Of a stretch of DNA of 64,000 nucleotides, positions 1 to 64,000 are shown one piece after another. The translations under genes and the position numbers were made by a program. The DNA lies in contig JAIOYF010000002.1 in the NCBI GenBank assembly GCA_021741245.1, positions 124,001 through 188,000 on the forward strand. The letters run 5' to 3'. Within the stretch, counting starts at the first letter, position 1. Every line of letters starts with the position of its first letter. A model generated the notes under the pieces. It made no database searches, was not told where the DNA came from, and was given only the letters and a program-made list of their open reading frames with translations. The DNA comes from Paracoccaceae bacterium (GTDB lineage Bacteria; Pseudomonadota; Alphaproteobacteria; Rhodobacterales; Rhodobacteraceae).

Positions 1-506
1 CGGGGATTGTGATTGGCATTGCCACGCTGATCGCGCTGGTCAGCGTTTTTGATCTGGTAAACCCATGGCTGGAACAGATCACGGGGTGGTCACTGGCGCT
101 GGGGGCCGGATCCTTGATCGGGGCGCATGGGTTGTTCACCATGTCACTGGTCGTGCTTTTGGTGCGCGGACGGCTGGAGACGCTGGACCCCGCCCTGATC
201 GAGGCCTCAAGCGATCTTGGCGCGACGCCCCTTGGCACCTTCAGGCAGGTCACCCTGCCCCAGATCCTGCCCGCGATACTTGCCGGGTTCTTGCTGGCCT
301 TTACCTTCAGCTTTGACGATTTCGTCATCGCCTTCTTTGTTGCGGGCGCCGAGACGACGCTGCCGATCTATGTGTTTTCGTCAATCCGGCGGGGGGTCAC
401 GCCCGAGATCAACGCGATCGGCACCATGGTCATGGTCGCCTCGCTGACCCTTTTGATCATCGCACAGCTTTTGCTGCGGCGATCACAGGCGCAGCGGCGC
501 GCCTAA
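1..506 (+). CDS. ABC transporter permease, PotC-like (5' truncated by window edge)
   Basis: This is the C-terminal part of an inner-membrane permease of a polyamine/opine-type ABC importer. The frame is open to the left edge (reading frame from base 3), so the true start lies outside the window. The visible 165 or so residues carry several hydrophobic helices and a clear EAA loop (EASSDLGATPLGTFRQVTLP), the cytoplasmic contact with the ATPase. The following FSFDDFVIAFFVAGAETTLP stretch is typical of PotC/PotI-like permeases of spermidine/putrescine systems. The SDR gene begins 25 bases downstream on the same strand, so the two are probably co-transcribed. The substrate cannot be told from the permease alone. 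Confidence 0.85.
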   Translation, partial: GIVIGIATLIALVSVFDLVNPWLEQITGWSLALGAGSLIGAHGLFTMSLVVLLVRGRLETLDPALIEASSDLGATPLGTFRQVTLPQILPAILAGFLLAFTFSFDDFVIAFFVAGAETTLPIYVFSSIRRGVTPEINAIGTMVMVASLTLLIIAQLLLRRSQAQRRA

Positions 507-531
507 TTCACATGCAGGAGACAGCCAAGCC

Positions 532-1287
532 ATGTTGCAAGATCGCGTGACGCTGGTAACCGCAGGCGGTTCGGGGATCGGTCGGGCCGGTGCCGTTGCG
601 ATGGCGCGGCAAGGCGCTTTTGTTGTGGTCAGCGACCTGCACAAAGATCTGGCCACAGAAACGCTGGAGCAGATCCGCGCATCGGGCGGCAAAGGCGAGG
701 CGCGGGCGCTGGACATGCGCGATGATGCGGCGGTAGCGGCCGAGATTGCACGTGTGGCAACCGCGCATGGCCGGATCGACGTCTTGCACAGCCATGCAGG
801 CATTCAGATCGCAGGCCGCGCCGAGGATGTGACACCCGAGCAGATGGACGCCTCTTGGGCGCTGAACGTGCGGGCGCATTTCGTGGCGTCGCGGGCGGTC
901 ATCCCGTTCATGCGCGCGCAGGGGGGTGGATCGGTGATCATCACCGCGTCCAACTCCGGCTGTCAGTACGACCGTGGCATGGTCTCTTATGCAACCACCA
1001 AACACGCAGCGGTGGCCATGGTGAAACAGATGGCAGCCGATTACGCGCGCGAAAAGATCCGCTTCAACGCCCTGTGTCCGGGGTTCGTGGATACGCCATT
1101 TAACGCAGGGTTTGAGGCCCAGATGGGCGGGCGGGCGCGACTGGAAAGCTATGTCACCGATACCATCCCCATGGGCCGCTGGGCCAGCGCCGAAGAGATT
1201 GCCGAAGGCATCGTTTACCTTGCCTCTGACCGCTCGGCCTTTGTCACCGGCTTGGCGCTGGTGATTGATGGCGGTGAATCGCTATAA
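532..1287 (+). CDS. SDR family NAD(P)-dependent oxidoreductase
   Basis: A 251-residue classical short-chain dehydrogenase/reductase. The N-terminal nucleotide-binding motif reads TAGGSGIG (residues 10-17), the active site has Tyr153 and Lys157 (YATTK) with Ser residues near 140-142, and the C-terminus ends in the usual FVTGLALVIDGG. The structural motif normally NNAG reads HSHAG here, a mild deviation. An AGGAGA ribosome site precedes the ATG. It follows the ABC permease closely and ends 30 bases before the convergent LysR gene, so it probably acts on the compound imported by the upstream transporter. The substrate is not predictable. Confidence 0.88.
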   Translation: MLQDRVTLVTAGGSGIGRAGAVAMARQGAFVVVSDLHKDLATETLEQIRASGGKGEARALDMRDDAAVAAEIARVATAHGRIDVLHSHAGIQIAGRAEDVTPEQMDASWALNVRAHFVASRAVIPFMRAQGGGSVIITASNSGCQYDRGMVSYATTKHAAVAMVKQMAADYAREKIRFNALCPGFVDTPFNAGFEAQMGGRARLESYVTDTIPMGRWASAEEIAEGIVYLASDRSAFVTGLALVIDGGESL

Positions 1288-1317
1288 TCTTGATCGGCGC
1301 GGTCCCCCGGACCCGTT

Positions 1318-2229
1318 TCAGGCAAGCCCGATCTTGGCAAGATAGGTATTCAGCCGCGCCAGCAGGTCCAAAGTCTCGGGCCGGTCCCGCCCTTGGTTGG
1401 TGGTCCACAGCCCGACATTTCGGGCAGACAGGCCAACGTTCAAATCAACAGGGGAAATCTTGAACCGATCTTGGTAAATACCCAGTAAGCGAAACGGCAA
1501 CATGCTGCACGATCTGGTTTTTTCCAGCATGCGAAAGGTCATTGTGACATCGCCGGTGCTTTCCAGAATTGGGGTGACATCGGGCAGGCCAAGGTGATCC
1601 AGCGTTTTGCGGGTCACATCAAACAACCCCGAAATCTCGCCCACGGAAATCCAGCGATGCTGGGCAAGATCGCGCGCCAAGACCCCGGTCTTGCCAACCA
1701 AAGGATCATCCCGGCCAACAAAAACGGCAAGGCGGTCTTGGAACAGCTTTTCGCGCACAAGCCGATCTTCCCCGCGGTTAAGGTCATAAGGAATGATCGC
1801 CACGTCCAGCTGATCTGAATTCAGCCTCTCCACCAGCCTTGCCGCATATTCGCAAAAGATCTTGATCCCATAGGCCGGCGGCGACTCGATCGTTTCGGCA
1901 AAGAAATCCCCCATGATGGTTGCGGCAAGCATCGGCCCGACACCAACGCGCAACTCGCCCTTCAGGCCATGTCGCCATTCCTGAATGGAGGTTTCCGCCC
2001 GTTGCGACCGGCGCATGATCTCGCGCCCCTCTTCGGCCAGACGCAAACCGATCTCGGTGGGTGTAACACCGTACCGACCCCGGCGCAGAACAGCACCGCC
2101 TACGCGGTCTTCAATCACCTTGATCGTCCGCGACAAAGTGGGTTGCGTGACGTTCAGGGTGCGGGCCGCTTTTGTGACCGAACCCAGCTCTGCGATGATC
2201 GCCAGTTGGACCAGATATTTTGGATCCAT
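1318..2229 (-). CDS. LysR family transcriptional regulator
   Basis: A 303-residue LysR-type regulator with an N-terminal winged helix-turn-helix (AELGSVTKAARTLNVTQPTLSRTIK, about residues 14-38) and a C-terminal periplasmic-binding-like effector domain. The start used is the ATG giving MDPKYLVQLA, which matches the family N-terminus; an in-frame ATG four codons upstream has its GAGG site too close. It is divergent from the metallo-hydrolase gene with under 100 bases between the two starts, the classic arrangement for a regulator of the adjacent catabolic operon. The inducer is unknown; an aromatic or its breakdown product would fit the neighbours. Confidence 0.9.
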   Translation of the reverse strand: MDPKYLVQLAIIAELGSVTKAARTLNVTQPTLSRTIKVIEDRVGGAVLRRGRYGVTPTEIGLRLAEEGREIMRRSQRAETSIQEWRHGLKGELRVGVGPMLAATIMGDFFAETIESPPAYGIKIFCEYAARLVERLNSDQLDVAIIPYDLNRGEDRLVREKLFQDRLAVFVGRDDPLVGKTGVLARDLAQHRWISVGEISGLFDVTRKTLDHLGLPDVTPILESTGDVTMTFRMLEKTRSCSMLPFRLLGIYQDRFKISPVDLNVGLSARNVGLWTTNQGRDRPETLDLLARLNTYLAKIGLA

Positions 2230-2322
2230 GAGGTATATCATTCCTCTATGTCAGCATCACATCTTGGAATTTGACATCATATCTGTCGCAAAGCAACCAT
2301 GCCCACGAACATCGAGGTGGGA

Positions 2323-3228
2323 ATGAAGGCTGAGCACACGACACTAAGGGTGACCTTGTTGGGCACGGGCATTCCAAACCCCGATATCAATGCGTTTGGC
2401 ACCGCGACAATGATCGAGGCGGGCGATCAGAAGGTCTTGATCGATTGCGGGCGTGGCACGGTGATCCGGATGGCGCAAATGGGCTTTGCCTTGGGACATA
2501 CCGATACGGTGATCTTGTCGCATTTCCATTCCGACCACTATTCCGGGATCTTCGATCTGCTGATGACGGGCACCATCCAGCAACCCTTTTCAAACCGGGG
2601 CGGTCCGCTGCATGTCTTTGGCCCCCCCGGAGTCGAGGATATTGCCCAAGGCGCGTGGATTGCGACGCGACCAGACCGGGACATTCGCGTGGCCGATGGC
2701 GAGATTGATCCTGAACACATGCGGATCATCCCCCACACCTATGCCGAGGGCGTTGTCTTTGACAAAGGCGGGTTAAAGATCATTGCGATAGAGGTGGACC
2801 ACGGCGAATTCATCCGACCGGCCTATGCCTTTCGCGTCGAATATTGCGGCCATGTTTTCGTGCATAGCCACGATACGCGCTACAACGAAAACCTGATCGC
2901 TCAGGCACAAGGCGCCGATGTCTTTGTGCATGAGGTGGCGGCAGCCACACCGGAAACCTTTGCCGCCAACCCAAGGGCAAAGATTGCCATCGACCATCAC
3001 GCAACCCCGCACGAGGTGGGCCGGGTCTTTGCCCTTACACAGCCAAAACTCGCCATGTTGACGCATCTTGTGCTGTTGCCGCCCCATCCGATGCCCATCA
3101 CCCGCGTGACGGCTGAAGTGGCGGAAGAATATGGCGGAATGGTTCTGGTGGCCGAGGATATGATGACCATCGACATCGGCCGCAACATCACCGTCATCCC
3201 CTTTCACCACGGGGCGCGGTCACGATGA
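2323..3228 (+). CDS. MBL-fold metallo-hydrolase (RNase Z/arylsulfatase-like group)
   Basis: A 301-residue metallo-beta-lactamase-fold protein. The metal-binding HxHxDH motif is at His67, His69, Asp71, His72 (SHFHSDHYSG). Later ligand-type motifs include HSHDTR, FVHEVA and HATPHEVG, as in the RNase Z-like subgroup that also holds small-molecule hydrolases. The start is placed at an ATG preceded by GAGGTGGGA; an in-frame ATG eight codons upstream lacks a ribosome site. It is the first gene of the plus-strand run and lies 37 bases before the O-demethylase gene, so a role in opening or de-esterifying a catabolic intermediate is more likely than tRNA processing, but this is inference. Confidence 0.8.
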   Translation: MKAEHTTLRVTLLGTGIPNPDINAFGTATMIEAGDQKVLIDCGRGTVIRMAQMGFALGHTDTVILSHFHSDHYSGIFDLLMTGTIQQPFSNRGGPLHVFGPPGVEDIAQGAWIATRPDRDIRVADGEIDPEHMRIIPHTYAEGVVFDKGGLKIIAIEVDHGEFIRPAYAFRVEYCGHVFVHSHDTRYNENLIAQAQGADVFVHEVAAATPETFAANPRAKIAIDHHATPHEVGRVFALTQPKLAMLTHLVLLPPHPMPITRVTAEVAEEYGGMVLVAEDMMTIDIGRNITVIPFHHGARSR

Positions 3229-3265
3229 ACACCCTTCGAACAGACGATAAGGAAAGAAGCTGACA

Positions 3266-4618
3266 ATGACCAATCTGGAACAGAAAATCACTGCGGCTGG
3301 CGGCGTTCTGAACATGGTTCGCGGATCGGCCCTTGGGCATGTGATCTTTCCGGGCATCCCCCCGGAATTCACCAATTGGCGCGATGAGCAACGGGCATGG
3401 CAGCAGTCGGTCGTCTTGTTCGAACAATCCTATCACATGACGGAACTTCACCTGCGCGGCGCTGATGTGCTGAGCTTCATCGCCCGTTTTGCCACCAACA
3501 AACTCGGCGATCTGCACCCGATGCGGGCCAAGCAATTGGTGATGGTTGATGATCTGGGCTATCTGATTTCAGACGCGATCGTGTTTTGCGAGGCGGATGA
3601 TTTCCTGCGCGTCGTGGGCCCACCCACGGCAAGCAACTGGTTGCAGTACAATGCGGAAAAATCCGATCTCAAGATCGAAGTGACCCGCAACGAGAATATG
3701 ATCGTCCCGCGCCCAAGCCGCGATGTGTTCCGCTTTCAGTTGCAGGGCCCGAATGCCCTACCCTTGCTGCAAGAGGTGGTCGAGGGGACCCTGCCCGACA
3801 TCAAGTTCTTTCACATCGGCGAGTTCAAGATTGCGGGTCAAACCGTTCGCGCCCTTCGCCACGGCATGGCAGGGCGACCCGGCTTTGAAATCTACGGGCC
3901 ATGGGACGCGCAAAAAGCAGTCCGCGAACGCGTTGAGGCTGCGGGCGTTGCGTTTAACCTGCGCAAGGCCGGGGCAATCACCTATCCGACGGCTGCGCAG
4001 GAAAGCGGCTGGATGCCCCGCCCCTTCCCTGCCGTTTATCATGGCGACCATATGAAAGGGTATCGTGAGTGGCTGCCCGCCCATTCCTTTGAAGGCAGCG
4101 CCTCGCTGGGGGGCAGCTTTGTCTCGGATGCGGTCTCGGATTATCTGGTTGAACCCAATGAGCTTGGCTACGGCAAGATGGTGCATTTTGAGCATGACTT
4201 TATCGGCCGCGATGCCCTGATGGCCCGAAAGGATGAACCCCGCCGCACCAAGGTGACGCTCGAATGGAACAATGATGACGTGTTTCGCGTGATGCGTCAG
4301 TCTGTCGGTCTGGAACGCCCCCGGCCCAAGTTCATCTCGCTGCCTGTGCCCATGTATGCGACCTTTGAATACGATGAGGTGCAGATGGCCGGGCGCGCCA
4401 TTGGCATATCGCAATGGTCATCCTTTTCGTCCAACGCGGGCGCGGTTTTGTCCACGGCCCTGATCGACACGCAGCATGTCGAAATGGGCAAGGAGGTCAC
4501 ACTGATGTGGGGGGAACCAAATTCGCGCCGCCGCTCGGTCGAAGAGCATGAGGTCGTTGCCATCCGCGCCAAGATCGCGCCGGTTCCCTATTTCGAAAAG
4601 TCCATCAAGCGGGACTGA
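3266..4618 (+). CDS. LigM/DesA-like tetrahydrofolate-dependent aromatic O-demethylase (GcvT family)
   Basis: A 450-residue aminomethyltransferase (GcvT)-fold protein. Several blocks resemble the vanillate/3-O-methylgallate demethylase LigM and syringate demethylase DesA as I know them: an early PEFTNWRDEQRAW block, RFQLQGPNA, LRHGMAGRPGFEIYGP, YREWLPAHSFE with GGSFVS, HDFIGRDAL, and a final LMWGEP block. Those enzymes move the methyl group of a methoxy-aromatic acid onto tetrahydrofolate in the cytoplasm. The length is close to LigM. The ribosome site is AAGGAAAG. The following TRAP transporter and intradiol dioxygenase fit a methoxylated-aromatic pathway, but other GcvT-like demethylases act on non-aromatic substrates, so the exact substrate is open. 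No methylene-THF recycling gene (metF, ligH) is adjacent. Confidence 0.75.
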   Translation: MTNLEQKITAAGGVLNMVRGSALGHVIFPGIPPEFTNWRDEQRAWQQSVVLFEQSYHMTELHLRGADVLSFIARFATNKLGDLHPMRAKQLVMVDDLGYLISDAIVFCEADDFLRVVGPPTASNWLQYNAEKSDLKIEVTRNENMIVPRPSRDVFRFQLQGPNALPLLQEVVEGTLPDIKFFHIGEFKIAGQTVRALRHGMAGRPGFEIYGPWDAQKAVRERVEAAGVAFNLRKAGAITYPTAAQESGWMPRPFPAVYHGDHMKGYREWLPAHSFEGSASLGGSFVSDAVSDYLVEPNELGYGKMVHFEHDFIGRDALMARKDEPRRTKVTLEWNNDDVFRVMRQSVGLERPRPKFISLPVPMYATFEYDEVQMAGRAIGISQWSSFSSNAGAVLSTALIDTQHVEMGKEVTLMWGEPNSRRRSVEEHEVVAIRAKIAPVPYFEKSIKRD

Positions 4619-4738
4619 GGCCGCAAAGTAGACCTTGATTGGCGCCATACGGGAGGTGGCGTCACCCAAGGTTTCCAGATCGTTTTGTACAAAAAGCCAA
4701 CTGTTCGGCAGATAAAAGCACCAAGGGAGGAAAGACGA

Positions 4739-5785
4739 ATGAAACAAGCATGTTTAGCGGCGATCATCGGCGGTTCCGTCATTGCCACCTATGCAAACGC
4801 CGAAAGCAAGAACCTGACCGCCATGACGTCGGCCCCCGGCGTGGCAGTCCATCTCAGCATCGCCCACTTGGCTGAAGTTGCCGCGTCACGCGGAATTGCG
4901 GATATTCAGATCACCTTGGGCCAAACCGGGGCCAATGCGACACTGGCCGTGGCCGAAGGCAAAACGGATATCGGCATCTGCCCGTTTGTACTGCCGTTTT
5001 TGATGTCAAAGGGTGTGGGCCCTTATGCCGAAATGGGCGCCGAAAAGGGCGCGGAACTGGCTGCGAACCTGCGCGTCCTTTATCCCTATTCCTTTGGGGT
5101 CTATGTGCTTTACGCCTATGACACCGTCGGCATCAAAGGCTGGGGCGATCTTGCAGGTCGACGTATCTTGAACGGCCCCCCGCGTGGTGCCGCAACCGCC
5201 GAGGCGCGTGGCCTTATACAGGGCGTGACCGGGCTTGAGGAAGGCAAGGGATACGAGGGCATCCAGAGCGATTGGTCGCAAATGGCAACGACCATCACCG
5301 AAGGCACCTCGGATGCGGCGTTGCTGCCGGAATATATCCCCAGCGATCGCCCCCTTCAGGCGCTTTCTGCCGGGAAAATGACCTTTTGGTCAGTGCCCAA
5401 GGACGTCTACGAGACCGAGGCGCTGCAGAACATCCTGACCGCCCCCGGTTCTGCGCCCTTTGAGTTGACCTTGGATCAAATGCGCGCCTTGGGCGACAAT
5501 GCGACGATTGTGACCGAGGACGAGATCTTTCGTGCTCGGGGGTCTGTTGGGGGCAACTGTGTCAATGCCTCCATGGACGAGGAATTGGCCTATCAGTTGA
5601 CAAAGGCCCATATCGAAACCTTGGACGAAATCTATGCCAAGGCCCCCTATGCCCGCAATGTAGGGTTCGAAAACCTTGATCCCAAAGCCTCTGGCATGTG
5701 TGGCCCCAATCCGCTGAAGTATCACCCCGGAGCGGCGCGCGCATGGGAAGAGGCAGGCTTTGCCGTACCAGCTTGCGCAAGGTGA
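4739..5785 (+). CDS. TAXI family TRAP transporter solute-binding subunit
   Basis: A 348-residue periplasmic binding protein of the TAXI type, the soluble part of a TRAP importer driven by an ion gradient. The N-terminus MKQACLAAIIGGSVIATYANA is a Sec signal peptide with cleavage after ANA. The start is set by GGGAGGAAAG just upstream, which excludes an earlier in-frame ATG. The motif GANATLAVAEGKTDIGI and the block GWGDLAGRRILNGPPRG are typical of TAXI proteins. The fused TRAP membrane protein follows directly, completing the transporter. The ligand is probably the organic acid handled by the neighbouring enzymes. Confidence 0.87.
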   Translation: MKQACLAAIIGGSVIATYANAESKNLTAMTSAPGVAVHLSIAHLAEVAASRGIADIQITLGQTGANATLAVAEGKTDIGICPFVLPFLMSKGVGPYAEMGAEKGAELAANLRVLYPYSFGVYVLYAYDTVGIKGWGDLAGRRILNGPPRGAATAEARGLIQGVTGLEEGKGYEGIQSDWSQMATTITEGTSDAALLPEYIPSDRPLQALSAGKMTFWSVPKDVYETEALQNILTAPGSAPFELTLDQMRALGDNATIVTEDEIFRARGSVGGNCVNASMDEELAYQLTKAHIETLDEIYAKAPYARNVGFENLDPKASGMCGPNPLKYHPGAARAWEEAGFAVPACAR

Positions 5786-5851
5786 TTTTGGCGGTTCGGG
5801 CGTGGGATAACCAGCGCCCGGATGCCCAAGGATGATTGGGGACTAACGACC

Positions 5852-8182
5852 ATGGACGATCCAGACAGACCGGCTCGGGTCGCAGGGCCAAAGACGCTGG
5901 TCTATGGCCTTGCCCTTGTTCTGGTCCTTGCAGGCATGATCAATTCCACCCCGTCTATCCCCGGCTGGGATCAGCTTTGGCGCGGGGTCTTTGACGCGCC
6001 GGGCTTGGCCGTGCGCCGCTTTCCCTATGAGTATTTCTATCCTTTGGCCTTTGCGTGGATGATGATCATCGTTGTCCTTGGCAGTTCCATTTGGCGACGA
6101 TGGGGGGATCGCTCGCGCCTGTGGCGCTGGGGTGGTCTGTCCATGGATGTGGCCTTGGTCGTGGCGACCTTGGCGATCTCGGTCAGCTATCTTGTCGAAA
6201 ACGAAGCCGTCTGCCTGATTGATCAGTTCACTGGCGAACGGGCCGCGCTGATCGAACGCACGCTTTTGGTAGAACAACAGCTTGCCATCAGCATGGGACT
6301 GCCCGTTCCCACCAGTGTGGAAAACCCACATTGCATCGCGAATACGGGGGGCTGGCTGGTTCTGATCGTTGGCCTGTCGGTGATGGTCTTTCTAGCCTAT
6401 AACGCGGAAATCTGGGGGTTTTCGTTGGTTCTCGTGTCTATCGTCATGGCTGCCTATGCGGTGGGGACGGTGCTGATCTGGTATTTTTACGGCTCTGACG
6501 GCATGAACAAATACCTGATCACCGCATTAGGAGGTGAGCCGCGCACCTTGCTTGACGGGCGCTCACGGGTGCATGACATCTTGATCAATCAAGGTTCTGG
6601 TTTGCTGGGCCAGTTCCTGCACATCATGCTCAACACCGTGTTTCCCTACATCGTTCTAGGGGCCTTGCTGGCCGTTTCGGCAGGGGGCAACACGCTGATC
6701 AAGCTTGCGTTCTTGTGGACAAGAAATCTGCGGGGTGGCCCGGCACATGCGGCGATTGTCGCCTCGGCCATGTTTGGCACAACCACGGGAACGCCGGTTG
6801 TCAATGTGCTAGGAACCGGGGTCTTGACGATCCCCATGATGGTCAAACGCGGGTTTTCCAAGGTCTATGCCGGCGGGATTGAGGCCGCAGCCTCATCGGG
6901 GGGGCAGATCATGCCGCCGATCATGGGGATTGCGGCCTTTGTCTTGGCGTCGATGACAGGCGTCCCGTATCGCGAGGTCGCGATCGCCGCCGTCATCCCT
7001 GCGCTGGCCTATTTCTTTTGCATGTTCCTGTCAGTGATGTTCCAATCGCGCAAGCAGGGCATCGAGGCCGTGGGCGAAATCACCCCGGAGATGCGCCTGA
7101 CCCGTCGCGACAGGGTGCATATGCTGCAAATCGCATTGCCTCTGCTGTTGATCGTGGTGCTGTTGCTGATCCCAAAGGATGCCATCGGCTGCGATCCGAT
7201 TTCTCGGCTTTTGGGGGCCGAGGTTGTTCAGATCGGCACACGGTGCCGGGCCACGGATTTGCCATGGATCATGCAACTGTTGCAAAATTCCGCCGGGGAT
7301 GCGGGCAGCGTTGGCTGGTGGGCGGCCGTCCTTTTGGCAGGGCTGCTGTTCATCGACCCGGAGTTTCGGCGCAAGCCACGGCTGCTGATCGACGCGCTTG
7401 CCGATGCGGGAATGACGATTTCGACGCTCTATCTGATGTTTCTTGCGGTCTCGGTGATTGACGTCAGCCTGAACCTGACCGGTCTTGCGAATTTCGTGGC
7501 GCTGGATGTGCTGGGCTGGTTGCGCGGGTTGGATCTGGGGGGCAGTGCGCCCATCGTGTATCAATTCCTTGCGCTGATGGTCGCGATGTTTCTGGCAATC
7601 TTGCTGGGGATGGGCATGCCCGCCGTGCCCGCCTATATCAACGCAGCCCTGTTGATGGGACCGTTGCTTGTCGGCCTGGGGATCGCGCATTTCACCGCGC
7701 ATATGTTCATCTTTTACTTCGCCTGTGCCAGCGCCATCACCCCGCCTGTGGCGGTTGCGTCCTATGCGGCCTCGACGATCACAAAGGCCGACCCCATCGC
7801 CACCAGCTTTTCCGCCGTGCGCTCTGGTGCGGTCATGTTCGTAATCCCCTTTGTCTTTGCCTTTTACCCAGAGTTGCTCTTGGTGCCCGCGGCTGTGATC
7901 AGCCCGGCCTCGGGGGCTGGCCTGGCAACGTTTTTGCCCGGCTATGATGGGCAAATCCATCTGGGCAGGCTTTTGTGGCTTCTGGCGCGACTGATCCTTG
8001 CCCTTTATATCTTGGCAAGTGCGCTGGCCCGGTTTGATCTGGTCCGCCTTGGGCTGCCCGAAACCATTGTGCGGTTGGCGCTTTGTGTGCTGATCCTGTC
8101 TGCCAATCCTTGGATCTACGGCCCGGCGATGGCTGCGGCGGGCGGGCTTTTGCTCCGCTCTCGCGCAGCCGCGCGGGGATAA
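5852..8182 (+). CDS. TRAP transporter fused membrane protein (small plus large subunit)
   Basis: A 776-residue polytopic inner-membrane protein with many hydrophobic segments over its whole length. TAXI systems use a single fused membrane protein that combines the small (DctQ-like) and large (DctM-like) parts. The central conserved block GTTTGTPVVNVLGTGVLTIP followed by GGQIMPPIMGIAAFVLA and the later GMGMPAVPAYI are typical of the TRAP 4TM/12TM fusion family. The ATG at 5852 has a GGGGA ribosome site nine bases upstream; an in-frame ATG at 5822 would add ten residues and has no clear site. Together with the TAXI protein it forms a complete importer. Confidence 0.88.
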   Translation: MDDPDRPARVAGPKTLVYGLALVLVLAGMINSTPSIPGWDQLWRGVFDAPGLAVRRFPYEYFYPLAFAWMMIIVVLGSSIWRRWGDRSRLWRWGGLSMDVALVVATLAISVSYLVENEAVCLIDQFTGERAALIERTLLVEQQLAISMGLPVPTSVENPHCIANTGGWLVLIVGLSVMVFLAYNAEIWGFSLVLVSIVMAAYAVGTVLIWYFYGSDGMNKYLITALGGEPRTLLDGRSRVHDILINQGSGLLGQFLHIMLNTVFPYIVLGALLAVSAGGNTLIKLAFLWTRNLRGGPAHAAIVASAMFGTTTGTPVVNVLGTGVLTIPMMVKRGFSKVYAGGIEAAASSGGQIMPPIMGIAAFVLASMTGVPYREVAIAAVIPALAYFFCMFLSVMFQSRKQGIEAVGEITPEMRLTRRDRVHMLQIALPLLLIVVLLLIPKDAIGCDPISRLLGAEVVQIGTRCRATDLPWIMQLLQNSAGDAGSVGWWAAVLLAGLLFIDPEFRRKPRLLIDALADAGMTISTLYLMFLAVSVIDVSLNLTGLANFVALDVLGWLRGLDLGGSAPIVYQFLALMVAMFLAILLGMGMPAVPAYINAALLMGPLLVGLGIAHFTAHMFIFYFACASAITPPVAVASYAASTITKADPIATSFSAVRSGAVMFVIPFVFAFYPELLLVPAAVISPASGAGLATFLPGYDGQIHLGRLLWLLARLILALYILASALARFDLVRLGLPETIVRLALCVLILSANPWIYGPAMAAAGGLLLRSRAAARG

Positions 8183-8238
8183 TGGCCACGGGGGCGGCGG
8201 GCAGCGAGGTCCGGGACAAAGAAACTTGAGGAGGTTAC

Positions 8239-9105
8239 ATGCGCACTGTCACCAAAGACACGATCACCGACGTCTTTCTTGGCTATATCGGACAAGACAC
8301 TGACCCGCGTTTCAAACAGGTGATGACGTCGCTTGTCACCCATCTGCATGACTTTGCCCGTGAGGTCGACTTGACCCATGACGAATGGCGACAGGCGCTG
8401 CAGTTCTTTATGTGGACGGGCAATATCACAACCGAGGAACGCAATGAATTCGTGCTGCTGTCGGATGTGATGGGCTTGTCTTCGCTGGTCGACATGATCA
8501 ACTCGCATCCCGGTGGGACCAGTTCAAGCGTGCTTGGCCCGTTTCATATTTCCGATGCGCCAGCCTTGGCGATCGGGGGGGATATGAAAGGCGATGTCGA
8601 AGGCGATCTGGTGCTGTGGCAGGGGGTGGTCAAGGATGCGACCGGCACCCCGATCAAGGGGGCAACGGTGGACATCTGGCAAACCGCGCCCAATGGTATG
8701 TATTCCAGCCAGGATCCCGATCAGGACAAGTTTTCCTTTCATGCCATCCTGACCACCGGCGCGGATGGGCGCTATGCTTTTACCACTGTGCGTCCGGTCA
8801 GCTATACCGTTCCCACCGATGGCCCCGTGGGGGTCATTCTGAACGCCGCAGGACGCCACCCTTGGCGCCCGTCTCATCTGCATTTCATCGCAAAGGCGGC
8901 AGGATATCGGGAACTGGTGACAGAGGTGTTTCCTGATGACGATCCCTATCTGAACGAGGACACGGTCTTTGGCGTGCGCGAAGATCTGGTTGTGACATTC
9001 GTCCCCCAGCCAGCGGGCAGTTTCCCATCAGGGTTCGACCTTTCCGGCAAGGTGTCTGGCCCCTATGCGCGGGTCGATTTCGATCTGGTTCTGGTGGCCG
9101 TCTAG
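8239..9105 (+). CDS. intradiol ring-cleavage dioxygenase, hydroxyquinol 1,2-dioxygenase-like
   Basis: A 288-residue non-heme Fe(III) intradiol dioxygenase that would open a catechol or hydroxyquinol ring between the two hydroxyls. The four iron ligands are visible: Tyr155 (NGMYSSQDP), Tyr189 (SYTVPTDGP), His213 and His215 (RPSHLHFI). The N-terminal helical dimer domain and the SVLGPFHISDAP block match the catechol/hydroxyquinol 1,2-dioxygenase branch rather than protocatechuate 3,4-dioxygenase. A strong GAGGAGG site precedes the ATG. It ends the pathway genes after the TRAP transporter, suggesting ring cleavage of an aromatic made by O-demethylation. No maleylacetate reductase is seen nearby. 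Confidence 0.88.
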   Translation: MRTVTKDTITDVFLGYIGQDTDPRFKQVMTSLVTHLHDFAREVDLTHDEWRQALQFFMWTGNITTEERNEFVLLSDVMGLSSLVDMINSHPGGTSSSVLGPFHISDAPALAIGGDMKGDVEGDLVLWQGVVKDATGTPIKGATVDIWQTAPNGMYSSQDPDQDKFSFHAILTTGADGRYAFTTVRPVSYTVPTDGPVGVILNAAGRHPWRPSHLHFIAKAAGYRELVTEVFPDDDPYLNEDTVFGVREDLVVTFVPQPAGSFPSGFDLSGKVSGPYARVDFDLVLVAV

Positions 9106-9214
9106 GGGGATCGGCAAAGCCGGACCTGCAGGTTGACCTGCCCGGCAGACATTGTCTGACTGGACGCAGGCCCCTGAAAATGGGATCACTTTGCAATCAG
9201 CAGGAGCTTTGCCA

Positions 9215-9592
9215 ATGACCGACCCCGCCGCGCCCAGCGCCTCTGCCCCGCTTCGTGTGCTGTTCTTGGGGGCCTCTACCCAAGGCTGGTATGCGGCAAG
9301 TGCAGCGGATCGGGCCAACCTGATCTTGCCCCGCCTGAAAGAGGTTTGCGCCGGGTGGTCAGACCTTGGCGCGCAACTGATCACCACGCTGGACGATGAT
9401 CTTTTGAAGGTGGGGGAACCTGTTGACGGCGACCACACTTGGTATCTGGTGTATCAGGTGCCTGATCTGCAGACGGTCTCGGATATGCTGCACGGGTTTC
9501 GGGTCGAAAAGAACGGCGCGCGGCTGGATCGCTGGTTCCGGCTGGAGGCAAAGATCTGCCGCCCCTTCTTTCCGATCGAGGCGCTTGGCTAG
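9215..9592 (+). CDS. small conserved-looking protein of unknown function in catabolic operon
   Basis: A 125-residue soluble protein with no signal peptide or membrane segment. The start is chosen at an ATG with AGGAG nine bases upstream; a longer in-frame start at 9152 has no such site. The protein has an N-terminal strand (LRVLFLGAST), a central HTWYLVYQVPDLQTVSDMLHGFR and an ending LDRWFRLEAKICRPFFPIE, a pattern suggesting a small alpha/beta ferredoxin-like fold. I do not recognise the family. It lies 109 bases behind the ring-cleavage dioxygenase on the same strand, and its stop overlaps the convergent aspartate-dehydrogenase-like gene by four bases. Confidence 0.65.
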   Translation: MTDPAAPSASAPLRVLFLGASTQGWYAASAADRANLILPRLKEVCAGWSDLGAQLITTLDDDLLKVGEPVDGDHTWYLVYQVPDLQTVSDMLHGFRVEKNGARLDRWFRLEAKICRPFFPIEALG

Positions 9593-10260
9593 CGATAAGT
9601 CAGCCAAGCCTCGCGTCGCTCCAGTGCGGCGATGATCGCGGCGGCCACAGGGTGTACAGCTGGTGTACCAAAGGTGACCGTTGTGCAGATCAGACCATTT
9701 GGCGTTTCAAACCGGGCCTCGATGCGATGTGCGCCGCCTTCGGGGGCCGAGGTCAGGGTGATCCATGTGGCGTCAATGCCGGGACCGCAAAGCGCGGCGG
9801 CGGTGGCCGTGTTCAGATGATCTGGAAATCGCTGTGCCGCCTGCGCCAGCGGTCCGTCGAACAAGAGGCCCGACGCCGGGCCAAGGCCGGGTGCCGATTG
9901 CGCAATATGCAGCCGCGCCGTTTGCGATGCGGGCAAAAGATCAGGGCCGGCGATCCACCCTGTAAACAGCCGGAGGGCGTGACCAGAGGCTTGTGCCGTT
10001 GCGTGCATCACCCCGCGGAATTCGGGGTCGATCAAGGCCGCGGCCCCCACCGTCCAAAGCGGGCCCTGCGCCAAAAGGCGGGGACCAAGTGCGCGCAATG
10101 CGCCCGGTCCGGCGGCATCAATGGCCAGATCTGCCTTGGGCCAATGGCTTTGCCCGCGTGCAATTACATCTTGCAAATCAAAGGTTTCGGACGCCTCGAT
10201 CCACTGGGCGACCGCGCGGCCTATGGCGCCTTGTCCGATCAGATTGACGGTTGTCACCAT
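9589..10260 (-). CDS. aspartate dehydrogenase-like (NadX/DUF108) oxidoreductase
   Basis: A 223-residue Rossmann-fold protein starting with the dinucleotide motif GQGAIG and a C-terminal aspartate-dehydrogenase-type domain (DHLNTATAAALCG, then TSAPEGGAHRIEARFETPNG, ending in HPVAAAIIAAL). The family oxidises L-aspartate to iminoaspartate or acts on related amino acids. It is shorter than typical members (about 260 residues) in the middle of the Rossmann part. It lies 58 bases behind the ABC substrate-binding gene and is the last gene of the minus-strand operon, so it may process an amino-group-containing substrate brought in by that transporter. Confidence 0.68.
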   Translation of the reverse strand: MVTTVNLIGQGAIGRAVAQWIEASETFDLQDVIARGQSHWPKADLAIDAAGPGALRALGPRLLAQGPLWTVGAAALIDPEFRGVMHATAQASGHALRLFTGWIAGPDLLPASQTARLHIAQSAPGLGPASGLLFDGPLAQAAQRFPDHLNTATAAALCGPGIDATWITLTSAPEGGAHRIEARFETPNGLICTTVTFGTPAVHPVAAAIIAALERREAWLTYR

Positions 10261-10318
10261 CCCTTTGCCCCTGTGGTCCGGCCACGGATGGCCGGACGCA
10301 TGATCCTGCGACTGTCGA

Positions 10319-11581
10319 TCAGTTTACCGATGCCAGAAAGGCACCGATTTCTTCCAGCGGGATATAGCGGGTCTCACTGATCGCGCCATCGGCGCCAAAG
10401 ACCCACTCCACGGCCGGGGCCGAGACATCGCCATTGGCATCAAACGCCACGGCACCTGTGCCACCTTGGAACGACACGGACTTGCCTTCGGACAACAAGG
10501 CGATGGCCTTCTTGAAGCCCTCGACATCCCCGCCGACCTTTTCCCCGGCAGGGTCCGTCACCATCGGCACTTTTGCCGCGATTTCAGCGCCCGTCGCATC
10601 TTTGCCTGCCGCGTGATAGGCCAAAAGCGCAACGGCGGTTGCATCAAAGCTGTTGGGCAGGCCGGGACCAGCAGGTGCGCTGCCGAAATGTGCGGTATAG
10701 CTGTCGATGAACGCAGTGGCAGACTCGGTCCGTGGGGCAGAGGTATCAGTCCCAATGAAATCAGCCAGATACTGCAGACCAACCGCATCGCGGAACTCAT
10801 CCGACTTCAGCGAATTGGTGCCGATCATCTTGGTCGTGCCGCCCAGCGAAATCCATTCCCGCACCACGGAAATGCCCTCTTTGGGATAGAGCGCGAGGTA
10901 AAGGGCCTCGGGTTGATTTCCCAGCGCTTCGGTCACTTCGGCACGATAGCTGGGCTGGCCGTCGGTGATGGCAATCTGTCCCGCAACTTCGATCCCGGCG
11001 GCCTCAAACGCAGCAGTGGCAAGCTTGCCGATATCCTGACCCCAGTCATCATTCTTATAAAGCACAGTGATCTTTTTCATCCCCGCATCCTTGGCCAGCA
11101 TCGCCGCGACCGCCGCTTGGACGTTCGATGTTGCAAAGGTGCGGAACCACAAACCCTTTGTCGTGCCCTCGGCCGCGATGTCGGTCAGCCGGGTTGATGA
11201 GGAGCAGCACGAGATTTGCATGACGCCGGCAGGGGCGGTGACCGACGTCAGGATCGGGATTGTGACTCCCGAAGACACAGCCCCGATCAGCAATTGCACT
11301 TTGTCCAGATCAACAAGCGCCTTTGCGGCATCCACGCCCACCTTTGGGTCGGTCTGGCTGTCGCGAAGGATCGGGTCGATCTTGCAGCCGTTGACGCCAC
11401 CGGCCTCATTCATCATCTCGGCCACCCAAAGGGCGGTTTCCGCAATCGGCTTGCCCCAGTCGACCGAGGTGGGAAGAACGACCCCCACCTTGACCGAACA
11501 ATCCTGTGCGGCGGCCGTTCCGGCCTGCGCCATGATGGCAAGCGCTGCCAGTGTAGCAAAACGTGTCATGTTTTTCTTCAT
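10319..11581 (-). CDS. branched-chain amino acid-type ABC transporter substrate-binding protein
   Basis: A 420-residue periplasmic binding protein of the LivJ/LivK type (type I periplasmic fold). It starts with a Sec signal peptide (MKKNMTRFATLAALAIMAQAGTAAAQ). The start is fixed by AAGGAGG just upstream and by the signal peptide. Typical blocks are KVGVVLPTSVDWGKPIAETALWV, the disulfide-type Cys in GVNGCKIDPILRDSQ, and KKITVLYKNDDWGQDIG. It follows both permease genes by only two bases, so the five transporter genes form one unit. Liv-type systems often carry aromatic acids, urea or amides, so the ligand need not be an amino acid. Confidence 0.9.
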   Translation of the reverse strand: MKKNMTRFATLAALAIMAQAGTAAAQDCSVKVGVVLPTSVDWGKPIAETALWVAEMMNEAGGVNGCKIDPILRDSQTDPKVGVDAAKALVDLDKVQLLIGAVSSGVTIPILTSVTAPAGVMQISCCSSSTRLTDIAAEGTTKGLWFRTFATSNVQAAVAAMLAKDAGMKKITVLYKNDDWGQDIGKLATAAFEAAGIEVAGQIAITDGQPSYRAEVTEALGNQPEALYLALYPKEGISVVREWISLGGTTKMIGTNSLKSDEFRDAVGLQYLADFIGTDTSAPRTESATAFIDSYTAHFGSAPAGPGLPNSFDATAVALLAYHAAGKDATGAEIAAKVPMVTDPAGEKVGGDVEGFKKAIALLSEGKSVSFQGGTGAVAFDANGDVSAPAVEWVFGADGAISETRYIPLEEIGAFLASVN

Positions 11582-11583
11582 GG

Positions 11584-12570
11584 TCAGATAACCTCCTTGT
11601 TGATGATGACAGAGCCTTTCTTGGCCCCTTTTTGGTAAATGGTCTTTGTCACACGCTCTGGCAGCAGGCCTTGCGGACGCCACATCAGCATACCGACGAT
11701 CACGACGCCGATCAGGATGTATTGAATCGAGCCCGTGTAAAGTTGCATTGCATCGGGGGCAAAGCGCGAAAGGGCAAATCCACTTAATGTCCACGCCCCC
11801 CAGATCAAAAAAGCGCCAAGGATAGCACCGCGATTGTTCCCGGCACCGCCGACGATCAGCATGGCCCAGATCTGAAAGGTCAGGATGGGGGCAAGGTCTT
11901 GCGGGCTGACAAAGGCATAAAAGCTGACGTAAAGCCCCCCGGCGGCGCCCATGATCATGGAACCGATCACAAATGACTCCAACCGCAGGCGGGTCGGGTT
12001 TTTGCCCACCGACCGCGCGCTGACCTCATCCTCACGGATGGCGCGCAGGACACGGCCATAGGGCGAGTTGACCAGCCGCTCAAGCCCCAGATAGACCGCC
12101 AGAAGCACCGCAAGGACCAGCCCCAAAAAGAACAGGCCATAGAGGAACGTATCGCCAATCGCGGCCTCCAACGGGCGGGGAAATCCGCGCAGCCCCCGCG
12201 CGCCACCCGTCAGCCAATCGGCGTTGCGGGTCACATTCTCAAACGCCACCGCCACGCCAAAGGTCGCAATGGCAAGATAATCATGGCGCAGTCGCAGCGT
12301 GAGCAGGCCGACGATCCACGCAACCACTCCGGCGATCAGGATCCCCCCGCCCAATGCCACCACATAGGGCAGTGCAAAGCCACCAAACTGCCCCGGTTCG
12401 GGCGGCCCCCCCAACAGCATCGTGCCATAGGCCCCGGCCCCGAAAAAGGCGACAACCCCGCCATTGAACAACCCGGTATGGCCCCATTGCAGGTTCAGGC
12501 CCAGCACTGCAATCGCCAGAATGCCCGCCATGGTGGCAAAGAACGCCAGATATGAGATCAGGCCAATCAT
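11584..12570 (-). CDS. LivM-type ABC transporter permease
   Basis: A 328-residue inner-membrane permease of the LivM kind with about nine hydrophobic segments. Family marks are GHTGLFNGGVVAFFGAGAY near residues 31-50, LTLRLRHDYLAIATFGVA, and SPYGRVLRAIREDEVSARSVGKNP, the loop that contacts the ATPase. The gene overlaps the LivH gene upstream by four bases (ATGA) and is followed after two bases by the binding-protein gene. The C-terminal tail after RPQGLLPERV is somewhat extended and charged. Confidence 0.9.
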   Translation of the reverse strand: MIGLISYLAFFATMAGILAIAVLGLNLQWGHTGLFNGGVVAFFGAGAYGTMLLGGPPEPGQFGGFALPYVVALGGGILIAGVVAWIVGLLTLRLRHDYLAIATFGVAVAFENVTRNADWLTGGARGLRGFPRPLEAAIGDTFLYGLFFLGLVLAVLLAVYLGLERLVNSPYGRVLRAIREDEVSARSVGKNPTRLRLESFVIGSMIMGAAGGLYVSFYAFVSPQDLAPILTFQIWAMLIVGGAGNNRGAILGAFLIWGAWTLSGFALSRFAPDAMQLYTGSIQYILIGVVIVGMLMWRPQGLLPERVTKTIYQKGAKKGSVIINKEVI

Positions 12571-13481
12571 CCTTGGTCTTCCCCAAACAGGCCATGCGGG
12601 CGCAGCATCAGAACAAACAGGATGATCAAGAAAGGCATGGCCGGGATATAGCCCGATGGCAGCACCATCAGCGCAAGGCCCGAGGCTATGCCGACGATAA
12701 AGCCCCCCAGCACCGCGCCATAGACGCTGCCGATGCCCCCGACGATGGTGGCTGCAAAGACAGGCAGCACAAAGTTGTGGCCCATGGCGGGTGACAGATG
12801 GTTGGTCAGGGCATAAAACACCCCGGCCGCAGCCGAAAGCGCCCCCCCGATCAGCCAGACACTGGTGACAATCACCGAAAGCCGCACGCCGGAAACCTGC
12901 GCCAGCACGGGGTTTTCGGCAACCGCACGCAGCGCGAAACCAAAGGTGGTGCGGGTCAAGACCAGATGCAGCCCCCCCATCAACACCAGCGCCGCGAGCA
13001 GCACAAAGACCTGATCAGGCTTGATCAACAAAAGCGGATCACGGCTGACCACAATCGCGAAAGCAATGTCGTTGGAATAAAGCTGCGCCTTTTGGCCAAA
13101 GATCAGTGTGATCACATTGCGCAAGATCAGCGCCACCCCGAAGGAGGCAAAGACCATCGACAAAGCATCCGCCTTGGCGCGGATACGCTTGAACACAAGC
13201 GCGTCGATCACGACAGCCGAGGCCCCGGCGACCACCATCGCCAAAAGCACAGACAAGGCCAAAGTGCCGGTCAGCGTCAGTGCGCCGATCTTGCCGCTCA
13301 GTGCCGGAAACAGCACGGCCAAGAGCTTGTCAAAGACCAACGCGGTGTAGGCCCCGATCCCCAAAAGCTCGGCATAGGAAAAATTGGCAAAGCGCAGCAT
13401 GTGCATGATCAGCGTAAGCCCGATCGCGCCCAGCGAAATGATGGAGCCTGTCAGCACACCATCGACAAGGTTCTGGATCAT
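12567..13481 (-). CDS. LivH-type ABC transporter permease
   Basis: A 304-residue inner-membrane permease paired with the LivM-type protein. It begins QNLVDGVLTGSIISLGAIGLTLIMHMLRFANFSYAELL, the usual LivH N-terminus, and has the EAA-like loop RTTFGFALRAVAENPVLAQVSGV. The end GSVYGAVLGGFIVGIASGLALMVLPSGY is also characteristic. It overlaps its neighbours on both sides by four bases, which indicates translational coupling inside the transporter operon. Confidence 0.9.
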   Translation of the reverse strand: MIQNLVDGVLTGSIISLGAIGLTLIMHMLRFANFSYAELLGIGAYTALVFDKLLAVLFPALSGKIGALTLTGTLALSVLLAMVVAGASAVVIDALVFKRIRAKADALSMVFASFGVALILRNVITLIFGQKAQLYSNDIAFAIVVSRDPLLLIKPDQVFVLLAALVLMGGLHLVLTRTTFGFALRAVAENPVLAQVSGVRLSVIVTSVWLIGGALSAAAGVFYALTNHLSPAMGHNFVLPVFAATIVGGIGSVYGAVLGGFIVGIASGLALMVLPSGYIPAMPFLIILFVLMLRPHGLFGEDQG

Positions 13482-14203
13482 GCCGCACCCACCCGCCGGC
13501 CGCCCAGATAGATCGCGGCAACCTCTGGATCGCTCAGAATCTGGTCGGCGGGGCCATCCAGTCGGTTGCGACCTTCGGCAAGAATATAGCAGTGATCCGC
13601 AACCCGCAGCGCCTGTTTCACATTCTGCTCGACGAGCAGGATAGAAACCCCGGTGGCGGTCAGGCTGCGGGTCAGGTCCAGCACCTCTGCCGCGATCTTG
13701 GGGGACAAACCTGCCGAGGGTTCGTCCATCAGCATGACCGTTGGCCGCGTGGCCAAGGCCATGGCGACCGCCAGCATCTGCCGCTGGCCACCAGACAACG
13801 CGCCCGCCCGGTCATCAAGCTTTTCCGCCAAGGGGGGAAAGGTATCCAGCAGTTCACGCAGGCGCGCGGCGCGGTCAGGCAGGCGGCGCAGCACAAGGGC
13901 AAGGTTCTGGGCAATGGTCAGCGTGCGAAAGATGTTGTCGGTTTGCGGCACATAGGCAAGGCCAAGGGGCGCCATCTCATCCGGGCGAATGCCCGTGATG
14001 TCACGGCCATTCAAGACCACCCGCCCCGCGCTGATTGGAACAATGCCCGCAATGGCCTTGATCAGCGTTGATTTGCCGGCCCCATTGGGCCCGATGATGG
14101 TGGTCAGGCTGCCTTGCTTCAGTGTCAGGTTCACCTGTCGCAAGATCGGCAGGTCCCGGACATAGCCCGCCTCCAGCCCCTCGATCTGCAAGACGGCGCT
14201 CAT
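13478..14203 (-). CDS. LivF-type ABC transporter ATP-binding protein
   Basis: A 241-residue ATPase of the LivF type. It has Walker A GPNGAGKS, the Q-loop in YVPQTDNIF, signature LSGGQRQ, Walker B VMLMDEPSAGLSP and the switch His in LLVEQNV context (Gln-type variant typical of LivF proteins). It acts at the cytoplasmic face of the LivH/LivM pair. It overlaps both flanking genes by four bases. Confidence 0.92.
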   Translation of the reverse strand: MSAVLQIEGLEAGYVRDLPILRQVNLTLKQGSLTTIIGPNGAGKSTLIKAIAGIVPISAGRVVLNGRDITGIRPDEMAPLGLAYVPQTDNIFRTLTIAQNLALVLRRLPDRAARLRELLDTFPPLAEKLDDRAGALSGGQRQMLAVAMALATRPTVMLMDEPSAGLSPKIAAEVLDLTRSLTATGVSILLVEQNVKQALRVADHCYILAEGRNRLDGPADQILSDPEVAAIYLGGRRVGAA

Positions 14204-14970
14204 GCAGAGGCCCCCAGATAGGCGTCCAGCAGTAAGGGATTGACCCGCGCCTCATTGGCGGTGCCTTCAAACACGATGCGGCCTTCGGCAAGGGCGATCA
14301 CCGGATCGCAATGGCGCATCACAAAATCCATATCATGCTCGACAATGACAAAGGTGGTGCCTTTGCGGTTCAGCTCCTCGATCCGTTCAATCAAGATCCG
14401 CGTAAGTGACGGGTTCACCCCCGCCGCTGGTTCATCCAGCAAGATCACCTTTGGATCACCCATCAAGGCGCGGGCCAGCTCCAACAGCTTCATCTGCCCG
14501 CCCGAGATTTTGCCAGCCGGCTGATCGGCAAGCCCGGCCAAGGTCATGAACTCAAGAATTGCCATCGCCTTGTCCCGCAGGCGGCTCTCTTCCTCCTGCA
14601 AGGCGCGGCGACGAAACAGGGCGCCGATGATCGTCTCACCCACCTGTGCGGGCGGGGCAAGCATCACATTTTCCAGCACGGTCATGCGCCGGAACGGGCG
14701 CGGGATCTGAAACGTTCGGGCAAGACCCCTTGCAAACAGGGCCTCGGGGGGTAGGCCTGTAATCTCGGCACCTGCCAGAAAGACCTGCCCGGAACTGGGC
14801 CGCAACGCGCCCGCGATCATGTTGAACAGCGTGGTCTTGCCTGCTCCGTTGGGTCCGATCAGGCCCGTGATGCTGCCGGGTCGAATATTCAACGAAACCC
14901 CATCCACCGCCCGGAACGAGTGAAAATCGCGGGTCAGGCCAGAAGTGGACAGGATCGCGTCTGCGGTCAT
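14200..14970 (-). CDS. LivG-type ABC transporter ATP-binding protein
   Basis: A 256-residue ATPase of the LivG type, partner of the LivF-type protein. Visible motifs are Walker A GPNGAGKT, a Q-loop region ARTFQIPRPFRRMTVLENVM, signature ISGGQMK, Walker B VILLDEPAAGVNP and the switch histidine in FVIVEHDMDFVM. The C-terminal ARVNPLLLDAYLG is the usual LivG tail. It overlaps the aldo/keto reductase gene upstream by four bases, tying that enzyme to the transporter operon. Confidence 0.92.
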   Translation of the reverse strand: MTADAILSTSGLTRDFHSFRAVDGVSLNIRPGSITGLIGPNGAGKTTLFNMIAGALRPSSGQVFLAGAEITGLPPEALFARGLARTFQIPRPFRRMTVLENVMLAPPAQVGETIIGALFRRRALQEEESRLRDKAMAILEFMTLAGLADQPAGKISGGQMKLLELARALMGDPKVILLDEPAAGVNPSLTRILIERIEELNRKGTTFVIVEHDMDFVMRHCDPVIALAEGRIVFEGTANEARVNPLLLDAYLGASA

Positions 14971-16049
14971 GCGGATTTGGCCCCATGCACAGCGTCGTTG
15001 GGGTTGGTGTTAAGGTTGTATTTCATGATCCGGCCATGACGTCCCGCGCGGTCCCCCTCCAGCCCAAAGACGGGGCCGTTTGGCCCTGCCGATTGGTCAA
15101 GTATGGCGGCAATCGCCGCGCGGTCGGTATCGGTCAGCGCGAATTGGAAGATTTCCAGCGTCTTGGGCATATGGCGCGCATAGCGTGCGCCCACGATGGC
15201 CCCCGCGACCTGCGGCTGATCCAGAACCCAGCGGGTGGCAACGGCCGCCAAGGATACGCCATGCGCATCGCCAATGGATTTCAACGTGCGCAACAGGGCC
15301 TGAAACAGATCCCAAGCCCCGAATTCATCGATGATCAGGCGGTATTTGATCAACGATCGGTTCTCAAAGGCAAATCCGGGGTCTGGCTTGCCCAGCCAGC
15401 CATCGGTCAAGAACCCGCCTGCAAGCGTGCCATAGCACAGGATCTGCACATCCCGCGCATGACCCCATGCCGAAAATGCCCCCGCCGGGCGACGATCCAG
15501 CAGCGAATACTGGACCTGCGCAGACACCACATCATAGCCCGCGTCGATAAAGCGATCCATCACCGGGCTATCCCAGTTGGTTGTGCCCAGATTGGCGATC
15601 TTGCCTTTTTTCTGGCACTCCTTCAGCACTTCCAGCGCCGCAACCGGATCGCCAAGGGCCATATCCCACCAGAAAAACTGCACCAGCGGCAAACACTCAA
15701 CCTGCAAGCGGGCAAGGGATCGGTCGACGATGGCCTCGACCTCTTCAGGGCGCAAATCTGCAAGCCGCGTCAGATCAGGAACAAGCTTGGTATGCACGAC
15801 CACGCGATCTGCAACCTCGGCGCCGCGCCGGTTGCGCACATCCGCGATAAAGGTGCCGATCATCTCTTCGACGCCCTTGTAGATATCGGCGCAATCAAAG
15901 GTGGTGATGCCAGCGTCCAGAAACGCCTCCATATCGGCAATCGCATCTTCACGCCGAACCTCACCGTGATCACCCGCAAGCTGCCATCCGCCCTTGAGCA
16001 CGCGTGACATCCGGTGGCCGGGGCGCAGTTCGATGGTTTCCACGGTCAT
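14967..16049 (-). CDS. aldo/keto reductase with Phe at the usual catalytic His position
   Basis: A 360-residue protein of the aldo/keto reductase (TIM-barrel) superfamily. Of the catalytic tetrad, Asp52, Tyr57 (DCADIY) and Lys88 (VVHTKLVP) are present. The strand that usually carries the His reads PLVQFFWWDM (121-130), so Phe126 replaces it; the paralogue at 17174 has His there. The start at 16049 follows AAGGAAAG; an upstream in-frame start would overlap the previous gene more. It shares long blocks with the paralogue (DRR, LGYGTL-like, WLGKP, VATRWVL, GAR). It overlaps livG and the TIGR04076-like gene by four bases each. Confidence 0.85.
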   Translation of the reverse strand: MTVETIELRPGHRMSRVLKGGWQLAGDHGEVRREDAIADMEAFLDAGITTFDCADIYKGVEEMIGTFIADVRNRRGAEVADRVVVHTKLVPDLTRLADLRPEEVEAIVDRSLARLQVECLPLVQFFWWDMALGDPVAALEVLKECQKKGKIANLGTTNWDSPVMDRFIDAGYDVVSAQVQYSLLDRRPAGAFSAWGHARDVQILCYGTLAGGFLTDGWLGKPDPGFAFENRSLIKYRLIIDEFGAWDLFQALLRTLKSIGDAHGVSLAAVATRWVLDQPQVAGAIVGARYARHMPKTLEIFQFALTDTDRAAIAAILDQSAGPNGPVFGLEGDRAGRHGRIMKYNLNTNPNDAVHGAKSA

Positions 16050-16420
16050 TTGCTTTCCTTTTGCCAATAGGGCGTGGCGCGATCATCCGGCAGGCCTGTT
16101 GTCTCGGCATGGGTGAACCAGCGCTTTTGGGTGCGAAGGATGCGAAACCGACCGCCGCAATGGGGATCGGGGCAGGCGATTTCCGCATCGGTCGACATCC
16201 AGTCATGCGGGTTTGTTTCGCGCTGCTTTGCGGGAAGCAAAGGCAAAACGGCGGCCAGCGCATACATCGAAACCTTTTGGCCCCTGTCAAAGATCAGGCT
16301 TTCGCCGACCACCTGAAAGCTTTCACCCTCGATATGGCGACAGACCGGGGTGCGGCCATCCAGCACGGTTTCAACGCGCAGATCGTAAAGCCAAAATCCA
16401 TTCTCATCGCTGTTGGTCAC
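16046..16420 (-). CDS. TIGR04076-like small protein, first gene of the ABC/AKR operon
   Basis: A 124-residue protein. The pattern LYDLRVETVLDGRTPVCRHIEGESFQV, then a middle SMYALAAVLPLLPAKQRE and DAEIACPDPHCGGRFRI, recalls the TIGR04076 family, whose members pair a CPxxH-like N-terminal site with a C-terminal CPDP motif. The function of the family is unknown to me; the Cys/His content suggests metal binding. It is divergent from the GntR gene and overlaps the aldo/keto reductase by four bases, so it probably opens the eight-gene operon down to 9589. Confidence 0.62.
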   Translation of the reverse strand: MTNSDENGFWLYDLRVETVLDGRTPVCRHIEGESFQVVGESLIFDRGQKVSMYALAAVLPLLPAKQRETNPHDWMSTDAEIACPDPHCGGRFRILRTQKRWFTHAETTGLPDDRATPYWQKESK

Positions 16421-16461
16421 GGGGGTGTCTTTCCGGACTTGACCGAATCTGCTGTGATCTG

Positions 16462-16474
16462 TGATATTTTATCA
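16462..16474. promoter_or_regulatory. candidate GntR operator in divergent promoter region
   Basis: The 96-base gap between the divergent TIGR04076-like and GntR genes contains TGATATTTTATCA, a perfect inverted repeat (TGATA / TATCA) with a 3-base spacer. GntR/FadR-type regulators bind short inverted repeats like this, and its place between regulator and target operon fits autoregulation. Binding is inferred only. Confidence 0.45.
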
Positions 16475-16516
16475 AAGACGAATACCCATTCTGTCAATCC
16501 CAGACCTGTGACCTGT

Positions 16517-17170
16517 ATGACCGCACCCGTCATTGCCCGCCTTGATCCGGTAAAGCTGCGCGAAAATTCATACTTCGCGCTGCGCGATGCCTTTACCCGT
16601 GGGGCATTCGCGCCGGGCGACACGGTCAGCTTGCGGTCGCTTGCCGAACAACTGGGCGTCTCGATGACCCCGGTGCGCGAAGCGGTGCGTCGCCTGGTGG
16701 CCGAAGGGGCGTTGGTCGATACCCGATCGCGCACCTTGGTCGTGCCGCCCTTTGATGCCAAACGGGCGGCAGATCTGAAATCGGCGCGGCTGTCACTGGA
16801 GGCGCTGGTTCTGGATCAGGCGATGGATCAGATCACGCCCACGGATATCGATACGCTGGAGGCGATCTTGCTGCGCCCGAATGCCGGGCCGCCGGGGTTG
16901 CCGGATCTGCAGGCCAATTACGACTTCCACTTCTCGCTGTATCGCCACAGCGGGTCGCAGGTTCTGCTGCCGTTGATCGAGGCGCTGTGGCTGCAATATG
17001 GGGCCTATCTGAACCTGATCATCAAACAGCCCGAGGCGGCGATGATCGCCGAACATTCCTTGCATTTTGCCATCACAGAGGCCCTGCGCCGGGGTGACCG
17101 CGCGGCGGCACAGGCGGCGCTTGAGGCCGATATCTCCCGTTCCTTCCGTTTTCTTATTCCCGAAAGTTGA
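16517..17170 (+). CDS. GntR family transcriptional regulator (FadR/VanR-like, FCD domain)
   Basis: A 217-residue regulator with an N-terminal winged helix-turn-helix (FAPGDTVSLRSLAEQLGVSMTPVREAVRRLVAEGAL, residues about 36-70) and a C-terminal all-helical FCD effector domain with metal-ligand-type residues (D..FH in NYDFHFSLYRHSGS, and a later EHSLHFAITEAL). The frame is open upstream to 16004, but the start is placed at ATG 16517 from the family N-terminus. It is divergent from the minus-strand transporter operon and lies three bases before the AKR-RidA fusion, so it probably controls both. Confidence 0.9.
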   Translation: MTAPVIARLDPVKLRENSYFALRDAFTRGAFAPGDTVSLRSLAEQLGVSMTPVREAVRRLVAEGALVDTRSRTLVVPPFDAKRAADLKSARLSLEALVLDQAMDQITPTDIDTLEAILLRPNAGPPGLPDLQANYDFHFSLYRHSGSQVLLPLIEALWLQYGAYLNLIIKQPEAAMIAEHSLHFAITEALRRGDRAAAQAALEADISRSFRFLIPES

Positions 17171-17173
17171 CCC

Positions 17174-18634
17174 ATGCCCCAGACCCCTGATCGCCTGACC
17201 CTGACGGATGGGCTGACAATCTCACGCGCGCTGACTGGCTTGTGGCAAGTGGCCGATATCGAAAAGGATGGGGCGACCATCCCGCCCGAAACCGGGGCCG
17301 ACTGGCTGGAGGCCTATGCCCGCGCGGGGTTTGATACCTTTGACATGGCCGACCATTATGGCAGCGCCGAGATCATTGCCGGTCGCCTTTTGGCGCGGGG
17401 GCTTTCGCCACGTCCGCTGGTCTTTACCAAATGGTGCCCCACACCCGGCCCGATGACGCCCGAAATCGTGCGCGCCGGGGTGCAAGACCGGCTGACGCGT
17501 TTGGGGGTAGAGCGGGTTGATCTGCTGCAATTCCATTGGTGGACGTTTGAGCATCCTGCCTGGCTGGATGCCTTGCATGAACTGTCACGTCTGCGCGACG
17601 AAGGGCTGATTGGCGAGTTGGGCGTGACGAATTTTGACGCGAGCCACTTCAACCTCGCCTTGTCGGATGGCGTTCCCTTGCGCACAAATCAGGTCAGCTT
17701 CTCCTTGATGGATCGCCGTGCGACGGGGGAAATGGCACAGGTTTGCGCGCGGCATGGGGCGTGGATCCTTGGCTATGGCACGCTGTGCGGCGGGTTCTTG
17801 TCAGACCGTTGGCTGGGCAAGCCCAATCAGACACAGATCGAGGATTGGTCCAAAATGAAATACCGTCGCTTTATCGACGCGGCGGGTGGATGGGATAGCT
17901 ATCAAAGCGTTCTTGCCGCTGCAGCGCAGGTTGCGACAAAGCATGGCGTTTCGATCTCAAACGTGGCGACACGCTGGGTGTTGGAGCAGTCGCGGGTGGC
18001 CGGGGTAATCATTGGCGCGCGGCTTGGGGAAAGGATGCATGCGGCTGACAACCTTCGGCTTTTCTCGTTTGAGCTTGATGCCGAAGATCACGCCGCTCTG
18101 ACGGCAGCTTTTACACAGACCACACCCATCTTTGGCGATTGCGGGGATGAGTATCGCAAGCCCCCGTTCCTGACCGCCTCGGGGGATTTGTCGCATCATC
18201 TGGCAACCGTGCCAAAGGCTTTTGTGCCCGAACCGATTCCCGAACGCGCCGGTGCTACACGGGTTCTGACGGGATCAAAGTGGGAGGATGTGGCAGGGTA
18301 CTGCCGCGCACAACGGATTGGCGAGCGCATCTTGGTTTCGGGCACCACCGCCGTTGCCGGAGTGTCGCGCCCCGTGGCCCCCCAAGACGCGGGTGCGCAA
18401 ACGGCCTATATTCTGGATCGGATCATTGCCGCCGTCACCTCGCTGGGCGGGCAGGCAGAAGACATCGTGCGCACGCGGATTTACATCACCGATGAGGCGG
18501 ATGTCTTGGCCATCTCGGCCGCCCATGGCCGCGTCTTTGGGGCCACCAAACCGGCCAATACGCTGGTGCGGGTGGCGGGATTGATTGGGGACCATAGGGT
18601 GGAGATTGAAGCCGAGGCGATTGTGGCAGGTTAA
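17174..18634 (+). CDS. aldo/keto reductase fused to a C-terminal RidA (YjgF/YER057c) domain
   Basis: A 486-residue two-domain protein. Residues 1 to about 340 are an aldo/keto reductase with all four catalytic residues: Asp57, Tyr62 (DMADHY), Lys86 (VFTKW), His121 (LLQFHWW). After a linker, residues about 360-486 form a RidA-type domain (ERILVSGTTAV, then TAYILDRIIAAVTSLGGQAEDIVRTRIYITDEADV and a final VEIEAEAI). RidA proteins hydrolyse reactive enamines/imines. The fusion suggests channelling of a product between a reductase and an enamine/imine hydrolase. It is co-transcribed with the GntR gene and paralogous to the AKR at 14967. Confidence 0.85.
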   Translation: MPQTPDRLTLTDGLTISRALTGLWQVADIEKDGATIPPETGADWLEAYARAGFDTFDMADHYGSAEIIAGRLLARGLSPRPLVFTKWCPTPGPMTPEIVRAGVQDRLTRLGVERVDLLQFHWWTFEHPAWLDALHELSRLRDEGLIGELGVTNFDASHFNLALSDGVPLRTNQVSFSLMDRRATGEMAQVCARHGAWILGYGTLCGGFLSDRWLGKPNQTQIEDWSKMKYRRFIDAAGGWDSYQSVLAAAAQVATKHGVSISNVATRWVLEQSRVAGVIIGARLGERMHAADNLRLFSFELDAEDHAALTAAFTQTTPIFGDCGDEYRKPPFLTASGDLSHHLATVPKAFVPEPIPERAGATRVLTGSKWEDVAGYCRAQRIGERILVSGTTAVAGVSRPVAPQDAGAQTAYILDRIIAAVTSLGGQAEDIVRTRIYITDEADVLAISAAHGRVFGATKPANTLVRVAGLIGDHRVEIEAEAIVAG

Positions 18635-18736
18635 GACCCTTGGCCCAACGATCGCATCGGCAGTTTGTGGTGCCCGCTTAACCTTGTCAGCATCGTTGTG
18701 CGGGACATCACGCGCATTGGGCGCATTAACATCGCA

Positions 18737-20611
18737 TCAGCCCTTGGCGTGGAAAAAGTCGTGGATGGTCTGGGCCATGGCCTCGGAAATGCCGTCCACG
18801 GCCTTCAAATCCTCAACCCCCGCGCGGCTGACCGCCTTGGCCGATCCGAAATGTGCCAGAAGCGCGCGTTTTCGACCGGCCCCAACACCCGGCACATCAT
18901 CCAAGGGCGTCGCCCCAACGGCCTTGGCGCGCTTTGCCCGATGCACCCCAATGGCCCAGCGGTGCGCCTCATCCCGCAGGCGCTGCACAAAGTAGAGAAC
19001 CGGATCGTTGCGCTGCAGGGCGAAAACGGGTTCCCCGACGCGGTAGAATTCTTCCTTGCCCTGATCGCGGTCAATGCCCTTGGCCACGCCGATAAAGGGC
19101 ACATCATCCACCCCCAACTCGGCCATGATCTCGGCCACCGCAGACACCTGCCCTGCCCCGCCGTCAATCAGCAAAAGGTCGGGCCAGATGTCGGTCTTAC
19201 GCTCCGGGTCCTCTTTCAGCAGGCGTTCAAAGCGGCGGGTCAGCACCTCTTTCATCATGCCAAAGTCGTCGGAATTGGCCCCGGCAGCCGATTTGATGTT
19301 GAATTTGCGATACTGGCTTTTCAAGAACCCTTCGGGGCCGGCCACGATCATGCCGCCTACCGCATTGGTGCCTTGAATATGGCTGTTGTCATAGACCTCG
19401 ATGCGGCTTGGCGGGGCCTCAAGATCAAAGGCCTCGGCCAGACCGGCCAGCAATTTGTTCTGGGTCGAGCTTTCGGCCATTTTGCGGGCAAGGCTTTCGC
19501 GGGCATTGCGCACGGCGTTTTCCACCAATTCGGCCTTTTCGCCCCGCTGCGGCACGGCCAGTTCCACCTTGCGCCCGGCGCGTTCGGCAAGGGCCAGTGC
19601 CACCAGATCCTCGTTATCCACCATATGCGACAGCAAGATCAGGCGCGGTGGTTCCTTGTCATCATAGAACTGGGTCAAGAACGCCTCAAGGATTTCGGGT
19701 GCCTCAGCCCCCGATCCCGTGCGCGGATAGAAATCCCGGTTCCCCCAAGATTGGTTGGCGCGGATAAAGAACACCTGCACACAGGCCTGACCGCCTTCCA
19801 GATGCAGGGCGATCACATCCGCCTCTGGCACCCCCGCCGGGTTGATCCCTTGGGCCTGCTGCACATTGGTCAGCGCCCGGATACGATCCCGCAGGGCGGC
19901 GGCGCGTTCAAACTCCATCTCTTCGGAAGCCTTGGCCATCTCAACCGCCAAATCGGCCTGCACATTGGTGGATTTGCCCTGCAAGAACCGCTCGGCATCC
20001 GCCACAAGGGCACCATACCCTTCACCACTGACCTTGCCCACACAAGGCGCGGCGCAACGCTTGATCTGGTATTGCAGACAGGGCCGTGTGCGGCTTTGGA
20101 ACATCGCATCCGAACAGTTGCGCAACAAAAACACCCGCTGCAACTGGTTCAGCGTGCGGTTCACCGCCCCCGCACTGGCAAAGGGGCCAAAGTAGCTGCC
20201 CTTTTCGGATTTGCGGCCCCGGTGTTTCTTGATCTGCGGAAAGGGATGATCCTTGCTGATCAGAATGTTGGGAAAGGATTTGTCATCCCGCATCAGCACA
20301 TTGTAGCGCGGCTTCAGCTGCTTGATCAGGTTTTGCTCCAGCAGCAGCGCCTCAACCTCGGTCCGGGTGCTGAGGAACATCATGCTGGCGGTTTCAGAGA
20401 TCATGCGCGCAATGCGGCCAGAATGCCCCGACGGCCGGGCATAGTTTGACACACGGTTGCGCAGGTTGCGGGCCTTGCCGACATACAGCACCTCGCCCAC
20501 GCCATTAAGCATCCGATACACCCCGGGAGAGCCATCGAGCGACTTCAGATAGTCTTGAATGACCGCGTGACCGGTCAAGACCTTGGGTGTTTCAGGTTCG
20601 ATTTCGGTCAC
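18737..20611 (-). CDS. uvrC: excinuclease ABC subunit UvrC
   Basis: A 624-residue UvrC, the dual-incision nuclease of nucleotide excision repair. It has the N-terminal GIY-YIG domain ([20 protein letters not shown]), a Cys-rich region ([25 protein letters not shown]), a UVR segment ([12 protein letters not shown]), the RNase H-like C-terminal nuclease domain ([19 protein letters not shown], then [12 protein letters not shown]) and C-terminal helix-hairpin-helix motifs. I place the start at a GTG preceded by AGAGG; the open frame reaches a TTG at 20749, but the extra 46 residues do not resemble UvrC. No LexA box was found upstream. Confidence 0.93.
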
Positions 20612-20931
20612 TGCAAGCCTCTGCAAAATTCCTGCCGCCAAGTTGACGATTCTGTGCCCCTCGCTGCAATGATATCGCGGTTTGGGCAAGAGGGAAGAAG
20701 TCCACCGTTTCTGGGGATAAGTCTGAGGAGAAAGTTTTGACTTCGCCAATTTTCCCTTGTTTTCGGCCTGTTTCGTTAACTTGCCTGTTTTTTAGGCAAA
20801 AAATTAAGTCATTGATTTCAAAAGAAAGAAACTTTCCCACATGCCAAACGCTTGACGGCAAAGGAGTTTTTGTAACGCATGTGTGAATGCGCGATGAAAA
20901 GTGGACAAGTATAGCGTGCACGGCGCCGTAT
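20612..20931. other. 320-base intergenic region upstream of uvrC
   Basis: This gap separates the FolM-like SDR stop from the uvrC start, both on the minus strand. It is clearly more AT-rich than the flanking genes. It contains a 19-base inverted repeat (TTGCCT / AGGCAA at 20780-20798, spacer G plus six T). No open frame with a plausible ribosome site was seen. It probably holds the uvrC promoter. Confidence 0.5.
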
Positions 20932-21705
20932 CTATTCCACACCCAGAACATCCGGGGTCTGCCAAGCCAGATGCTGGCCGCCATCGACGGCGATCATTTG
21001 CCCCGTAACACCGGGGGAATCGAGGAAAAACCCAAGCGCCGCCGTGATATCCGACGGGTTCGCACCGCGCCCCAAAACGGTCGCGGCACGCTGTTTGTCA
21101 AAGTGGTCTTGCGACTGCCGCCCCCCACGCAATGTGGGGCCGGGACCGATGCCATTCACCCGGATATGCGGGGCAAGGCCCTGTGCCGCCGTTTGCGTCA
21201 GGGCCCATAGACCCATTTTGGCGATGGTATAACTGCTGAACTCGGGTGTCAGTTTGTGAATGCGTTGATCCAGCATGTTGACGATCAGGCCTTGGGCGAG
21301 CGGTTCTCCGTTCGCATCGGTCAGGGCCGGCGGGCATTGCTTGGCAAAACCTTGGCTCAGCACATAGGGCGCGCGCAGGTTTGACTCGATATGCCTGTCC
21401 CAGCTTTTGCGCGTGGCGGTGTCGATCCTGTCATATTCAAAGATCGAGGCGTTGTTGATCAGCACCGTCAGCGCACCAAGCGCCTGCGTCGCATGCGGGA
21501 TCAGGGTGATCACCTGCGCCTCATCCAGCAGATCGGCCTGAAGCGTGACGGCACGTCGCCCCATCGCCCGGATCTCGGCGGCGGTCGCCTCGGCCTCATC
21601 CGCGGAACTGGCGTAATGCACGGCGACATCGTGGCCGCGTCCGGCCAAGTACAGCGCCATGGCGCGGCCAAGGCGTTTTCCAGCGCCGGTCACCAATGCG
21701 GTCAT
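20932..21705 (-). CDS. SDR of the pteridine reductase/FolM type
   Basis: A 257-residue short-chain reductase whose N-terminal motif TGAGKRLG fits the TGxxxRxG variant that marks pteridine reductase, FolM and FabL-like enzymes. The active site is YTIAK, with Asn in INNASIF and the C-terminal PGVTGQMIAVDGGQHL. FolM-like enzymes reduce dihydromonapterin or dihydrofolate. The start is at MTALVTG with an AAGGGA site; a longer frame reaches into the upstream small gene. It lies between uvrC and a small membrane protein on the same strand. Confidence 0.8.
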   Translation of the reverse strand: MTALVTGAGKRLGRAMALYLAGRGHDVAVHYASSADEAEATAAEIRAMGRRAVTLQADLLDEAQVITLIPHATQALGALTVLINNASIFEYDRIDTATRKSWDRHIESNLRAPYVLSQGFAKQCPPALTDANGEPLAQGLIVNMLDQRIHKLTPEFSSYTIAKMGLWALTQTAAQGLAPHIRVNGIGPGPTLRGGRQSQDHFDKQRAATVLGRGANPSDITAALGFFLDSPGVTGQMIAVDGGQHLAWQTPDVLGVE

Positions 21706-21709
21706 GTGT

Positions 21710-21889
21710 TTATCCCTTTTTGCACGCGCAGGTTTTGCCGATGACATAGCGCCCGCATCGCCCGCAAACAGGGGGCTTTAGCACCTTTCGGCGCATGGCC
21801 CCCGTCAGTGCGCCGGGAAACAGCGCTTTACCGACCATGCCGATCAAGACCATGCCCAGCAAGAACACCAAGATGGTCTTGAACAGCAT
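21710..21889 (-). CDS. small single-span membrane protein with Cys-rich tail
   Basis: A 59-residue protein. The first 20 or so residues form one hydrophobic helix (MLFKTILVFLLGMVLIGMVG); the C-terminus is basic and has four Cys in the pattern CGRCGRYVIGKTCAC, suggesting a zinc ribbon facing the cytoplasm. It begins one base behind the SppA-type gene and precedes the FolM-like SDR by four bases, so it is translationally embedded in that unit. Function unknown. Confidence 0.65.
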   Translation of the reverse strand: MLFKTILVFLLGMVLIGMVGKALFPGALTGAMRRKVLKPPVCGRCGRYVIGKTCACKKG

Positions 21890-21890
21890 C

Positions 21891-22697
21891 CTACAGCCCG
21901 TAACGCGCCCAAAGGGCCCGTTCCTCGACCGAGGCCATAACCGTATCGCTAAGCCCCGCGCCAATGTTCAGGCCAAGCCGTTGCGCAATGCTGCGGCGCT
22001 GACCCAGCGGCACAAGGCGCACTTTGTCGCCATAGACTTCTTTGAGGCGGGGCACGACATGGCCGATCCCATCTGTCAGTCCCAGATTGACACTGGCCTG
22101 ACCCACCCAGATATCGGCGTTGAACAGATCCGCCCCGTCTGACAGGCGCACGCCACGCCGCGCTTTGACATGGGCGATGAAATTGTCATGCAGTGGCGAC
22201 AGCAAGGCACGGATGCGCGCCACATCTTGTTCGGTTTCCGGCTTGAACGGATCGCCAAAGGATTTGGAGGTGCCTGCCGTATGCACGCGGCGCTCTACCC
22301 CCTGCTTTTGCATCAGCTCCTGAAAGCCGAAACTGGAGTAGATCACCCCGATCGAACCCACGACAGACGACAGATCCACATGAATGTCATCGGCGGCACA
22401 GGCCAGCCAATAGCCCCCAGAGGCCGCGACATCCTCGACAAAGGCATGGACGGGGATTTTCTTTTCATCCGCAAGGCGGCGGATACGTGACGCGATCAAC
22501 GATGATTGCACCGCAGACCCGCCGGGCGAGTTGATGACCAAGGCCACGGCGGCGGGCTTTCCCCGGCCAAAGGCACGCTCAATCAGCGGGGCCAGGGCCT
22601 GATCAGACAGACCCCGTGCCCCGGCGCCGATCGCCCCTTGCAGGCGGATCACCGGAACAAAGGGTGGCTTTGGAAAAAAGGGGATAAGATGTTTCAT
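21891..22697 (-). CDS. S49 family (SppA/SohB-like) serine peptidase
   Basis: A 268-residue peptidase of family S49, which degrades cleaved signal peptides or membrane-protein fragments. The block VIRLQGAIG opens the fold. The motif ALVINSPGGSAVQSSLIASRI and the nucleophile region DVAASGGYWLACAADDIHVD are diagnostic; the Ser of ASGGYW is the likely nucleophile, and a Lys further on (after GTSKSFGDPFKP) the general base. There is no clear N-terminal membrane anchor, so it is a short form. The start at MKHLIPFF is chosen from the family; the frame extends 12 codons upstream. Confidence 0.85.
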   Translation of the reverse strand: MKHLIPFFPKPPFVPVIRLQGAIGAGARGLSDQALAPLIERAFGRGKPAAVALVINSPGGSAVQSSLIASRIRRLADEKKIPVHAFVEDVAASGGYWLACAADDIHVDLSSVVGSIGVIYSSFGFQELMQKQGVERRVHTAGTSKSFGDPFKPETEQDVARIRALLSPLHDNFIAHVKARRGVRLSDGADLFNADIWVGQASVNLGLTDGIGHVVPRLKEVYGDKVRLVPLGQRRSIAQRLGLNIGAGLSDTVMASVEERALWARYGL

Positions 22698-22772
22698 GCG
22701 ACAAGAGTTAAGCCCGCAGACCATGCACGACAAGGGGCAATGCTGCCGCAGTTGATCACCCGCGCGCGCCGG

Positions 22773-23429
22773 TCACAGACTGGCGAGGGTAAGGATATGC
22801 CCCGCCGCCATGATGATCCGCCCTTCGATCCGGTGGCCCACGCCAAAGGGGGGGATCGGATCGCGAAATCTTGCAGTAAAACGGTCACCGTTCAGATCAA
22901 TCGTCATCACCTCGAACCCGAACAGGGTGTGGCTTGTCCGATACTGCGCCTTATAGGCTGCCTCTTTCGCACTGAATGCGGTTTTGGCCAAAAGCCCCCG
23001 CTCGGCCACGGGCGCGCGGTTCAGCGCAATCTGTTCCTCAGGCAACAAGATACTGTCCCAAAGATCACGCGCCAGCGGCGTGGCGGGTTCAAGGTCGATC
23101 CCGATGCCACGCAATTGTCCAACAGGGGCAACCACGGCAAGGCAGTGGCTTGCTGAATGCGTGATCGACCCGATCACACCATCGGTCCAGATCGGGGCCC
23201 TGTCAGACCCGTGCAGAACGGCCATTTCGGGCAGACCAGCGGCCCGCATGGCCACGCGGGCAGCGTGACGCCCGGCAGCAAATTCGCGTAGGCGGGCGGG
23301 AACGGCCCTTGGCAGATCCTCGCCCGCAAGGCGCGGATGATCGGCCAAGGGATCCGCCCAGCCGGCCCCCACCCCATCTGGCACGATCCGGCGCAACGCA
23401 GCCAGAAGGTCAGCCGGGGCGTCAGGCAT
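22773..23429 (-). CDS. 4'-phosphopantetheinyl transferase (EntD/Sfp superfamily)
   Basis: A 218-residue enzyme that would transfer phosphopantetheine from CoA to the carrier-protein serines of the adjacent NRPS and PKS. Motifs are GSITHSASHCLAVVA, the Mg-binding GIGIDLEPA and FSAKEAAYKAQY. The start ATG overlaps the end of the NRPS gene by eight bases, so translation is coupled and function is assigned with confidence. It is EntD-like in length and N-terminal composition. The open frame extends far upstream inside the NRPS gene and is ignored. Confidence 0.9.
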   Translation of the reverse strand: MPDAPADLLAALRRIVPDGVGAGWADPLADHPRLAGEDLPRAVPARLREFAAGRHAARVAMRAAGLPEMAVLHGSDRAPIWTDGVIGSITHSASHCLAVVAPVGQLRGIGIDLEPATPLARDLWDSILLPEEQIALNRAPVAERGLLAKTAFSAKEAAYKAQYRTSHTLFGFEVMTIDLNGDRFTARFRDPIPPFGVGHRIEGRIIMAAGHILTLASL

Positions 23430-26400
23430 CCGTGCCCATCCGGCCCGACCGCATCGCCCGGCGACGTGCCATCGCGTCGGCCCGCGCATCGGCCCGCTGG
23501 CCGCCGGGCGTGTCAGACGGCGCAACCACGGGCGCACGGTCTGCTGCCGTATTCGGGCGCAGGGGTTGCGGGGCGCCCACACGCTGGATCGCAGGCACCT
23601 TGGCCCCATCTGAAAGGTGATCGGCAAGCGCTGCAAGCGTGGGAAAGCGGAAGATATCGGTGATCGACAGCCGTGGCACACCCAGTTTTTCGCGCAACTC
23701 CCGGTGGACCTGAACCGCAAGCAAGCTATGCCCGCCAAGCGCAAAGAAATTGTCCTTTGACCCAACCTTTGGCACGCCCAGAACACGCGCCCAGATCGCG
23801 GCGACCTCGGCCTCGATATCTGATCTGGGGGCCTCAAAGACCTGTGCCTCTGATGGCTTGACAGCAGGCGCAGGCAGGGCCTTGCGGTCCACCTTGCGGT
23901 TTGGGGTCAGCGGAAAGGCGGGCAATGTCACGAAATGCGCGGGCATCATATGGTCTGGCAAAACGGCGGCAAGGGCCGGGCGCAGCGCCTCTTCTTGGGC
24001 TGTGCCAGTGACATAGGCCACAAGGCGCAGATCGCCCGGCGCATCTTCACGCGGCATGACAACCGCTTGGGTCACGCCGGGTTGCGCCTCCAACACGGCT
24101 TCAATCTCACCCAACTCGATCCGATAGCCGCGCAGTTTGACTTGATGGTCAGTGCGGCCAAGGAAGTCGATCTTGCCATCGGCCCTAAGGCGCACCAGAT
24201 CGCCCGTGCGATACATCCGTGCACCCCATGGGCAGGACCGGTCGGGCGTGACAAAGGGATCGGGTTTGAAGCGATCCTCGGTCAGATCAGGGCGCTGCCA
24301 ATAGCCCCGCGTGACGCCATCGCCACCAATCCACAATTCTCCCTCAGTTCCGATGGGAACGGGCGATTGCGTTTCATCCAGCACATACATCTGCTGATTG
24401 GCCAGCGGCGTGCCGATGTTGGTCGTGGCCTCAACCACACCCACCTCTTCCACGCTGGACCAGATCGTGGTCTCAGTCGGGCCATACATGTTCAGGATGC
24501 GCGCGCCGCATGCCTTGCGCAGATCGCTGACTTGCGCACCCGGCAAAGCCTCGCCTCCGACCATGATCGTTTTGACCCCGGCAAGAGCACGGCGCGAGTC
24601 GTCATTCAGCGCGATCATCCGCGCCATCGAGGGCGTGCATTGCAAATGCGTGACCTTGTGCCGGACCAGTTGCGCGGCGATGGACCAGTCATCCTCGGCC
24701 AAGCCACCGGAATTGGCGCGGCGCAGAACCTCGGCCAAGGGGCGCAGAGCCGCAAGCACGGTCTGGGTCTCAATCCCATAGTCGATCAGGCAAGCCACCT
24801 CACCCACGCCAATCGCCTTCAAATCCTCAACCCGCGCCACGGCATCCTCTACGGTGCCAAACAGGCCGGACTCGTCGAAATAGCGCAGGAATGCGAAATC
24901 GAGGATGGCGTCCAGTTCCTCGGGCGACAGGCTTTGGATGTCGATATCCATCGGCTTTGCTACGCCTTGCGGCTTTTTGAACGCCGGAAAGGCCCAAGCA
25001 TATTGCTTGATCAGGGCGGCGGCAGAGCGCAGGTAATCCTTCATCGGGCCCCGCGCCACCTCGCGCGCCTCGTCCCGCGTGGGGGCGATATAGGTGTGCA
25101 GCATCAAGGTCACGGTGCGGCTGGCCGGATCATAGCCCGCCTCACGCAGGGCCTGATGATAAAGCGATATCTTGCCCGCGACCTCATCAATCGTCTGCCC
25201 CAAAAGATGGGTGAGCACATTGGCCCCGATCTGGCCCGCCTCGCGCCATGTGTCCGGGTTGCCTGCGGTCGTGACCCATAGCGGCAGTTCCGCCGACACA
25301 GGGCGTGGTTGGGTTTTCACGGTAAAGGTCCCGCCCGAGGCTGTTGGAAAATCCACCCCCTCACCGCGCCACAGGGCCTGCACCTGACGGGCGGCGGCAA
25401 ACATTGCGGCCTTGTTGTTGGGTGGCGTGTTTTCCGGGCGCAGCACAAAGTCATCGGGGTGCCAGCCGCTGGCAATTGCCATGCCTGCGCGCCCGCCCGT
25501 CAGATTGTCGATCACCGCCCAATCCTCGGCGATCCGGATCGGATGATGCAGGGGCACGACACAAGACCCCGCCCGCACCCCGATATTGCGCGTGACCGCC
25601 GCCACGGCGGCACCGGTGACCGCCGGGTTCGGATAGGGCCCGCCAAAGGCGTGAAAGTGCCGCTCGGGCGTCCAGACGGCAACGAAACCGTTGTCATCGG
25701 CAAATTTAGCACCCTCCAGCAGCAACTCGTACTTCTGCGGGCCGGGGCCACCATCATTGCCCCAGTAATAGATCGAGAAATCCATTTTTTGCGCCGAAGT
25801 GATCTGCCCCCCCGACACCAGCGCGCGGTTTTCATCCGAGGAAATCACCACCTTGAACCCACGCGCCAGCGTCCAGAACAGTTCCAGCACCGATATGTCG
25901 AAAGACATCGAGGTGACGGCCAGCCAGACCCCGGCCTTATCGCCGATGCGCTGATCCATCCCGGTGAAAAAGTTGGTGACATTGCGATGTTCGACCATCA
26001 CCCCCTTGGGACGCCCAGTGGAGCCCGAGGTATAGATCATATAGGCCATATCCGCCGGGGTAACGCCGCTGTGCGGATTGGCCTCCTGCGCCACGGCCAG
26101 GCGCGGGTCACTGTCCAAGGACAGGGTCTGCACATGGCTCGGCAGGCGCGGCGCAAGGTTGCTTTGCGTCACGATCACAGGGCAGGCGCTGTCCTCGATA
26201 TAAAGGGCGGTGCGGTCGGCGGGATAGGCCGGGTCCATCGGCACATAGGCCCCGCCTGCCTTTTGGATCGCAAGCGCGCCGACCAACATCTCGATGCCGC
26301 GGCGGCAATGAAGGCCCACAAGCGTGCCCACACCCACGCCCATTGCCTGCAACACATGCGCCGCACGATTGGCCCGCGCACTAAGCTCGCGGTAGCTCAG

Positions 26401-28050
26401 CGTGATATCCTCAAAACTGACGGCAGGGGCATCGGGGGTGCGGTCAACCTGCGCCTCGAATGCGCTATGCACGCAAAGCGCAAGGTCACGCGGCGCAAGG
26501 GTCTGATTGCCCGCGTGCAGTGCCGCATCCATTTCGGCTGGCAAAAGCGCGGGCACTTGGGCCAGTGGCGTCGCATCGGGCATCCCGGCCATCGTGGTGG
26601 CAATGAATCCAATCCGGGTGGCAAGTGCCTGTGCCTGTTCCAAAGGCAACCGGGACAGATCAGCATAAAGCGCCTGCTTGGTCAGCGTCACCGCCGTGCC
26701 GGGCACGGGGCCATCCACCACTGACAGGCCAAGCGGCGGGGTTTGCAACCCTGCAAGCGCACTGTCGCGGGTCATGAGGTCCAGCGGAAAGCCGGGCACC
26801 GCTTGCGCCATGTCCATGGCCCCGATCAGCGCCGAACGGGCCGCACCAAGGCTGGCGGCCACCTCAATCCGCAGGGGGACCCAGTCGCTGACATATCCCG
26901 CCATGCCCGCCCCGGACGTGGCACAGGCGACATCCCCCAGCGCCTGACCGGACCCACGAAGGGCCGCAAGCGCGATCAGTGGCAGGCTTTGCGCGCCAAG
27001 GTCAAGCGGCAGCGCAATCTTTTGCCAATCTGGCACCCCCGCACCCGTTGCCAAGGCGAGTGGCAGGGGGCGCAGTGTGGACAGCGCATGGCGCAATCGG
27101 TTTTCCTGCGGTGCAACGCGGGACAGAGTTTCGGTCAGGACCGCTGCCTCCTCTCCCGTCAGAAGGGAAAGGTTGCGATCGGTGATAGCAGTTGCGGCAA
27201 GGGGCAGGCCATTGGCCTGACAGGTCAGGCGACCAAAGCGCACGGCCCCCACCCCGCAGGCGACAACCAAGCCATCCTCTGCCACCGACAAGACCGCACC
27301 GGGTGCGCCTTGCCCCGCCGCCGTCTCGGCATGGCCCACGTTCACAACGCCGCCAGACGTGGCAATCTTGGCCGTGGTCAACGGGTTCCAATATCGGCCA
27401 TGATCCAGCGCCCGCACAAGGCGCACCACATGCGTTGCGCTTTGGGTGAAATCGATCCGCCCCATGGCCGCCGGGCGGTCGGCACGCAGATACATCGTGC
27501 GGCGCGACAGATCCTGCGGCAGACGGCGCAAACCGCTTTCCAACTGCCCCATCAACGCGGGGAAGCTTTCAAGGGCGGCCTCATAACACCGGGTGTTCAG
27601 GGTGAGTGCCGTTTCATCAGGGGCAATGTCGAACAGGCGCTGTTCCAGAATATCGCCTTCATCCACGCCGCTTTCCATCAGGTGCCATGTGATGCCATGG
27701 CCCCCTTCACCGTTCAAAAGCGCCCAAACCGGTGCGTTCAGCCCAGCATAGGCGGGCAAGGAGCCATCGTGAAAATTCACCGCCCCTTGGACCGCCCGTG
27801 ACAGGACGGCTTGCGGGATCACGCTCAGATAGGCGATGGACAGAACCCAATCGACTGAGACATCCGCCAACCGTGCAGCCAGCCCAACATCGGGGCGTTC
27901 CACGCGTATACCTTGCGCCACGGCCCAGTCGCGCAGATCATCCCGCCGGGTGACAAGGGCGGCAATGCCATGCCCCCGTGACAGCCAGCCTTCCGCACAC
28001 TGACGGGTCAAGGATTCATTGCCAAAGAACAAGGCGGTCAGATTGCGCAT
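23422..28050 (-). CDS. NRPS: formyltransferase, degenerate C, A interrupted by luciferase-like monooxygenase, PCP
   Basis: A 1542-residue single-module synthetase. Residues 1-290 are a methionyl-tRNA-formyltransferase-like domain with Asn92, His94 (VNFHDGSLPAYAG) and Asp130 (SGVDEGDIL). Residues about 310-510 resemble only the end of a condensation domain and have no HHxxxDG. The adenylation domain starts near 525: A3 TSGSTGRPKG (674-683), A4 FDISVLELF (717-725, with the amino-acid-binding Asp718). From about 756 to 1095 a flavin luciferase-like monooxygenase of the MupA/Atu3671 type is inserted (DFSIYYWGNDGG, WTPERHFHAFGGPYPNPAV). The A domain resumes near 1113: A5 NMYGPTETT (1188), A7 YRTGDL, A10 NRKVDRKAL. 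A carrier domain follows (Ser1442 in GGHSLL). The start follows GAGGAAG. No thioesterase is present. Confidence 0.9.
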   Translation of the reverse strand: MRNLTALFFGNESLTRQCAEGWLSRGHGIAALVTRRDDLRDWAVAQGIRVERPDVGLAARLADVSVDWVLSIAYLSVIPQAVLSRAVQGAVNFHDGSLPAYAGLNAPVWALLNGEGGHGITWHLMESGVDEGDILEQRLFDIAPDETALTLNTRCYEAALESFPALMGQLESGLRRLPQDLSRRTMYLRADRPAAMGRIDFTQSATHVVRLVRALDHGRYWNPLTTAKIATSGGVVNVGHAETAAGQGAPGAVLSVAEDGLVVACGVGAVRFGRLTCQANGLPLAATAITDRNLSLLTGEEAAVLTETLSRVAPQENRLRHALSTLRPLPLALATGAGVPDWQKIALPLDLGAQSLPLIALAALRGSGQALGDVACATSGAGMAGYVSDWVPLRIEVAASLGAARSALIGAMDMAQAVPGFPLDLMTRDSALAGLQTPPLGLSVVDGPVPGTAVTLTKQALYADLSRLPLEQAQALATRIGFIATTMAGMPDATPLAQVPALLPAEMDAALHAGNQTLAPRDLALCVHSAFEAQVDRTPDAPAVSFEDITLSYRELSARANRAAHVLQAMGVGVGTLVGLHCRRGIEMLVGALAIQKAGGAYVPMDPAYPADRTALYIEDSACPVIVTQSNLAPRLPSHVQTLSLDSDPRLAVAQEANPHSGVTPADMAYMIYTSGSTGRPKGVMVEHRNVTNFFTGMDQRIGDKAGVWLAVTSMSFDISVLELFWTLARGFKVVISSDENRALVSGGQITSAQKMDFSIYYWGNDGGPGPQKYELLLEGAKFADDNGFVAVWTPERHFHAFGGPYPNPAVTGAAVAAVTRNIGVRAGSCVVPLHHPIRIAEDWAVIDNLTGGRAGMAIASGWHPDDFVLRPENTPPNNKAAMFAAARQVQALWRGEGVDFPTASGGTFTVKTQPRPVSAELPLWVTTAGNPDTWREAGQIGANVLTHLLGQTIDEVAGKISLYHQALREAGYDPASRTVTLMLHTYIAPTRDEAREVARGPMKDYLRSAAALIKQYAWAFPAFKKPQGVAKPMDIDIQSLSPEELDAILDFAFLRYFDESGLFGTVEDAVARVEDLKAIGVGEVACLIDYGIETQTVLAALRPLAEVLRRANSGGLAEDDWSIAAQLVRHKVTHLQCTPSMARMIALNDDSRRALAGVKTIMVGGEALPGAQVSDLRKACGARILNMYGPTETTIWSSVEEVGVVEATTNIGTPLANQQMYVLDETQSPVPIGTEGELWIGGDGVTRGYWQRPDLTEDRFKPDPFVTPDRSCPWGARMYRTGDLVRLRADGKIDFLGRTDHQVKLRGYRIELGEIEAVLEAQPGVTQAVVMPREDAPGDLRLVAYVTGTAQEEALRPALAAVLPDHMMPAHFVTLPAFPLTPNRKVDRKALPAPAVKPSEAQVFEAPRSDIEAEVAAIWARVLGVPKVGSKDNFFALGGHSLLAVQVHRELREKLGVPRLSITDIFRFPTLAALADHLSDGAKVPAIQRVGAPQPLRPNTAADRAPVVAPSDTPGGQRADARADAMARRRAMRSGRMGTDA

Positions 28051-28070
28051 ATCAACTTCCTCTGCCGCCG

Positions 28071-29072
28071 TTACTGGGCGGGCTTCGGTTCCACAGCAGG
28101 CTTTTTGTCGGGTAAAAGGGATCGACCTGCTGTGCCAAGGGCATGGGTGGTCATGTCGATCAGGAAATACGGTGGGTCGATAAAACTGCGTCGCTGGATC
28201 ACGGCACGGGTGCGCCAGATCAGCCCCCCGGCCACATGGGCAAGGGTGGCAAGGGCGGCATAGGCGGTGCCCTTGGTTTTGGTGTAGTAATAGAGCCGCG
28301 AGTCCAACCAAAAGCGCGGAATCCGCGCCCAAGTTTTCATGCCCGTCGAGGCAGAACCAATATGGGCCACGCGGCTTTCGGTGACATAATCGGTGGGCCA
28401 ACCCGCCCGCGCCGCCCGCAGGCAAAGCTCGGTTTCTTCAAAATACAAAAAGAACCTCTCATCAAACAGGCCGATCTGATCCAGCACCGATTGCCGCATC
28501 ATAAGACTGGCACCTGCCAACCAATCCACGGCTTGGGTTTGGTGGGGCAAGGGCGGTGCCACGACGGCGTGGCGCAACAAGCGGCTGATCGGGCCAAGCC
28601 GTGCGGCCTGCTCAAATTCCCCCGCAATGGACGGAAAGCGAAAGGCGGTATGATGCGGATCGCCGTCGGGGCCATGAATATGGCTGCCAGCAAAGCCTGT
28701 CGTGGGGTTTGCCTCCAGATGCGCAAGCAGGGCCTTGATCGCCTCGGGCGCGGGAAAAGCATCTGAGTTGAGGATATAGGCATAATCCGGCGGCCCGCCA
28801 TCTGGCAGTCCCGCCCGGATGCCAACGTTATTGCCAGCGCCAAAGCCACCATTGCGGCCTGACTGAATAACCCGCACATGTTGCGGCCCCTTGTCCCATC
28901 CACGTGTTGCAACATCATGGCAAAGCCGCTCGAACGAGCCGTCTTGCGAGTCATTGTCGACGATCACCAAACCGCCCGAGACACCTTCCAGCGCCACAAG
29001 TGCGGCTTCGGTGGCGCGCAGGGTCATCTCGGCGGTGCGCCAGTTCAGGATTACGGTCAGGACAGTTGCCAT
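28071..29072 (-). CDS. glycosyltransferase family 2 between PKS and NRPS genes
   Basis: A 333-residue GT-A-fold glycosyltransferase, rhamnosyltransferase-like. The N-terminus TVLTVILNWRTAEMTLRA and LVIVDNDSQDGS bind the nucleotide sugar; later come GGFGAGNNVGIRAG, ILNSDAFP (DxD region) and LYFEETELCLRAARAGW, the GT2 catalytic block. It starts five bases after the PKS stop and ends 20 bases before the NRPS start, so it belongs to the same transcript. It probably glycosylates the assembly-line product or the glycan partner; which is unknown. Confidence 0.9.
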   Translation of the reverse strand: MATVLTVILNWRTAEMTLRATEAALVALEGVSGGLVIVDNDSQDGSFERLCHDVATRGWDKGPQHVRVIQSGRNGGFGAGNNVGIRAGLPDGGPPDYAYILNSDAFPAPEAIKALLAHLEANPTTGFAGSHIHGPDGDPHHTAFRFPSIAGEFEQAARLGPISRLLRHAVVAPPLPHQTQAVDWLAGASLMMRQSVLDQIGLFDERFFLYFEETELCLRAARAGWPTDYVTESRVAHIGSASTGMKTWARIPRFWLDSRLYYYTKTKGTAYAALATLAHVAGGLIWRTRAVIQRRSFIDPPYFLIDMTTHALGTAGRSLLPDKKPAVEPKPAQ

Positions 29073-29077
29073 CCCCG

Positions 29078-32000
29078 TTACTCCGCCGCTGTCGCAAGGT
29101 CGGGGCGGTCGATCCGCGCGCCTTGCACCGCAGGACTTTCGGCGTTTTGGATGATGCCCTTCAGATGGCTGGCCAGAACCCGCACATTGGGCTCCAAGAC
29201 CATGGAGTCGTGATCCCCCGGCACCTCAATCACCTGCAAGGCAGGGGCAAAGCGAGTCAGATCATTGTCGGCGTAAACATATTCGCGCGCGGACGATACC
29301 CACGCCCCACCCGACACCTGCCAACGGCGATCAAGCGGCGGGCGGAACAAGACGGTCTGGCCCGCACGGGCCGACATCTCATAAACGGGCAACGCCGACC
29401 GAAAGGCCGCCTCAATCGCGGCATTGTTGAACTGGGCCGGGTCTGTGGCGGTATCGGCCCGTGCGGCAAGTCCCCGCTTATAGGCCTGTTTCTCGCGCCA
29501 CCAGCGGGCAAAGAACGACGGCCCTTCAGCCATAACCTCGGCCAGTCGGATGCGCAGTTTGTCGCCGCGTGACAGGGCGGGTCGCATCGGGATGGGCGTG
29601 TCCAGCAACACCAAAAGCGGCACGTCCTCGCCCGCCGCCTGAAGCTGCCGGGCGATTTCCCACGCGATCAGCCCGCCGCCCGAAAAGCCGCCAAGCAGAT
29701 AAGGGCCATGAGGCTGCACCTGCCGCATCTCGGCAATATAATCGCGCGCGGCATCCACAAAGGTCATATGCGGCTCGGCATCACCATAAAGCCCCCGCGC
29801 CTGAAGGCCGTAGAACGGCCTGTCCCCACCCAAAAGCTGGGCCAGATGGCGCAGGTTCAAGACGTTGCCAAACATCCCCGCCACAAGGAAAAACGGCGTC
29901 TTTGCCCCGCCTTCGCCCCGGTGCATCGGCACGATATGGGTAAAACGACGTTGCGGCGCGCGCGAGGGGGCCTCAGTCGCCGATGTCTCGTCAGGCGTGC
30001 CGATTTGATCCATGATCAGTTGGGCACAGGCCTTGATGCTTGGCGCCTCAAACAGGATCGAGATCGGGAAATCCACCCGATAGGCTTTTTTCACCATGGC
30101 AAACAATCGCACCGCAATCAGGCTATGGCCGCCAAGGTCAAAAAAGCTGTCCTCCACCCCCACTTTCGCGACGCCCAGCAAATCTTGCCAGAAGCCGACA
30201 AGGGTGCGCTCGATATCATTGCGCGGCTCGACATAATCGGTGTCCAGATCCGGGCGCTCAAAACTGGCACCACTGGTCTTTGCAGCCTCGGCCAAGGCGG
30301 TCTGGCGGATCAGCGCGGGCAGGTTCAGCGACGAGACGATGATCTGGCTTTGCCCCATGGCGACGGCACGGGAAAAGGCGGCGGCCCCTTCGTCGGGGCG
30401 TATTCCTTGGGAAAAGGCGTGGAGCAGACGCTCTTCTGCGGGCGACATCGGTTTGGCTTGCAGATCGTCAAACTCCAACATGCGCGGATCAGGCGGTGCA
30501 AAGCTGAGCGCACCATCAAGGCGGCGAATGGTAAAGCCCGAAACCTCGATACAAACTTCGCCCTCGGGTGTGCACAGCGTCACGTCAAACACGGCAGTCG
30601 GGCGGCTGGCGGCATTGGGGGCCGCGTTGCGCACAAAGCTGACGATCTGCGCGGGCAAGGGGCAATGCACCCGGATGCAGGCATATGACACGGGCACCCA
30701 AAGGTGGCCGGGATCATAGCCCGCGATCAGGCCCATGGCCCAGCCTGTCGCAAGGTCCATCAATGCGGGGTGGATAAGCCAGCCCTGATCCACATCAGAC
30801 ACAAAAGCCGGGGGCAAGGACAGATGGGCCAGACCGATCGCCCCTTCCCCATCGCCGGAAATGGCGCGGCTTCTAAGCACCCGCCACCGCGACCCAAACC
30901 TCAGATGCGCCTCTTGCTGGCTGCGCAGGCCATTGCCGGTTTCGGGCGGGCGTAAGCGGTCGGCAATCGCGGTCACATCAATGCGGGGGCCTGATGAGTG
31001 AAGTGGCAAAATCCGCGCCGTGGCATGTTGCACCCACCCCGTGCGCCCCTTGTGGATCAGGGCCGAGTGCAGATCAAAGACATAGCCCTCATCGCTGCGG
31101 GTCAGGCGGGCGCGGACGGGGCGCGCCTCATCCGCCGCCAAATCAAGCGCGCGGAAAAACGTCAGATCGCGGATTTCAAAGGCCGTGCCCTCGGCTTGGG
31201 CCTGCATCGCCTCGGCCATGATTTCCAGATAGCCGGTGCCGGGGATCAGGGCCGTGCCATCCTTTGTGCGGTGCCCATCCAAAACCCAGCGGTCGTGGGC
31301 ATAGTTTGCGGTGAATATGCGGTTGCCGTTGCGGTCAAACCCGGCCTCATCCAGCATCGGTGCCGCGATGGGAAGGCGCGGTGCCTCCGGGCGGCCCGTA
31401 CGGTCGGCCAATGCCTCGGCGGCCATACCAACCCCGGTCCATATCCCCCAGTTCAGCGCGACCACGCGGGTCTTGCCGCCAGCCCGATGCTTGGCAAAGG
31501 CGTTCAGATATTCATTGGCCGCAACATAATCAATTTGCCCGGCTGGCCCGGTGACCGTGGAGGTTGAGGAAAACAGCACCAGCAAGGCAAGACTGCCATC
31601 GGGGAACAAGCTGTTCAGAACCTGCGTGCCATGCAGTTTCGGTGCAAACACCTCTTCCACCTCGGCCGGAGTTTTCAACAAAAGCGGACCGTCATCCACC
31701 ACACCTGCGGCGTGGATCACGCAATGAACGGGGCCAAAGCGCGCCTCGCCCGCCGCCTTGGCGGCCTGCATCTCCACCACATTGGCCACGTCGGCTTGGG
31801 CGACAAAGACCTTTGCGCCCAAGGCCTCCAGCCGTTGAACGGCCAGAATGCGGCGGACAATCGGATCAGACGGATCAGACACCGCCAAAAGCGCGGGCCA
31901 GTGCGGCGGGTCGGGCAATTTGCGCCGCGCGATCAAAGTAATGCTGACGCCGTGGCGGCGCACCAGATCCTCGGCCACGGTCAGGCCTATGCCGCCAAAG

Positions 32001-35000
32001 CCCCCCGTGATCAGCACATGGGCCCCTTGCGGAAGGTCAAGCGGATCCTCGGGCAGGCGCGCTGGCTTCAGCACTTGTTCAAAGCGGCGATCCCCGCGCA
32101 GGGCGGCCATAGCAGGGCTGTCAGACAGCGCCTCTTCCAGCACCGCGTCCACCAGTGCTGCAAGCTGCGCATGTGTCGCCTGCGCCTGCGGCAGGACCAG
32201 ATCAAGGGTCGAGAAGGTCAACCCCGGCACCTCACGCGGGATCACACGGGCCGGGCCAAGGATCATGGCCTTTTCCGGATAGGCCAAGCCTTCGCCCCGC
32301 ACCTGCGCGGCCCCGGTTGTGACGGTCGTCAGATGGATGGGGCGGGGCAGATTTTCCTCGGCCATGGCCTGCGCCAGAAACATCAGCGAATAAAAGCCTT
32401 GCTCGATATTGCGGTGCAAAAAGCTGGAGCCGGGGCGGAAGCTTTCGCGCGCCGTCGCCAGCCACAGATGCACGATGCGGCCCGGCGACAGGCCCCGCGC
32501 GACAAGGTCACGGATCAAGGCATCATAGCCATCGCGCCCGCGTTCGGGCGATAGGATATAGCCACCCTCGCCATCGCGGGCAAAGGCATCGCCAGTTCGC
32601 ACGGTGATGACGCCATGGCCCAAGGCGCGCAGGCGTTTGGTCAGGGCCGCGCCCAAACCCGCCTCATCGACAAAAATCAGCCAGCTTTGCGCCGGGGCAT
32701 CGGGCACATCGTCCCGTTCATACCCGGCCACGGCAGGCTTCCAATGGGTGCGCCAGCCCCAATCCGAAAGATCATCCACCCGCTCTGGCAGGGCCTCGAC
32801 CTCAACCGTCGCGGTCTGTCCGGGGGCGATAAAATAGGGCTTTTTCTGAAAGGCATAGGTTGGCAAGGGCACACGGTTGCGCCGCCCCTCACCCCAGATC
32901 GGTTCCCAATCAACGGGCACGCCACAGGCCCAAAGACGGGCAATCGTGGCAACGTGCCATGCGTCATCCGCCATCTTTTGATCCGGATGGCGCAGGGCGG
33001 GGATCACCTGCCCGCCCGCCACACCATTGGCCTGCGCCAGCGACGACAGCGCCCGTCCCGGACCCATCTCTAGATACACCCGACCCGGCGTTTCGGTCAG
33101 GGTTTGCAGGCAGGCGCGGAAATTGACCGTGTGGCGCAGGTGCTGCACCCAATAGTCCGGGCTGGTCGCCTGTTCTGACGTCAGCGCCACGCCAGTTTGG
33201 TTGGAGATGATCGGCAAGGTCGGGGCATGCAGCGGGATCGACGCCAAGAACGCACCAAAACGGTCAAGGATCGGCTCCAGCATCCGGCTGTGCGCGGCGA
33301 TGTTGATCGGCACGCGCTGCGTCTCGACCCCTGCTGCGGCCAATGTCCGGGTCAGCGCATCAAGGGCATCATCGGGGCCGGAAACCACACAAAGCCCCGG
33401 CGCATTGACCGAAGCCATGTCCAAATCCCCGGTCAGATAGGGGCGCAGATCCGCGTCCGACAGGGGAACCGAAACCATGCCCCCCGGCGCGATGGTGTCG
33501 AACAACTGCCCGCGCAGATGCACAAGGCCGATGCAATCCTCAAAGCTCATCACGCCTGCCAAGGCGGCGGCAGTATTTTCGCCCATCGAATGGCCGACAA
33601 GGGCGGCAGGCTGCACGCCCCAGCTGATAAACAACTGCGCCAAGGCATATTCGGTGATCATGATCAGCGGCAGTTGGACCGAGGGTTTCTTTAACCGCTC
33701 ATTCGCCGCCGTCTCTGCTCCCGCTATAGGCAGCCACAATGCGCGGATGTCGTAATCCAGCATCGGCTCCAGCACCGACAGGCCTTGATCCATCCAATCG
33801 GCAAAGACGGGTTCGGTTTCATAGAGATCCCGCGCCATGCCCGCATATTGCGCGCCACCGCCGGGGAACATGAACACAACCTCGGGGTCATCGCCCAGCC
33901 AGTCGTGATTGAACACACGGCGGGTATCGGCCCCCTCCAGCAGATCGGCGGCCTCGGAATGGCTGCCCGCCACCAGAACCCGCCGCTTGTCAAAGGCGCG
34001 GCGGCCCTGTTTCAGGGTAAAGGCCACATCGGCCAAGGGCTGTTCAGGATGCGCCCGCAGATGCGCGGCCAATCGCGCCGCCTGCCCATCCAGCGCCGCC
34101 TTGGACTTGGCCGAAATCACGATGGGCTGAAATGGCCAATCAGAGGCGTCAGAGGCGGCCCGCGCGGGCGCTTCTTGCAAAACGGCATGGGCATTGGTGC
34201 CGCCGACGCCAAGGCTGTTGACCCCGGCGCGCAAAGGGGCTGGCCCCTGCCAATCGGTCAGCCGGTCATTCACGCGGAAGGGCGAGGTTTCAAAGTCAAT
34301 CGCGGGATTCGGGGCCTCATACCCCAGGGAGGGGGGCAATTGACGGTGATGCAGGCTGAGCGCCACCTTGATCAGGCTGGCCACCCCTGCGGCGGTATCC
34401 AGATGGCCGATATTGGTTTTGACGCTGCCAAGACGGCAATGGCCCAGGCCTTCCCCGCTTTGGCCAAAGGCCGCCGTCAGGGCCGCCACTTCGATCGGGT
34501 CGCCCAGATAAGTGCCGGTGCCGTGGCATTCGACATAAGATACCGTGTCTGAACTGATGCCCGCCAGCGCCTGCGCCTCGGCCACACAGGCGGCCTGACC
34601 ATCCACCGACGGGGCCAGATACCCCGCCTTGGCCGCGCCATCATTGTTGACGGCGCTTGCCTTCAGGATTGCCCAGATATGATCGCCATCGCGGATCGCA
34701 TCCTTGGCCCGGCGCAACACCACACATCCGGCACCCGAGCCAAAGACCGTGCCTTGGGCGCGATGGTCAAAGGCATGGCAATGGCCATCGGGCGACAGGA
34801 TCTCGCCCTCGGTGTAAAGATAGCCATGGGCATGGGGCAATTCGATGGTGACCCCCCCCGCAAGGGCCATGTCGCATTCGCCATTCAACAGGGCCTGTGT
34901 GGCGTAATGCACGGCGACAAGGCTGGTCGAACACGCGGTCTGCACATTGATGCTGGGGCCCTTGAGGTCAAAGATATGGCTGACGCGGGTGGCCAGAAAA

Positions 35001-35515
35001 TCCTTGTCATTGCCCGTATGGCGCAGCAGGAACATGCCCGTCTGATCAACCAGATCGCGGTTGGAGCACAGGTTGAAGTAAAAATAGCTGCCCATCCCAC
35101 AACCGGCCCAAACCCCAATCGGGCCGGGGAAGGTTTCGGGCGGGTGACCTGCGTTTTCCAAAGCCTCCCACGCCACCTCAAGGAAATGGCGGTGCTGCGG
35201 GTCAAGGATCGCGGCCTCTTTTGGCGAAAAGCCAAAGAAATCGGCATCAAAATTCTGAAACCCATCCAGAACCGCGGCAGAGGGCACATAGTTGGGCTTG
35301 GTCAACCGCGCACGGGTTTCGCCAACGGCCAGCAGGTCCTCTTCGGAAAGAACCCGGATCGACTCCACCCCGTTGCGCAGGTTTTCCCAATACTGTGCAA
35401 TGTCCGCCGCCCCCGGAAGGTGCGCAGCCATGCCGACAATTGCAATATCGGTATCAGAAATCTGATCTGAGCCACGGGTAATGGGCATGGAACCTGTCAC
35501 TGGCAAACGGAACAT
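29078..35515 (-). CDS. type I polyketide synthase: KS-AT-KR-DH-ACP-TE
   Basis: A 2145-residue modular PKS. KS spans about 20-450 with Cys195 (TACSTS), His331 (ECHGTGT) and His371 (NIGHLDTAAG). AT spans about 545-850 with Ser643 (GHSMGE) and His742 (AHSRMLEP); its extender choice is not clear from these motifs. A KR follows (structural half from about 920; GGFGGIG at 1171-1177; Tyr1330, Asn1334). A DH-type hotdog domain comes after the KR (His1415; Asp1587 in HPALMDLATG). ACP has Ser1798 (GGHSLI). A C-terminal thioesterase has Ser1945 (GFSGGG), Asp1972 and His2102. The order KR before DH is unusual. An alternative start at 35488 would remove nine residues. It is 64 bases behind the GT4 gene. 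Confidence 0.9.
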   Translation of the reverse strand: MFRLPVTGSMPITRGSDQISDTDIAIVGMAAHLPGAADIAQYWENLRNGVESIRVLSEEDLLAVGETRARLTKPNYVPSAAVLDGFQNFDADFFGFSPKEAAILDPQHRHFLEVAWEALENAGHPPETFPGPIGVWAGCGMGSYFYFNLCSNRDLVDQTGMFLLRHTGNDKDFLATRVSHIFDLKGPSINVQTACSTSLVAVHYATQALLNGECDMALAGGVTIELPHAHGYLYTEGEILSPDGHCHAFDHRAQGTVFGSGAGCVVLRRAKDAIRDGDHIWAILKASAVNNDGAAKAGYLAPSVDGQAACVAEAQALAGISSDTVSYVECHGTGTYLGDPIEVAALTAAFGQSGEGLGHCRLGSVKTNIGHLDTAAGVASLIKVALSLHHRQLPPSLGYEAPNPAIDFETSPFRVNDRLTDWQGPAPLRAGVNSLGVGGTNAHAVLQEAPARAASDASDWPFQPIVISAKSKAALDGQAARLAAHLRAHPEQPLADVAFTLKQGRRAFDKRRVLVAGSHSEAADLLEGADTRRVFNHDWLGDDPEVVFMFPGGGAQYAGMARDLYETEPVFADWMDQGLSVLEPMLDYDIRALWLPIAGAETAANERLKKPSVQLPLIMITEYALAQLFISWGVQPAALVGHSMGENTAAALAGVMSFEDCIGLVHLRGQLFDTIAPGGMVSVPLSDADLRPYLTGDLDMASVNAPGLCVVSGPDDALDALTRTLAAAGVETQRVPINIAAHSRMLEPILDRFGAFLASIPLHAPTLPIISNQTGVALTSEQATSPDYWVQHLRHTVNFRACLQTLTETPGRVYLEMGPGRALSSLAQANGVAGGQVIPALRHPDQKMADDAWHVATIARLWACGVPVDWEPIWGEGRRNRVPLPTYAFQKKPYFIAPGQTATVEVEALPERVDDLSDWGWRTHWKPAVAGYERDDVPDAPAQSWLIFVDEAGLGAALTKRLRALGHGVITVRTGDAFARDGEGGYILSPERGRDGYDALIRDLVARGLSPGRIVHLWLATARESFRPGSSFLHRNIEQGFYSLMFLAQAMAEENLPRPIHLTTVTTGAAQVRGEGLAYPEKAMILGPARVIPREVPGLTFSTLDLVLPQAQATHAQLAALVDAVLEEALSDSPAMAALRGDRRFEQVLKPARLPEDPLDLPQGAHVLITGGFGGIGLTVAEDLVRRHGVSITLIARRKLPDPPHWPALLAVSDPSDPIVRRILAVQRLEALGAKVFVAQADVANVVEMQAAKAAGEARFGPVHCVIHAAGVVDDGPLLLKTPAEVEEVFAPKLHGTQVLNSLFPDGSLALLVLFSSTSTVTGPAGQIDYVAANEYLNAFAKHRAGGKTRVVALNWGIWTGVGMAAEALADRTGRPEAPRLPIAAPMLDEAGFDRNGNRIFTANYAHDRWVLDGHRTKDGTALIPGTGYLEIMAEAMQAQAEGTAFEIRDLTFFRALDLAADEARPVRARLTRSDEGYVFDLHSALIHKGRTGWVQHATARILPLHSSGPRIDVTAIADRLRPPETGNGLRSQQEAHLRFGSRWRVLRSRAISGDGEGAIGLAHLSLPPAFVSDVDQGWLIHPALMDLATGWAMGLIAGYDPGHLWVPVSYACIRVHCPLPAQIVSFVRNAAPNAASRPTAVFDVTLCTPEGEVCIEVSGFTIRRLDGALSFAPPDPRMLEFDDLQAKPMSPAEERLLHAFSQGIRPDEGAAAFSRAVAMGQSQIIVSSLNLPALIRQTALAEAAKTSGASFERPDLDTDYVEPRNDIERTLVGFWQDLLGVAKVGVEDSFFDLGGHSLIAVRLFAMVKKAYRVDFPISILFEAPSIKACAQLIMDQIGTPDETSATEAPSRAPQRRFTHIVPMHRGEGGAKTPFFLVAGMFGNVLNLRHLAQLLGGDRPFYGLQARGLYGDAEPHMTFVDAARDYIAEMRQVQPHGPYLLGGFSGGGLIAWEIARQLQAAGEDVPLLVLLDTPIPMRPALSRGDKLRIRLAEVMAEGPSFFARWWREKQAYKRGLAARADTATDPAQFNNAAIEAAFRSALPVYEMSARAGQTVLFRPPLDRRWQVSGGAWVSSAREYVYADNDLTRFAPALQVIEVPGDHDSMVLEPNVRVLASHLKGIIQNAESPAVQGARIDRPDLATAAE

Positions 35516-35579
35516 CCTTTTGGCTAAATACCAAACTTGACGAAATTAAGGAATGCGGCGTGTGATCCCTTTGGGCGGA

Positions 35580-36899
35580 TCACGATATTCCAAAGAAATC
35601 CGGCTTTGATGCCGCCCGATGTGTCACCCAATCATAAACCCCAACCACCTGTTCAGCCTTGCGCTGCCATGTAAAAAAACCCTCCACACGGGCGCGGGCG
35701 GCCTCGGCCTTTTGGGCAACCTCAGCCGGATGATCCGCAAGGTGGATCAGTTGGGCAGCAAGCCCCGCAATGACTGCATCACGCGGGCCAATCGGCACTT
35801 TGAACCCGGTGGTTTCGGTGACCAGTTCGGCGGGCCCCGCGTAATCAATAACCACGGGGCACAGGCCCAGTGCCATCGCCTCCAACACCACGCCGCCGCC
35901 AAATTCCCGGATCGAGGGAAAGGTCAGCACGGTACAAGATGACGCGATATCTTGCACCTGTTCATGCTTTTTCCAGCCGTGAAAGCGCACGGCTTCGCCA
36001 AGTTCCGCCGCTTGGCTTTGCAAAGGACCAGCCATCGGTCCATCCCCGATGATATCCAGCGTCATCCGCCCCGAGGCCAACAGGGGGGCCGCAGCGGAAA
36101 GCAGCATATCCACCCCTTTGAGCGGCACCAACCGCCCGATGAAACAGGCCCGCAACGGCCCCCCAGCCAAGGTTGCAGCATGATCCGCCCGCCGCCAAAA
36201 CCGGGCCGGATCAATCGCATTCTCGGGCAGATAGATGCAACGCCCGTGGTGTTTTGGCGGGATATCCCGCAGCGTCTGGCGGGAGCCTGCAAGGATCGCA
36301 TCAGCCCGCAAGGTGCCTTGCCGACCCGGCAAGGCGCGATACAGGCCGCGCAGCTTTGACAGCCATTCGTTCTCTTTCGCCATCTCGGCCTCAAACCCCT
36401 TGGGCCAAGGCACGCCGCCATTGATGAGCCCCAGCACGAATGGCACGCCCGCGCGGCGGCATTTGGCGGCGATGGGGCTTTGCTGCACGGGCGATAGCGG
36501 GGTGATGCGGTGAACGATATCGAACGCGCCCGCCGCAATGCGCGGGCCGAACTGCCTCCAGACCAGATGCTCGAAGAATGGATAGCTGATGGTGTTGATG
36601 GCCTGCTGGATCGTCCATCCCCGCCCTGCCCCCCCCGACAACTTCTCGCCCAGTTTCCATAAGGGACGGGCAAGGGCTTCGGAATCAATCGCCGTAAAAT
36701 CCTGCCCTTCAACAAGCCCCGCCCTTAAGAAGGCATCGCGGTTGCGTATTTGGGTCACGATATGCACATCGGCCACCTCGGCCAAAGCCCGCGCCATGGA
36801 CCAGCCCACAAGCGGAACCGAAACCCATTCGGGATTTGCCGCCTCGGCCACGACAAGCACGCGGTACGGGCGGGCAGGTGGGGAAGGCGCTTGGGTCAA
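35580..36899 (-). CDS. glycosyltransferase family 4
   Basis: A 439-residue GT-B-fold glycosyltransferase. The C-terminal half carries the family 4 marks: ACFIGRLVPLKGVDMLL, a DIIGDGP block, and the donor-binding EFGGGVVLEAMALGLCPVV with the E-x7-E pair. The N-terminal half has a membrane-face basic/hydrophobic patch (GGAGRGWTIQQAINTISYPFFEHLVWRQFG is near it). It starts inside the stop of the O-antigen ligase-like gene (four-base ATGA overlap) and leads into the PKS gene, linking glycan and polyketide functions in one operon. Confidence 0.88.
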   Translation of the reverse strand: MTQAPSPPARPYRVLVVAEAANPEWVSVPLVGWSMARALAEVADVHIVTQIRNRDAFLRAGLVEGQDFTAIDSEALARPLWKLGEKLSGGAGRGWTIQQAINTISYPFFEHLVWRQFGPRIAAGAFDIVHRITPLSPVQQSPIAAKCRRAGVPFVLGLINGGVPWPKGFEAEMAKENEWLSKLRGLYRALPGRQGTLRADAILAGSRQTLRDIPPKHHGRCIYLPENAIDPARFWRRADHAATLAGGPLRACFIGRLVPLKGVDMLLSAAAPLLASGRMTLDIIGDGPMAGPLQSQAAELGEAVRFHGWKKHEQVQDIASSCTVLTFPSIREFGGGVVLEAMALGLCPVVIDYAGPAELVTETTGFKVPIGPRDAVIAGLAAQLIHLADHPAEVAQKAEAARARVEGFFTWQRKAEQVVGVYDWVTHRAASKPDFFGIS

Positions 36900-38302
36900 A
36901 GGATCGTCCTGTTTGGGTTGAAGGCAATGTCAAAATCACGACGCGTCTTTTCTTGGCGCGCAGCGGCAAGCGCCTCGGCATAGCCGGTCAGTGCCCCGGC
37001 CAGCAGCCATGTAAAGGGGATAAGGGTGTCATTTGGCAGCATGTCGAACAGGTTGGCGGCAAGGATCAGCGCCAATGTGCTGGCATAGGGGGACACCTCC
37101 GCCCCCTTAACATGGCGTGCCTCGCGCCAGATCAGAAAGACCGGAAGGGCCAGCAAACCAAATTCAGCGATATAGCCCAACCAGCCATAAACGCCCAAGG
37201 TGATCACCCAACCACCATCCGCGATGACACTGATCTGGCCCGAGATTGGATCATGCAAAAGGCTGCGCCCATAGCCCCCCCACCCAAACCAAGGGCGCTC
37301 GGCCGCATGGGCCAACAACAAGTCCTCATTCGTGATGCGAAAGGCCAAGGATAGGCCCCGCTCTTCATTCATCTTCGTTGCAAAGGCCAAGATATCATCA
37401 ACCGGCACCAGATGCAGACCCCGGAGCAACGGATAGGTGATCACGACCGCCGCCATCACCGCCGCGATGGTCAATTGCAATCGTCTTGGTGCAATTAAAA
37501 TCAGCGGACCAATCAGCAGCGCATAGACCCAGACACCCGCACTTCGGCAGATCAGCACGACAAAGATCAGGTAAAGCATCACAAGAAACTGTTTGTGCCG
37601 AACAGCGGCGGGACCAATGCGGAACAGCGTGATGGAGGCCAAAAGGCACATCAGCGCAAAGAAGGCGACCCAAAGCGCATGGGGCATGAACACAAAGGGG
37701 CGATACCCGCCAAAGCGAACGGCCTGCGAAAAATCATGCTGAAAAAATCCATAAATCATCAGGTTGATCTGTGGCGACATCCGCGCCTCCCACGCCATCG
37801 GCAGGGAATAGATCACCCCCGCCGTGACAAGACCGACCAGAACAGCCCGCTGCGCCTTTGGCGTTGCCAGATACTTGCGCGCCATGAAAAAGGGCAAAAG
37901 CACGATGAATTGCCCGGCGACGGCAGCAAGCGAGTCATAGATGCGCATGGCCGGCAAACTGGCATGCTCAAAAAACATCCGGTCCCCGTTACTCAACACA
38001 GTGGCAAAGGGGCTCAGGACGTAAAGCATGATCAACATCCGCGCCAAAAGCGAGGACGGCCACAGGCTGAACCGCTCTTTGAGCAAAAAGACGACGGCGG
38101 CAGCGGCGGCTAGGTTGGGGATCGAGTATTTGTCAAAGTCGGGAACCATCGGCAAATCGATGGCTGTCAGCGGGGGCAAAACCATGTAGCCGCCAAGAAT
38201 TGTCCAGACCAAGGCACGTGCCGGGTCGAGGCGCGTGTAAAGCGCCCATGCGACCACCGGCCACAGGTACAACATCATATAGGCAATCTGGTTACCGGGC
38301 AT
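36896..38302 (-). CDS. O-antigen ligase/polymerase-like membrane protein
   Basis: A 468-residue inner-membrane protein with about ten to twelve hydrophobic segments and a large periplasmic loop. The block FRITNEDLLLAHAAERPWFGWGGYG matches the conserved periplasmic segment of the Wzy_C/O-antigen ligase group (Arg, Trp and a Pro-x-x-Gly-x-Gly pattern). Such proteins polymerise repeat units or attach a glycan to a lipid or protein acceptor. It is the first gene of the minus-strand operon that continues into the PKS and NRPS, and is divergent from the WecG-type gene. Confidence 0.8.
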   Translation of the reverse strand: MPGNQIAYMMLYLWPVVAWALYTRLDPARALVWTILGGYMVLPPLTAIDLPMVPDFDKYSIPNLAAAAAVVFLLKERFSLWPSSLLARMLIMLYVLSPFATVLSNGDRMFFEHASLPAMRIYDSLAAVAGQFIVLLPFFMARKYLATPKAQRAVLVGLVTAGVIYSLPMAWEARMSPQINLMIYGFFQHDFSQAVRFGGYRPFVFMPHALWVAFFALMCLLASITLFRIGPAAVRHKQFLVMLYLIFVVLICRSAGVWVYALLIGPLILIAPRRLQLTIAAVMAAVVITYPLLRGLHLVPVDDILAFATKMNEERGLSLAFRITNEDLLLAHAAERPWFGWGGYGRSLLHDPISGQISVIADGGWVITLGVYGWLGYIAEFGLLALPVFLIWREARHVKGAEVSPYASTLALILAANLFDMLPNDTLIPFTWLLAGALTGYAEALAAARQEKTRRDFDIAFNPNRTIL

Positions 38303-38466
38303 CAGGTCTCAACGGCGAACGGGAAATCTGTCTTCGTGTCTTTGGCTTAATATGTCTGTGTGGCGATGTCGTGGCAGGATGAAAATCAAGCAGGCCCTGA
38401 TAGTAAGGATTCAGCGTATCAGAGTCCCTTGGACAAACAGTTTTTCACACCGGACTGGAAAAATCC

Positions 38467-39255
38467 ATGTTAAGGGGAGGAATCCCTTACCCGAGCGTAC
38501 CAGTGCAGTTCCGCTTTAACGATCATAATATTGTAGTGAACATAAGCGACCGCGAAGCGCTATTGACTGATATTCGCAAGAGATTTCGGGGCAGGCAGGG
38601 TTTCGCCTTGGCCACAATCAATCTCGACCACCTGGTTAAACTGCACCGGTCATCCACCTATCGCGCAGCCTATGCCAAGCAAGACCTTGTGGTGGCGGAT
38701 GGAAATCCGATTGTCTGGCTTTCGCGACTCGCCGGACACAGGGTTGATTTGATCCCCGGGTCAGATCTGCTGCTCCCCATGCTGGAACTCGCTGCGATCG
38801 AAGGCGTTCCTGTTGGCTTTTTCGGATCGACGCGGCAGGCGCTTGCCGATGCAGCAGACGTTCTGCGCAAGACTATAAAGGGTCTCAATATTGCATGGAC
38901 TGGTTCGCCAGAGATGGGCTTCGATCCAGAGGGGGATGAGGCGAAAACCGCCCTTGAGCAAATGCAGGCCGCTGGCGTCGTCTTATGCATCTTGGCGCTG
39001 ACAGCCCCCAGACAAGAGGGATTTGCCGCCTTTGGGCGTTCCATAGCCCCCGGAATTGGGTTTTGCAGCTTTGGGGCCGGGCTTGATTTTGTTACCGGCC
39101 GCCAAATCCGCGCACCGCGTTGGGTTCAGGCCCTTGCGATGGAATGGCTTTGGCGCGCCTTGTCATCGCCCAGACGGATGATCCCGCGTTATGCAGCCTG
39201 CGCCGCCATCTTGCCGCGCGAAGCCATTTCTGCCCTGCGCCAACGTGGCAAATAG
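38467..39255 (+). CDS. WecG/TagA/CpsF family glycosyltransferase
   Basis: A 262-residue glycosyltransferase of family GT26. Marks are ATINLDHLVKLHRSSTYRAAY, VVADGNPIVWLSRLAG, LPMLELAAIEGVPVGFFGS and LCILALTAPRQEGFA. The family adds the second sugar (for example ManNAcA or a glucuronic-type sugar) to a lipid-linked intermediate at the inner membrane. It is divergent from the O-antigen ligase-like gene across 164 bases, and convergent with the GT2 gene at 39279. Codon usage is slightly more AT-rich near its start than in neighbours. Confidence 0.88.
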   Translation: MLRGGIPYPSVPVQFRFNDHNIVVNISDREALLTDIRKRFRGRQGFALATINLDHLVKLHRSSTYRAAYAKQDLVVADGNPIVWLSRLAGHRVDLIPGSDLLLPMLELAAIEGVPVGFFGSTRQALADAADVLRKTIKGLNIAWTGSPEMGFDPEGDEAKTALEQMQAAGVVLCILALTAPRQEGFAAFGRSIAPGIGFCSFGAGLDFVTGRQIRAPRWVQALAMEWLWRALSSPRRMIPRYAACAAILPREAISALRQRGK

Positions 39256-39278
39256 CGGCCCTTGATCCAACAGCGCAC

Positions 39279-40298
39279 CTATTTGTATTCGATCAGCCCG
39301 CGCTTTCGCCCCTTGAGCCGGTCGAAATAATAGCCCAGCGCTCCCCGCGCCTCGGCAAAACGGCCGACAACCGTAAACAGGCCCACAAGCCACCCCAATC
39401 TTGAAAATTGCGCACGTTGGGCAAGCCGGACCACCTGCAGTGGATAGATGAGCGCCATCATCGCACCAATGGGGTGAAGCAGCGCGGCAATCACAACCAC
39501 CATCGGGATGACCGCCCCCCAAATGATGGCACGATTGGTCTCTTTCACCCAATGACGCTCAGCAGCCGCGCCATGCAATGCTGCCCCTTCGGCAAAGGCA
39601 TGCCCTGATCGCACCATTCGGCGCCACCATTGTCCGAAACGGGTCAGTGCGGCATCGTGAAGCGTCATCTCGGCATCAATGCGCCAGATCTCTCCACCTG
39701 TGCGTTGCAGACGAAGACAAAGCTCAGGCTCTTCCCCGGCAATCAGATCGTCACGAAAGCCACCAACATTGAGCAAGGGAACATAGCGGAACAATGCATC
39801 CCCGCCGCAGGCACGCGTCTTGCCCACCGGGGTGTTCCACTCATGATCTGTCAAAGTGTTGTAGATCGACGCCTCGGGGTGGCGTTCGCGGCGGCGACCA
39901 CAAATGACGACAGCCCCCGGCGTCCTTTTGAAAGCATCCTTTGCGGCAGGCAGCCAGTCTGCATCAAGCGTGCAATCCCCATCAATCAGTTGGACGAAAT
40001 CAGGCGCGTCCTCAGCCAAAGCAAAGATGCCAGCGTTGCGTGCCCGGGCCGCCGTAAAGGGCTTTGTCATATCCAGCGGCACAACGATGGCCCCTGCTTC
40101 GCGCGCAGATATGACGGAGCGATCTTTTGACCCGCTGTCCACGTAAACAATGCGTCGAACCCGACCTTTGAGCGAGTTCAGACAGGCCAAAAGACGCGCG
40201 CCTTCGTTCCGCCCGATAACCACGGCATCGATGGTTTCAGACCGCGTGGCCGATTGATCCGCGGAACGAACGGGCGTGGTCGGGGGCGTCGGGATCAT
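39279..40298 (-). CDS. glycosyltransferase family 2, ExoA-like
   Basis: A 339-residue GT2 with an N-terminal GT-A domain (DAVVIGRNEGARLLACLNSL, VYVDSGSKDRS, FVQLIDGDCTL as the DxD site, and LIAGEEPELCLRLQRTGGEIWRI) and C-terminal membrane helices (NRAIIWGAVIPMVVVIAALLHPI). This layout resembles ExoA/succinoglycan-type polysaccharide transferases that act on undecaprenyl-linked sugars. It is divergent from the BY-kinase gene with 281 bases between them. Confidence 0.88.
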   Translation of the reverse strand: MIPTPPTTPVRSADQSATRSETIDAVVIGRNEGARLLACLNSLKGRVRRIVYVDSGSKDRSVISAREAGAIVVPLDMTKPFTAARARNAGIFALAEDAPDFVQLIDGDCTLDADWLPAAKDAFKRTPGAVVICGRRRERHPEASIYNTLTDHEWNTPVGKTRACGGDALFRYVPLLNVGGFRDDLIAGEEPELCLRLQRTGGEIWRIDAEMTLHDAALTRFGQWWRRMVRSGHAFAEGAALHGAAAERHWVKETNRAIIWGAVIPMVVVIAALLHPIGAMMALIYPLQVVRLAQRAQFSRLGWLVGLFTVVGRFAEARGALGYYFDRLKGRKRGLIEYK

Positions 40299-40579
40299 CG
40301 TCTTTGCTTTTCACCAAAATACACCTCGAACCATAGGGAATTCTGCCTTGAATGGAAAGCGCAGTGCATCCTTCCGTCAGGGCAAACGCTTCCATTTCGG
40401 GGTGTTATCTGGTAGACGAAAAGATAACTGGGCGGGGGCCTGGCGATTCTGACGGTGATAGGAGCATGTTGTTTCTGGCCATCACATTTGGATGAACCTG
40501 GTCGCGGCCTGCTGCAAGGCGGGTGTAATTTAACTTGTACCGACCAATGGGTCGCGGCTTGCAGGAGTGTGCCATTCAA
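40299..40579. promoter_or_regulatory. divergent intergenic region between GT2 and BY-kinase genes
   Basis: The 281-base gap separates the starts of the GT2 (minus) and the BY-kinase (plus). It must hold promoters for both transcripts. An AGGAG sits 12 bases before the chosen kinase ATG. I could not single out a convincing -35/-10 pair by eye. Confidence 0.4.
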
Positions 40580-41515
40580 ATGGCAAAAGACAACAAGTTG
40601 GCATTGCTGACAGACTATACGCAGTATTTGGGATTAATGCCGATGGCTGAGGATGACGTGGAAGCCTCTCGCCGGGATAGGTCCGCAACGGTTTCTTTGT
40701 TCCGCAAGGGTCAGAATGCAGAGCGCCCACTTCCTGCTGATGGTCCGCATTTGGAGCGGGACGTCTTTACCGAGGCCTATCCCCTTACCTTGTTCAACCC
40801 TGCCCGCGTTTGGGAATCACTGAACGCAGTGACGCTGAACGGAGATACTCTTGCCGGAAACGGTCTGTTTACGAATCCGGATGAAAACGCGGCGGGGCCG
40901 GCCTTTGACATTTTGCGCACCCGAATTTCGCAAGCAATGGCAGAGCGCGGCTGGCGCCGGATTGGGATCACATCGCCAACGCATGGCTGCGGCAAGTCCT
41001 TTACGGCGGCAAATCTTGCCCTCAGCCTTGCACGGCGTCCGGGCAGCCGGACCGTTCTGATCGATCTTGATCTGCGACGCCCCAATCTGCACACTCTGTT
41101 GGGCCTGACACCCGCGGGCGCGCTGCGCGATTTTCTGGATGGTTCTCAACCCTTGGAATCGATGTTCGTCCGCGTGGGCAGAACCCTTGCCATTGGTCTG
41201 AACGGCGAGGCCGCAAGCGATGCCGGTGATATTTTGCATGCGCCCGAATCCAAGCGGGCGTTTGAGGCGATGGATGTGCAACTTGACCCCGAAATTGTGG
41301 TGATCGATCTGCCGCCTGCACTGGTCTCTGACGATGTCATTGCCATGGGTGACAAGATTGACGCCGTTGTGATCGTTGTGGATGGAACACGCAGCACCGC
41401 ACGCGACATCCGCGCCTGTGAGGCGCTGTTTGAGGGGCGCATCCCTGTCATGGGTATTGTGTTGAACCGGGCGCAGGACCGGGGGCTTGGCCGCTTGCGC
41501 TATGGAAAGGGTTGA
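40580..41515 (+). CDS. CpsD/ExoP-type BY-kinase-like ATPase, lacking a tyrosine cluster
   Basis: A 311-residue cytoplasmic P-loop ATPase of the bacterial tyrosine kinase type that controls polysaccharide chain length with a Wzz-like partner. Walker A is SPTHGCGKSFTAANLAL, Walker A' VLIDLDLRRPNLH and Walker B IVVIDLPPAL. The C-terminus ends GRLRYGKG, with a single tyrosine instead of the usual cluster that is autophosphorylated. The start at 40580 is preceded by AGGAG; an earlier in-frame ATG exists. It is three bases before the Wzz-like gene. Confidence 0.85.
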   Translation: MAKDNKLALLTDYTQYLGLMPMAEDDVEASRRDRSATVSLFRKGQNAERPLPADGPHLERDVFTEAYPLTLFNPARVWESLNAVTLNGDTLAGNGLFTNPDENAAGPAFDILRTRISQAMAERGWRRIGITSPTHGCGKSFTAANLALSLARRPGSRTVLIDLDLRRPNLHTLLGLTPAGALRDFLDGSQPLESMFVRVGRTLAIGLNGEAASDAGDILHAPESKRAFEAMDVQLDPEIVVIDLPPALVSDDVIAMGDKIDAVVIVVDGTRSTARDIRACEALFEGRIPVMGIVLNRAQDRGLGRLRYGKG

Positions 41516-41518
41516 CCC

Positions 41519-42862
41519 ATGGGACCGATCCAATCCTTTGATGATCTGGTAAGCCTATTGCAACGGCGCTTTTGGGTGATCCTTCTGGTGGGCATTCTTG
41601 GCTCGGTCATCGGCGTCATCAGCGCAATCAATCGGCCAGACGTGTTTGAATCGGCGGCCGTCATTCAGGTTGAACTGCCGACCGTCACCGAGGCGGGGCA
41701 AGCCGTCGCGACGCCCGTCAACGCGCTGCAACTTTTGCAGGTGATCGAACAGCGCCTGACGACGCGCGATAACATTCTGGCGCTGATTGATCGCCACGGA
41801 TTGTTTGACGACGCGCCCGCTACATCGCTGGAAGACCGCGTTGCCGCCATGCGCGGGGCCATCCGGTTTCAAAGCGTCTCAACCGCAACAGGCGGGGGGC
41901 TTTCGGCCATCATCATCGTGGCGCAGGCGGGCAAGGCGGATGACGCCGCAGCCGTGGCCAACGACCTTGCGCAATCGGTTCTGGATATGGGGGCGGCAGA
42001 CAAGCGCGCCACCGCTGACGCCACGTTCAGCTTTTTCAAAGAGGAGGAAGCCCGGATTTGGTCAGAGCTCACCAGCCTTGAACAGCAGATCGCCCAATAT
42101 CGCGAAGCCAACCAAGACAGCTTGCCCGCAGCACGCGAAAATCGCCGGGATGAGGCCATTCAACTTGAAGCCGCCCTGCGAGAAATCGATCAAGAACTGG
42201 CTGGACTGCAAGACGAAGACAGCCGGATCCGCAGCGGAGGAACGCTGCGCGCCACAGACCGCCGCAGACTAGATGAGATTGCGCAGCGCAAGAGTGTGCT
42301 GACAGCCCAGCGTGCGCCCCTGATGACCAGAAAGACAGAGTTGCTGGCCAATCTTGGGAACGCGGCCGAGGTTGATCGCGCCTTGTCGACCTTTGACCGC
42401 CAATTGCGACAGTTGCAGGAGCAGTATTCGGTTGTGGCGACCCGCATGGCCGAGGCCGAGACAACCCAGCGCCTTGCCGAACGTCGCCAAAACGAGCGCT
42501 TTGCCCTTTTGGAACGGGCGATTACGCCCGAATATCCCATCGGATCAGGCAATAGAAAGCGGGCCATTGCGGCAGCCATCGCAAGTTTCGGGGCGGGCTT
42601 TGTGCTGGCGTTCATGCTTGACGTTTTCAAACCCATCATTCGCAGTTCGGCCCAGCTTGAACGAGAGTTAAACCTGCGCCCCATCGTGGCAATCCCGGAC
42701 CTGCCAACCAAGGCGCGACGACCAAGAAAGCGCGATGAGGTCAAAAGCCTGATCGAAAACGGCTTGTCGCGCCTGCCCAATGCGGAGCTGTCAAGCACGG
42801 CCCTGATGATTGGCGGTGGGGCAGCGATCTTGCTGATGGTGGCCTTTGCCGCTGTGACCTGA
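41519..42862 (+). CDS. Wzz/GumC-type polysaccharide chain-length regulator
   Basis: A 447-residue polysaccharide co-polymerase. An N-terminal helix (FWVILLVGILGSVIGVISAI, about 19-38) is followed by a long periplasmic coiled-coil region (about 140-330) rich in Glu, Ala and Arg. A second helix (KRAIAAAIASFGAGFVLAFML, near 350) and a third C-terminal hydrophobic segment follow. The kinase domain is absent and supplied by the upstream BY-kinase gene. The two are translationally linked (three-base gap) and end at a strong bidirectional terminator. Confidence 0.85.
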   Translation: MGPIQSFDDLVSLLQRRFWVILLVGILGSVIGVISAINRPDVFESAAVIQVELPTVTEAGQAVATPVNALQLLQVIEQRLTTRDNILALIDRHGLFDDAPATSLEDRVAAMRGAIRFQSVSTATGGGLSAIIIVAQAGKADDAAAVANDLAQSVLDMGAADKRATADATFSFFKEEEARIWSELTSLEQQIAQYREANQDSLPAARENRRDEAIQLEAALREIDQELAGLQDEDSRIRSGGTLRATDRRRLDEIAQRKSVLTAQRAPLMTRKTELLANLGNAAEVDRALSTFDRQLRQLQEQYSVVATRMAEAETTQRLAERRQNERFALLERAITPEYPIGSGNRKRAIAAAIASFGAGFVLAFMLDVFKPIIRSSAQLERELNLRPIVAIPDLPTKARRPRKRDEVKSLIENGLSRLPNAELSSTALMIGGGAAILLMVAFAAVT

Positions 42863-42883
42863 GGCACACGGAAATCGGAATGA

Positions 42884-42918
42884 AAAGGCCCGCCGCTGAT
42901 CATCAGAGGCGGGCCTTT
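42884..42918. terminator. bidirectional rho-independent terminator
   Basis: An 11-base perfect stem (AAAGGCCCGCC / GGCGGGCCTTT) with a 13-base loop lies between the convergent Wzz-like and sugar-transferase genes. A or T runs flank both arms, so it can work on either strand. Confidence 0.85.
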
Positions 42919-42946
42919 CTTATCAGGGCGCAGGCTCTTGATCCGT

Positions 42947-43654
42947 TCAGCAGCCCGTGCCCTTTACAACAACACTAACCGTCCGCAACAAAATGCGCAG
43001 GTCGGTCGTCAGGGCAAGGCCCTCTTCATAGACAGTGTCATAATCTGCCCGCGCCTCAAACGTCGTCTGATTTCGCCCGGATGTCTGCCAATAGCCTGTG
43101 ATGCCCGGCCGCAAGATGTAATAGGCAGAGCCGGGATACAGCGATTGTTGGTTCACCATCATGGGGCGCGGACCAACAAGGCTCATATCCCCAGTGAGCA
43201 CGTTCCAAAGCTGCGGCAACTCATCTAAGGATGACCGGCGCAAAAACCGACCAAACCGCGTGATCCGTGGATCATTCCGCAGTTTCTGCGACCGATCCCA
43301 TTCTTCTTTGGCGGCCGGGTCGCGCGCAAGCAGGTCTTGCATCTGGCGATCCGCATCCCGCACCATCGAGCGCAGCTTCCACATGCGGAAAATACGACCG
43401 TCCTTGCCCACGCGGGACTGTGTATAGAACGGGCTGCCACCATCACGTGCCACGCCAACGGCCAACGCCGCGATGACCGGCACCACGACAGGGGCGGCAA
43501 TCAGGATTGCGCTCAGATCAAGCGCCCGCTTGAAAATACTTCTATAAAATCCGAATTTTGGACGTCTGGACACAAAGGAGATTGCGCTCAGGTCTTTGGA
43601 AACGGAAACACGCGTCGCTTTGCGTGACGGAATGTCATTGAAGCTGATCGTCAT
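42947..43654 (-). CDS. ExoY/WbaP-type initiating sugar-phosphate transferase
   Basis: A 235-residue membrane enzyme that would start polysaccharide repeat synthesis by moving a hexose-1-phosphate to undecaprenyl phosphate. It has an N-terminal basic stretch, one hydrophobic hairpin (ALDLSAILIAAPVVVPVIAALAVGVARDG), and the catalytic core FRMWKLRSMVRDAD, RNDPRITRFGRFLRRSSLDELPQL, SLVGPRPMM and RPGITGYWQTSGR. The start at MTISFNDIP is inferred from the family; the frame extends 31 codons upstream without a better site. It faces away from the kinase/Wzz pair. Confidence 0.9.
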   Translation of the reverse strand: MTISFNDIPSRKATRVSVSKDLSAISFVSRRPKFGFYRSIFKRALDLSAILIAAPVVVPVIAALAVGVARDGGSPFYTQSRVGKDGRIFRMWKLRSMVRDADRQMQDLLARDPAAKEEWDRSQKLRNDPRITRFGRFLRRSSLDELPQLWNVLTGDMSLVGPRPMMVNQQSLYPGSAYYILRPGITGYWQTSGRNQTTFEARADYDTVYEEGLALTTDLRILLRTVSVVVKGTGC

Positions 43655-44292
43655 GCGCCTGACCCACACAGTCCAAGTATCGCTATCGGCGACAATTGCT
43701 GGCTTGGCGCAACACGACCGCATACGGCAGAGCCGAACGCACAGCATATATTCATAGTCAATTTGCAGATCATATTTAGCACTCGGATCAAGCGCCCCCG
43801 GTAACCACTTTACCTGTTATTCGGTATGTTTGGCGACCTCCATAAGTATAGGTTACATCTTTTTTTCACCTTATTGACCACTCTTTTTTGTTAAATTTGT
43901 GCCGCAAGATTGCCTAACTGTCCCGTAATACTACCAATGGTTGCAAATCGTTAACATCGCTTTCTTGGTTATGCCGAACGATTCGGACCCCTCGGTGCAA
44001 ACAATTCCCATCGTGGCCTGTCGCGGGCGCTGTTCATTAATCATGATCGTCCGAAAAACGCGCGCCAAACTGTGGATTTGGCACAGAATTCTGGAAACAA
44101 TCCGCTTCGTCAGATCGAAGTCATATCTCCCGTTTTGCGCAGATCAGGGCCTCGACCCCTTTCACCCTGCCCCCGCCGGAAACGGATGCCCTCCTCCCCC
44201 AAAAGCCGCCTTTTGGGCCAAGAAACAGCCTTTGCCTGCGGGTTTCTGGCAACGCATTTGACCTTACCTTTGCCTTACAATGGCCTGAGGTC
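43655..44292. other. 638-base intergenic region between sugar transferase and GT4
   Basis: This gap lies between divergent starts. It is AT-rich from about 43740 to 43960, including long T runs, in contrast to the coding flanks. The only longer frame here (43941-44261, plus) has no ribosome site and odd composition, so I do not call it. It probably holds divergent promoters and possibly a small regulator or RNA that cannot be seen. Confidence 0.5.
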
Positions 44293-45597
44293 TTGCATCG
44301 CGCGGTGGCAAGATTGATCGTGTTTGCTGCGGGCCTGCTTGCTGCGGCCCTGCCACTGATCGGAGCCCCCTTTTTGAAAATCGCTTATCTGGTCAATACA
44401 TATCCGCGCGGATCGCTGACCTTTATCCGTCGCGAAATCCTGGCCATGGAAAGGCTGGGTTGGCAGGTCAGTCGGTTTGCCATGCGCTCTGAAAAGGAGA
44501 CTTTGGTCGATCCGGCCGATATCGCCGAAGATGCCCGGACAGAATATGTTCTTGGCCTGCGCAAGCGACACCTTCTTGCCTCGGCGATCGGCTGGATGGC
44601 CCGACGGCCCCTCGCCAGTCTTCGGGCGCTGCAACTGGCAATGGCCTGTGGCCGACGCAGTCGCAGTGGATACCCCGGCATGGGCGGGCGGATCAGGCAT
44701 TTGATCTATCTGATCGAGGCGGCGCATATCGCCCGCCGTTGCACAGACTTGCGCATCCCGCATCTGCACGCGCATTTCGGAACGAACTCGGCCACCGTTG
44801 CCATGCTCGCGGCGGAAATGGGCGGGCCGGGCTATTCCTTTACCGTCCATGGACCAGAGGAATTCGATGCCCCCCATGCCCTGTCCTTGGGCGAAAAAGC
44901 CGCCCGCGCGCGTTTTACGGTGGCGATTTCCAGCTTTGGGCGCAGCCAACTCTGCCGGTGGACCCAGATGGAAACCTGGCCGCATCTGCATGTGGTGCAT
45001 TGCGGGATTGAACCTTGGCGCTTTGCCGACCCGGCCCCAATGCCGACCGGTGGGCCGCATCTGGTGGCCATTGGACGGTTCTCTGAGCAAAAGGGGTTTG
45101 GTCTGTTAGTCGAGGCGCTGGCACTGGCGGTGCCAACAATACCAGACTTGCACCTGACGTTGGTCGGAGACGGCGATTTGTGCGGGGTTCTGGAGGACGA
45201 AATTGCCCGACGTGGATTGGCCCAGCACGTCACACTGACCGGTTGGCTGGACGAGGCCCGCGTGCGGGACGCCCTGTCTGCCGCCCAAGCCTTGGTCTTG
45301 CCATCCTTTGCCGAAGGTCTGCCGATGGTGATCATGGAGGCCATGGCCGCAGGGCGCCCGGTGATTGCCACGGCCATCGCAGGCATCCCGGAACTTGTAA
45401 CGCCCGAAACCGGATGGCTTGTTCCTGCCGGTGACGCGGTGGGTCTGGCAACCGCCATCACCGCCTTTGCATCCGTGTCGCCAGAGCGGTTGACAGCCAT
45501 GGGTGATGCCGCCCGTTTGCGCGTCTTTGATCGTCACGATATCGACAAAGAGGCTGAAAAACTGACCGTTTTAATCGCCAGCAAGGGCAATCCGTGA
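44293..45597 (+). CDS. glycosyltransferase family 4 (start uncertain)
   Basis: A GT-B-fold glycosyltransferase, up to 434 residues. The N-terminal domain begins at LKIAYLVNTYPRGSLTFIRREILAME, followed by HLHAHFGTNSATVA and FTVHGPEEF. The C-terminal domain has HLVAIGRFSEQKGFGLLVEAL, LTLVGDGDLCG and the donor-binding PSFAEGLPMVIMEAMAAGRPVI with the E-x7-E pair. No good ATG is available: the frame has TTG at 44293, GTG at 44305 and TTG at 44374. The last two would give a shorter leader. The stop overlaps the next gene. Confidence 0.86.
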   Translation: MHRAVARLIVFAAGLLAAALPLIGAPFLKIAYLVNTYPRGSLTFIRREILAMERLGWQVSRFAMRSEKETLVDPADIAEDARTEYVLGLRKRHLLASAIGWMARRPLASLRALQLAMACGRRSRSGYPGMGGRIRHLIYLIEAAHIARRCTDLRIPHLHAHFGTNSATVAMLAAEMGGPGYSFTVHGPEEFDAPHALSLGEKAARARFTVAISSFGRSQLCRWTQMETWPHLHVVHCGIEPWRFADPAPMPTGGPHLVAIGRFSEQKGFGLLVEALALAVPTIPDLHLTLVGDGDLCGVLEDEIARRGLAQHVTLTGWLDEARVRDALSAAQALVLPSFAEGLPMVIMEAMAAGRPVIATAIAGIPELVTPETGWLVPAGDAVGLATAITAFASVSPERLTAMGDAARLRVFDRHDIDKEAEKLTVLIASKGNP

Positions 45598-46403
45598 TGC
45601 AGGTCTATCACCCTTCCGATCTCGTGATTGCCTGCGCCAGCAATTCAGATGCCATTCTTCAGGCCAATCTGATGGCCTCGCCTGCATTGGCGGCGGGCAT
45701 TGACGTGCATGTGCAACGCAACGCCCCCACGGCGACAATCGCTTATAACCGCGCCCTTGATGCAACACAGGCCGAGATCGTGGTCTTTGCCCATCACGAT
45801 GTTTACTTGCCGCAGGGATGGGATCGCTTGCTGCTGACGCGGCTGAACGATCTGTCCAGCCGTCACCCGGATTGGGCGCTGGCGGGGGCCTATGGCGTGG
45901 CCCCTGATTCCCGTCAGTTCGGCCCGGTCTGGACATCGTCGCTGGGGCAGATCATCGGGCGTGTGCCGTTGCAGCCAGAACCGGTGCAGTCGTTTGACGA
46001 AATGCTGATCGTTCTGCGGCGCTCAGCCGGGTTGCGGTTTGACCCGGATCAACCCGATTGGCATATGTATGGCACCGATATCGTGCAGCAGGCCCGCGCG
46101 GCAGGGCGCGGGGCCTATGCCATTGGGCTGAACTGCATCCATAACGACCGATTTCACGATCATGTGGGCGGCGCATTCACGACCTGCTATCGCTATATGC
46201 AACAGAAATGGCCGCAATTTCTGCCCATTCAGACACCCGTGACCAAGATCAGCAAATCGGGCCTGCACCTGATGCGCGAGCGGTGGAATATGCGCAATTC
46301 GCTGAAATACCGGGTGGCAGATGCCATCGACACTGGCGCGCCACCCGCCCTTTTGGCGGCGCGGTGCGGATGGACGGATCTTTCCGCCAGCACCACGCCA
46401 TAG
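45594..46403 (+). CDS. glycosyltransferase-like GT-A protein
   Basis: A 269-residue protein with GT-A marks: NAPTATIAYNRALDATQAEIVVFAHHDVYLPQGWD has the acceptor/donor layout of family 2 with a HHD site in place of DxD, followed by a central WHMYGTDIVQQARAAGRGAYAI block. It overlaps the GT4 gene by four bases (the GTG start lies inside its stop), so it acts in the same glycan pathway. The exact sugar is unknown, and it could be a modifying rather than a chain-building transferase. The stop is four bases from that of the convergent SGNH hydrolase. Confidence 0.75.
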   Translation: MMQVYHPSDLVIACASNSDAILQANLMASPALAAGIDVHVQRNAPTATIAYNRALDATQAEIVVFAHHDVYLPQGWDRLLLTRLNDLSSRHPDWALAGAYGVAPDSRQFGPVWTSSLGQIIGRVPLQPEPVQSFDEMLIVLRRSAGLRFDPDQPDWHMYGTDIVQQARAAGRGAYAIGLNCIHNDRFHDHVGGAFTTCYRYMQQKWPQFLPIQTPVTKISKSGLHLMRERWNMRNSLKYRVADAIDTGAPPALLAARCGWTDLSASTTP

Positions 46404-46407
46404 GTGG

Positions 46408-47043
46408 CTAGAGCCGCCCAATCGCCTCGGCGACCGCAAGGCCCAGATCATGATGCGCGGCGGCATCAAAATGAATGCCGTCTTGCGGGCTGACGCGGAT
46501 AACCTCGCCCGCATCCAGAAAGCCGATCCCGCGCACTGCCGCCAGATCACGATAAAGCGGTGCCAAGGCCCGCGACCGCGCGGCAGCCGCATAGAATTCG
46601 GCCGCAATCGGACCGACCTCTTCCACCGGCGGCGGGCAAATGAGGAGTATCTTGAACCCACCGTGACGGGCTTGCATCTCCAGCGACAGGGCCACATCCA
46701 ACAGGCCTGCAATCCCCGACAAGACCATCTCCGGCGTCGCGGCAAAGCGGGTCTTTACATCATTCGTGCCCAACATCAGGGTCATCACGTCAACAGGACC
46801 ATGGCTGTGCAGCGCGATCTTCAGACCATCCCGGCCATTCATATGCGCGCCCATCACCGGGTCGTCATATTGCGCCGTGCGCCCGGGCAGACCCTCTTCC
46901 GCCAGATCCCATGCCGAGCCAAGGGCGCGCAGGCAGACCTGAGGCCACCGGATCTGTGCCCCGTGGCGATGATACTCGCCCCGCACGATGATCGGCGGCG
47001 TTCCGTGGGTGTTGCTGTCACCAAAGGTCAAAAGACAGGGCAT
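46408..47043 (-). CDS. SGNH/GDSL family hydrolase (arylesterase-like)
   Basis: A 211-residue lipase/esterase fold protein. Block I is FGDSNTHGTPP with Ser9 as nucleophile, block III LMLGTNDVK and block V DGIHFDAAAH with the Asp/His pair. It lacks a signal peptide, so it acts in the cytoplasm. The subgroup includes arylesterases, acetyl-xylan-like deacetylases and thioesterases, so it might remove acyl groups from the neighbouring glycan precursors, but it may be unrelated to them. Confidence 0.87.
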   Translation of the reverse strand: MPCLLTFGDSNTHGTPPIIVRGEYHRHGAQIRWPQVCLRALGSAWDLAEEGLPGRTAQYDDPVMGAHMNGRDGLKIALHSHGPVDVMTLMLGTNDVKTRFAATPEMVLSGIAGLLDVALSLEMQARHGGFKILLICPPPVEEVGPIAAEFYAAAARSRALAPLYRDLAAVRGIGFLDAGEVIRVSPQDGIHFDAAAHHDLGLAVAEAIGRL

Positions 47044-47171
47044 CGCATCCTCCTGCGTGGTTCAGGGCAAACTAGGGCCTTGCGGCATCGGGGTAAATGG
47101 GCATCCCCCCCTTGGCCTTTTGCTGCTCAAAGCGCATATAAGGGAAAAGCTCCAACCTATGAGGGGAACAG

Positions 47172-48083
47172 ATGTTCAGTCTGGGTGAAAAGACCGCCGC
47201 CGCCGCACCGAAAGCCAACCTGATCAAGGACGGCACTGAGGCGACATTCATGCAAGATGTGATCGAGGCCAGCCATGATGTGCCGGTGATCGTCGATTTC
47301 TGGGCGCCTTGGTGCGGGCCGTGCAAAACACTTGGGCCTGCCCTTGAGGCCGCCGTTGCCGCGGCCGGCGGCAAGGTTCGCATGGTCAAGATCAATGTGG
47401 ACGAAAACCAGATGATCGCGGGCCAGTTGCGGATCCAATCCATCCCGACCGTCTATGCCTTTTGGCAAGGAAAACCCGCTGACGGGTTTCAAGGCGCGCT
47501 GCCGGGATCAGAGATCAAACAGTTCATCGAGCGCGTGATTGCCTTGGGCGGCGATGGTGGTTTGGCCGAAGCAATCGAGGCCGCTGAGGGGATGCTGGCC
47601 GAGGGGGCAGCCGTTGACGCCGCTGAAACCTTTGCCGCGATTTTGGGGGAAGAACCGGAAAACCCGCTTGCATATGCTGGCCTTGCGCGGGCCCATATCG
47701 CCCTGAACAATCTGGAACAGGCCGAGGTGCTGTTGGCAAATGCGCCGGCCTCTATCGCCAAGGCCAAAGAGTTGGACGCGGTGCGCGCCCAGGTCGAACT
47801 TGCCAAACAGGCGGCCAATGCCGGCCCCGAGCAAGACTTGCGTGTGGCGGTTGAGGCTGATCCGGCGAACCATCAGGCCCGGTTTGATCTGGCAGCAGCC
47901 CTGCTGGCTGCGGGCAAGACGGAAGAGGCCGTTGATCAACTGCTGGAATTGTTCCGGCGTGATCGCGAGTGGAATGACGGGGCCGCACGGACCCAGCTTT
48001 TCACGATTTTTGAGGCGTTGAATGCCAAAGATCCCATTGTTTTGAAGGGCCGTCGCAAACTGTCCTCCATGATATTTGCCTGA
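47172..48083 (+). CDS. thioredoxin-TPR protein, CnoX/YbbN-like
   Basis: A 303-residue protein with an N-terminal thioredoxin domain (FWAPWCGPCKTLGP, active WCGPC near residue 45) and a C-terminal region of helical repeats (about 130-300) typical of YbbN/CnoX. These proteins act as redox-linked chaperones for chlorine or heat stress. The C-terminal repeats resemble TPRs. It is followed 26 bases later by the LON-domain protein on the same strand. Confidence 0.87.
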   Translation: MFSLGEKTAAAAPKANLIKDGTEATFMQDVIEASHDVPVIVDFWAPWCGPCKTLGPALEAAVAAAGGKVRMVKINVDENQMIAGQLRIQSIPTVYAFWQGKPADGFQGALPGSEIKQFIERVIALGGDGGLAEAIEAAEGMLAEGAAVDAAETFAAILGEEPENPLAYAGLARAHIALNNLEQAEVLLANAPASIAKAKELDAVRAQVELAKQAANAGPEQDLRVAVEADPANHQARFDLAAALLAAGKTEEAVDQLLELFRRDREWNDGAARTQLFTIFEALNAKDPIVLKGRRKLSSMIFA

Positions 48084-48109
48084 TCGGGAGAGTGGCCTAG
48101 GTCATACAC

Positions 48110-48754
48110 ATGATCATCGCATCCGACTTACCCGAAACGATCCCTGTGTTCCCCTTGCCCGGCGCGCTTATGCTGCCACGGGCGAGGCTTCCATTGCATA
48201 TCTTTGAACCTCGCTATCTGGCGATGATTGAGGATTGCATGAAGTCCAAGACCCGTCTGATCGGCATGATCCAGACACGTGACACCCCTTCGGGCGAACG
48301 TCGTTTGCAGGCGATTGGGTGTGCGGGGCGCCTGACCGGGTTTTCGGAAACCGAGGACGGTCGCTATATGATTACGCTGAGCGGGATGTCCCGGTTCCGC
48401 GTCAAGGAAGAGGTGCAGGGCTTTACCCCCTATCGGCGCTGCATGGTGGATTGGTCGCCGTTTGTGCTTGATCTGCGCCGTGAAGAAGAAACGGATTCAG
48501 GTTTCGACCGGAAGGGGTTCCTGGATCTGTTGGGCCGATATCTGAGTGCGATGGACCTGTCGACGGATTGGGACAGCCTCAAAGAGGCCGAAACCGAACT
48601 TTTGATCAACTCTCTGTCGATGCTGTGCCCGTTTGAACCCGAGGATAAGCAAGCGCTGCTTGAAGCCCCGTCTTTGTCCACAAGGCGGGAAACCTTGGTC
48701 ACGCTGATCGAATTTGCCTTGCGTGGCGGTTCCGGGGATGAGGTGATGCAATGA
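48110..48754 (+). CDS. LON peptidase substrate-binding domain protein
   Basis: A 214-residue protein formed by only the N-terminal (LAN) substrate-binding domain of Lon. The block [35 protein letters not shown] is diagnostic. No AAA or peptidase domain follows. It overlaps the Trm112-like gene by four bases, an arrangement common in Rhodobacterales. The function is unknown beyond likely protein binding. Confidence 0.9.
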
Positions 48755-48951
48755 CCGAGGATGATCGCAAATCTTCCGGGCAGCCGTTCGATAGCCGCAT
48801 GTTGGAAAGCCTTGTCTGCCCGTCCAGCCACGCGGTGCTAAGTTATGATGCGGCGGCACAAGAGTTGATTTCAAAGACCGCGCGCCTTGCCTTTCCGATC
48901 CGGGATGGAATTCCCGTGATGCTGATATCCGAGGCGCGGGCGATCGACTGA
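48751..48951 (+). CDS. Trm112-like (UPF0434) small protein
   Basis: A 66-residue protein with [17 protein letters not shown] followed by [16 protein letters not shown], the pattern of the bacterial Trm112-like family. Only one of the usual zinc-type Cys is seen, as is common in bacterial members. Its partner may be a methyltransferase elsewhere. It ends 18 bases before the convergent imuB stop. Confidence 0.85.
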
Positions 48952-48969
48952 TCCTCCCGTTGTCAGGGC

Positions 48970-50616
48970 TTAGGCAAACAGGCCTTGGCAAAACCAGCCC
49001 CCCGACATTTCGCCGCCATGGGCATAGAACAGCCAAAGCCGCTCGCCCCCCGCGACCTCAACCCGCCAGTAGTCGCGCGGGCCTGATCGCCATTCGGGAT
49101 CATCCAGCCACCATTCCGGCAGCAACCGTTCGGGCCCCACGGCAAAGCGCAGATCAAAGCTCCGCCTGCGCCAACGAAACTGCGCGGGTGGCGTCCGCTC
49201 GGGCGGGGCGTTGACGGGTTCGGGGCGGAAAATCACAATCGGACGCGGCGCACGTGGTTCGGGCCAAGGCTCGACGGTGGGCAACGACCACGCCGCCGCA
49301 AGGGTCATTGCGGATTTTTCGGGGATGTTGCTGTCTGCAGGGTGCAGGCGCACAACCGCCTCTTGTCCCAGCTTGGTGCCCAGTTTCCCAATCAGATCCT
49401 CAAGTGCCGTGTCGGCCCCCTGACGCGCGGCGACATCCGCCGCCGCCTCCAGATGACCACGATGCTGGAGGGCGTGCATCGGCTCCGTCTCGACCGCCTC
49501 AAGCCGCAGGCGATCAATCCCGAACCCGGCATCGATCTGGTCCAGCTTCAGCACCAGCAGGGGGCGGATGCGATCCACCTCTTGGCTGGCACGGGCAAGG
49601 CCCACCTCAACCACCTCCACCCGCCCATCGCTGCGCTGTGCCTCCAGCCGCACACGCCGCGCGCCGCGCCCCTTGGCCACCAGCTTGGCACAAAGTGGCG
49701 GCAGCAACCGATCCATCCCGGCAGTCACATCGTCGATCAGGCCGATAGGCTCGGGAAAGCTCATACGCATGGCAAAATGCAAGGGGGCCGCTGCCGGGTT
49801 GACCGGCTCTGGGTCCACCCCAAGCGCCTGATCCAAGCGCCGCAAAACCTCGGCCCCAAAACGGCGGGCAAGCGCGGCACGCGGCATCCCCATGATATCT
49901 TCCACCCGCCGCAGCCCAAGCCGACCCAAGGCCTCGACCGCCGCAGGTGCGATGCGCAGCGCGGGCAATGGCAGGGCGGCAAGGGCCTGCCGTGTCTGGC
50001 CGGGGGCTGCGATCATGCCAGCGGGGCCCGATTGCTGGGCCGTTAGATTCGGCTGCCGCGAAAACCGCCGGGCCGCACGGGATCGGGTGGCATGGGCCTC
50101 TTGCCGGATCGCATCGCCACTGCGCGTCTGGGCAGACCCCGCGCCTGCATACCGCGCAAGCGCCCATGCCGCCCCCCGCGTATCGGCAATGCTGGCGCGC
50201 AGGCTAAGGCCAAGGTCGGCGCAATCTTCCTCGACCTGCGCCATCAACCCGTCTTCACCGCCAAAAAGATGCGCGCATCCTGTCAGATCAATCACCAAGG
50301 CATCGGGGGCCTCTTCCGCGACCCAAGGGCTGAACTTTCCCGCCCACCGGCGCAGCGCGCGCAAAAAGGCAGCATCTTCGGCGGGGTTTTCCGGGGCGGT
50401 GATCAGCGTGGGGCACATCGCGGTTGCATCGCGCAAGGGCTGACCCTGCCGCAGGCCCGCAGCCTCGGCCTCGGGGTTCATCGATACCAGCAGATGCGCA
50501 TTGGCCCGCAGCCCCACCACGGCAAAAGGCTGCAAAAGCGCATCGCGGCGCAGGCGGAGCAAACGTTCAGCCGAAAGGCGCGGGAACCAAAGCGAAAGAA
50601 TACGGCGGTTGGACAT
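48970..50616 (-). CDS. imuB: ImuB, catalytically inactive Y-family polymerase (SOS mutasome)
   Basis: A 548-residue Y-family polymerase homologue with the ImuB pattern. The N-terminus (ILSLWFPRLSAERLLR) lacks the Asp of active DinB enzymes. A finger/palm/little-finger layout follows (ADTRGAAWALARY; ALPLPALRIAPAAVEALGRLGLRRVEDIMGMPRAALARRFG), and the C-terminal domain ends RDYWRVEVAGGERLWLFY...GGWFCQGLFA, as in ImuB proteins. It normally bridges ImuA and DnaE2 on the clamp. A LexA box lies just upstream at 50631. No imuA is adjacent. Confidence 0.88.
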   Translation of the reverse strand: MSNRRILSLWFPRLSAERLLRLRRDALLQPFAVVGLRANAHLLVSMNPEAEAAGLRQGQPLRDATAMCPTLITAPENPAEDAAFLRALRRWAGKFSPWVAEEAPDALVIDLTGCAHLFGGEDGLMAQVEEDCADLGLSLRASIADTRGAAWALARYAGAGSAQTRSGDAIRQEAHATRSRAARRFSRQPNLTAQQSGPAGMIAAPGQTRQALAALPLPALRIAPAAVEALGRLGLRRVEDIMGMPRAALARRFGAEVLRRLDQALGVDPEPVNPAAAPLHFAMRMSFPEPIGLIDDVTAGMDRLLPPLCAKLVAKGRGARRVRLEAQRSDGRVEVVEVGLARASQEVDRIRPLLVLKLDQIDAGFGIDRLRLEAVETEPMHALQHRGHLEAAADVAARQGADTALEDLIGKLGTKLGQEAVVRLHPADSNIPEKSAMTLAAAWSLPTVEPWPEPRAPRPIVIFRPEPVNAPPERTPPAQFRWRRRSFDLRFAVGPERLLPEWWLDDPEWRSGPRDYWRVEVAGGERLWLFYAHGGEMSGGWFCQGLFA

Positions 50617-50630
50617 GACGACTCATATTT

Positions 50631-50645
50631 GTTCACTTTACGTTC
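50631..50645. promoter_or_regulatory. LexA (SOS) box upstream of imuB
   Basis: The sequence GTTC-ACTTTAC-GTTC is the direct-repeat LexA operator of alphaproteobacteria (GTTC-N7-GTTC). It is 15 bases upstream of the imuB ATG on the minus strand, so imuB is probably SOS-controlled. Confidence 0.8.
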
Positions 50646-50806
50646 TAATTAAACTAATCCTGATAACCGCGCGAGTCCTTGATTGCGTAGAAAAGCTAAG
50701 CACATAGCAATAACATTCGCGTGAGAATGAATGCCCCAACGATAACGTCACTTCCGCGACGCAATGTCGCGCCTATAGTGGACAGATATTTTCCAGCGGG
50801 GAGCCA

Positions 50807-51247
50807 ATGAAAATGAAGTTGATGACGAAAACGATTATTGCGGGCCTGATCATGGCTGCAGGCGTCGCCTATGCCGAAGTTGAACCAACCGATCCTGTTG
50901 TTATTGCACGCCAAGACCTGATGAAGACCATCGGCAAGAACGTTAAAACGCTGGGCGACATGGCTGGTGGCAAAGCCGACTTCGACGCCACAGGCGCCGA
51001 GGCTGCAAAGGCCGCGATCATTGCCGCATCTGCCGACATCGGGGCAAAATTCGAACCCCAGTCGACCGATCCGGGCACAGAAGCCAAGCCAGAAGTCTGG
51101 ACCAACTGGGAAGATTTCCTGAAGAAAGCCGGCGTGTTGAACGCTGCAGCAACCTCACTCGACGCAACCTCGCTTGACGGCATCAAAGCTGGCATGGGCG
51201 GTGTTGGTGGCGCTTGCAAAGACTGCCACACCACCTATCGGATGTAA
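50807..51247 (+). CDS. cytochrome c' (class II c-type cytochrome)
   Basis: A 146-residue periplasmic heme protein. A Sec signal peptide (MKMKLMTKTIIAGLIMAAGVAYA) is followed by a four-helix mature domain and a C-terminal heme motif CKDCH near residue 136, the position found in cytochrome c'. These proteins bind NO and help in NO resistance. The GGGGAG site fixes the start. The gene is divergent from imuB and followed by a strong terminator. Confidence 0.88.
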   Translation: MKMKLMTKTIIAGLIMAAGVAYAEVEPTDPVVIARQDLMKTIGKNVKTLGDMAGGKADFDATGAEAAKAAIIAASADIGAKFEPQSTDPGTEAKPEVWTNWEDFLKKAGVLNAAATSLDATSLDGIKAGMGGVGGACKDCHTTYRM

Positions 51248-51274
51248 GCGGCCTCACATCCTGCACGACCCAAG

Positions 51275-51300
51275 AACCCCCGGTCAGACCGGGGGTTTTT
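51275..51300 (+). terminator. rho-independent terminator after cytochrome c' gene
   Basis: A ten-base stem (AACCCCCGGT / ACCGGGGGTT) with a three-base loop is followed by a T run, 28 bases behind the cytochrome stop. The left-arm A residues also allow reading on the opposite strand. Confidence 0.85.
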
Positions 51301-51316
51301 GCTTGGCCCAGACCGC

Positions 51317-51643
51317 TCAGCCACAGAACAGGCGCAGCATTCTGCCGTCATTATCAACCTGAACATTCAACCGCCGATTAGTGACATCACTGGTCAAGTC
51401 TTGGCCCGGGCGCAAAACCCTCAACTGCCCCGAAAGCGCAATGTCAGCCAAAACGGTGAAGTGTTGCCCGCGAAAGCCCTGCATCGCCGTCGCATTGCAC
51501 CCGGAAATCTCTTGCCGGACCAGCCAGTCCACTGACATCGTCGACACATTGCTCCGGGTCGCGGCACAGCCCAAAAGCACCATACAACACGAAAAAATCA
51601 TGCAAATGCGCGCATATGCCAAGACAGGCTTTTTAACGAACAC
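51317..51643 (-). CDS. putative lipoprotein, peptidase inhibitor I78-like
   Basis: A small secreted protein, 108 residues from a GTG start. The N-terminus VFVKKPVLAYARICMIFSCCMVLLGCAAT is a lipoprotein signal with lipobox LLGC. The mature part has a Cys near the start, then PGQDLTSDVTNRRLNVQVDNDGRMLRLFCG, the pattern of the I78 peptidase inhibitor family. The start is uncertain: an ATG at 51601 would give a shorter signal without basic residues. It is convergent with the cytochrome c' gene. Confidence 0.6.
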   Translation of the reverse strand: MFVKKPVLAYARICMIFSCCMVLLGCAATRSNVSTMSVDWLVRQEISGCNATAMQGFRGQHFTVLADIALSGQLRVLRPGQDLTSDVTNRRLNVQVDNDGRMLRLFCG

Positions 51644-51798
51644 GCTCGCATCCAAATAAACAAACACTGTATCCTTGCTTCTAAACTGCTCCGCCCCCCC
51701 AAGTGCAAGCATTTTATTGTTAATTTTCAGACAAGGTGGCCCTTGTTTTGGGCAGCAGTTTGCCGCAGCCTGCGCCCGAACAAAATGGGAGGGATACC

Positions 51799-52929
51799 AT
51801 GCGCACCCGTGCCGCCGTTGCCGTAGCACCCGGCAAACCGCTTGAAATCATGGAAGTGAACCTTGAGGGTCCAAAAGCCGGCGAAGTTCTTGTGGAAATC
51901 AAGGCAACAGGCATCTGCCACACCGACGAATTCACGCTTTCCGGGGCCGATCCCGAGGGCCTGTTCCCGGCGATCCTTGGCCATGAAGGCGCGGGCGTGG
52001 TGATCGAGGTGGGTCCCGGTGTCACCAGCCTGAAACCCGGCGATCACGTCATCCCACTTTATACCCCCGAATGCCGCCAGTGCCCAAGCTGCCTGAGCCA
52101 GAAGACCAACCTGTGCACCGCGATCCGATCCACCCAAGGGCAGGGCCTGATGCCCGATGGGACCACCCGGTTTTCCATGCTCGATGGCACGCCGATCCAT
52201 CACTACATGGGCTGCTCGACCTTTGCCAACCACACGGTCATGCCCGAAATCGCGCTGGCCAAGGTGCGGGAGGACGCCCCCTTTGACAAGATCTGCTACA
52301 TCGGTTGCGGCGTCACGACCGGCATCGGTGCCGTGATCAACACAGCCAAGGTCGAAATCGGCGCCAAGGCCGTGGTCTTTGGCCTTGGCGGCATCGGCCT
52401 GAATGTCATTCAGGGCCTGAAACTGGCCGGGGCCGACATGATCATTGGCGTCGATCTGAACAACAGCAAAAAGGAATGGGGCGAGAAGTTCGGCATGACC
52501 CATTTCGTCAACCCGACCGAGATCGAGGGCGATATCGTCGCCCATCTGGTCAATATGACGAAAACGCCCTTTGATCAGATCGGCGGTGCGGATTACTCGT
52601 TTGATTGCACCGGCAACGTCAAGGTGATGCGGGCAGCGCTTGAATGCACCCACCGGGGCTGGGGTCAAAGCATCATCATCGGTGTCGCCCCCGCCGGGGC
52701 CACGATTGAGACCCGCCCTTTCCAACTGGTGACGGGCCGAATCTGGAAAGGCACAGCCTTTGGCGGCGCTCGCGGGCGGACCGATGTTCCCGGCATTGTT
52801 GACTGGTATATGGATGGCAAGATCGAGATCGACAGCATGATCACCCATACGATGCCGCTGGAAGATATCAACAAGGCCTTCGACCTGATGCATGCCGGAG
52901 AATCGATCCGATCTGTCGTGATCTACTGA
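51799..52929 (+). CDS. frmA: S-(hydroxymethyl)glutathione dehydrogenase (class III alcohol dehydrogenase)
   Basis: A 376-residue zinc-dependent dehydrogenase that oxidises the formaldehyde-glutathione adduct with NAD. Catalytic zinc ligands include Cys40 (TGICHTDEF) and GHEGAG; the structural zinc site is [15 protein letters not shown]. The cofactor region is [27 protein letters not shown]. The ending [10 protein letters not shown] is characteristic. GGGAGGGA fixes the start; a longer frame begins at 51736. No S-formylglutathione hydrolase is adjacent. C1 stress from the O-demethylation route would use this enzyme. Confidence 0.93.
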
Positions 52930-52942
52930 CCCAAATTTTGCG

Positions 52943-52970
52943 AGGCGCCGGGCAAGACTGGCGCCTTTCC
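52943..52970 (+). terminator. candidate terminator after frmA
   Basis: A seven-base stem (AGGCGCC / GGCGCCT) with a ten-base loop follows the stop of frmA by 14 bases and is trailed by TTTCC and further on a T run. It fits a rho-independent terminator but the T tract is weak. Confidence 0.6.
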
Positions 52971-53078
52971 CACCCTTTTTTACAGGTTTTTTTGCAGTTT
53001 TTGATAATTTCAGCGATGCGGCGGCCGAATTCGTGAAATCCAAGTGACGAACGACTTGGCGTTTGCCAATAAGATTGA

Positions 53079-53417
53079 ATGTGTGTGGGTGTTTTTGACG
53101 AAGAAGTGCTGATCGAGTTTGCGATCGAGGCCTTGCTTAAGGATGAGCAAGACCCCAGAGCCATTGTGCTAGCCATGGTACAAACTTGGCCCGAGGCCCC
53201 ATCACTGTCACTGCTATATGCCCTTTCGATGGCGGCCAGTGGCGTAGAGCGTATGATCTCGGCCAAATCCACAACCTGCAAAGCCCAAGACCTATGGCGC
53301 ATGATCGGGTTGATTGGTGTCGACCTGTACATGATGCAATGCCTGAACCTGACACATCAGACAGCCGCCGACCTTCACGGCTTTTGGCGCATGCATGATC
53401 CATTTTTCCTCAATTAA
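53079..53417 (+). CDS. hypothetical 112-residue protein
   Basis: A 112-residue acidic-to-neutral, all-helical looking protein (FDEEVLIEFAIEALLKDEQDPRAIVLAM, then LSLLYALSMAASGVERMISA) with no signal peptide and two Cys. I do not recognise the family. There is no strong ribosome site upstream of the ATG, and the frame is one of two here, so it is called with moderate confidence because it has protein-like composition and fills the gap between frmA and the convergent acyltransferase. Confidence 0.5.
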   Translation: MCVGVFDEEVLIEFAIEALLKDEQDPRAIVLAMVQTWPEAPSLSLLYALSMAASGVERMISAKSTTCKAQDLWRMIGLIGVDLYMMQCLNLTHQTAADLHGFWRMHDPFFLN

Positions 53418-53431
53418 GGGCGTTTGCGGGC

Positions 53432-54454
53432 CTAAGCCGCCCCACGGGCCAGCGGTTCCTTTGCCCGGCGGGGCCTTGTCCAGCGCCTGTAAGGCCGCTC
53501 AAGGAAAACTGTGGCCGCCACCGCCAGCAAAAGCGCAAGGAGCATCAGTCCGGCCAGCGCAATCGGGTGTGCATAGGCGTTCATCCCGGCCATTCGCAGT
53601 ACTGTGCCGGTGATTGAGAAGACCAGAAGATGCGACAGGTACAGCATATAGGAGGCCTCACCCCAAATCAGCGTCCACCCCGGCATACGCCAGCCCCCAC
53701 CCGCCAAGCCATAGACCAAAAGCGCCGAGGGCACGCCTGCAACCCATTCACGGCCAAACGCCAAGGGGATCAGGCCAGTCACAACAGCGGCCAGTCCGAA
53801 GGCTCCCAAAAACACCGCCAGACCTGCGGCGGGCAGGCTTGGTGTCTTGGCAATCTGCCGGGCAATCAGCCCGCCCATCAAGAACTCGACCACACCGGAG
53901 TAAAGCGGCAACGCCAAGATCATTGGCACGCCACCGGGCCAGACCTTTGCCCCTTGGGCAACACTGGCCCAGATGGCCAAGGCCAACAGCGCACCTCCCG
54001 CCCCAAAGCGAAAGAAGGTCGCGGCAAAAAGCAGGTAGAACAGCGCCTCTACCGTCAACGTCCACGCGACGGCCATCACCTGATCGGGCCACGGCAACAG
54101 CAGAACCGAGGGAAGAAGCCGCTCCGGTCCGGGCAACGCGGCCCAATCCCCGCGCATCCCCGCAAGGGCAAGCAACGCTAGAACCGTCAGCGTCAACATG
54201 CACCAGTAGGGCGGCACGATGCGCCAGAACCGCTGCACCACAAACCGCCCCGCCGTCAGACCCCTTGCTTGGCTGGCCGCATGAAAGATCACAAAGCCGC
54301 TAAGCACAAAGAACACGTCAACCCCGGCCTCGCCCTGACGAAACAGCGCAAACAGCCCCGCATCAAAGCCTTCGTTCAGGGCGGCGGCCTGCAGATGAAA
54401 GCCTACGACCAAGGTCGCCGCCACGCCGCGCAACATTTGCAGGCCGCCAATCAT
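53432..54454 (-). CDS. acyltransferase family 3 (OafA/YrhL-like) membrane protein
   Basis: A 340-residue polytopic protein with about ten hydrophobic segments. The N-terminus LQMLRGVAATLVVGFHL carries the conserved Arg and catalytic-type His of the family; FFVLSGFVIFHAA follows, and later WTLTVEALFYLLFAATFF. These enzymes acylate exopolysaccharides, LPS or other acceptors. The start is set at MIGGLQ; the frame extends 31 codons further. It may act on the glycan made by region 3, but lies 15 kb away. Confidence 0.85.
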   Translation of the reverse strand: MIGGLQMLRGVAATLVVGFHLQAAALNEGFDAGLFALFRQGEAGVDVFFVLSGFVIFHAASQARGLTAGRFVVQRFWRIVPPYWCMLTLTVLALLALAGMRGDWAALPGPERLLPSVLLLPWPDQVMAVAWTLTVEALFYLLFAATFFRFGAGGALLALAIWASVAQGAKVWPGGVPMILALPLYSGVVEFLMGGLIARQIAKTPSLPAAGLAVFLGAFGLAAVVTGLIPLAFGREWVAGVPSALLVYGLAGGGWRMPGWTLIWGEASYMLYLSHLLVFSITGTVLRMAGMNAYAHPIALAGLMLLALLLAVAATVFLERPYRRWTRPRRAKEPLARGAA

Positions 54455-54593
54455 CCCTTGCCCCGCTGTGTTGCATGCCGCATCCTTGCACGAACTCTGG
54501 GGCATGCCAGCCAAAACTGTCAACAATCGTCCTTTTCGCTTTCCCAAGTCAGATCATTCCGACACAAGGACGCAACCACCCGAAAGGACGACC

Positions 54594-55325
54594 ATGGCCG
54601 ATAACCGCACCCCCCGTCTCTGCGTCTTGATTGATGCAGACAATGTGCCTGCCTCCTACGCAGATGCGATCTTTGAAGAGATCGCGGCACTGGGCGAGGC
54701 ATCGGTGCGCCGGATCTATGGCGACTGGTCGGCCCTGCGCCTGAACGCATGGGCGAAAAAGGTGGCCGCCCTCGGTCTTGTGGCAGATCAGCAGTTTTCC
54801 AACACCAAAGGCAAGAATGCCAGTGACATCGGTCTTGTGATTGCAGCGATGGATTTCTTGCATTCAGGTCTGTTTGATGGGTTTGTTCTGGTCAGTTCAG
54901 ACAGCGACTTCACCCGTCTGGCGGCGCGCGTGCGCGAACAGGGTCTGGATGTCTATGGCATCGGCGAAAAAAAGACGCCCGAGGCGTTTCGGATGGCCTG
55001 CAAGCGGTTTATCTATGTCGAGAACCTTGGCTCGCCCGAGGAGTTGCCTCGCCTGAAGCCCGAAGCAGCCGAGGCCCCGCGCCCCAATGCAAAGGATGCG
55101 CCTTCAAATGCCATTCCGCTGATCGTTGCGGCCATGCGCGCCATCGATCCGGATGGGGAGTGGTTTACCCTGGGCCCCTTGGGGCAGTTCATCACACAGG
55201 CCAACCCGGATTTCGACACCCGCACCTATGGGTCATCCAAACTCTCGGATCTGGTGCGCAAACTGCCACGGTTCGAAGTCAGGCATGGTCCGGGCGGCCA
55301 GTTGGAGCTTCGCGACATTTCCTGA
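54594..55325 (+). CDS. NYN domain protein with C-terminal OST-HTH/LOTUS-like domain
   Basis: A 243-residue protein. The N-terminal 150 residues form a NYN (PIN-like) nuclease fold with acidic sites: LCVLIDADNVPASYA, KNASDIGLVIAAMDF and FVLVSSDSDFTRLAARVREQG. The C-terminal 80 residues (IPLIVAAMRAIDPDGEWFTLGPLGQFITQANPDFDTRTYGSSKLSDLVRKL) have the winged-helix OST-HTH/LOTUS pattern, an RNA-binding module. A frame extension upstream to 54468 has no site; the ATG at 54594 follows GAAAGGACG. Probable RNA-processing enzyme. Confidence 0.88.
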   Translation: MADNRTPRLCVLIDADNVPASYADAIFEEIAALGEASVRRIYGDWSALRLNAWAKKVAALGLVADQQFSNTKGKNASDIGLVIAAMDFLHSGLFDGFVLVSSDSDFTRLAARVREQGLDVYGIGEKKTPEAFRMACKRFIYVENLGSPEELPRLKPEAAEAPRPNAKDAPSNAIPLIVAAMRAIDPDGEWFTLGPLGQFITQANPDFDTRTYGSSKLSDLVRKLPRFEVRHGPGGQLELRDIS

Positions 55326-55402
55326 AGCCCGGTTTTTTGGGCCCTTGGCATAAGATCAGCGGCGTTTGGGACGTTTTCTTTCCTGTCATTATCGGAGGGA
55401 AA

Positions 55403-55849
55403 ATGCCCCAGACTGCAAACCTGCTTCGCCTTGTCTATGCAAGCCGCGCCACACAAGAGATGTCTTTTACCCGCGTGCTGACCATCATCGCGAAATCGCG
55501 CAGCGCCAATAAGGTGCGCGATGTCACCGGGATGCTGCTGTATGATGGCGGTATCTTTCTTCAGGTCCTCGAAGGTGCGCCAGAAAGCGTGCGCGGGCTT
55601 TACGCGGCCATTGAGCGCGATCCGCGGCACCACAGTCTGAAAGTTCTTTTTGAAGAACCGACCAAAACCAGACTGTTTTCGGGCTGGTCGATGGGACATT
55701 CCGGGGCAACGGCCAAAGATATCGCAGGATTGCCGGGGATGAGCGACGCCTTCCTTGACGGCCATGATCTGGACCGGTTGGGGGAAACGCAGGTCCGAAC
55801 GCTTCTTGAAGCGTTTCGGAAGGGAGCCCTGGACCTTCAGTCTGCCTGA
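55403..55849 (+). CDS. BLUF-domain blue-light sensor protein
   Basis: A 148-residue protein formed mostly by a BLUF (FAD-binding) photoreceptor domain. The flavin-contact residues are seen: the Tyr in LLRLVYASRA, the Asn in NKVRDVTGMLLYDGG, the Gln in IFLQVLEG and a Trp in FSGWSMG. No output domain follows, so it acts through partner proteins, as small BLUF proteins do. CGGAGGG fixes the start. The NYN gene is 78 bases upstream, the flavin monooxygenase gene downstream. Confidence 0.9.
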   Translation: MPQTANLLRLVYASRATQEMSFTRVLTIIAKSRSANKVRDVTGMLLYDGGIFLQVLEGAPESVRGLYAAIERDPRHHSLKVLFEEPTKTRLFSGWSMGHSGATAKDIAGLPGMSDAFLDGHDLDRLGETQVRTLLEAFRKGALDLQSA

Positions 55850-55942
55850 TCCGGCACGTGGTGAACAGCCGCTGTGCATCAATGTGGCTTTCCCCATTGG
55901 CATTCACCCCCTATTTTGGGGGCTGAATTCAGGAGACGGTCA

Positions 55943-56989
55943 ATGACACAGGTTGAATTGGGCCTAGATACCTTTGGGGATGTTTCGGTTGGCAGCGATG
56001 GCCAGCCCAAAGCCATGGATCAGGTGTTGCGCGATGTGGTGGCCGAGGCGGTTCTGGCCGATCAGGTCGGGATCGACTTCATCGGTCTGGGTGAGCATCA
56101 CCGCAGTGACTTTGCGATATCAGCCCCCGAGATTGTCTTGGCTGCCATTGCCGGACAAACCAGCCGCATCCGGCTGGGAACGGCGGTTACGGTCTTGTCC
56201 TCGGATGATCCGGTGCGGGTGTTTCAGCGGTTTTCCACCCTCAACGCTGTCTCAAAGGGTCGGGCCGAGGTGATCCTTGGCCGGGGTTCGTTCAGCGAAA
56301 GCTATGCGCTGTTTGGCTATGACATGGCCAATTACGATCAGCTGTTTGAAGAAAAGCTGGATCTCTTCGCCCACCTTCTGCGCGCGCCCGAGGTAACATG
56401 GCAGGGCGAGACGCGGGCCCCTTTGGTGGGCCAAAAGGTCTATCCGCCCCTTGGTCCCCAAGGATTGACCACTTGGGTGGGTGTTGGCGGCAGCCCGGAA
56501 TCGGTCGTTCGTGTTGTCCGGCAAGACCTGCGCCTGATGCTGGCCATCATCGGCGGCGATCCACGGCGCTTTGTGCCCTATGTCGATCTTTATCACCGCG
56601 CGGTGGCGCAGCTGGGCCGTGCGGCGCGCCCCATCGGCGTGCATTCCCCCGGCTTTGTCGCCAAGACGGATGAGGCGGCGCGCGAAGGGCTTTGGCCCCA
56701 TTACCGCGAGATGTTCGGCCGGATCGGGCGCGAACGCGGCTGGCCCCCTGTGACCAAGGATCGCTTTTTGGCCGAGGTGGAGCAGGGTTCGCTTTATGTT
56801 GGCAGCGCCGAGACTGTGGCGCGCAAGATCGCGGCAACTGTGCGGACGCTGAAGATTGATCGCTTTGACATGAAATACGCCACCGGCCCGCAACCGCACG
56901 AGGCCTTGCTGGACGGTATCGCGCTTTATGGGGAAACCGTGATCCCGATGGTGCGCGACATGCTGGCCACCGACCGGGCGGTTGCCTGA
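55943..56989 (+). CDS. LLM-class flavin-dependent oxidoreductase
   Basis: A 348-residue TIM-barrel enzyme of the luciferase-like monooxygenase superfamily. Marks are GIDFIGLGEHHRSDFAISAP, TSRIRLGTAVTVLSSDDPVRVFQRFSTLNAVSKGRAEVILGRGSF and TWVGVGGSPESVVRVVR. It is a small-molecule flavin enzyme, not the NRPS-embedded type. A CAGGAGACGG site fixes the start. Its stop lies 28 bases from the convergent dnaE2 stop. Confidence 0.87.
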   Translation: MTQVELGLDTFGDVSVGSDGQPKAMDQVLRDVVAEAVLADQVGIDFIGLGEHHRSDFAISAPEIVLAAIAGQTSRIRLGTAVTVLSSDDPVRVFQRFSTLNAVSKGRAEVILGRGSFSESYALFGYDMANYDQLFEEKLDLFAHLLRAPEVTWQGETRAPLVGQKVYPPLGPQGLTTWVGVGGSPESVVRVVRQDLRLMLAIIGGDPRRFVPYVDLYHRAVAQLGRAARPIGVHSPGFVAKTDEAAREGLWPHYREMFGRIGRERGWPPVTKDRFLAEVEQGSLYVGSAETVARKIAATVRTLKIDRFDMKYATGPQPHEALLDGIALYGETVIPMVRDMLATDRAVA

Positions 56990-57016
56990 CAGCGCTTGCA
57001 CCGAAGGTGGGGGATG

Positions 57017-59923
57017 TTATGCCCCCACCGGGCCGCTTGTCCGCGGCAGCGCCGTTGAGCGGTGGCTCGATGCCACCCGAAACGGCACCCCCTCAACTGG
57101 GGTCAGAAACGGGCGTAACAGCGCCATCGGATGCGCCCGCAGCGTCAGCCGCATCGAGACATAATCCTCCACCACCTCTTCGCCCATGGTCAGGGCGGCG
57201 AAATGCACGGCAGGTTCCACAATCCCTTCACCATCCATATCGCGGGCAAACAGCGGCAAGGGTTCCCCCCCCTTGATCGCCCGCGCCTCCCACAAGGCAG
57301 AACGGCGATCCACGCCAAGGCTGGCCAAGGCATCGGCCTCGGCCAGACGGAGCATCGTGGCGGGGCTGACCCCGGCCCGGCGCCAGACATCTTGCACCTC
57401 GTGATAGCCATTGCCCCGCGCGCCCGCGATCCACAGCCCTTCGCCCTCGGGCAAGCCCTTGATCTGGCGAAAGCCCAAGCGCAGGGCCAATCCGCCCTCC
57501 ACCTCTTCCATCACATTGTCCCACTGGCTGTGATTGACACAAGGCGGCAGCACGGCGACGCCATGCTCGCGGGCATCGCGCACGATCTGGGCGGGCGCGT
57601 AAAAGCCCATGGGCTGCGCATTCAACAGCGCACAGGCAAAGATGCCGGGGTGATGGCGTTTCAACCATGCGCTGGCATAGACCAGATGGGCAAAGCTGGC
57701 GGCGTGGCTTTCGGGAAAGCCATAGCTGCCAAAGCCTTCGATCTGGGCAAAGCAGCGCTGCGCAAAATCGGCCTCATAGCCGTTTTTCGCCATGCCCTCC
57801 AGAAACCGCTCTTTCAGCGCGGTGACATTGCCATGTTTTTTGAACGTGGCCAGCGCCCGGCGCAGACGATCCGCCTCTTCGGGGGAAAAGCCCGCGCCGA
57901 CAATCGCGATCTGCATGGCCTGTTCCTGAAACAAGGGCACGCCCAGCGTCTTGCCCAAGACCGCCCCCAGCGCATCCGACGGAAAGCTGACGCTTTCCTG
58001 CCCATTGCGGCGACGCAGATAGGGGTGGACCATATCGCCCTGAATCGGGCCGGGGCGGATGATGGCCACCTGAATGACCAGATCGTAAAACTTGCGCGGG
58101 CGCATCCGGGGCAGGAAATTCATCTGGGCGCGGCTTTCCACCTGAAACACCCCCAGACTGTCGGCCCGGCACAGCATGTCATAGGTGGCCGGGTCCTCGG
58201 GCGGCAGGCTGGCCAGATCAAAGCGCCGGTCATGGTGCTTTTCCACCAGATCAAAGGCCTTGCGGATGCACGACAGCATCCCCAGCGCCAGAATATCAAC
58301 CTTGAGGATGCCCAGCGTATCAATGTCATCCTTGTCCCAGCAGATGACGGTGCGATCCTCCATCGTGGCGTTCTCAATGGGCACAAGTTCGTCCAGCCGC
58401 CCTTCGGTGATGATAAAGCCGCCGACATGCTGGGACAGATGGCGGGGAAAGCCCTGAATCTCGGCGATCAACCGCAGGGTCTGGGCAAGGCGGCGGTCGG
58501 CAGGGTCCAGCCCGATTTCGCGGATGCGCTGATCGGTGATGTCCTTTGACCCGCCAAAACCCCAGATCTGGCTGGACAGGGCTGAAAGCGTATCCTCGGT
58601 CAGCCCCATCGCCGCCCCCACCTCGCGCACCGCGCGTTTGCCGCGATAGTGGATGACGGTGGCACACAGCCCCGCGCGGTGACGGCCATAGCGGGCATAG
58701 ATGTGCTGGATCACCTCTTCACGGCGTTCATGTTCAAAATCGACATCGATGTCGGGGGGCTCGTTCCGGGCCTCGGACACGAAACGTTCAAACACCATGG
58801 TGCCGATTTCGGGCGAAACGCTTGTCACGCCCAGCGCATAGCACACGACCGAATTGGCCGCCGACCCACGGCCCTGACACAAGATGCCCTGATCGCGGGC
58901 AAAGGCCACAATGTCATGCACGGTCAGGAAATAGGGCTCATACTTCAGCTTGGAAATCAGCGCGAGTTCATGGGCCACCTGCGCCTGCACGCGGGCGGGG
59001 GCCCCGCGCGGATAGCGCCAGCGCAGGCCCTGTTCGGTCAGACGCGCCAAACGCTGGGGGGCGGTCTCGGTCCCCGTCACCTCGGAGGGGTATTCATAGC
59101 GCAGCTCATCCAGCGAAAAGGTCACGCGCGCAGCGACCCTTGCCACATGATCAATGGCCTGCGGGTGGGCCGCGAACAGGCGGCGCATCTCGGTGGCGCT
59201 GCGCAGGCGCTGCTCGCCATGGGGCAAGGCATGGCGGCCCAGATCCTCGATCTTTTGACCCATGCGGATGGCGGTCAAGACATCGGCCAATCGGCGGCGC
59301 GAGGGGTGATGCAGAAAGGGCAGCGCCGAGGCAAGGGTGGGCAGGCCAAGCCGCGCGGCAAGGGCGGCATGCCGGGTCATGCGGGCCGCGTCCTGCCCGT
59401 CATACTGGGGGGCCAGCACCACCGCGCATTGCCCTTCAAAGCGGCGCACCAATCGTTGCGCCTGTGTCCCCCAAGCCCCCGTGCCACTGCCCGGCCTGAC
59501 GGCTTTTGACGCCGGGGTCAGGCGCTGACCCGGCGGGTGGAGCAGAAGTTCCAACCCCTGCCCCCAGTCCAGAAGATCCTCCAGCCCAAGGTCACAAGAC
59601 CCCTTGGCCGCCCGCCGCTGGCCAAGCGTCAGCAGGCGGCACAACCGCCCCCATGCCGCCCGATCCCGAGGCAGGGCCGTCACCGCAAAACCATCGCGCA
59701 AGATCAGCCGCACCCCCGGCACCAGCCGGATCTGCGGCCCGCCATCGCGGGCAATCTCACGCGCCTTTTGATGCGCCCGCACGATGCCCGCGACCGAATT
59801 TACATCCGTGATGGCAAGGGCGGGCAAACCAGCCTCGGCCGCCGCCACCATCATCTCCTCGGGGTGCGACGCCCCGGTGAGGAAGGTAAAGTTGGACAGG
59901 GCACAGAGTTCGCTAAAGGACAT
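57017..59923 (-). CDS. dnaE2: DnaE2 error-prone DNA polymerase, apparently lacking C-terminal OB domain
   Basis: A 968-residue C-family polymerase, shorter than the roughly 1050-1180 usual for DnaE2. The PHP region (NFTFLTGASHPEEMM, ALAITDVNSVAGIVRAH) has Val where active PHP sites have His. The palm has PPDIDVDFEHERREEVIQHIY with catalytic Asp residues, GRGSAANSVVCYALGVT and SHAASFAHLVYASAWLKRHHP. After RLTLRAHPMALLRPFL the sequence ends in an unrelated 20 or so residues, so the OB-fold seems missing. The start at MSFSELCALSNF follows the LexA box; the longer frame translates through it. Confidence 0.88.
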   Translation of the reverse strand: MSFSELCALSNFTFLTGASHPEEMMVAAAEAGLPALAITDVNSVAGIVRAHQKAREIARDGGPQIRLVPGVRLILRDGFAVTALPRDRAAWGRLCRLLTLGQRRAAKGSCDLGLEDLLDWGQGLELLLHPPGQRLTPASKAVRPGSGTGAWGTQAQRLVRRFEGQCAVVLAPQYDGQDAARMTRHAALAARLGLPTLASALPFLHHPSRRRLADVLTAIRMGQKIEDLGRHALPHGEQRLRSATEMRRLFAAHPQAIDHVARVAARVTFSLDELRYEYPSEVTGTETAPQRLARLTEQGLRWRYPRGAPARVQAQVAHELALISKLKYEPYFLTVHDIVAFARDQGILCQGRGSAANSVVCYALGVTSVSPEIGTMVFERFVSEARNEPPDIDVDFEHERREEVIQHIYARYGRHRAGLCATVIHYRGKRAVREVGAAMGLTEDTLSALSSQIWGFGGSKDITDQRIREIGLDPADRRLAQTLRLIAEIQGFPRHLSQHVGGFIITEGRLDELVPIENATMEDRTVICWDKDDIDTLGILKVDILALGMLSCIRKAFDLVEKHHDRRFDLASLPPEDPATYDMLCRADSLGVFQVESRAQMNFLPRMRPRKFYDLVIQVAIIRPGPIQGDMVHPYLRRRNGQESVSFPSDALGAVLGKTLGVPLFQEQAMQIAIVGAGFSPEEADRLRRALATFKKHGNVTALKERFLEGMAKNGYEADFAQRCFAQIEGFGSYGFPESHAASFAHLVYASAWLKRHHPGIFACALLNAQPMGFYAPAQIVRDAREHGVAVLPPCVNHSQWDNVMEEVEGGLALRLGFRQIKGLPEGEGLWIAGARGNGYHEVQDVWRRAGVSPATMLRLAEADALASLGVDRRSALWEARAIKGGEPLPLFARDMDGEGIVEPAVHFAALTMGEEVVEDYVSMRLTLRAHPMALLRPFLTPVEGVPFRVASSHRSTALPRTSGPVGA

Positions 59924-59937
59924 GCCATCGCCGATGT

Positions 59938-59952
59938 GAACAAAACATGAAC
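59938..59952. promoter_or_regulatory. LexA (SOS) box upstream of dnaE2
   Basis: GAAC-AAAACAT-GAAC, which on the minus strand reads GTTC-N7-GTTC, lies 15 bases before the dnaE2 ATG. The spacing equals that at imuB, which supports both starts and SOS control. Confidence 0.82.
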
Positions 59953-59992
59953 ACATCTAGCGCAGGCAAAGAGATTCGGCCAGTGGCACCGT

Positions 59993-60019
59993 ATTGGTCT
60001 GTGTCGCGCCCAGACCAAT
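59993..60019. repeat. perfect 9-base inverted repeat between GNAT and dnaE2 genes
   Basis: Arms ATTGGTCTG and CAGACCAAT enclose a nine-base GC-rich loop. It lies 68 bases behind the GNAT stop on the minus strand. No T run follows, so a terminator is not certain; it may be a processing hairpin or a protein site. Confidence 0.6.
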
Positions 60020-60086
60020 GCGATTGTGCGCAGCACGCCATAGCATGCAGGTCGGGACCGGGTACGGCGAGACGACAGGACGCCTG

Positions 60087-60506
60087 CTACAGCGGGCTGA
60101 TCATATCCCGATGCGGAATGCCCGCATCATCATAGACCGGACCAATGGCCACAAAGCCAAGCCGTTCATAAAAACCCAAGGCATAGGTCTGCGCGCCCAG
60201 TTTGGCCTGTGTCAGGCCGGGATGGCGGTGCAGCTCTGCCAAGGCGGCCCGGATCAGGGCCGCGCCAAGGCCGGTTCCCCGCGCCTCGGCCAGCACACAG
60301 ACGCGGCCAATCACGCCCATCTCACCGCGGATCAGCAGCCGTGCCGAACCTACCGGACGGCCATCGAGATGGGCGAGAAGATGGATCGCCTCATCATCCA
60401 GATCATCAAGCTCATCCGCCTCGCTGATGCCCTGCTCATCGATGAAGACCCGGCGGCGCAGCAGCAGGCAGGTGGCAATGTCGCGGCTGGGGGCAATCTG
60501 GATCAC
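60087..60506 (-). CDS. GNAT family N-acetyltransferase (ElaA-like)
   Basis: A 139-residue acetyltransferase. The CoA-binding motif A is [21 protein letters not shown], with the N-terminal [31 protein letters not shown] typical of ElaA-type proteins and a final [24 protein letters not shown]. The start overlaps the dapE stop by four bases. The substrate is unknown. Confidence 0.9.
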
Positions 60507-61654
60507 GCGAAGTAGTCCGACAAGATACGGGCGTAGATCGACTTGAGCTGCCGGATCTGTTCCACCGGAACATTCTCATCAACCTGATGCATCGTCTTGC
60601 CAACCAGACCAAACTCCACCACCGGGCAGTGGTTCTTGACAAAGCGCGCATCCGAGGTGCCGCCCGAAGTGGAATACTCGGGCGTCCGCCCCGTCTCGGC
60701 CTGCACGGCGCGCGCCACCATGGCCGAAAAATCGCCCGGCGGGGTCAGGAAACTTTCGCCCGAAATCTGAATACGACAGGCAATCTCGACCCCGGTTTCT
60801 TGCATGACGGCGGTGGCATGGCCGCGAAGCCATTCACTCAGGCTTGCACCGCTGTGCAGGTCGTTGAAGCGAATGTTCACGGTTGCCGTCCCGCGCGCCG
60901 GAATGACGTTATTGGCCGGGTTACCGCAATCGATGGTGGTGATGGCAAGGGTCGAGGCATCGAAATGATCCGTGCCCGCATCCAAAGGCGCAGCGTCCAG
61001 CCGTGACAAAAGCTTGACCAGGGCCGTCATCGGGTTCTTGGCGCGATGCGGATAGGCCGAATGGCCCTGCTTTCCCGTCGCCGTGAACCAACAGGTCATG
61101 GAGCCACGGCGCCCGATCTTCATCATATCGCCCATCTCATTCGGGCAGGTGGGTTCACCCACAAGGCAATGGGTCATCACCTCGCCCTGTTCCGCCATCC
61201 AGTCCAGCAGGGCAACGGTGCCATCCACGGCATCGCCCTCTTCATCACCAGTGATCGCCAGAATGACCGCCCCGTCAGGCGGCGTTGCCTGCACGAAATC
61301 GATGGCGGCGGCGGCAAAGGCAGCCACGCCCGATTTCATGTCTGTGGCGCCACGGCCATACAAGATGCCATCGACCACCTCTGCCCCAAAGGGATCATGC
61401 GTCCAGGCAGATACGTCACCAACGGGCACAACGTCTGTATGACCGTTAAAGCCAAAACTCCGATTGGCCCCCCGCGCACCCCAGCGCGCAAAAAGGTTGG
61501 CAATGCCCCCGCGATCCACCCGCGTGCAGACAAAACCCGCCGCTGACAACAACGCCTCCAGCACGGACAAGGCACCCCCCTCGGCCGGCGTCACGGATGG
61601 GCATCGGATCAGATCAGCTGTCAGCTGCACTGGGTCTGTTTGGCGGGTCATCAC
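60503..61654 (-). CDS. dapE: succinyl-diaminopimelate desuccinylase
   Basis: A 383-residue M20-type di-zinc hydrolase for lysine/diaminopimelate biosynthesis. Motifs are [51 protein letters not shown] and [20 protein letters not shown]. The C-terminus carries [24 protein letters not shown] with the ligand His pattern. The gene overlaps GNAT by four bases and is divergent from the Hint-domain gene. Confidence 0.93.
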
Positions 61655-61940
61655 ACTCTCCGATCATTGGATGTGACAGCCATATCGGCTCTGCCGACGG
61701 GCGGCAACCTTGGGCCGCTGTGGCGCAAGAGCAACGCCGTACCCCGTGCTTGGCCACACCCTTGGCACAAATGTCATAACGGTGGGTGACTTATGTCTAA
61801 AGTATGGTAACCATATCCTAAAGTATAAGTCCTGAGGCAGGGCAGAGCAGGGTCAACGAACCCGATATTGCGAAAACGACCATGACCAGCGTCAGCCGGA
61901 TCATAGTGGTTTGCCCTGTCTTCACAAGGTGGAGGCAGAC
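61655..61940. promoter_or_regulatory. divergent intergenic region with nested palindrome (dapE / Hint gene)
   Basis: This 286-base gap separates dapE from the Hint-domain gene. At 61788-61831 there is a nested palindrome: outer arms GACTTAT / ATAAGTC, an inner palindrome ATGGTAACCAT (61804-61814), and a direct repeat CTAAAGTAT on both sides. It looks like an operator of a dimeric or tetrameric regulator. The GGAGG site and GTG start of the Hint gene lie just downstream at 61931-61941. Confidence 0.6.
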
Positions 61941-63518
61941 GTGGCGACAGGTTCGGAACTGACCTACAACACCAGCGCCTCGGCGATGACGATGGCCAAT
62001 ACCATCTTTGGACCGGGCGTGACCGTTGTCGGGGCGAGTTATACCGGGGGATCAACATCCTCGGCGGTCTACTCCAACGGACAGCGGGCAGAGGGCGTCG
62101 TTCCAGGCACAAACGGCGTCATCCTATCGACCGGCGATGTCCGCAACTTCACCCAATCCAGCGGCGACCCAAACAGATCTTCAGGCACGTCGACCAATAC
62201 CTCGGGCGTGGATAACAACAGCCAGTTCAACACGATCGCCGGTGCCCGAACTTATGATGCCGCGTGGCTGGATGTCGATTTCATCCCTACCGAAGGTTTG
62301 ATGACCATCCAGTTCATCTTCGCATCAGAAGAATACCCAGAATACGTCAACTCAAATTTCAACGACGTGATGGGGGTATGGGTCAACGGCAGCTACGTCC
62401 CTATTCAGGTTGGCAATGGACGAACATCTGTTAACAATATCAATGGCCTGACAAATGAAAACCTTGTCGTCTCGAACACCGGCGACAATTACAATACGGA
62501 AATGGATGGCTTTACCGTCACCCTGTCGCTGACGATGGTCGTGATCCCCGGTGTCGTAAACTCCATTCGGATCGGCATCGCGGATACCTCTGATACCAAC
62601 TACGACTCCGCGATCCTGATCGCCGCAGACTCCGCCCATACCAACCTTGTCGCGGTTGCCGATTCCGTCAACCTGAACCCATATGGGTCAAAGACAGTCG
62701 ATGTTTTGGCAAACGACGTCTCTCCGGGCGGGTCGTCTTTGGTCATCACCCATATCAACGGACAGCCCGTCTTGGCGGGCCAGACGATCACCTTGCCATC
62801 CGGGCAGCTGGTGACGCTCAATATGGACGGAACCTTCACCATCGTCGGGGATGGCGATACAGAAACCGTGAACTTTACCTATACTGCGGCCATTGGTGGG
62901 GGGGCGGGCCTGAACTCTGTCGGCATCGTCACCATCAATTCCATTCCCTGCTTTGTGGCCGGGACCATGATCCTGACACCCGACGGCGAACGCCCGGTCG
63001 AGACACTGAAAGCCGGTGATCTGGTGGTGACCAAGGATGACGGCCCGCAACCCGTGCGCTGGATCGGCCAAAGACAGGTCGAGGCCCGCGGCACCTTGGC
63101 CCCCATTGAAATCCGCGAAGGCACCTTTGGCCCCCATCGTCAGCTTTTGGTTTCCCCCCAGCACAGGGTTCTGGTGCGCGACAGCCTTGCGGAACTTTTG
63201 TTTGGCGAGGCCGAGGTTCTGATCGCCGCAAAAGATCTGGTCAACGACAAATCGGTTCGCATCCGCGAGGGTGGAACCGTCGAATATGTCCATATCCTTT
63301 TTGACAAGCATCAACTTGTCTCCTCTGCCGGGCTGACAACGGAAAGCTTCCTGCCGGGTCCTCAGGCCACTCAAATGTTCGAGCAAGCCATCCTTGAGGA
63401 AATCAGCGCCATTTTTCCCGAGATCGATCCGCGCACTGGCGAAGGCTACAGCACAGCGGTCCGCCGCACGCTCAAAAGCTTTGAGGCACAGTTGCTTTTG
63501 TCATCACAGGCCGCCTGA
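61941..63518 (+). CDS. choice-of-anchor L and Hint domain secreted protein
   Basis: A 525-residue, probably secreted protein. Residues 1 to about 240 form a choice-of-anchor L region (ANTIFGPGVTVVGASYTGGS, NGVILSTGDVRNFTQSSGDPN, FIFASEEYPEYVNSNFNDVMGVWVNG). A cadherin/VCBS-like stretch follows (AVADSVNLNPYGSKTVDVLANDVSPGGSSLVIT). From about 335 it has a Hint-type domain: CFVAGTMILTPDGERPVETLKAGDLVV, SPQHRVLVRDSLAELLFGEAEVLIAAKDLV. GTG with GGAGG is the start. No N-terminal Sec signal is seen, so type I-like export is inferred. Acidic, Asp/Asn-rich, unlike neighbours. Confidence 0.85.
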   Translation: MATGSELTYNTSASAMTMANTIFGPGVTVVGASYTGGSTSSAVYSNGQRAEGVVPGTNGVILSTGDVRNFTQSSGDPNRSSGTSTNTSGVDNNSQFNTIAGARTYDAAWLDVDFIPTEGLMTIQFIFASEEYPEYVNSNFNDVMGVWVNGSYVPIQVGNGRTSVNNINGLTNENLVVSNTGDNYNTEMDGFTVTLSLTMVVIPGVVNSIRIGIADTSDTNYDSAILIAADSAHTNLVAVADSVNLNPYGSKTVDVLANDVSPGGSSLVITHINGQPVLAGQTITLPSGQLVTLNMDGTFTIVGDGDTETVNFTYTAAIGGGAGLNSVGIVTINSIPCFVAGTMILTPDGERPVETLKAGDLVVTKDDGPQPVRWIGQRQVEARGTLAPIEIREGTFGPHRQLLVSPQHRVLVRDSLAELLFGEAEVLIAAKDLVNDKSVRIREGGTVEYVHILFDKHQLVSSAGLTTESFLPGPQATQMFEQAILEEISAIFPEIDPRTGEGYSTAVRRTLKSFEAQLLLSSQAA

Positions 63519-63523
63519 TCTGC

Positions 63524-64000
63524 ATGAAAAACGATTGGCTCGCCCTCTCTGACCTTCCCATGACCGATCTGCCGGATCGGATGATTGATGACGGGCTGTT
63601 CATCTGCGAAGTTGCCTTGCCACTTGCCTCGACAACTGTGCTGCTGGATTGGCAAACGACCGAACCCGAGGCCAGAACCTTTTCGATTTTTCTGGATCAA
63701 GACCGGGGTGTGGTCGTCTTGCATCGACAGGGCGACACAATCCGCCGCCACATGCTGCCCGGCCCCTTGCCATTTGGCAGCGGCAGCGCCCGGATCACCT
63801 ATGGCTGGGGTCGGCGCAGCGGGAAGTGGTCCCTGACCTTTGGACGCATCGGGATGGGCGAGGAATGCCGCGCCGTGGGCATCAACCCGATTTGTCTGTC
63901 CACCTCTACCTTGGCCGCCCTTTGCCGGTCAGACGGGGCGGGATCGCGACATCCGTCCTTGCTTTGGTTTGGGGTCACCCAAGGGGCCAGCCCACCCGAG
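63524..64000 (+). CDS. protein with Hint-family N-terminal region (3' truncated by window edge)
   Basis: The frame is open from ATG 63524 to the window end (159 codons visible). It reads MKNDWLALSDLPMTDLPDRM, then AAMTTVLLDWQ-like VLLDWQTTEPEARTFSIFLDQD, VVVLHRQGDTIRRHMLPGPLPFG and SGKWSLTFGRIG. This resembles the N-terminal beta-rich region that precedes Hint domains in other Rhodobacterales proteins, from memory, so a second Hint protein in tandem is likely. It begins five bases behind the first Hint gene stop. Confidence 0.6.
   Translation, partial: MKNDWLALSDLPMTDLPDRMIDDGLFICEVALPLASTTVLLDWQTTEPEARTFSIFLDQDRGVVVLHRQGDTIRRHMLPGPLPFGSGSARITYGWGRRSGKWSLTFGRIGMGEECRAVGINPICLSTSTLAALCRSDGAGSRHPSLLWFGVTQGASPPE

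Follow-up and report, generated by a model that had tools for sequence, protein, structure and literature searches.

A starter NRPS and a one-module PKS interleaved with glycosyltransferase genes in an exopolysaccharide locus of a Paracoccaceae bacterium

The window analysed here, a stretch of 64,000 nucleotides from a Paracoccaceae bacterium, houses an NRPS gene and a PKS gene interleaved with glycan genes. On balance, we read this arrangement as an operon for exopolysaccharide synthesis that has its own two-module assembly line. The line would supply a glycine-primed C4 acyl group for a polysaccharide of the Wzx/Wzy type, to which the group is probably attached. An earlier note on this DNA had proposed a glycosylated lipopeptide or a polysaccharide carrying a peptide-polyketide group. 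The second is retained as the best reading, given the linkage to glycan genes across a panel of related genomes, while attachment itself is something that we infer. The term “lipopeptide” finds no support, there being one NRPS module and one PKS module, no working condensation (C) domain and no fatty-acid activation in the operon; by Pfam, the operon contains no FAAL or other fatty-acid activator, and the NRPS has a single adenylation (A) domain and a formyltransferase (FT) at its start.

The operon and its surroundings

The genes of the operon, in their 5′ to 3′ order on the minus strand, and the glycan genes upstream of it are as follows.

36896..38302, minus: Wzy/O-antigen-ligase-like membrane protein, first operon gene (468 aa, hydrophobic)
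35580..36899, minus: GT4 glycosyltransferase, EpsH-like (PF00534, E 1e-23)
29078..35515, minus: type I PKS, one module, KS-AT-KR-DH-ACP-TE (Pfam domains)
28071..29072, minus: GT2 glycosyltransferase between PKS and NRPS, “GT2core” (PF00535, E 5.6e-10)
23422..28050, minus: NRPS starter module, FT, truncated C, A with embedded monooxygenase (MOx), carrier (PCP)
22773..23429, minus: Sfp/EntD-type phosphopantetheinyl transferase, PPTase (PF17837 and PF01648, over cut-off)
38467..39255, plus: WecG/TagA-type glycosyltransferase, divergent neighbour (PF03808, E 4.5e-38)
39279..40298, minus: GT2 glycosyltransferase, EpsD-like below model cut-off (PF00535, E 2.5e-13)
40535..41515, plus: Wzc/CpsD-like ATPase (PF10609/PF01656)
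41519..42862, plus: Wzz chain-length regulator (PF02706, E 2.2e-7)
42947..43747, minus: initiating sugar-phosphate transferase (PF02397, E 6.5e-58)
44293..45597, plus: GT4 glycosyltransferase outside the operon (PF13692, E 4.1e-34)

All six open reading frames are present with the spacing given earlier, exact to the base: the polymerase-like and GT4 genes overlap by 4 bases, gaps of 64, 5 and 20 bases separate GT4 from PKS, PKS from GT2 and GT2 from NRPS (ATG at 28050), and the NRPS and PPTase genes overlap by 8 bases. The genes are presumably co-transcribed. A sequence scan found no excess of terminator-like sites (18 vs 17.0 in shuffled sequences) or of promoter-like sites (3 vs 4.3). The earlier note does not mention the FT domain, the MOx inside the A domain, the PKS thioesterase (TE) or an unlinked satellite operon elsewhere in this genome.

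The family assignments of the PPTase, NRPS, GT2, PKS and GT4 are backed by Pfam and NCBIfam; besides the PPTase, the genome has one further PF01648 match. The GT4 scores 462 bits with NF041879 (EPS_EpsH), below the cut-off of 800, and the GT2 at 39279..40298 reaches 44 of 370 bits with NF041875. An alignment of 133 GT2core sequences has 51 positions with an identity of 97% or more. The polymerase-like protein matched no Pfam or NCBIfam family, and its structure model (pLDDT 47) was too poor for use. We label it Wzy-like on the basis of its hydrophobic sequence, its place and the orthologues that many related loci carry in the corresponding position; it is a putative Wzy polymerase or ligase, the two being indistinguishable here.

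The claim that exopolysaccharide genes flank the operon holds only for the upstream side (38467-45597), where the WecG/TagA-type gene recurs in many related loci; downstream lie genes for an S49 protease, an SDR and uvrC, and the S49 gene directly follows the operon in only 6 of 80 related loci. Parts of a Wzx/Wzy-type locus near the operon comprise the initiating transferase, Wzz, the kinase-like ATPase and glycosyltransferases. No Wzx or Wza was found among the scanned window genes; matches to PF13440 and PF02563 are located on other contigs of the genome.

The two-module assembly line

The domains of the NRPS and, below them, those of the PKS, all on the minus strand, are listed in order.

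27163..28050, minus: FT, aa 1-296 (PF00551/PF02911)
26491..27159, minus: C-terminal half of C domain, aa 298-520 (hhalign)
25801..26463, minus: A domain, first part, about aa 530-750 (first stretch of PF00501)
24727..25779, minus: flavin luciferase-like MOx inside the A domain, aa 758-1108 (TIGR04020)
23893..24681, minus: A domain, second part, aa 1124-1386 (TIGR01733/PF13193)
23614..23808, minus: carrier, aa 1415-1479 (PF00550)
34319..35452, minus: KS, aa 22-399 (PF00109/PF02801)
33059..33877, minus: AT, aa 547-819 (PF00698)
31436..32020, minus: KR, aa 1166-1360 (PF08659)
30515..31333, minus: DH, after KR, aa 1395-1667 (PF21089/PF14765)
30014..30205, minus: ACP, aa 1771-1834 (PF00550)
29171..29890, minus: TE, aa 1876 to about 2115 (PF00975, match covering aa 1876-1978)

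The structure model of the FT domain (pLDDT 93.6) aligns with ArnA (1z7e) with Z 26.9 and an rmsd of 2.4 Å over 283 residues. Residues N92, H94 and D130, which we take to be its N-H-D triad, are kept in 140, 139 and 139 of 141 other NRPSs in the alignment, and the carrier serine S1442 is present in all 141. The half-C domain was recognised by hhalign against C domains at 94.7% (local) and 96.7% (global), and the HHxxxDG condensation motif was found in none of the 142 NRPSs compared. Judged from its sequence, the NRPS is without a working condensation domain, only the C-terminal half being left, and so can only start a chain.

The MOx domain scores 469.6 bits with TIGR04020 (cut-off 244.45), is flanked by the two parts of the A domain and has PuwE (6ket, E 3e-101) as its best solved relative. 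With positions read by motif rather than by GrsA alignment, the A-domain code is DILQMGMIWK; either this code or DILQLGMIWK is found in 118 of the 142 NRPSs. The latter is printed for four MOX-bearing glycine domains in the part of PMC12283262 available to us, so the code in the window equals it at nine of ten positions and differs at one; an identical code occurs in 31 of the 142. Glycine is thus the probable substrate. The N-terminal FT, the missing C function and the carrier are those of a formyl-aminoacyl loading module, FT-A(Gly)-PCP being known as such (PMC5764310, in part); the TIGR04020 domain inside A and the glycine-type code are those of MOx-bearing glycine modules, in which, according to the sections of PMC10204066 and PMC11342130 consulted, the MOx hydroxylates the alpha carbon.

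Catalytic residues of the PKS are conserved over 132 aligned PKSs, that of the window included: C195, H331 and H371 of KS in 131 (the remaining one has a gap), and S643 and H742 of AT, Y1330 and N1334 of KR, H1415 and D1587 of DH and S1798 of ACP in all 132. The TE serine, S1945, is present in 129, the rows of loci L131, L132 and L139 ending short of the TE. When read further, the L131 PKS has a TE with Ser and His, and those of L132 and L139 run on into C-A-PCP-TE.

With this domain content, a glycine code one position away from the published one and intact PKS residues, the expected chain starts from N-formyl-(hydroxy)glycine, is extended by a single malonyl unit and is released by the TE. 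The PPTase would arm the carriers, and the NRPS would adenylate, load and N-formylate glycine, its MOx probably hydroxylating the alpha carbon. The PKS would add one malonyl unit and then reduce and dehydrate it, so that a C4 acyl group, 4-formamido-crotonyl or 4-formamido-4-hydroxy-crotonyl in type, results. On release by the TE, this group would most likely pass to a sugar in the lipid-linked repeat unit that the GT4, the interleaved GT2 and neighbouring glycosyltransferases assemble, and the unit would then be exported and polymerised by Wzx/Wzy-type proteins. We infer the order NRPS then PKS, the C4 product, the acyl transfer and the role of the SGNH-like protein described next. In L131, L132 and L139 the homologous NRPS immediately precedes the PKS with the same orientation; C-A-PCP-TE follows in L132 and L139, as would be expected if the NRPS acts first, the PKS second and a further step third.

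The satellite operon, unlinked in the same genome, encodes the SGNH-like protein, a GT2 and a large protein, part of which is SGNH-like, and would probably tailor the decorated polymer outside the cytoplasm. Counted at 1e-40, the SGNH-like protein is present in 38 of 198 panel genomes, all among the 73 that are NRPS-positive (hypergeometric 1e-20); its gene is often unlinked to the NRPS locus, as in the window genome. The label is based on a kept GHSL motif and on SGNH-type Pfam matches below cut-off (best E 0.055-0.079), and the protein may work like an SGNH hydrolase. A bolder version, which we regard as quite unlikely, is a class of exopolysaccharides, spread over roughly one in three of the genera sampled from one large family, whose repeat units are acylated by their own NRPS-PKS lines, with the TE as sugar acyltransferase. 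The N-formyl-alpha-hydroxyglycine head would then be a carbinolamide, able to break down to an aldehyde (4-oxocrotonyl), and would make a latent cross-linker or metal ligand on the polymer, unmasked or trimmed by co-inherited SGNH-like proteins.

Glycan linkage in related loci and alternative explanations

The NRPS query matched in 73 of the 198 genomes of a family panel, though some matches may not be orthologues (G085 and G097 show 43-44% over part of the query); 65 loci were read from 63 of the 73. Glycan genes beyond GT2core are found in 63 of the 65 loci and in 0 of 20 control windows, which strongly supports the proposed link between glycan genes and the assembly line, and Wz-type genes in 61. 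The gene order goes beyond chance: PKS, GT2core and NRPS are consecutive in 59 of the 65 panel loci. Of 99 loci, 85 have the three in succession, separated by a median of 1 and 2 bases, and NRPS and PKS distances correlate (r 0.893; none of 499 permutations as high). Clusters lacking recognised glycan genes nearby, which the earlier note would have counted against itself, bear this out only in part, namely L139 and L146 (2 of 65) and, outside the panel, L132.

A possible, if rather unlikely, explanation is a small diffusible glycoconjugate: the C4 amino acid that is released, or a longer product, would receive its sugar from the GT2, be exported alone and share only regulation with the polysaccharide. 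It draws on GT2core being more tightly bound to the NRPS-PKS pair than any other glycan gene, on L136, which has GT2, PPTase and SGNH-like genes with the pair and no other recognised glycan gene, on L035, with GT2, an SGNH-like gene and only a GT4 besides, and on the second NRPS with TE added in Hydrogenophaga loci and L144. The prevalence of Wz-type genes in the panel argues against it, as does their presence in divergent homologous loci from other families of the class that are without GT2core: L129 (Wzx, GT4 and WecG), L130 (Wza and Wzz/Wzc) and L131, read on as L244 (GT4 and a Wzz-ATPase protein; PKS ending in TE).

We consider unlikely a free, unglycosylated metabolite (a signal, metallophore or similar) with the polysaccharide genes as mere neighbours on a shared genomic island. 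L132 and L139 share the starter and the PKS module, run on into C-A-PCP-TE and have no recognised glycan genes nearby, so a free product is conceivable, and L139 also encodes a protein with aminotransferase, C-A-PCP and TE. Both, however, form their own branch in the tree, and their domain content suggests a longer chain, a product different from that of the operon. L146 is the other case without a recognised glycan gene nearby; its genome has the SGNH-like gene on a separate contig, 7.5 kb from a GT4. A GT2 placed between two megasynthases at gaps of 1-2 bases in 85 loci, together with the empty control windows, speaks against mere neighbourhood. Highly improbable is an iterative PKS making a lipid anchor, as has been proposed for RkpA of rhizobia: the PKS adjoins polysaccharide genes and no ACP or KR anomaly forbids iteration, but without an enoyl reductase it would not yield a saturated chain, formyl-glycine would be an unusual start for a lipid, and in L132 and L139 the homologous starter and PKS module open a longer line.

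The polysaccharide acylation that we favour has its own difficulties. Nothing in the PKS, NRPS or PPTase must bind sugar, the TE could simply hydrolyse its product, and L132 and L139 have the same first steps apart from recognised glycan genes.

Comparison with known systems

Megasynthases are usually read as makers of free small molecules, with nearby polysaccharide genes as mere neighbours. Here, a single-module PKS and a starter NRPS are kept with a GT2 between them, inside polysaccharide loci, across a family and in certain members of the Burkholderiales. Should the product sit on the polymer, a surface polysaccharide could gain from assembly-line chemistry functional groups beyond the reach of sugar metabolism, and the acyl group is open to direct prediction and testing. 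A literature search found no paper describing such a system.

The surroundings resemble Wzx/Wzy-type loci such as Myxococcus eps in having a sugar transferase, Wzz, a Wzc-like protein, WecG, an EpsH-like GT4 and GT2; the EpsH, EpsA and EpsD models match below their cut-offs in the window, and the eps system is not known to include a PKS or NRPS. Mycobacterial glycopeptidolipid and sulfolipid/mycolate systems likewise have NRPS or PKS genes beside glycosyltransferases, and the Pks13 thioesterase hands its acyl chain to trehalose; their products are lipids without Wzy-type polymerisation, and the Pks2 and Pks13 models are far below cut-off in the window (594 of 2100 and 564 of 2400 bits). In D-alanylation of teichoic acids by DltA-DltC, adenylation and carrier domains acylate a surface polymer, as is proposed here; the Dlt system has a single A domain, no PKS and the membrane acyltransferase DltB. 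DltA models match below cut-off in the window, and no DltB-type gene is among the six operon genes.

The MtaG/MelG module of myxothiazol/melithiazol has a MOx in a glycine A domain. As in the operon NRPS, this MOx lies between motifs a4 and a5, and hydroxylation there cleaves the chain to an amide, a terminal thioesterase coming next (PMC10204066, in the part consulted); the A-domain code is also close to that of published MOX-bearing glycine domains (PMC12283262, likewise). Unlike that module, the operon NRPS has an N-terminal FT and a broken C domain and starts the chain. The lines for phthoxazolin (PtxE), oxazolomycin and conglobatin likewise have an F-A-PCP for glycine and, after it, a PKS module that adds malonyl, as far as the consulted part of PMC5764310 describes them. 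Those lines go on through many modules and to an oxazole via an OzmP/CongE-type enzyme, for which there is no gene among the operon’s six, whereas the operon line adds an embedded MOx and ends after one PKS module with a TE.

Operon layout and flanking genes

Six minus-strand genes of the window, encoding a polymerase-like protein, a GT4, a PKS, a GT2, an NRPS and a PPTase, form an operon whose gene content and spacing match exactly those stated in the earlier note.

38302 to 22773, minus strand: the operon, from its start to its end at the PPTase (window gene reading)
38467, divergent from the operon start: WecG-type gene

In a site scan, neither terminator-like nor promoter-like sites were in excess inside the operon. 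Exopolysaccharide genes had been proposed to flank it; this holds for the upstream side, where family searches of the window found more polysaccharide genes reaching 45597, but not for the downstream side, which is occupied by genes for an S49 protease and an SDR and by uvrC. The latter three lie on the same strand and were considered as members of the system, yet the S49 gene directly follows the operon in only 6 of 80 related loci (the best 80 of 151), and they were rejected. A structure model of the polymerase-like protein, made without an alignment (pLDDT 47), gave nothing usable.

Several other window genes deserve mention. A PF01757 acyltransferase-3 membrane protein is encoded ca. 15 kb upstream (53432-54547) and may be an O-acylation enzyme. 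A second luciferase-family-like oxidoreductase was recognized by eye at 55874-56989, a position unrelated to the NRPS domain described below, while a dioxygenase-like gene with a branched-chain-amino-acid-type ABC transporter set, also seen by eye (8239-14970), perhaps serves aromatic uptake and breakdown.

Domain composition of the NRPS and the PKS

The window NRPS begins with a formyltransferase, followed by ca. 220 residues that match no Pfam family, an A domain interrupted by a monooxygenase, and a carrier domain. Residues 1-540 were modelled (pLDDT 93.6), and residues 4-295 match ArnA and Fmt formyltransferases in a fold comparison (Z 26.9) whose list was filled by this domain, the linker behind it being barely probed. 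The formyltransferase residues are conserved in 139-140 of 141 NRPSs. Two NRPS copies are present in genome G126; that at L144:1032-10038 has lost two of these residues and adjoins an extra C-A-PCP-TE NRPS. The linker aligns to the C-terminal half of condensation (C) domains (hhalign, 94.7% local and 96.7% global, against six C-domain stretches from related loci, one of which, L134, is probably mis-cut); its solved relatives match its last stretch only. The HHxxxDG motif is absent from all 142 NRPSs compared. Since just the C-terminal half of a C domain is present and the motif is missing throughout, the NRPS is predicted to be able to load and formylate its substrate without condensation, the C-domain half that bears the active site being absent.

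Read by motif, the A domain of the window NRPS has the ten-residue code DILQMGMIWK. The 142 NRPSs all agree at seven of these positions and have either I or V at one more; DILQMGMIWK occurs in 87 and DILQLGMIWK in 31. The monooxygenase is luciferase-like (TIGR04020, 469.6 bits versus a cut-off of 244.45), with PuwE as its closest solved relative. It is inserted between the FDIS and YGPTE motifs of the NRPS, which we take to be a4 and a5, respectively. In glycine A domains, the alpha carbon is hydroxylated by the MOx domain, which in myxothiazol and melithiazol is located between motifs a4 and a5 (PMC10204066, PMC11342130). According to an A-domain survey, DILQLGMIWK is the code of all four glycine domains bearing MOX (PMC12283262). 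The PuwE paper suggests that an aminotransferase and a monooxygenase jointly yield a 3-amino-2-hydroxy acyl chain (PMC4219810), and formyl-glycine loading modules are known in phthoxazolin and its relatives (PMC5764310).

The window PKS has the order KS-AT-KR-DH-ACP-TE, with KR preceding DH. Of 132 aligned PKSs, 131 have the KS triad (the remaining row has a gap there), and the AT, KR Tyr/Asn, DH and ACP residues are kept in all 132. At one KR serine position, 37 of the 132 have alanine, the window PKS not being among them. The TE serine is conserved in 129; the three rows counted without it (L131, L132 and L139) are PKSs cut by the ends of the stretches read. That these three form a TE-less clade was ruled out by longer stretches, in which a TE is found in L131 and C-A-PCP-TE in L132 and L139.

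Conservation of the operon and its satellite

In the family sample of 198 genomes, 73 have an NRPS match at E 1e-100. Sixty-three of these yielded a panel of 65 loci; ten genomes with fragmentary or partial matches were left out (G022, G028, G085, G097, G114, G118, G147, G155, G158 and G166). Panel stretches were ca. 20 kb long (four were cut by contig ends), with 42 kb for the window itself, and genes of related loci were called using codon usage. PKS, GT2 and NRPS genes are consecutive in 59 of the 65 loci; the others are L139, L143, L146, L160, L171 and L190, the last of which runs into a contig end. Wz-type genes occur in 61 loci, glycan genes of any kind beyond the interleaved GT2 in 63, PPTase genes in 53 and linked SGNH-like genes in 24. 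These label counts are partly circular, as the 80 related loci served to train the family models and five of them recur in the panel. As a check, 20 control windows of similar size (19.7 kb) from 20 panel genomes were searched, and no glycan families were found in them.

In a larger, biased locus set, the three genes are consecutive in 85 of 99 loci, and the median gaps are 1 and 2 bases. Among 83 loci with enough flank, seven are without the interleaved GT2 (L129, L130, L131, L132, L139, L143 and L146), and five have no other glycan gene by the family models (L130, L132, L136, L139 and L146). These models miss some glycan genes: L130, though counted as glycan-free, has Wza and Wzz/Wzc by Pfam. 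NRPS and PKS distances are correlated over 101 loci (0.893), as are those of the NRPS with GT2 (0.664) and PPTase (0.595); none of 499 permutations was as high in each case, Mantel values that ignore shared ancestry.

In many related loci, the PPTase gene is followed by a gene for a protein with a GHSL motif. It is a putative SGNH enzyme by this motif, its Pfam matches being below cut-off, and no convincing solved relatives were found. In the own genome, its gene is on another contig.

L214:6505-10936 (contig C1 of the own genome): satellite operon encoding the SGNH-like protein, a large protein whose start is SGNH-like, and a GT2

Ten loci were read in which the SGNH-like gene and the NRPS are over 150 kb apart or on different contigs, and nine of them keep this order; in the tenth, L215, the SGNH-like gene has a GT4 7.5 kb away. 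No solved relatives of the large protein were found at E 1. The SGNH-like protein is found in 38 of the 198 genomes (1e-40), all of them among the 73 that are NRPS-positive (hypergeometric 1e-20, ignoring shared ancestry). Such dependence on the NRPS in the absence of linkage points to a common pathway.

Distant loci and the proposed pathway

Beyond the family, an NRPS match at 1e-200 was found in 16 of 398 phylum genomes sampled, the own genome included. Divergent PKS and NRPS genes are accompanied by Wzx, GT4 and WecG in L129 and by Wza and Wzz/Wzc in L130, the interleaved GT2 being absent from both. A quick tree (SH-aLRT support only) groups L131, L132 and L139 in a branch of their own (SH-aLRT 100), in which the NRPS directly precedes the PKS in the same direction. 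The PKS of L131 (L244) is KS-AT-KR-DH-ACP-TE, followed by an FkbM methyltransferase and a Wzz-ATPase protein, with a GT4 on the other side; in L132 (L245) and L139 (L246), KS-AT-KR-DH-ACP and C-A-PCP-TE make up a single protein.

L245:7223-16459: starter NRPS and PKS module running on into C-A-PCP-TE
L246:1043-10249: the same arrangement

The same starter and first extension are thus also used for longer products. No glycan genes were recognized in the stretches read around L132 and L139, and these lines probably make free metabolites.

Burkholderiales loci are placed inside the Rhodobacterales branch (SH-aLRT 82-93 at the forks), which suggests transfer. In three Hydrogenophaga loci (L050, L051 and L089), a GT4 and a second NRPS lie downstream of the PPTase; the latter, which in L051 is AMP-binding, PCP, C, A, PCP, TE, may lengthen the acyl group or take its place. 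Contigs labelled Nocardioides marinus (L077) and Curvibacter (L035, placed in the tree) carry Rhodobacterales-like loci, through contamination, misbinning or transfer.

We propose that the starter would be N-formyl-glycine, probably alpha-hydroxylated, to which the PKS would add C2, followed by reduction and dehydration, with the TE releasing the product. The order of NRPS first and PKS second is supported by gene and domain order in the branch of L131, L132 and L139. The acyl group would be transferred to a sugar, a step suggested indirectly by the constant company of glycan genes, by the GT2 that the operon itself contains and by Pks13, a precedent in which an acyl chain is handed to trehalose. 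A free or separately exported product is a possible alternative to this transfer. The weight of these readings is the same with the longer stretches, in which one more polysaccharide-linked locus (L131) about offsets two clear longer lines (L132 and L139). A saturated lipid anchor was rejected, the PKS having no ER domain. The PKS feeding the NRPS was set aside because the NRPS, unable to condense, lacks a TE, while the PKS ends in one. A lipopeptide, raised previously, does not agree with the domain content, in which there is a single A domain, a fatty-acyl starter is missing and no C domain is functional.

Targeted searches of open-licence literature, judged by titles and the start of abstracts, yielded no paper describing a PKS/NRPS inside a polysaccharide locus. 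The parts are of known kinds; their arrangement as a conserved polysaccharide-linked unit did not come up in these searches.
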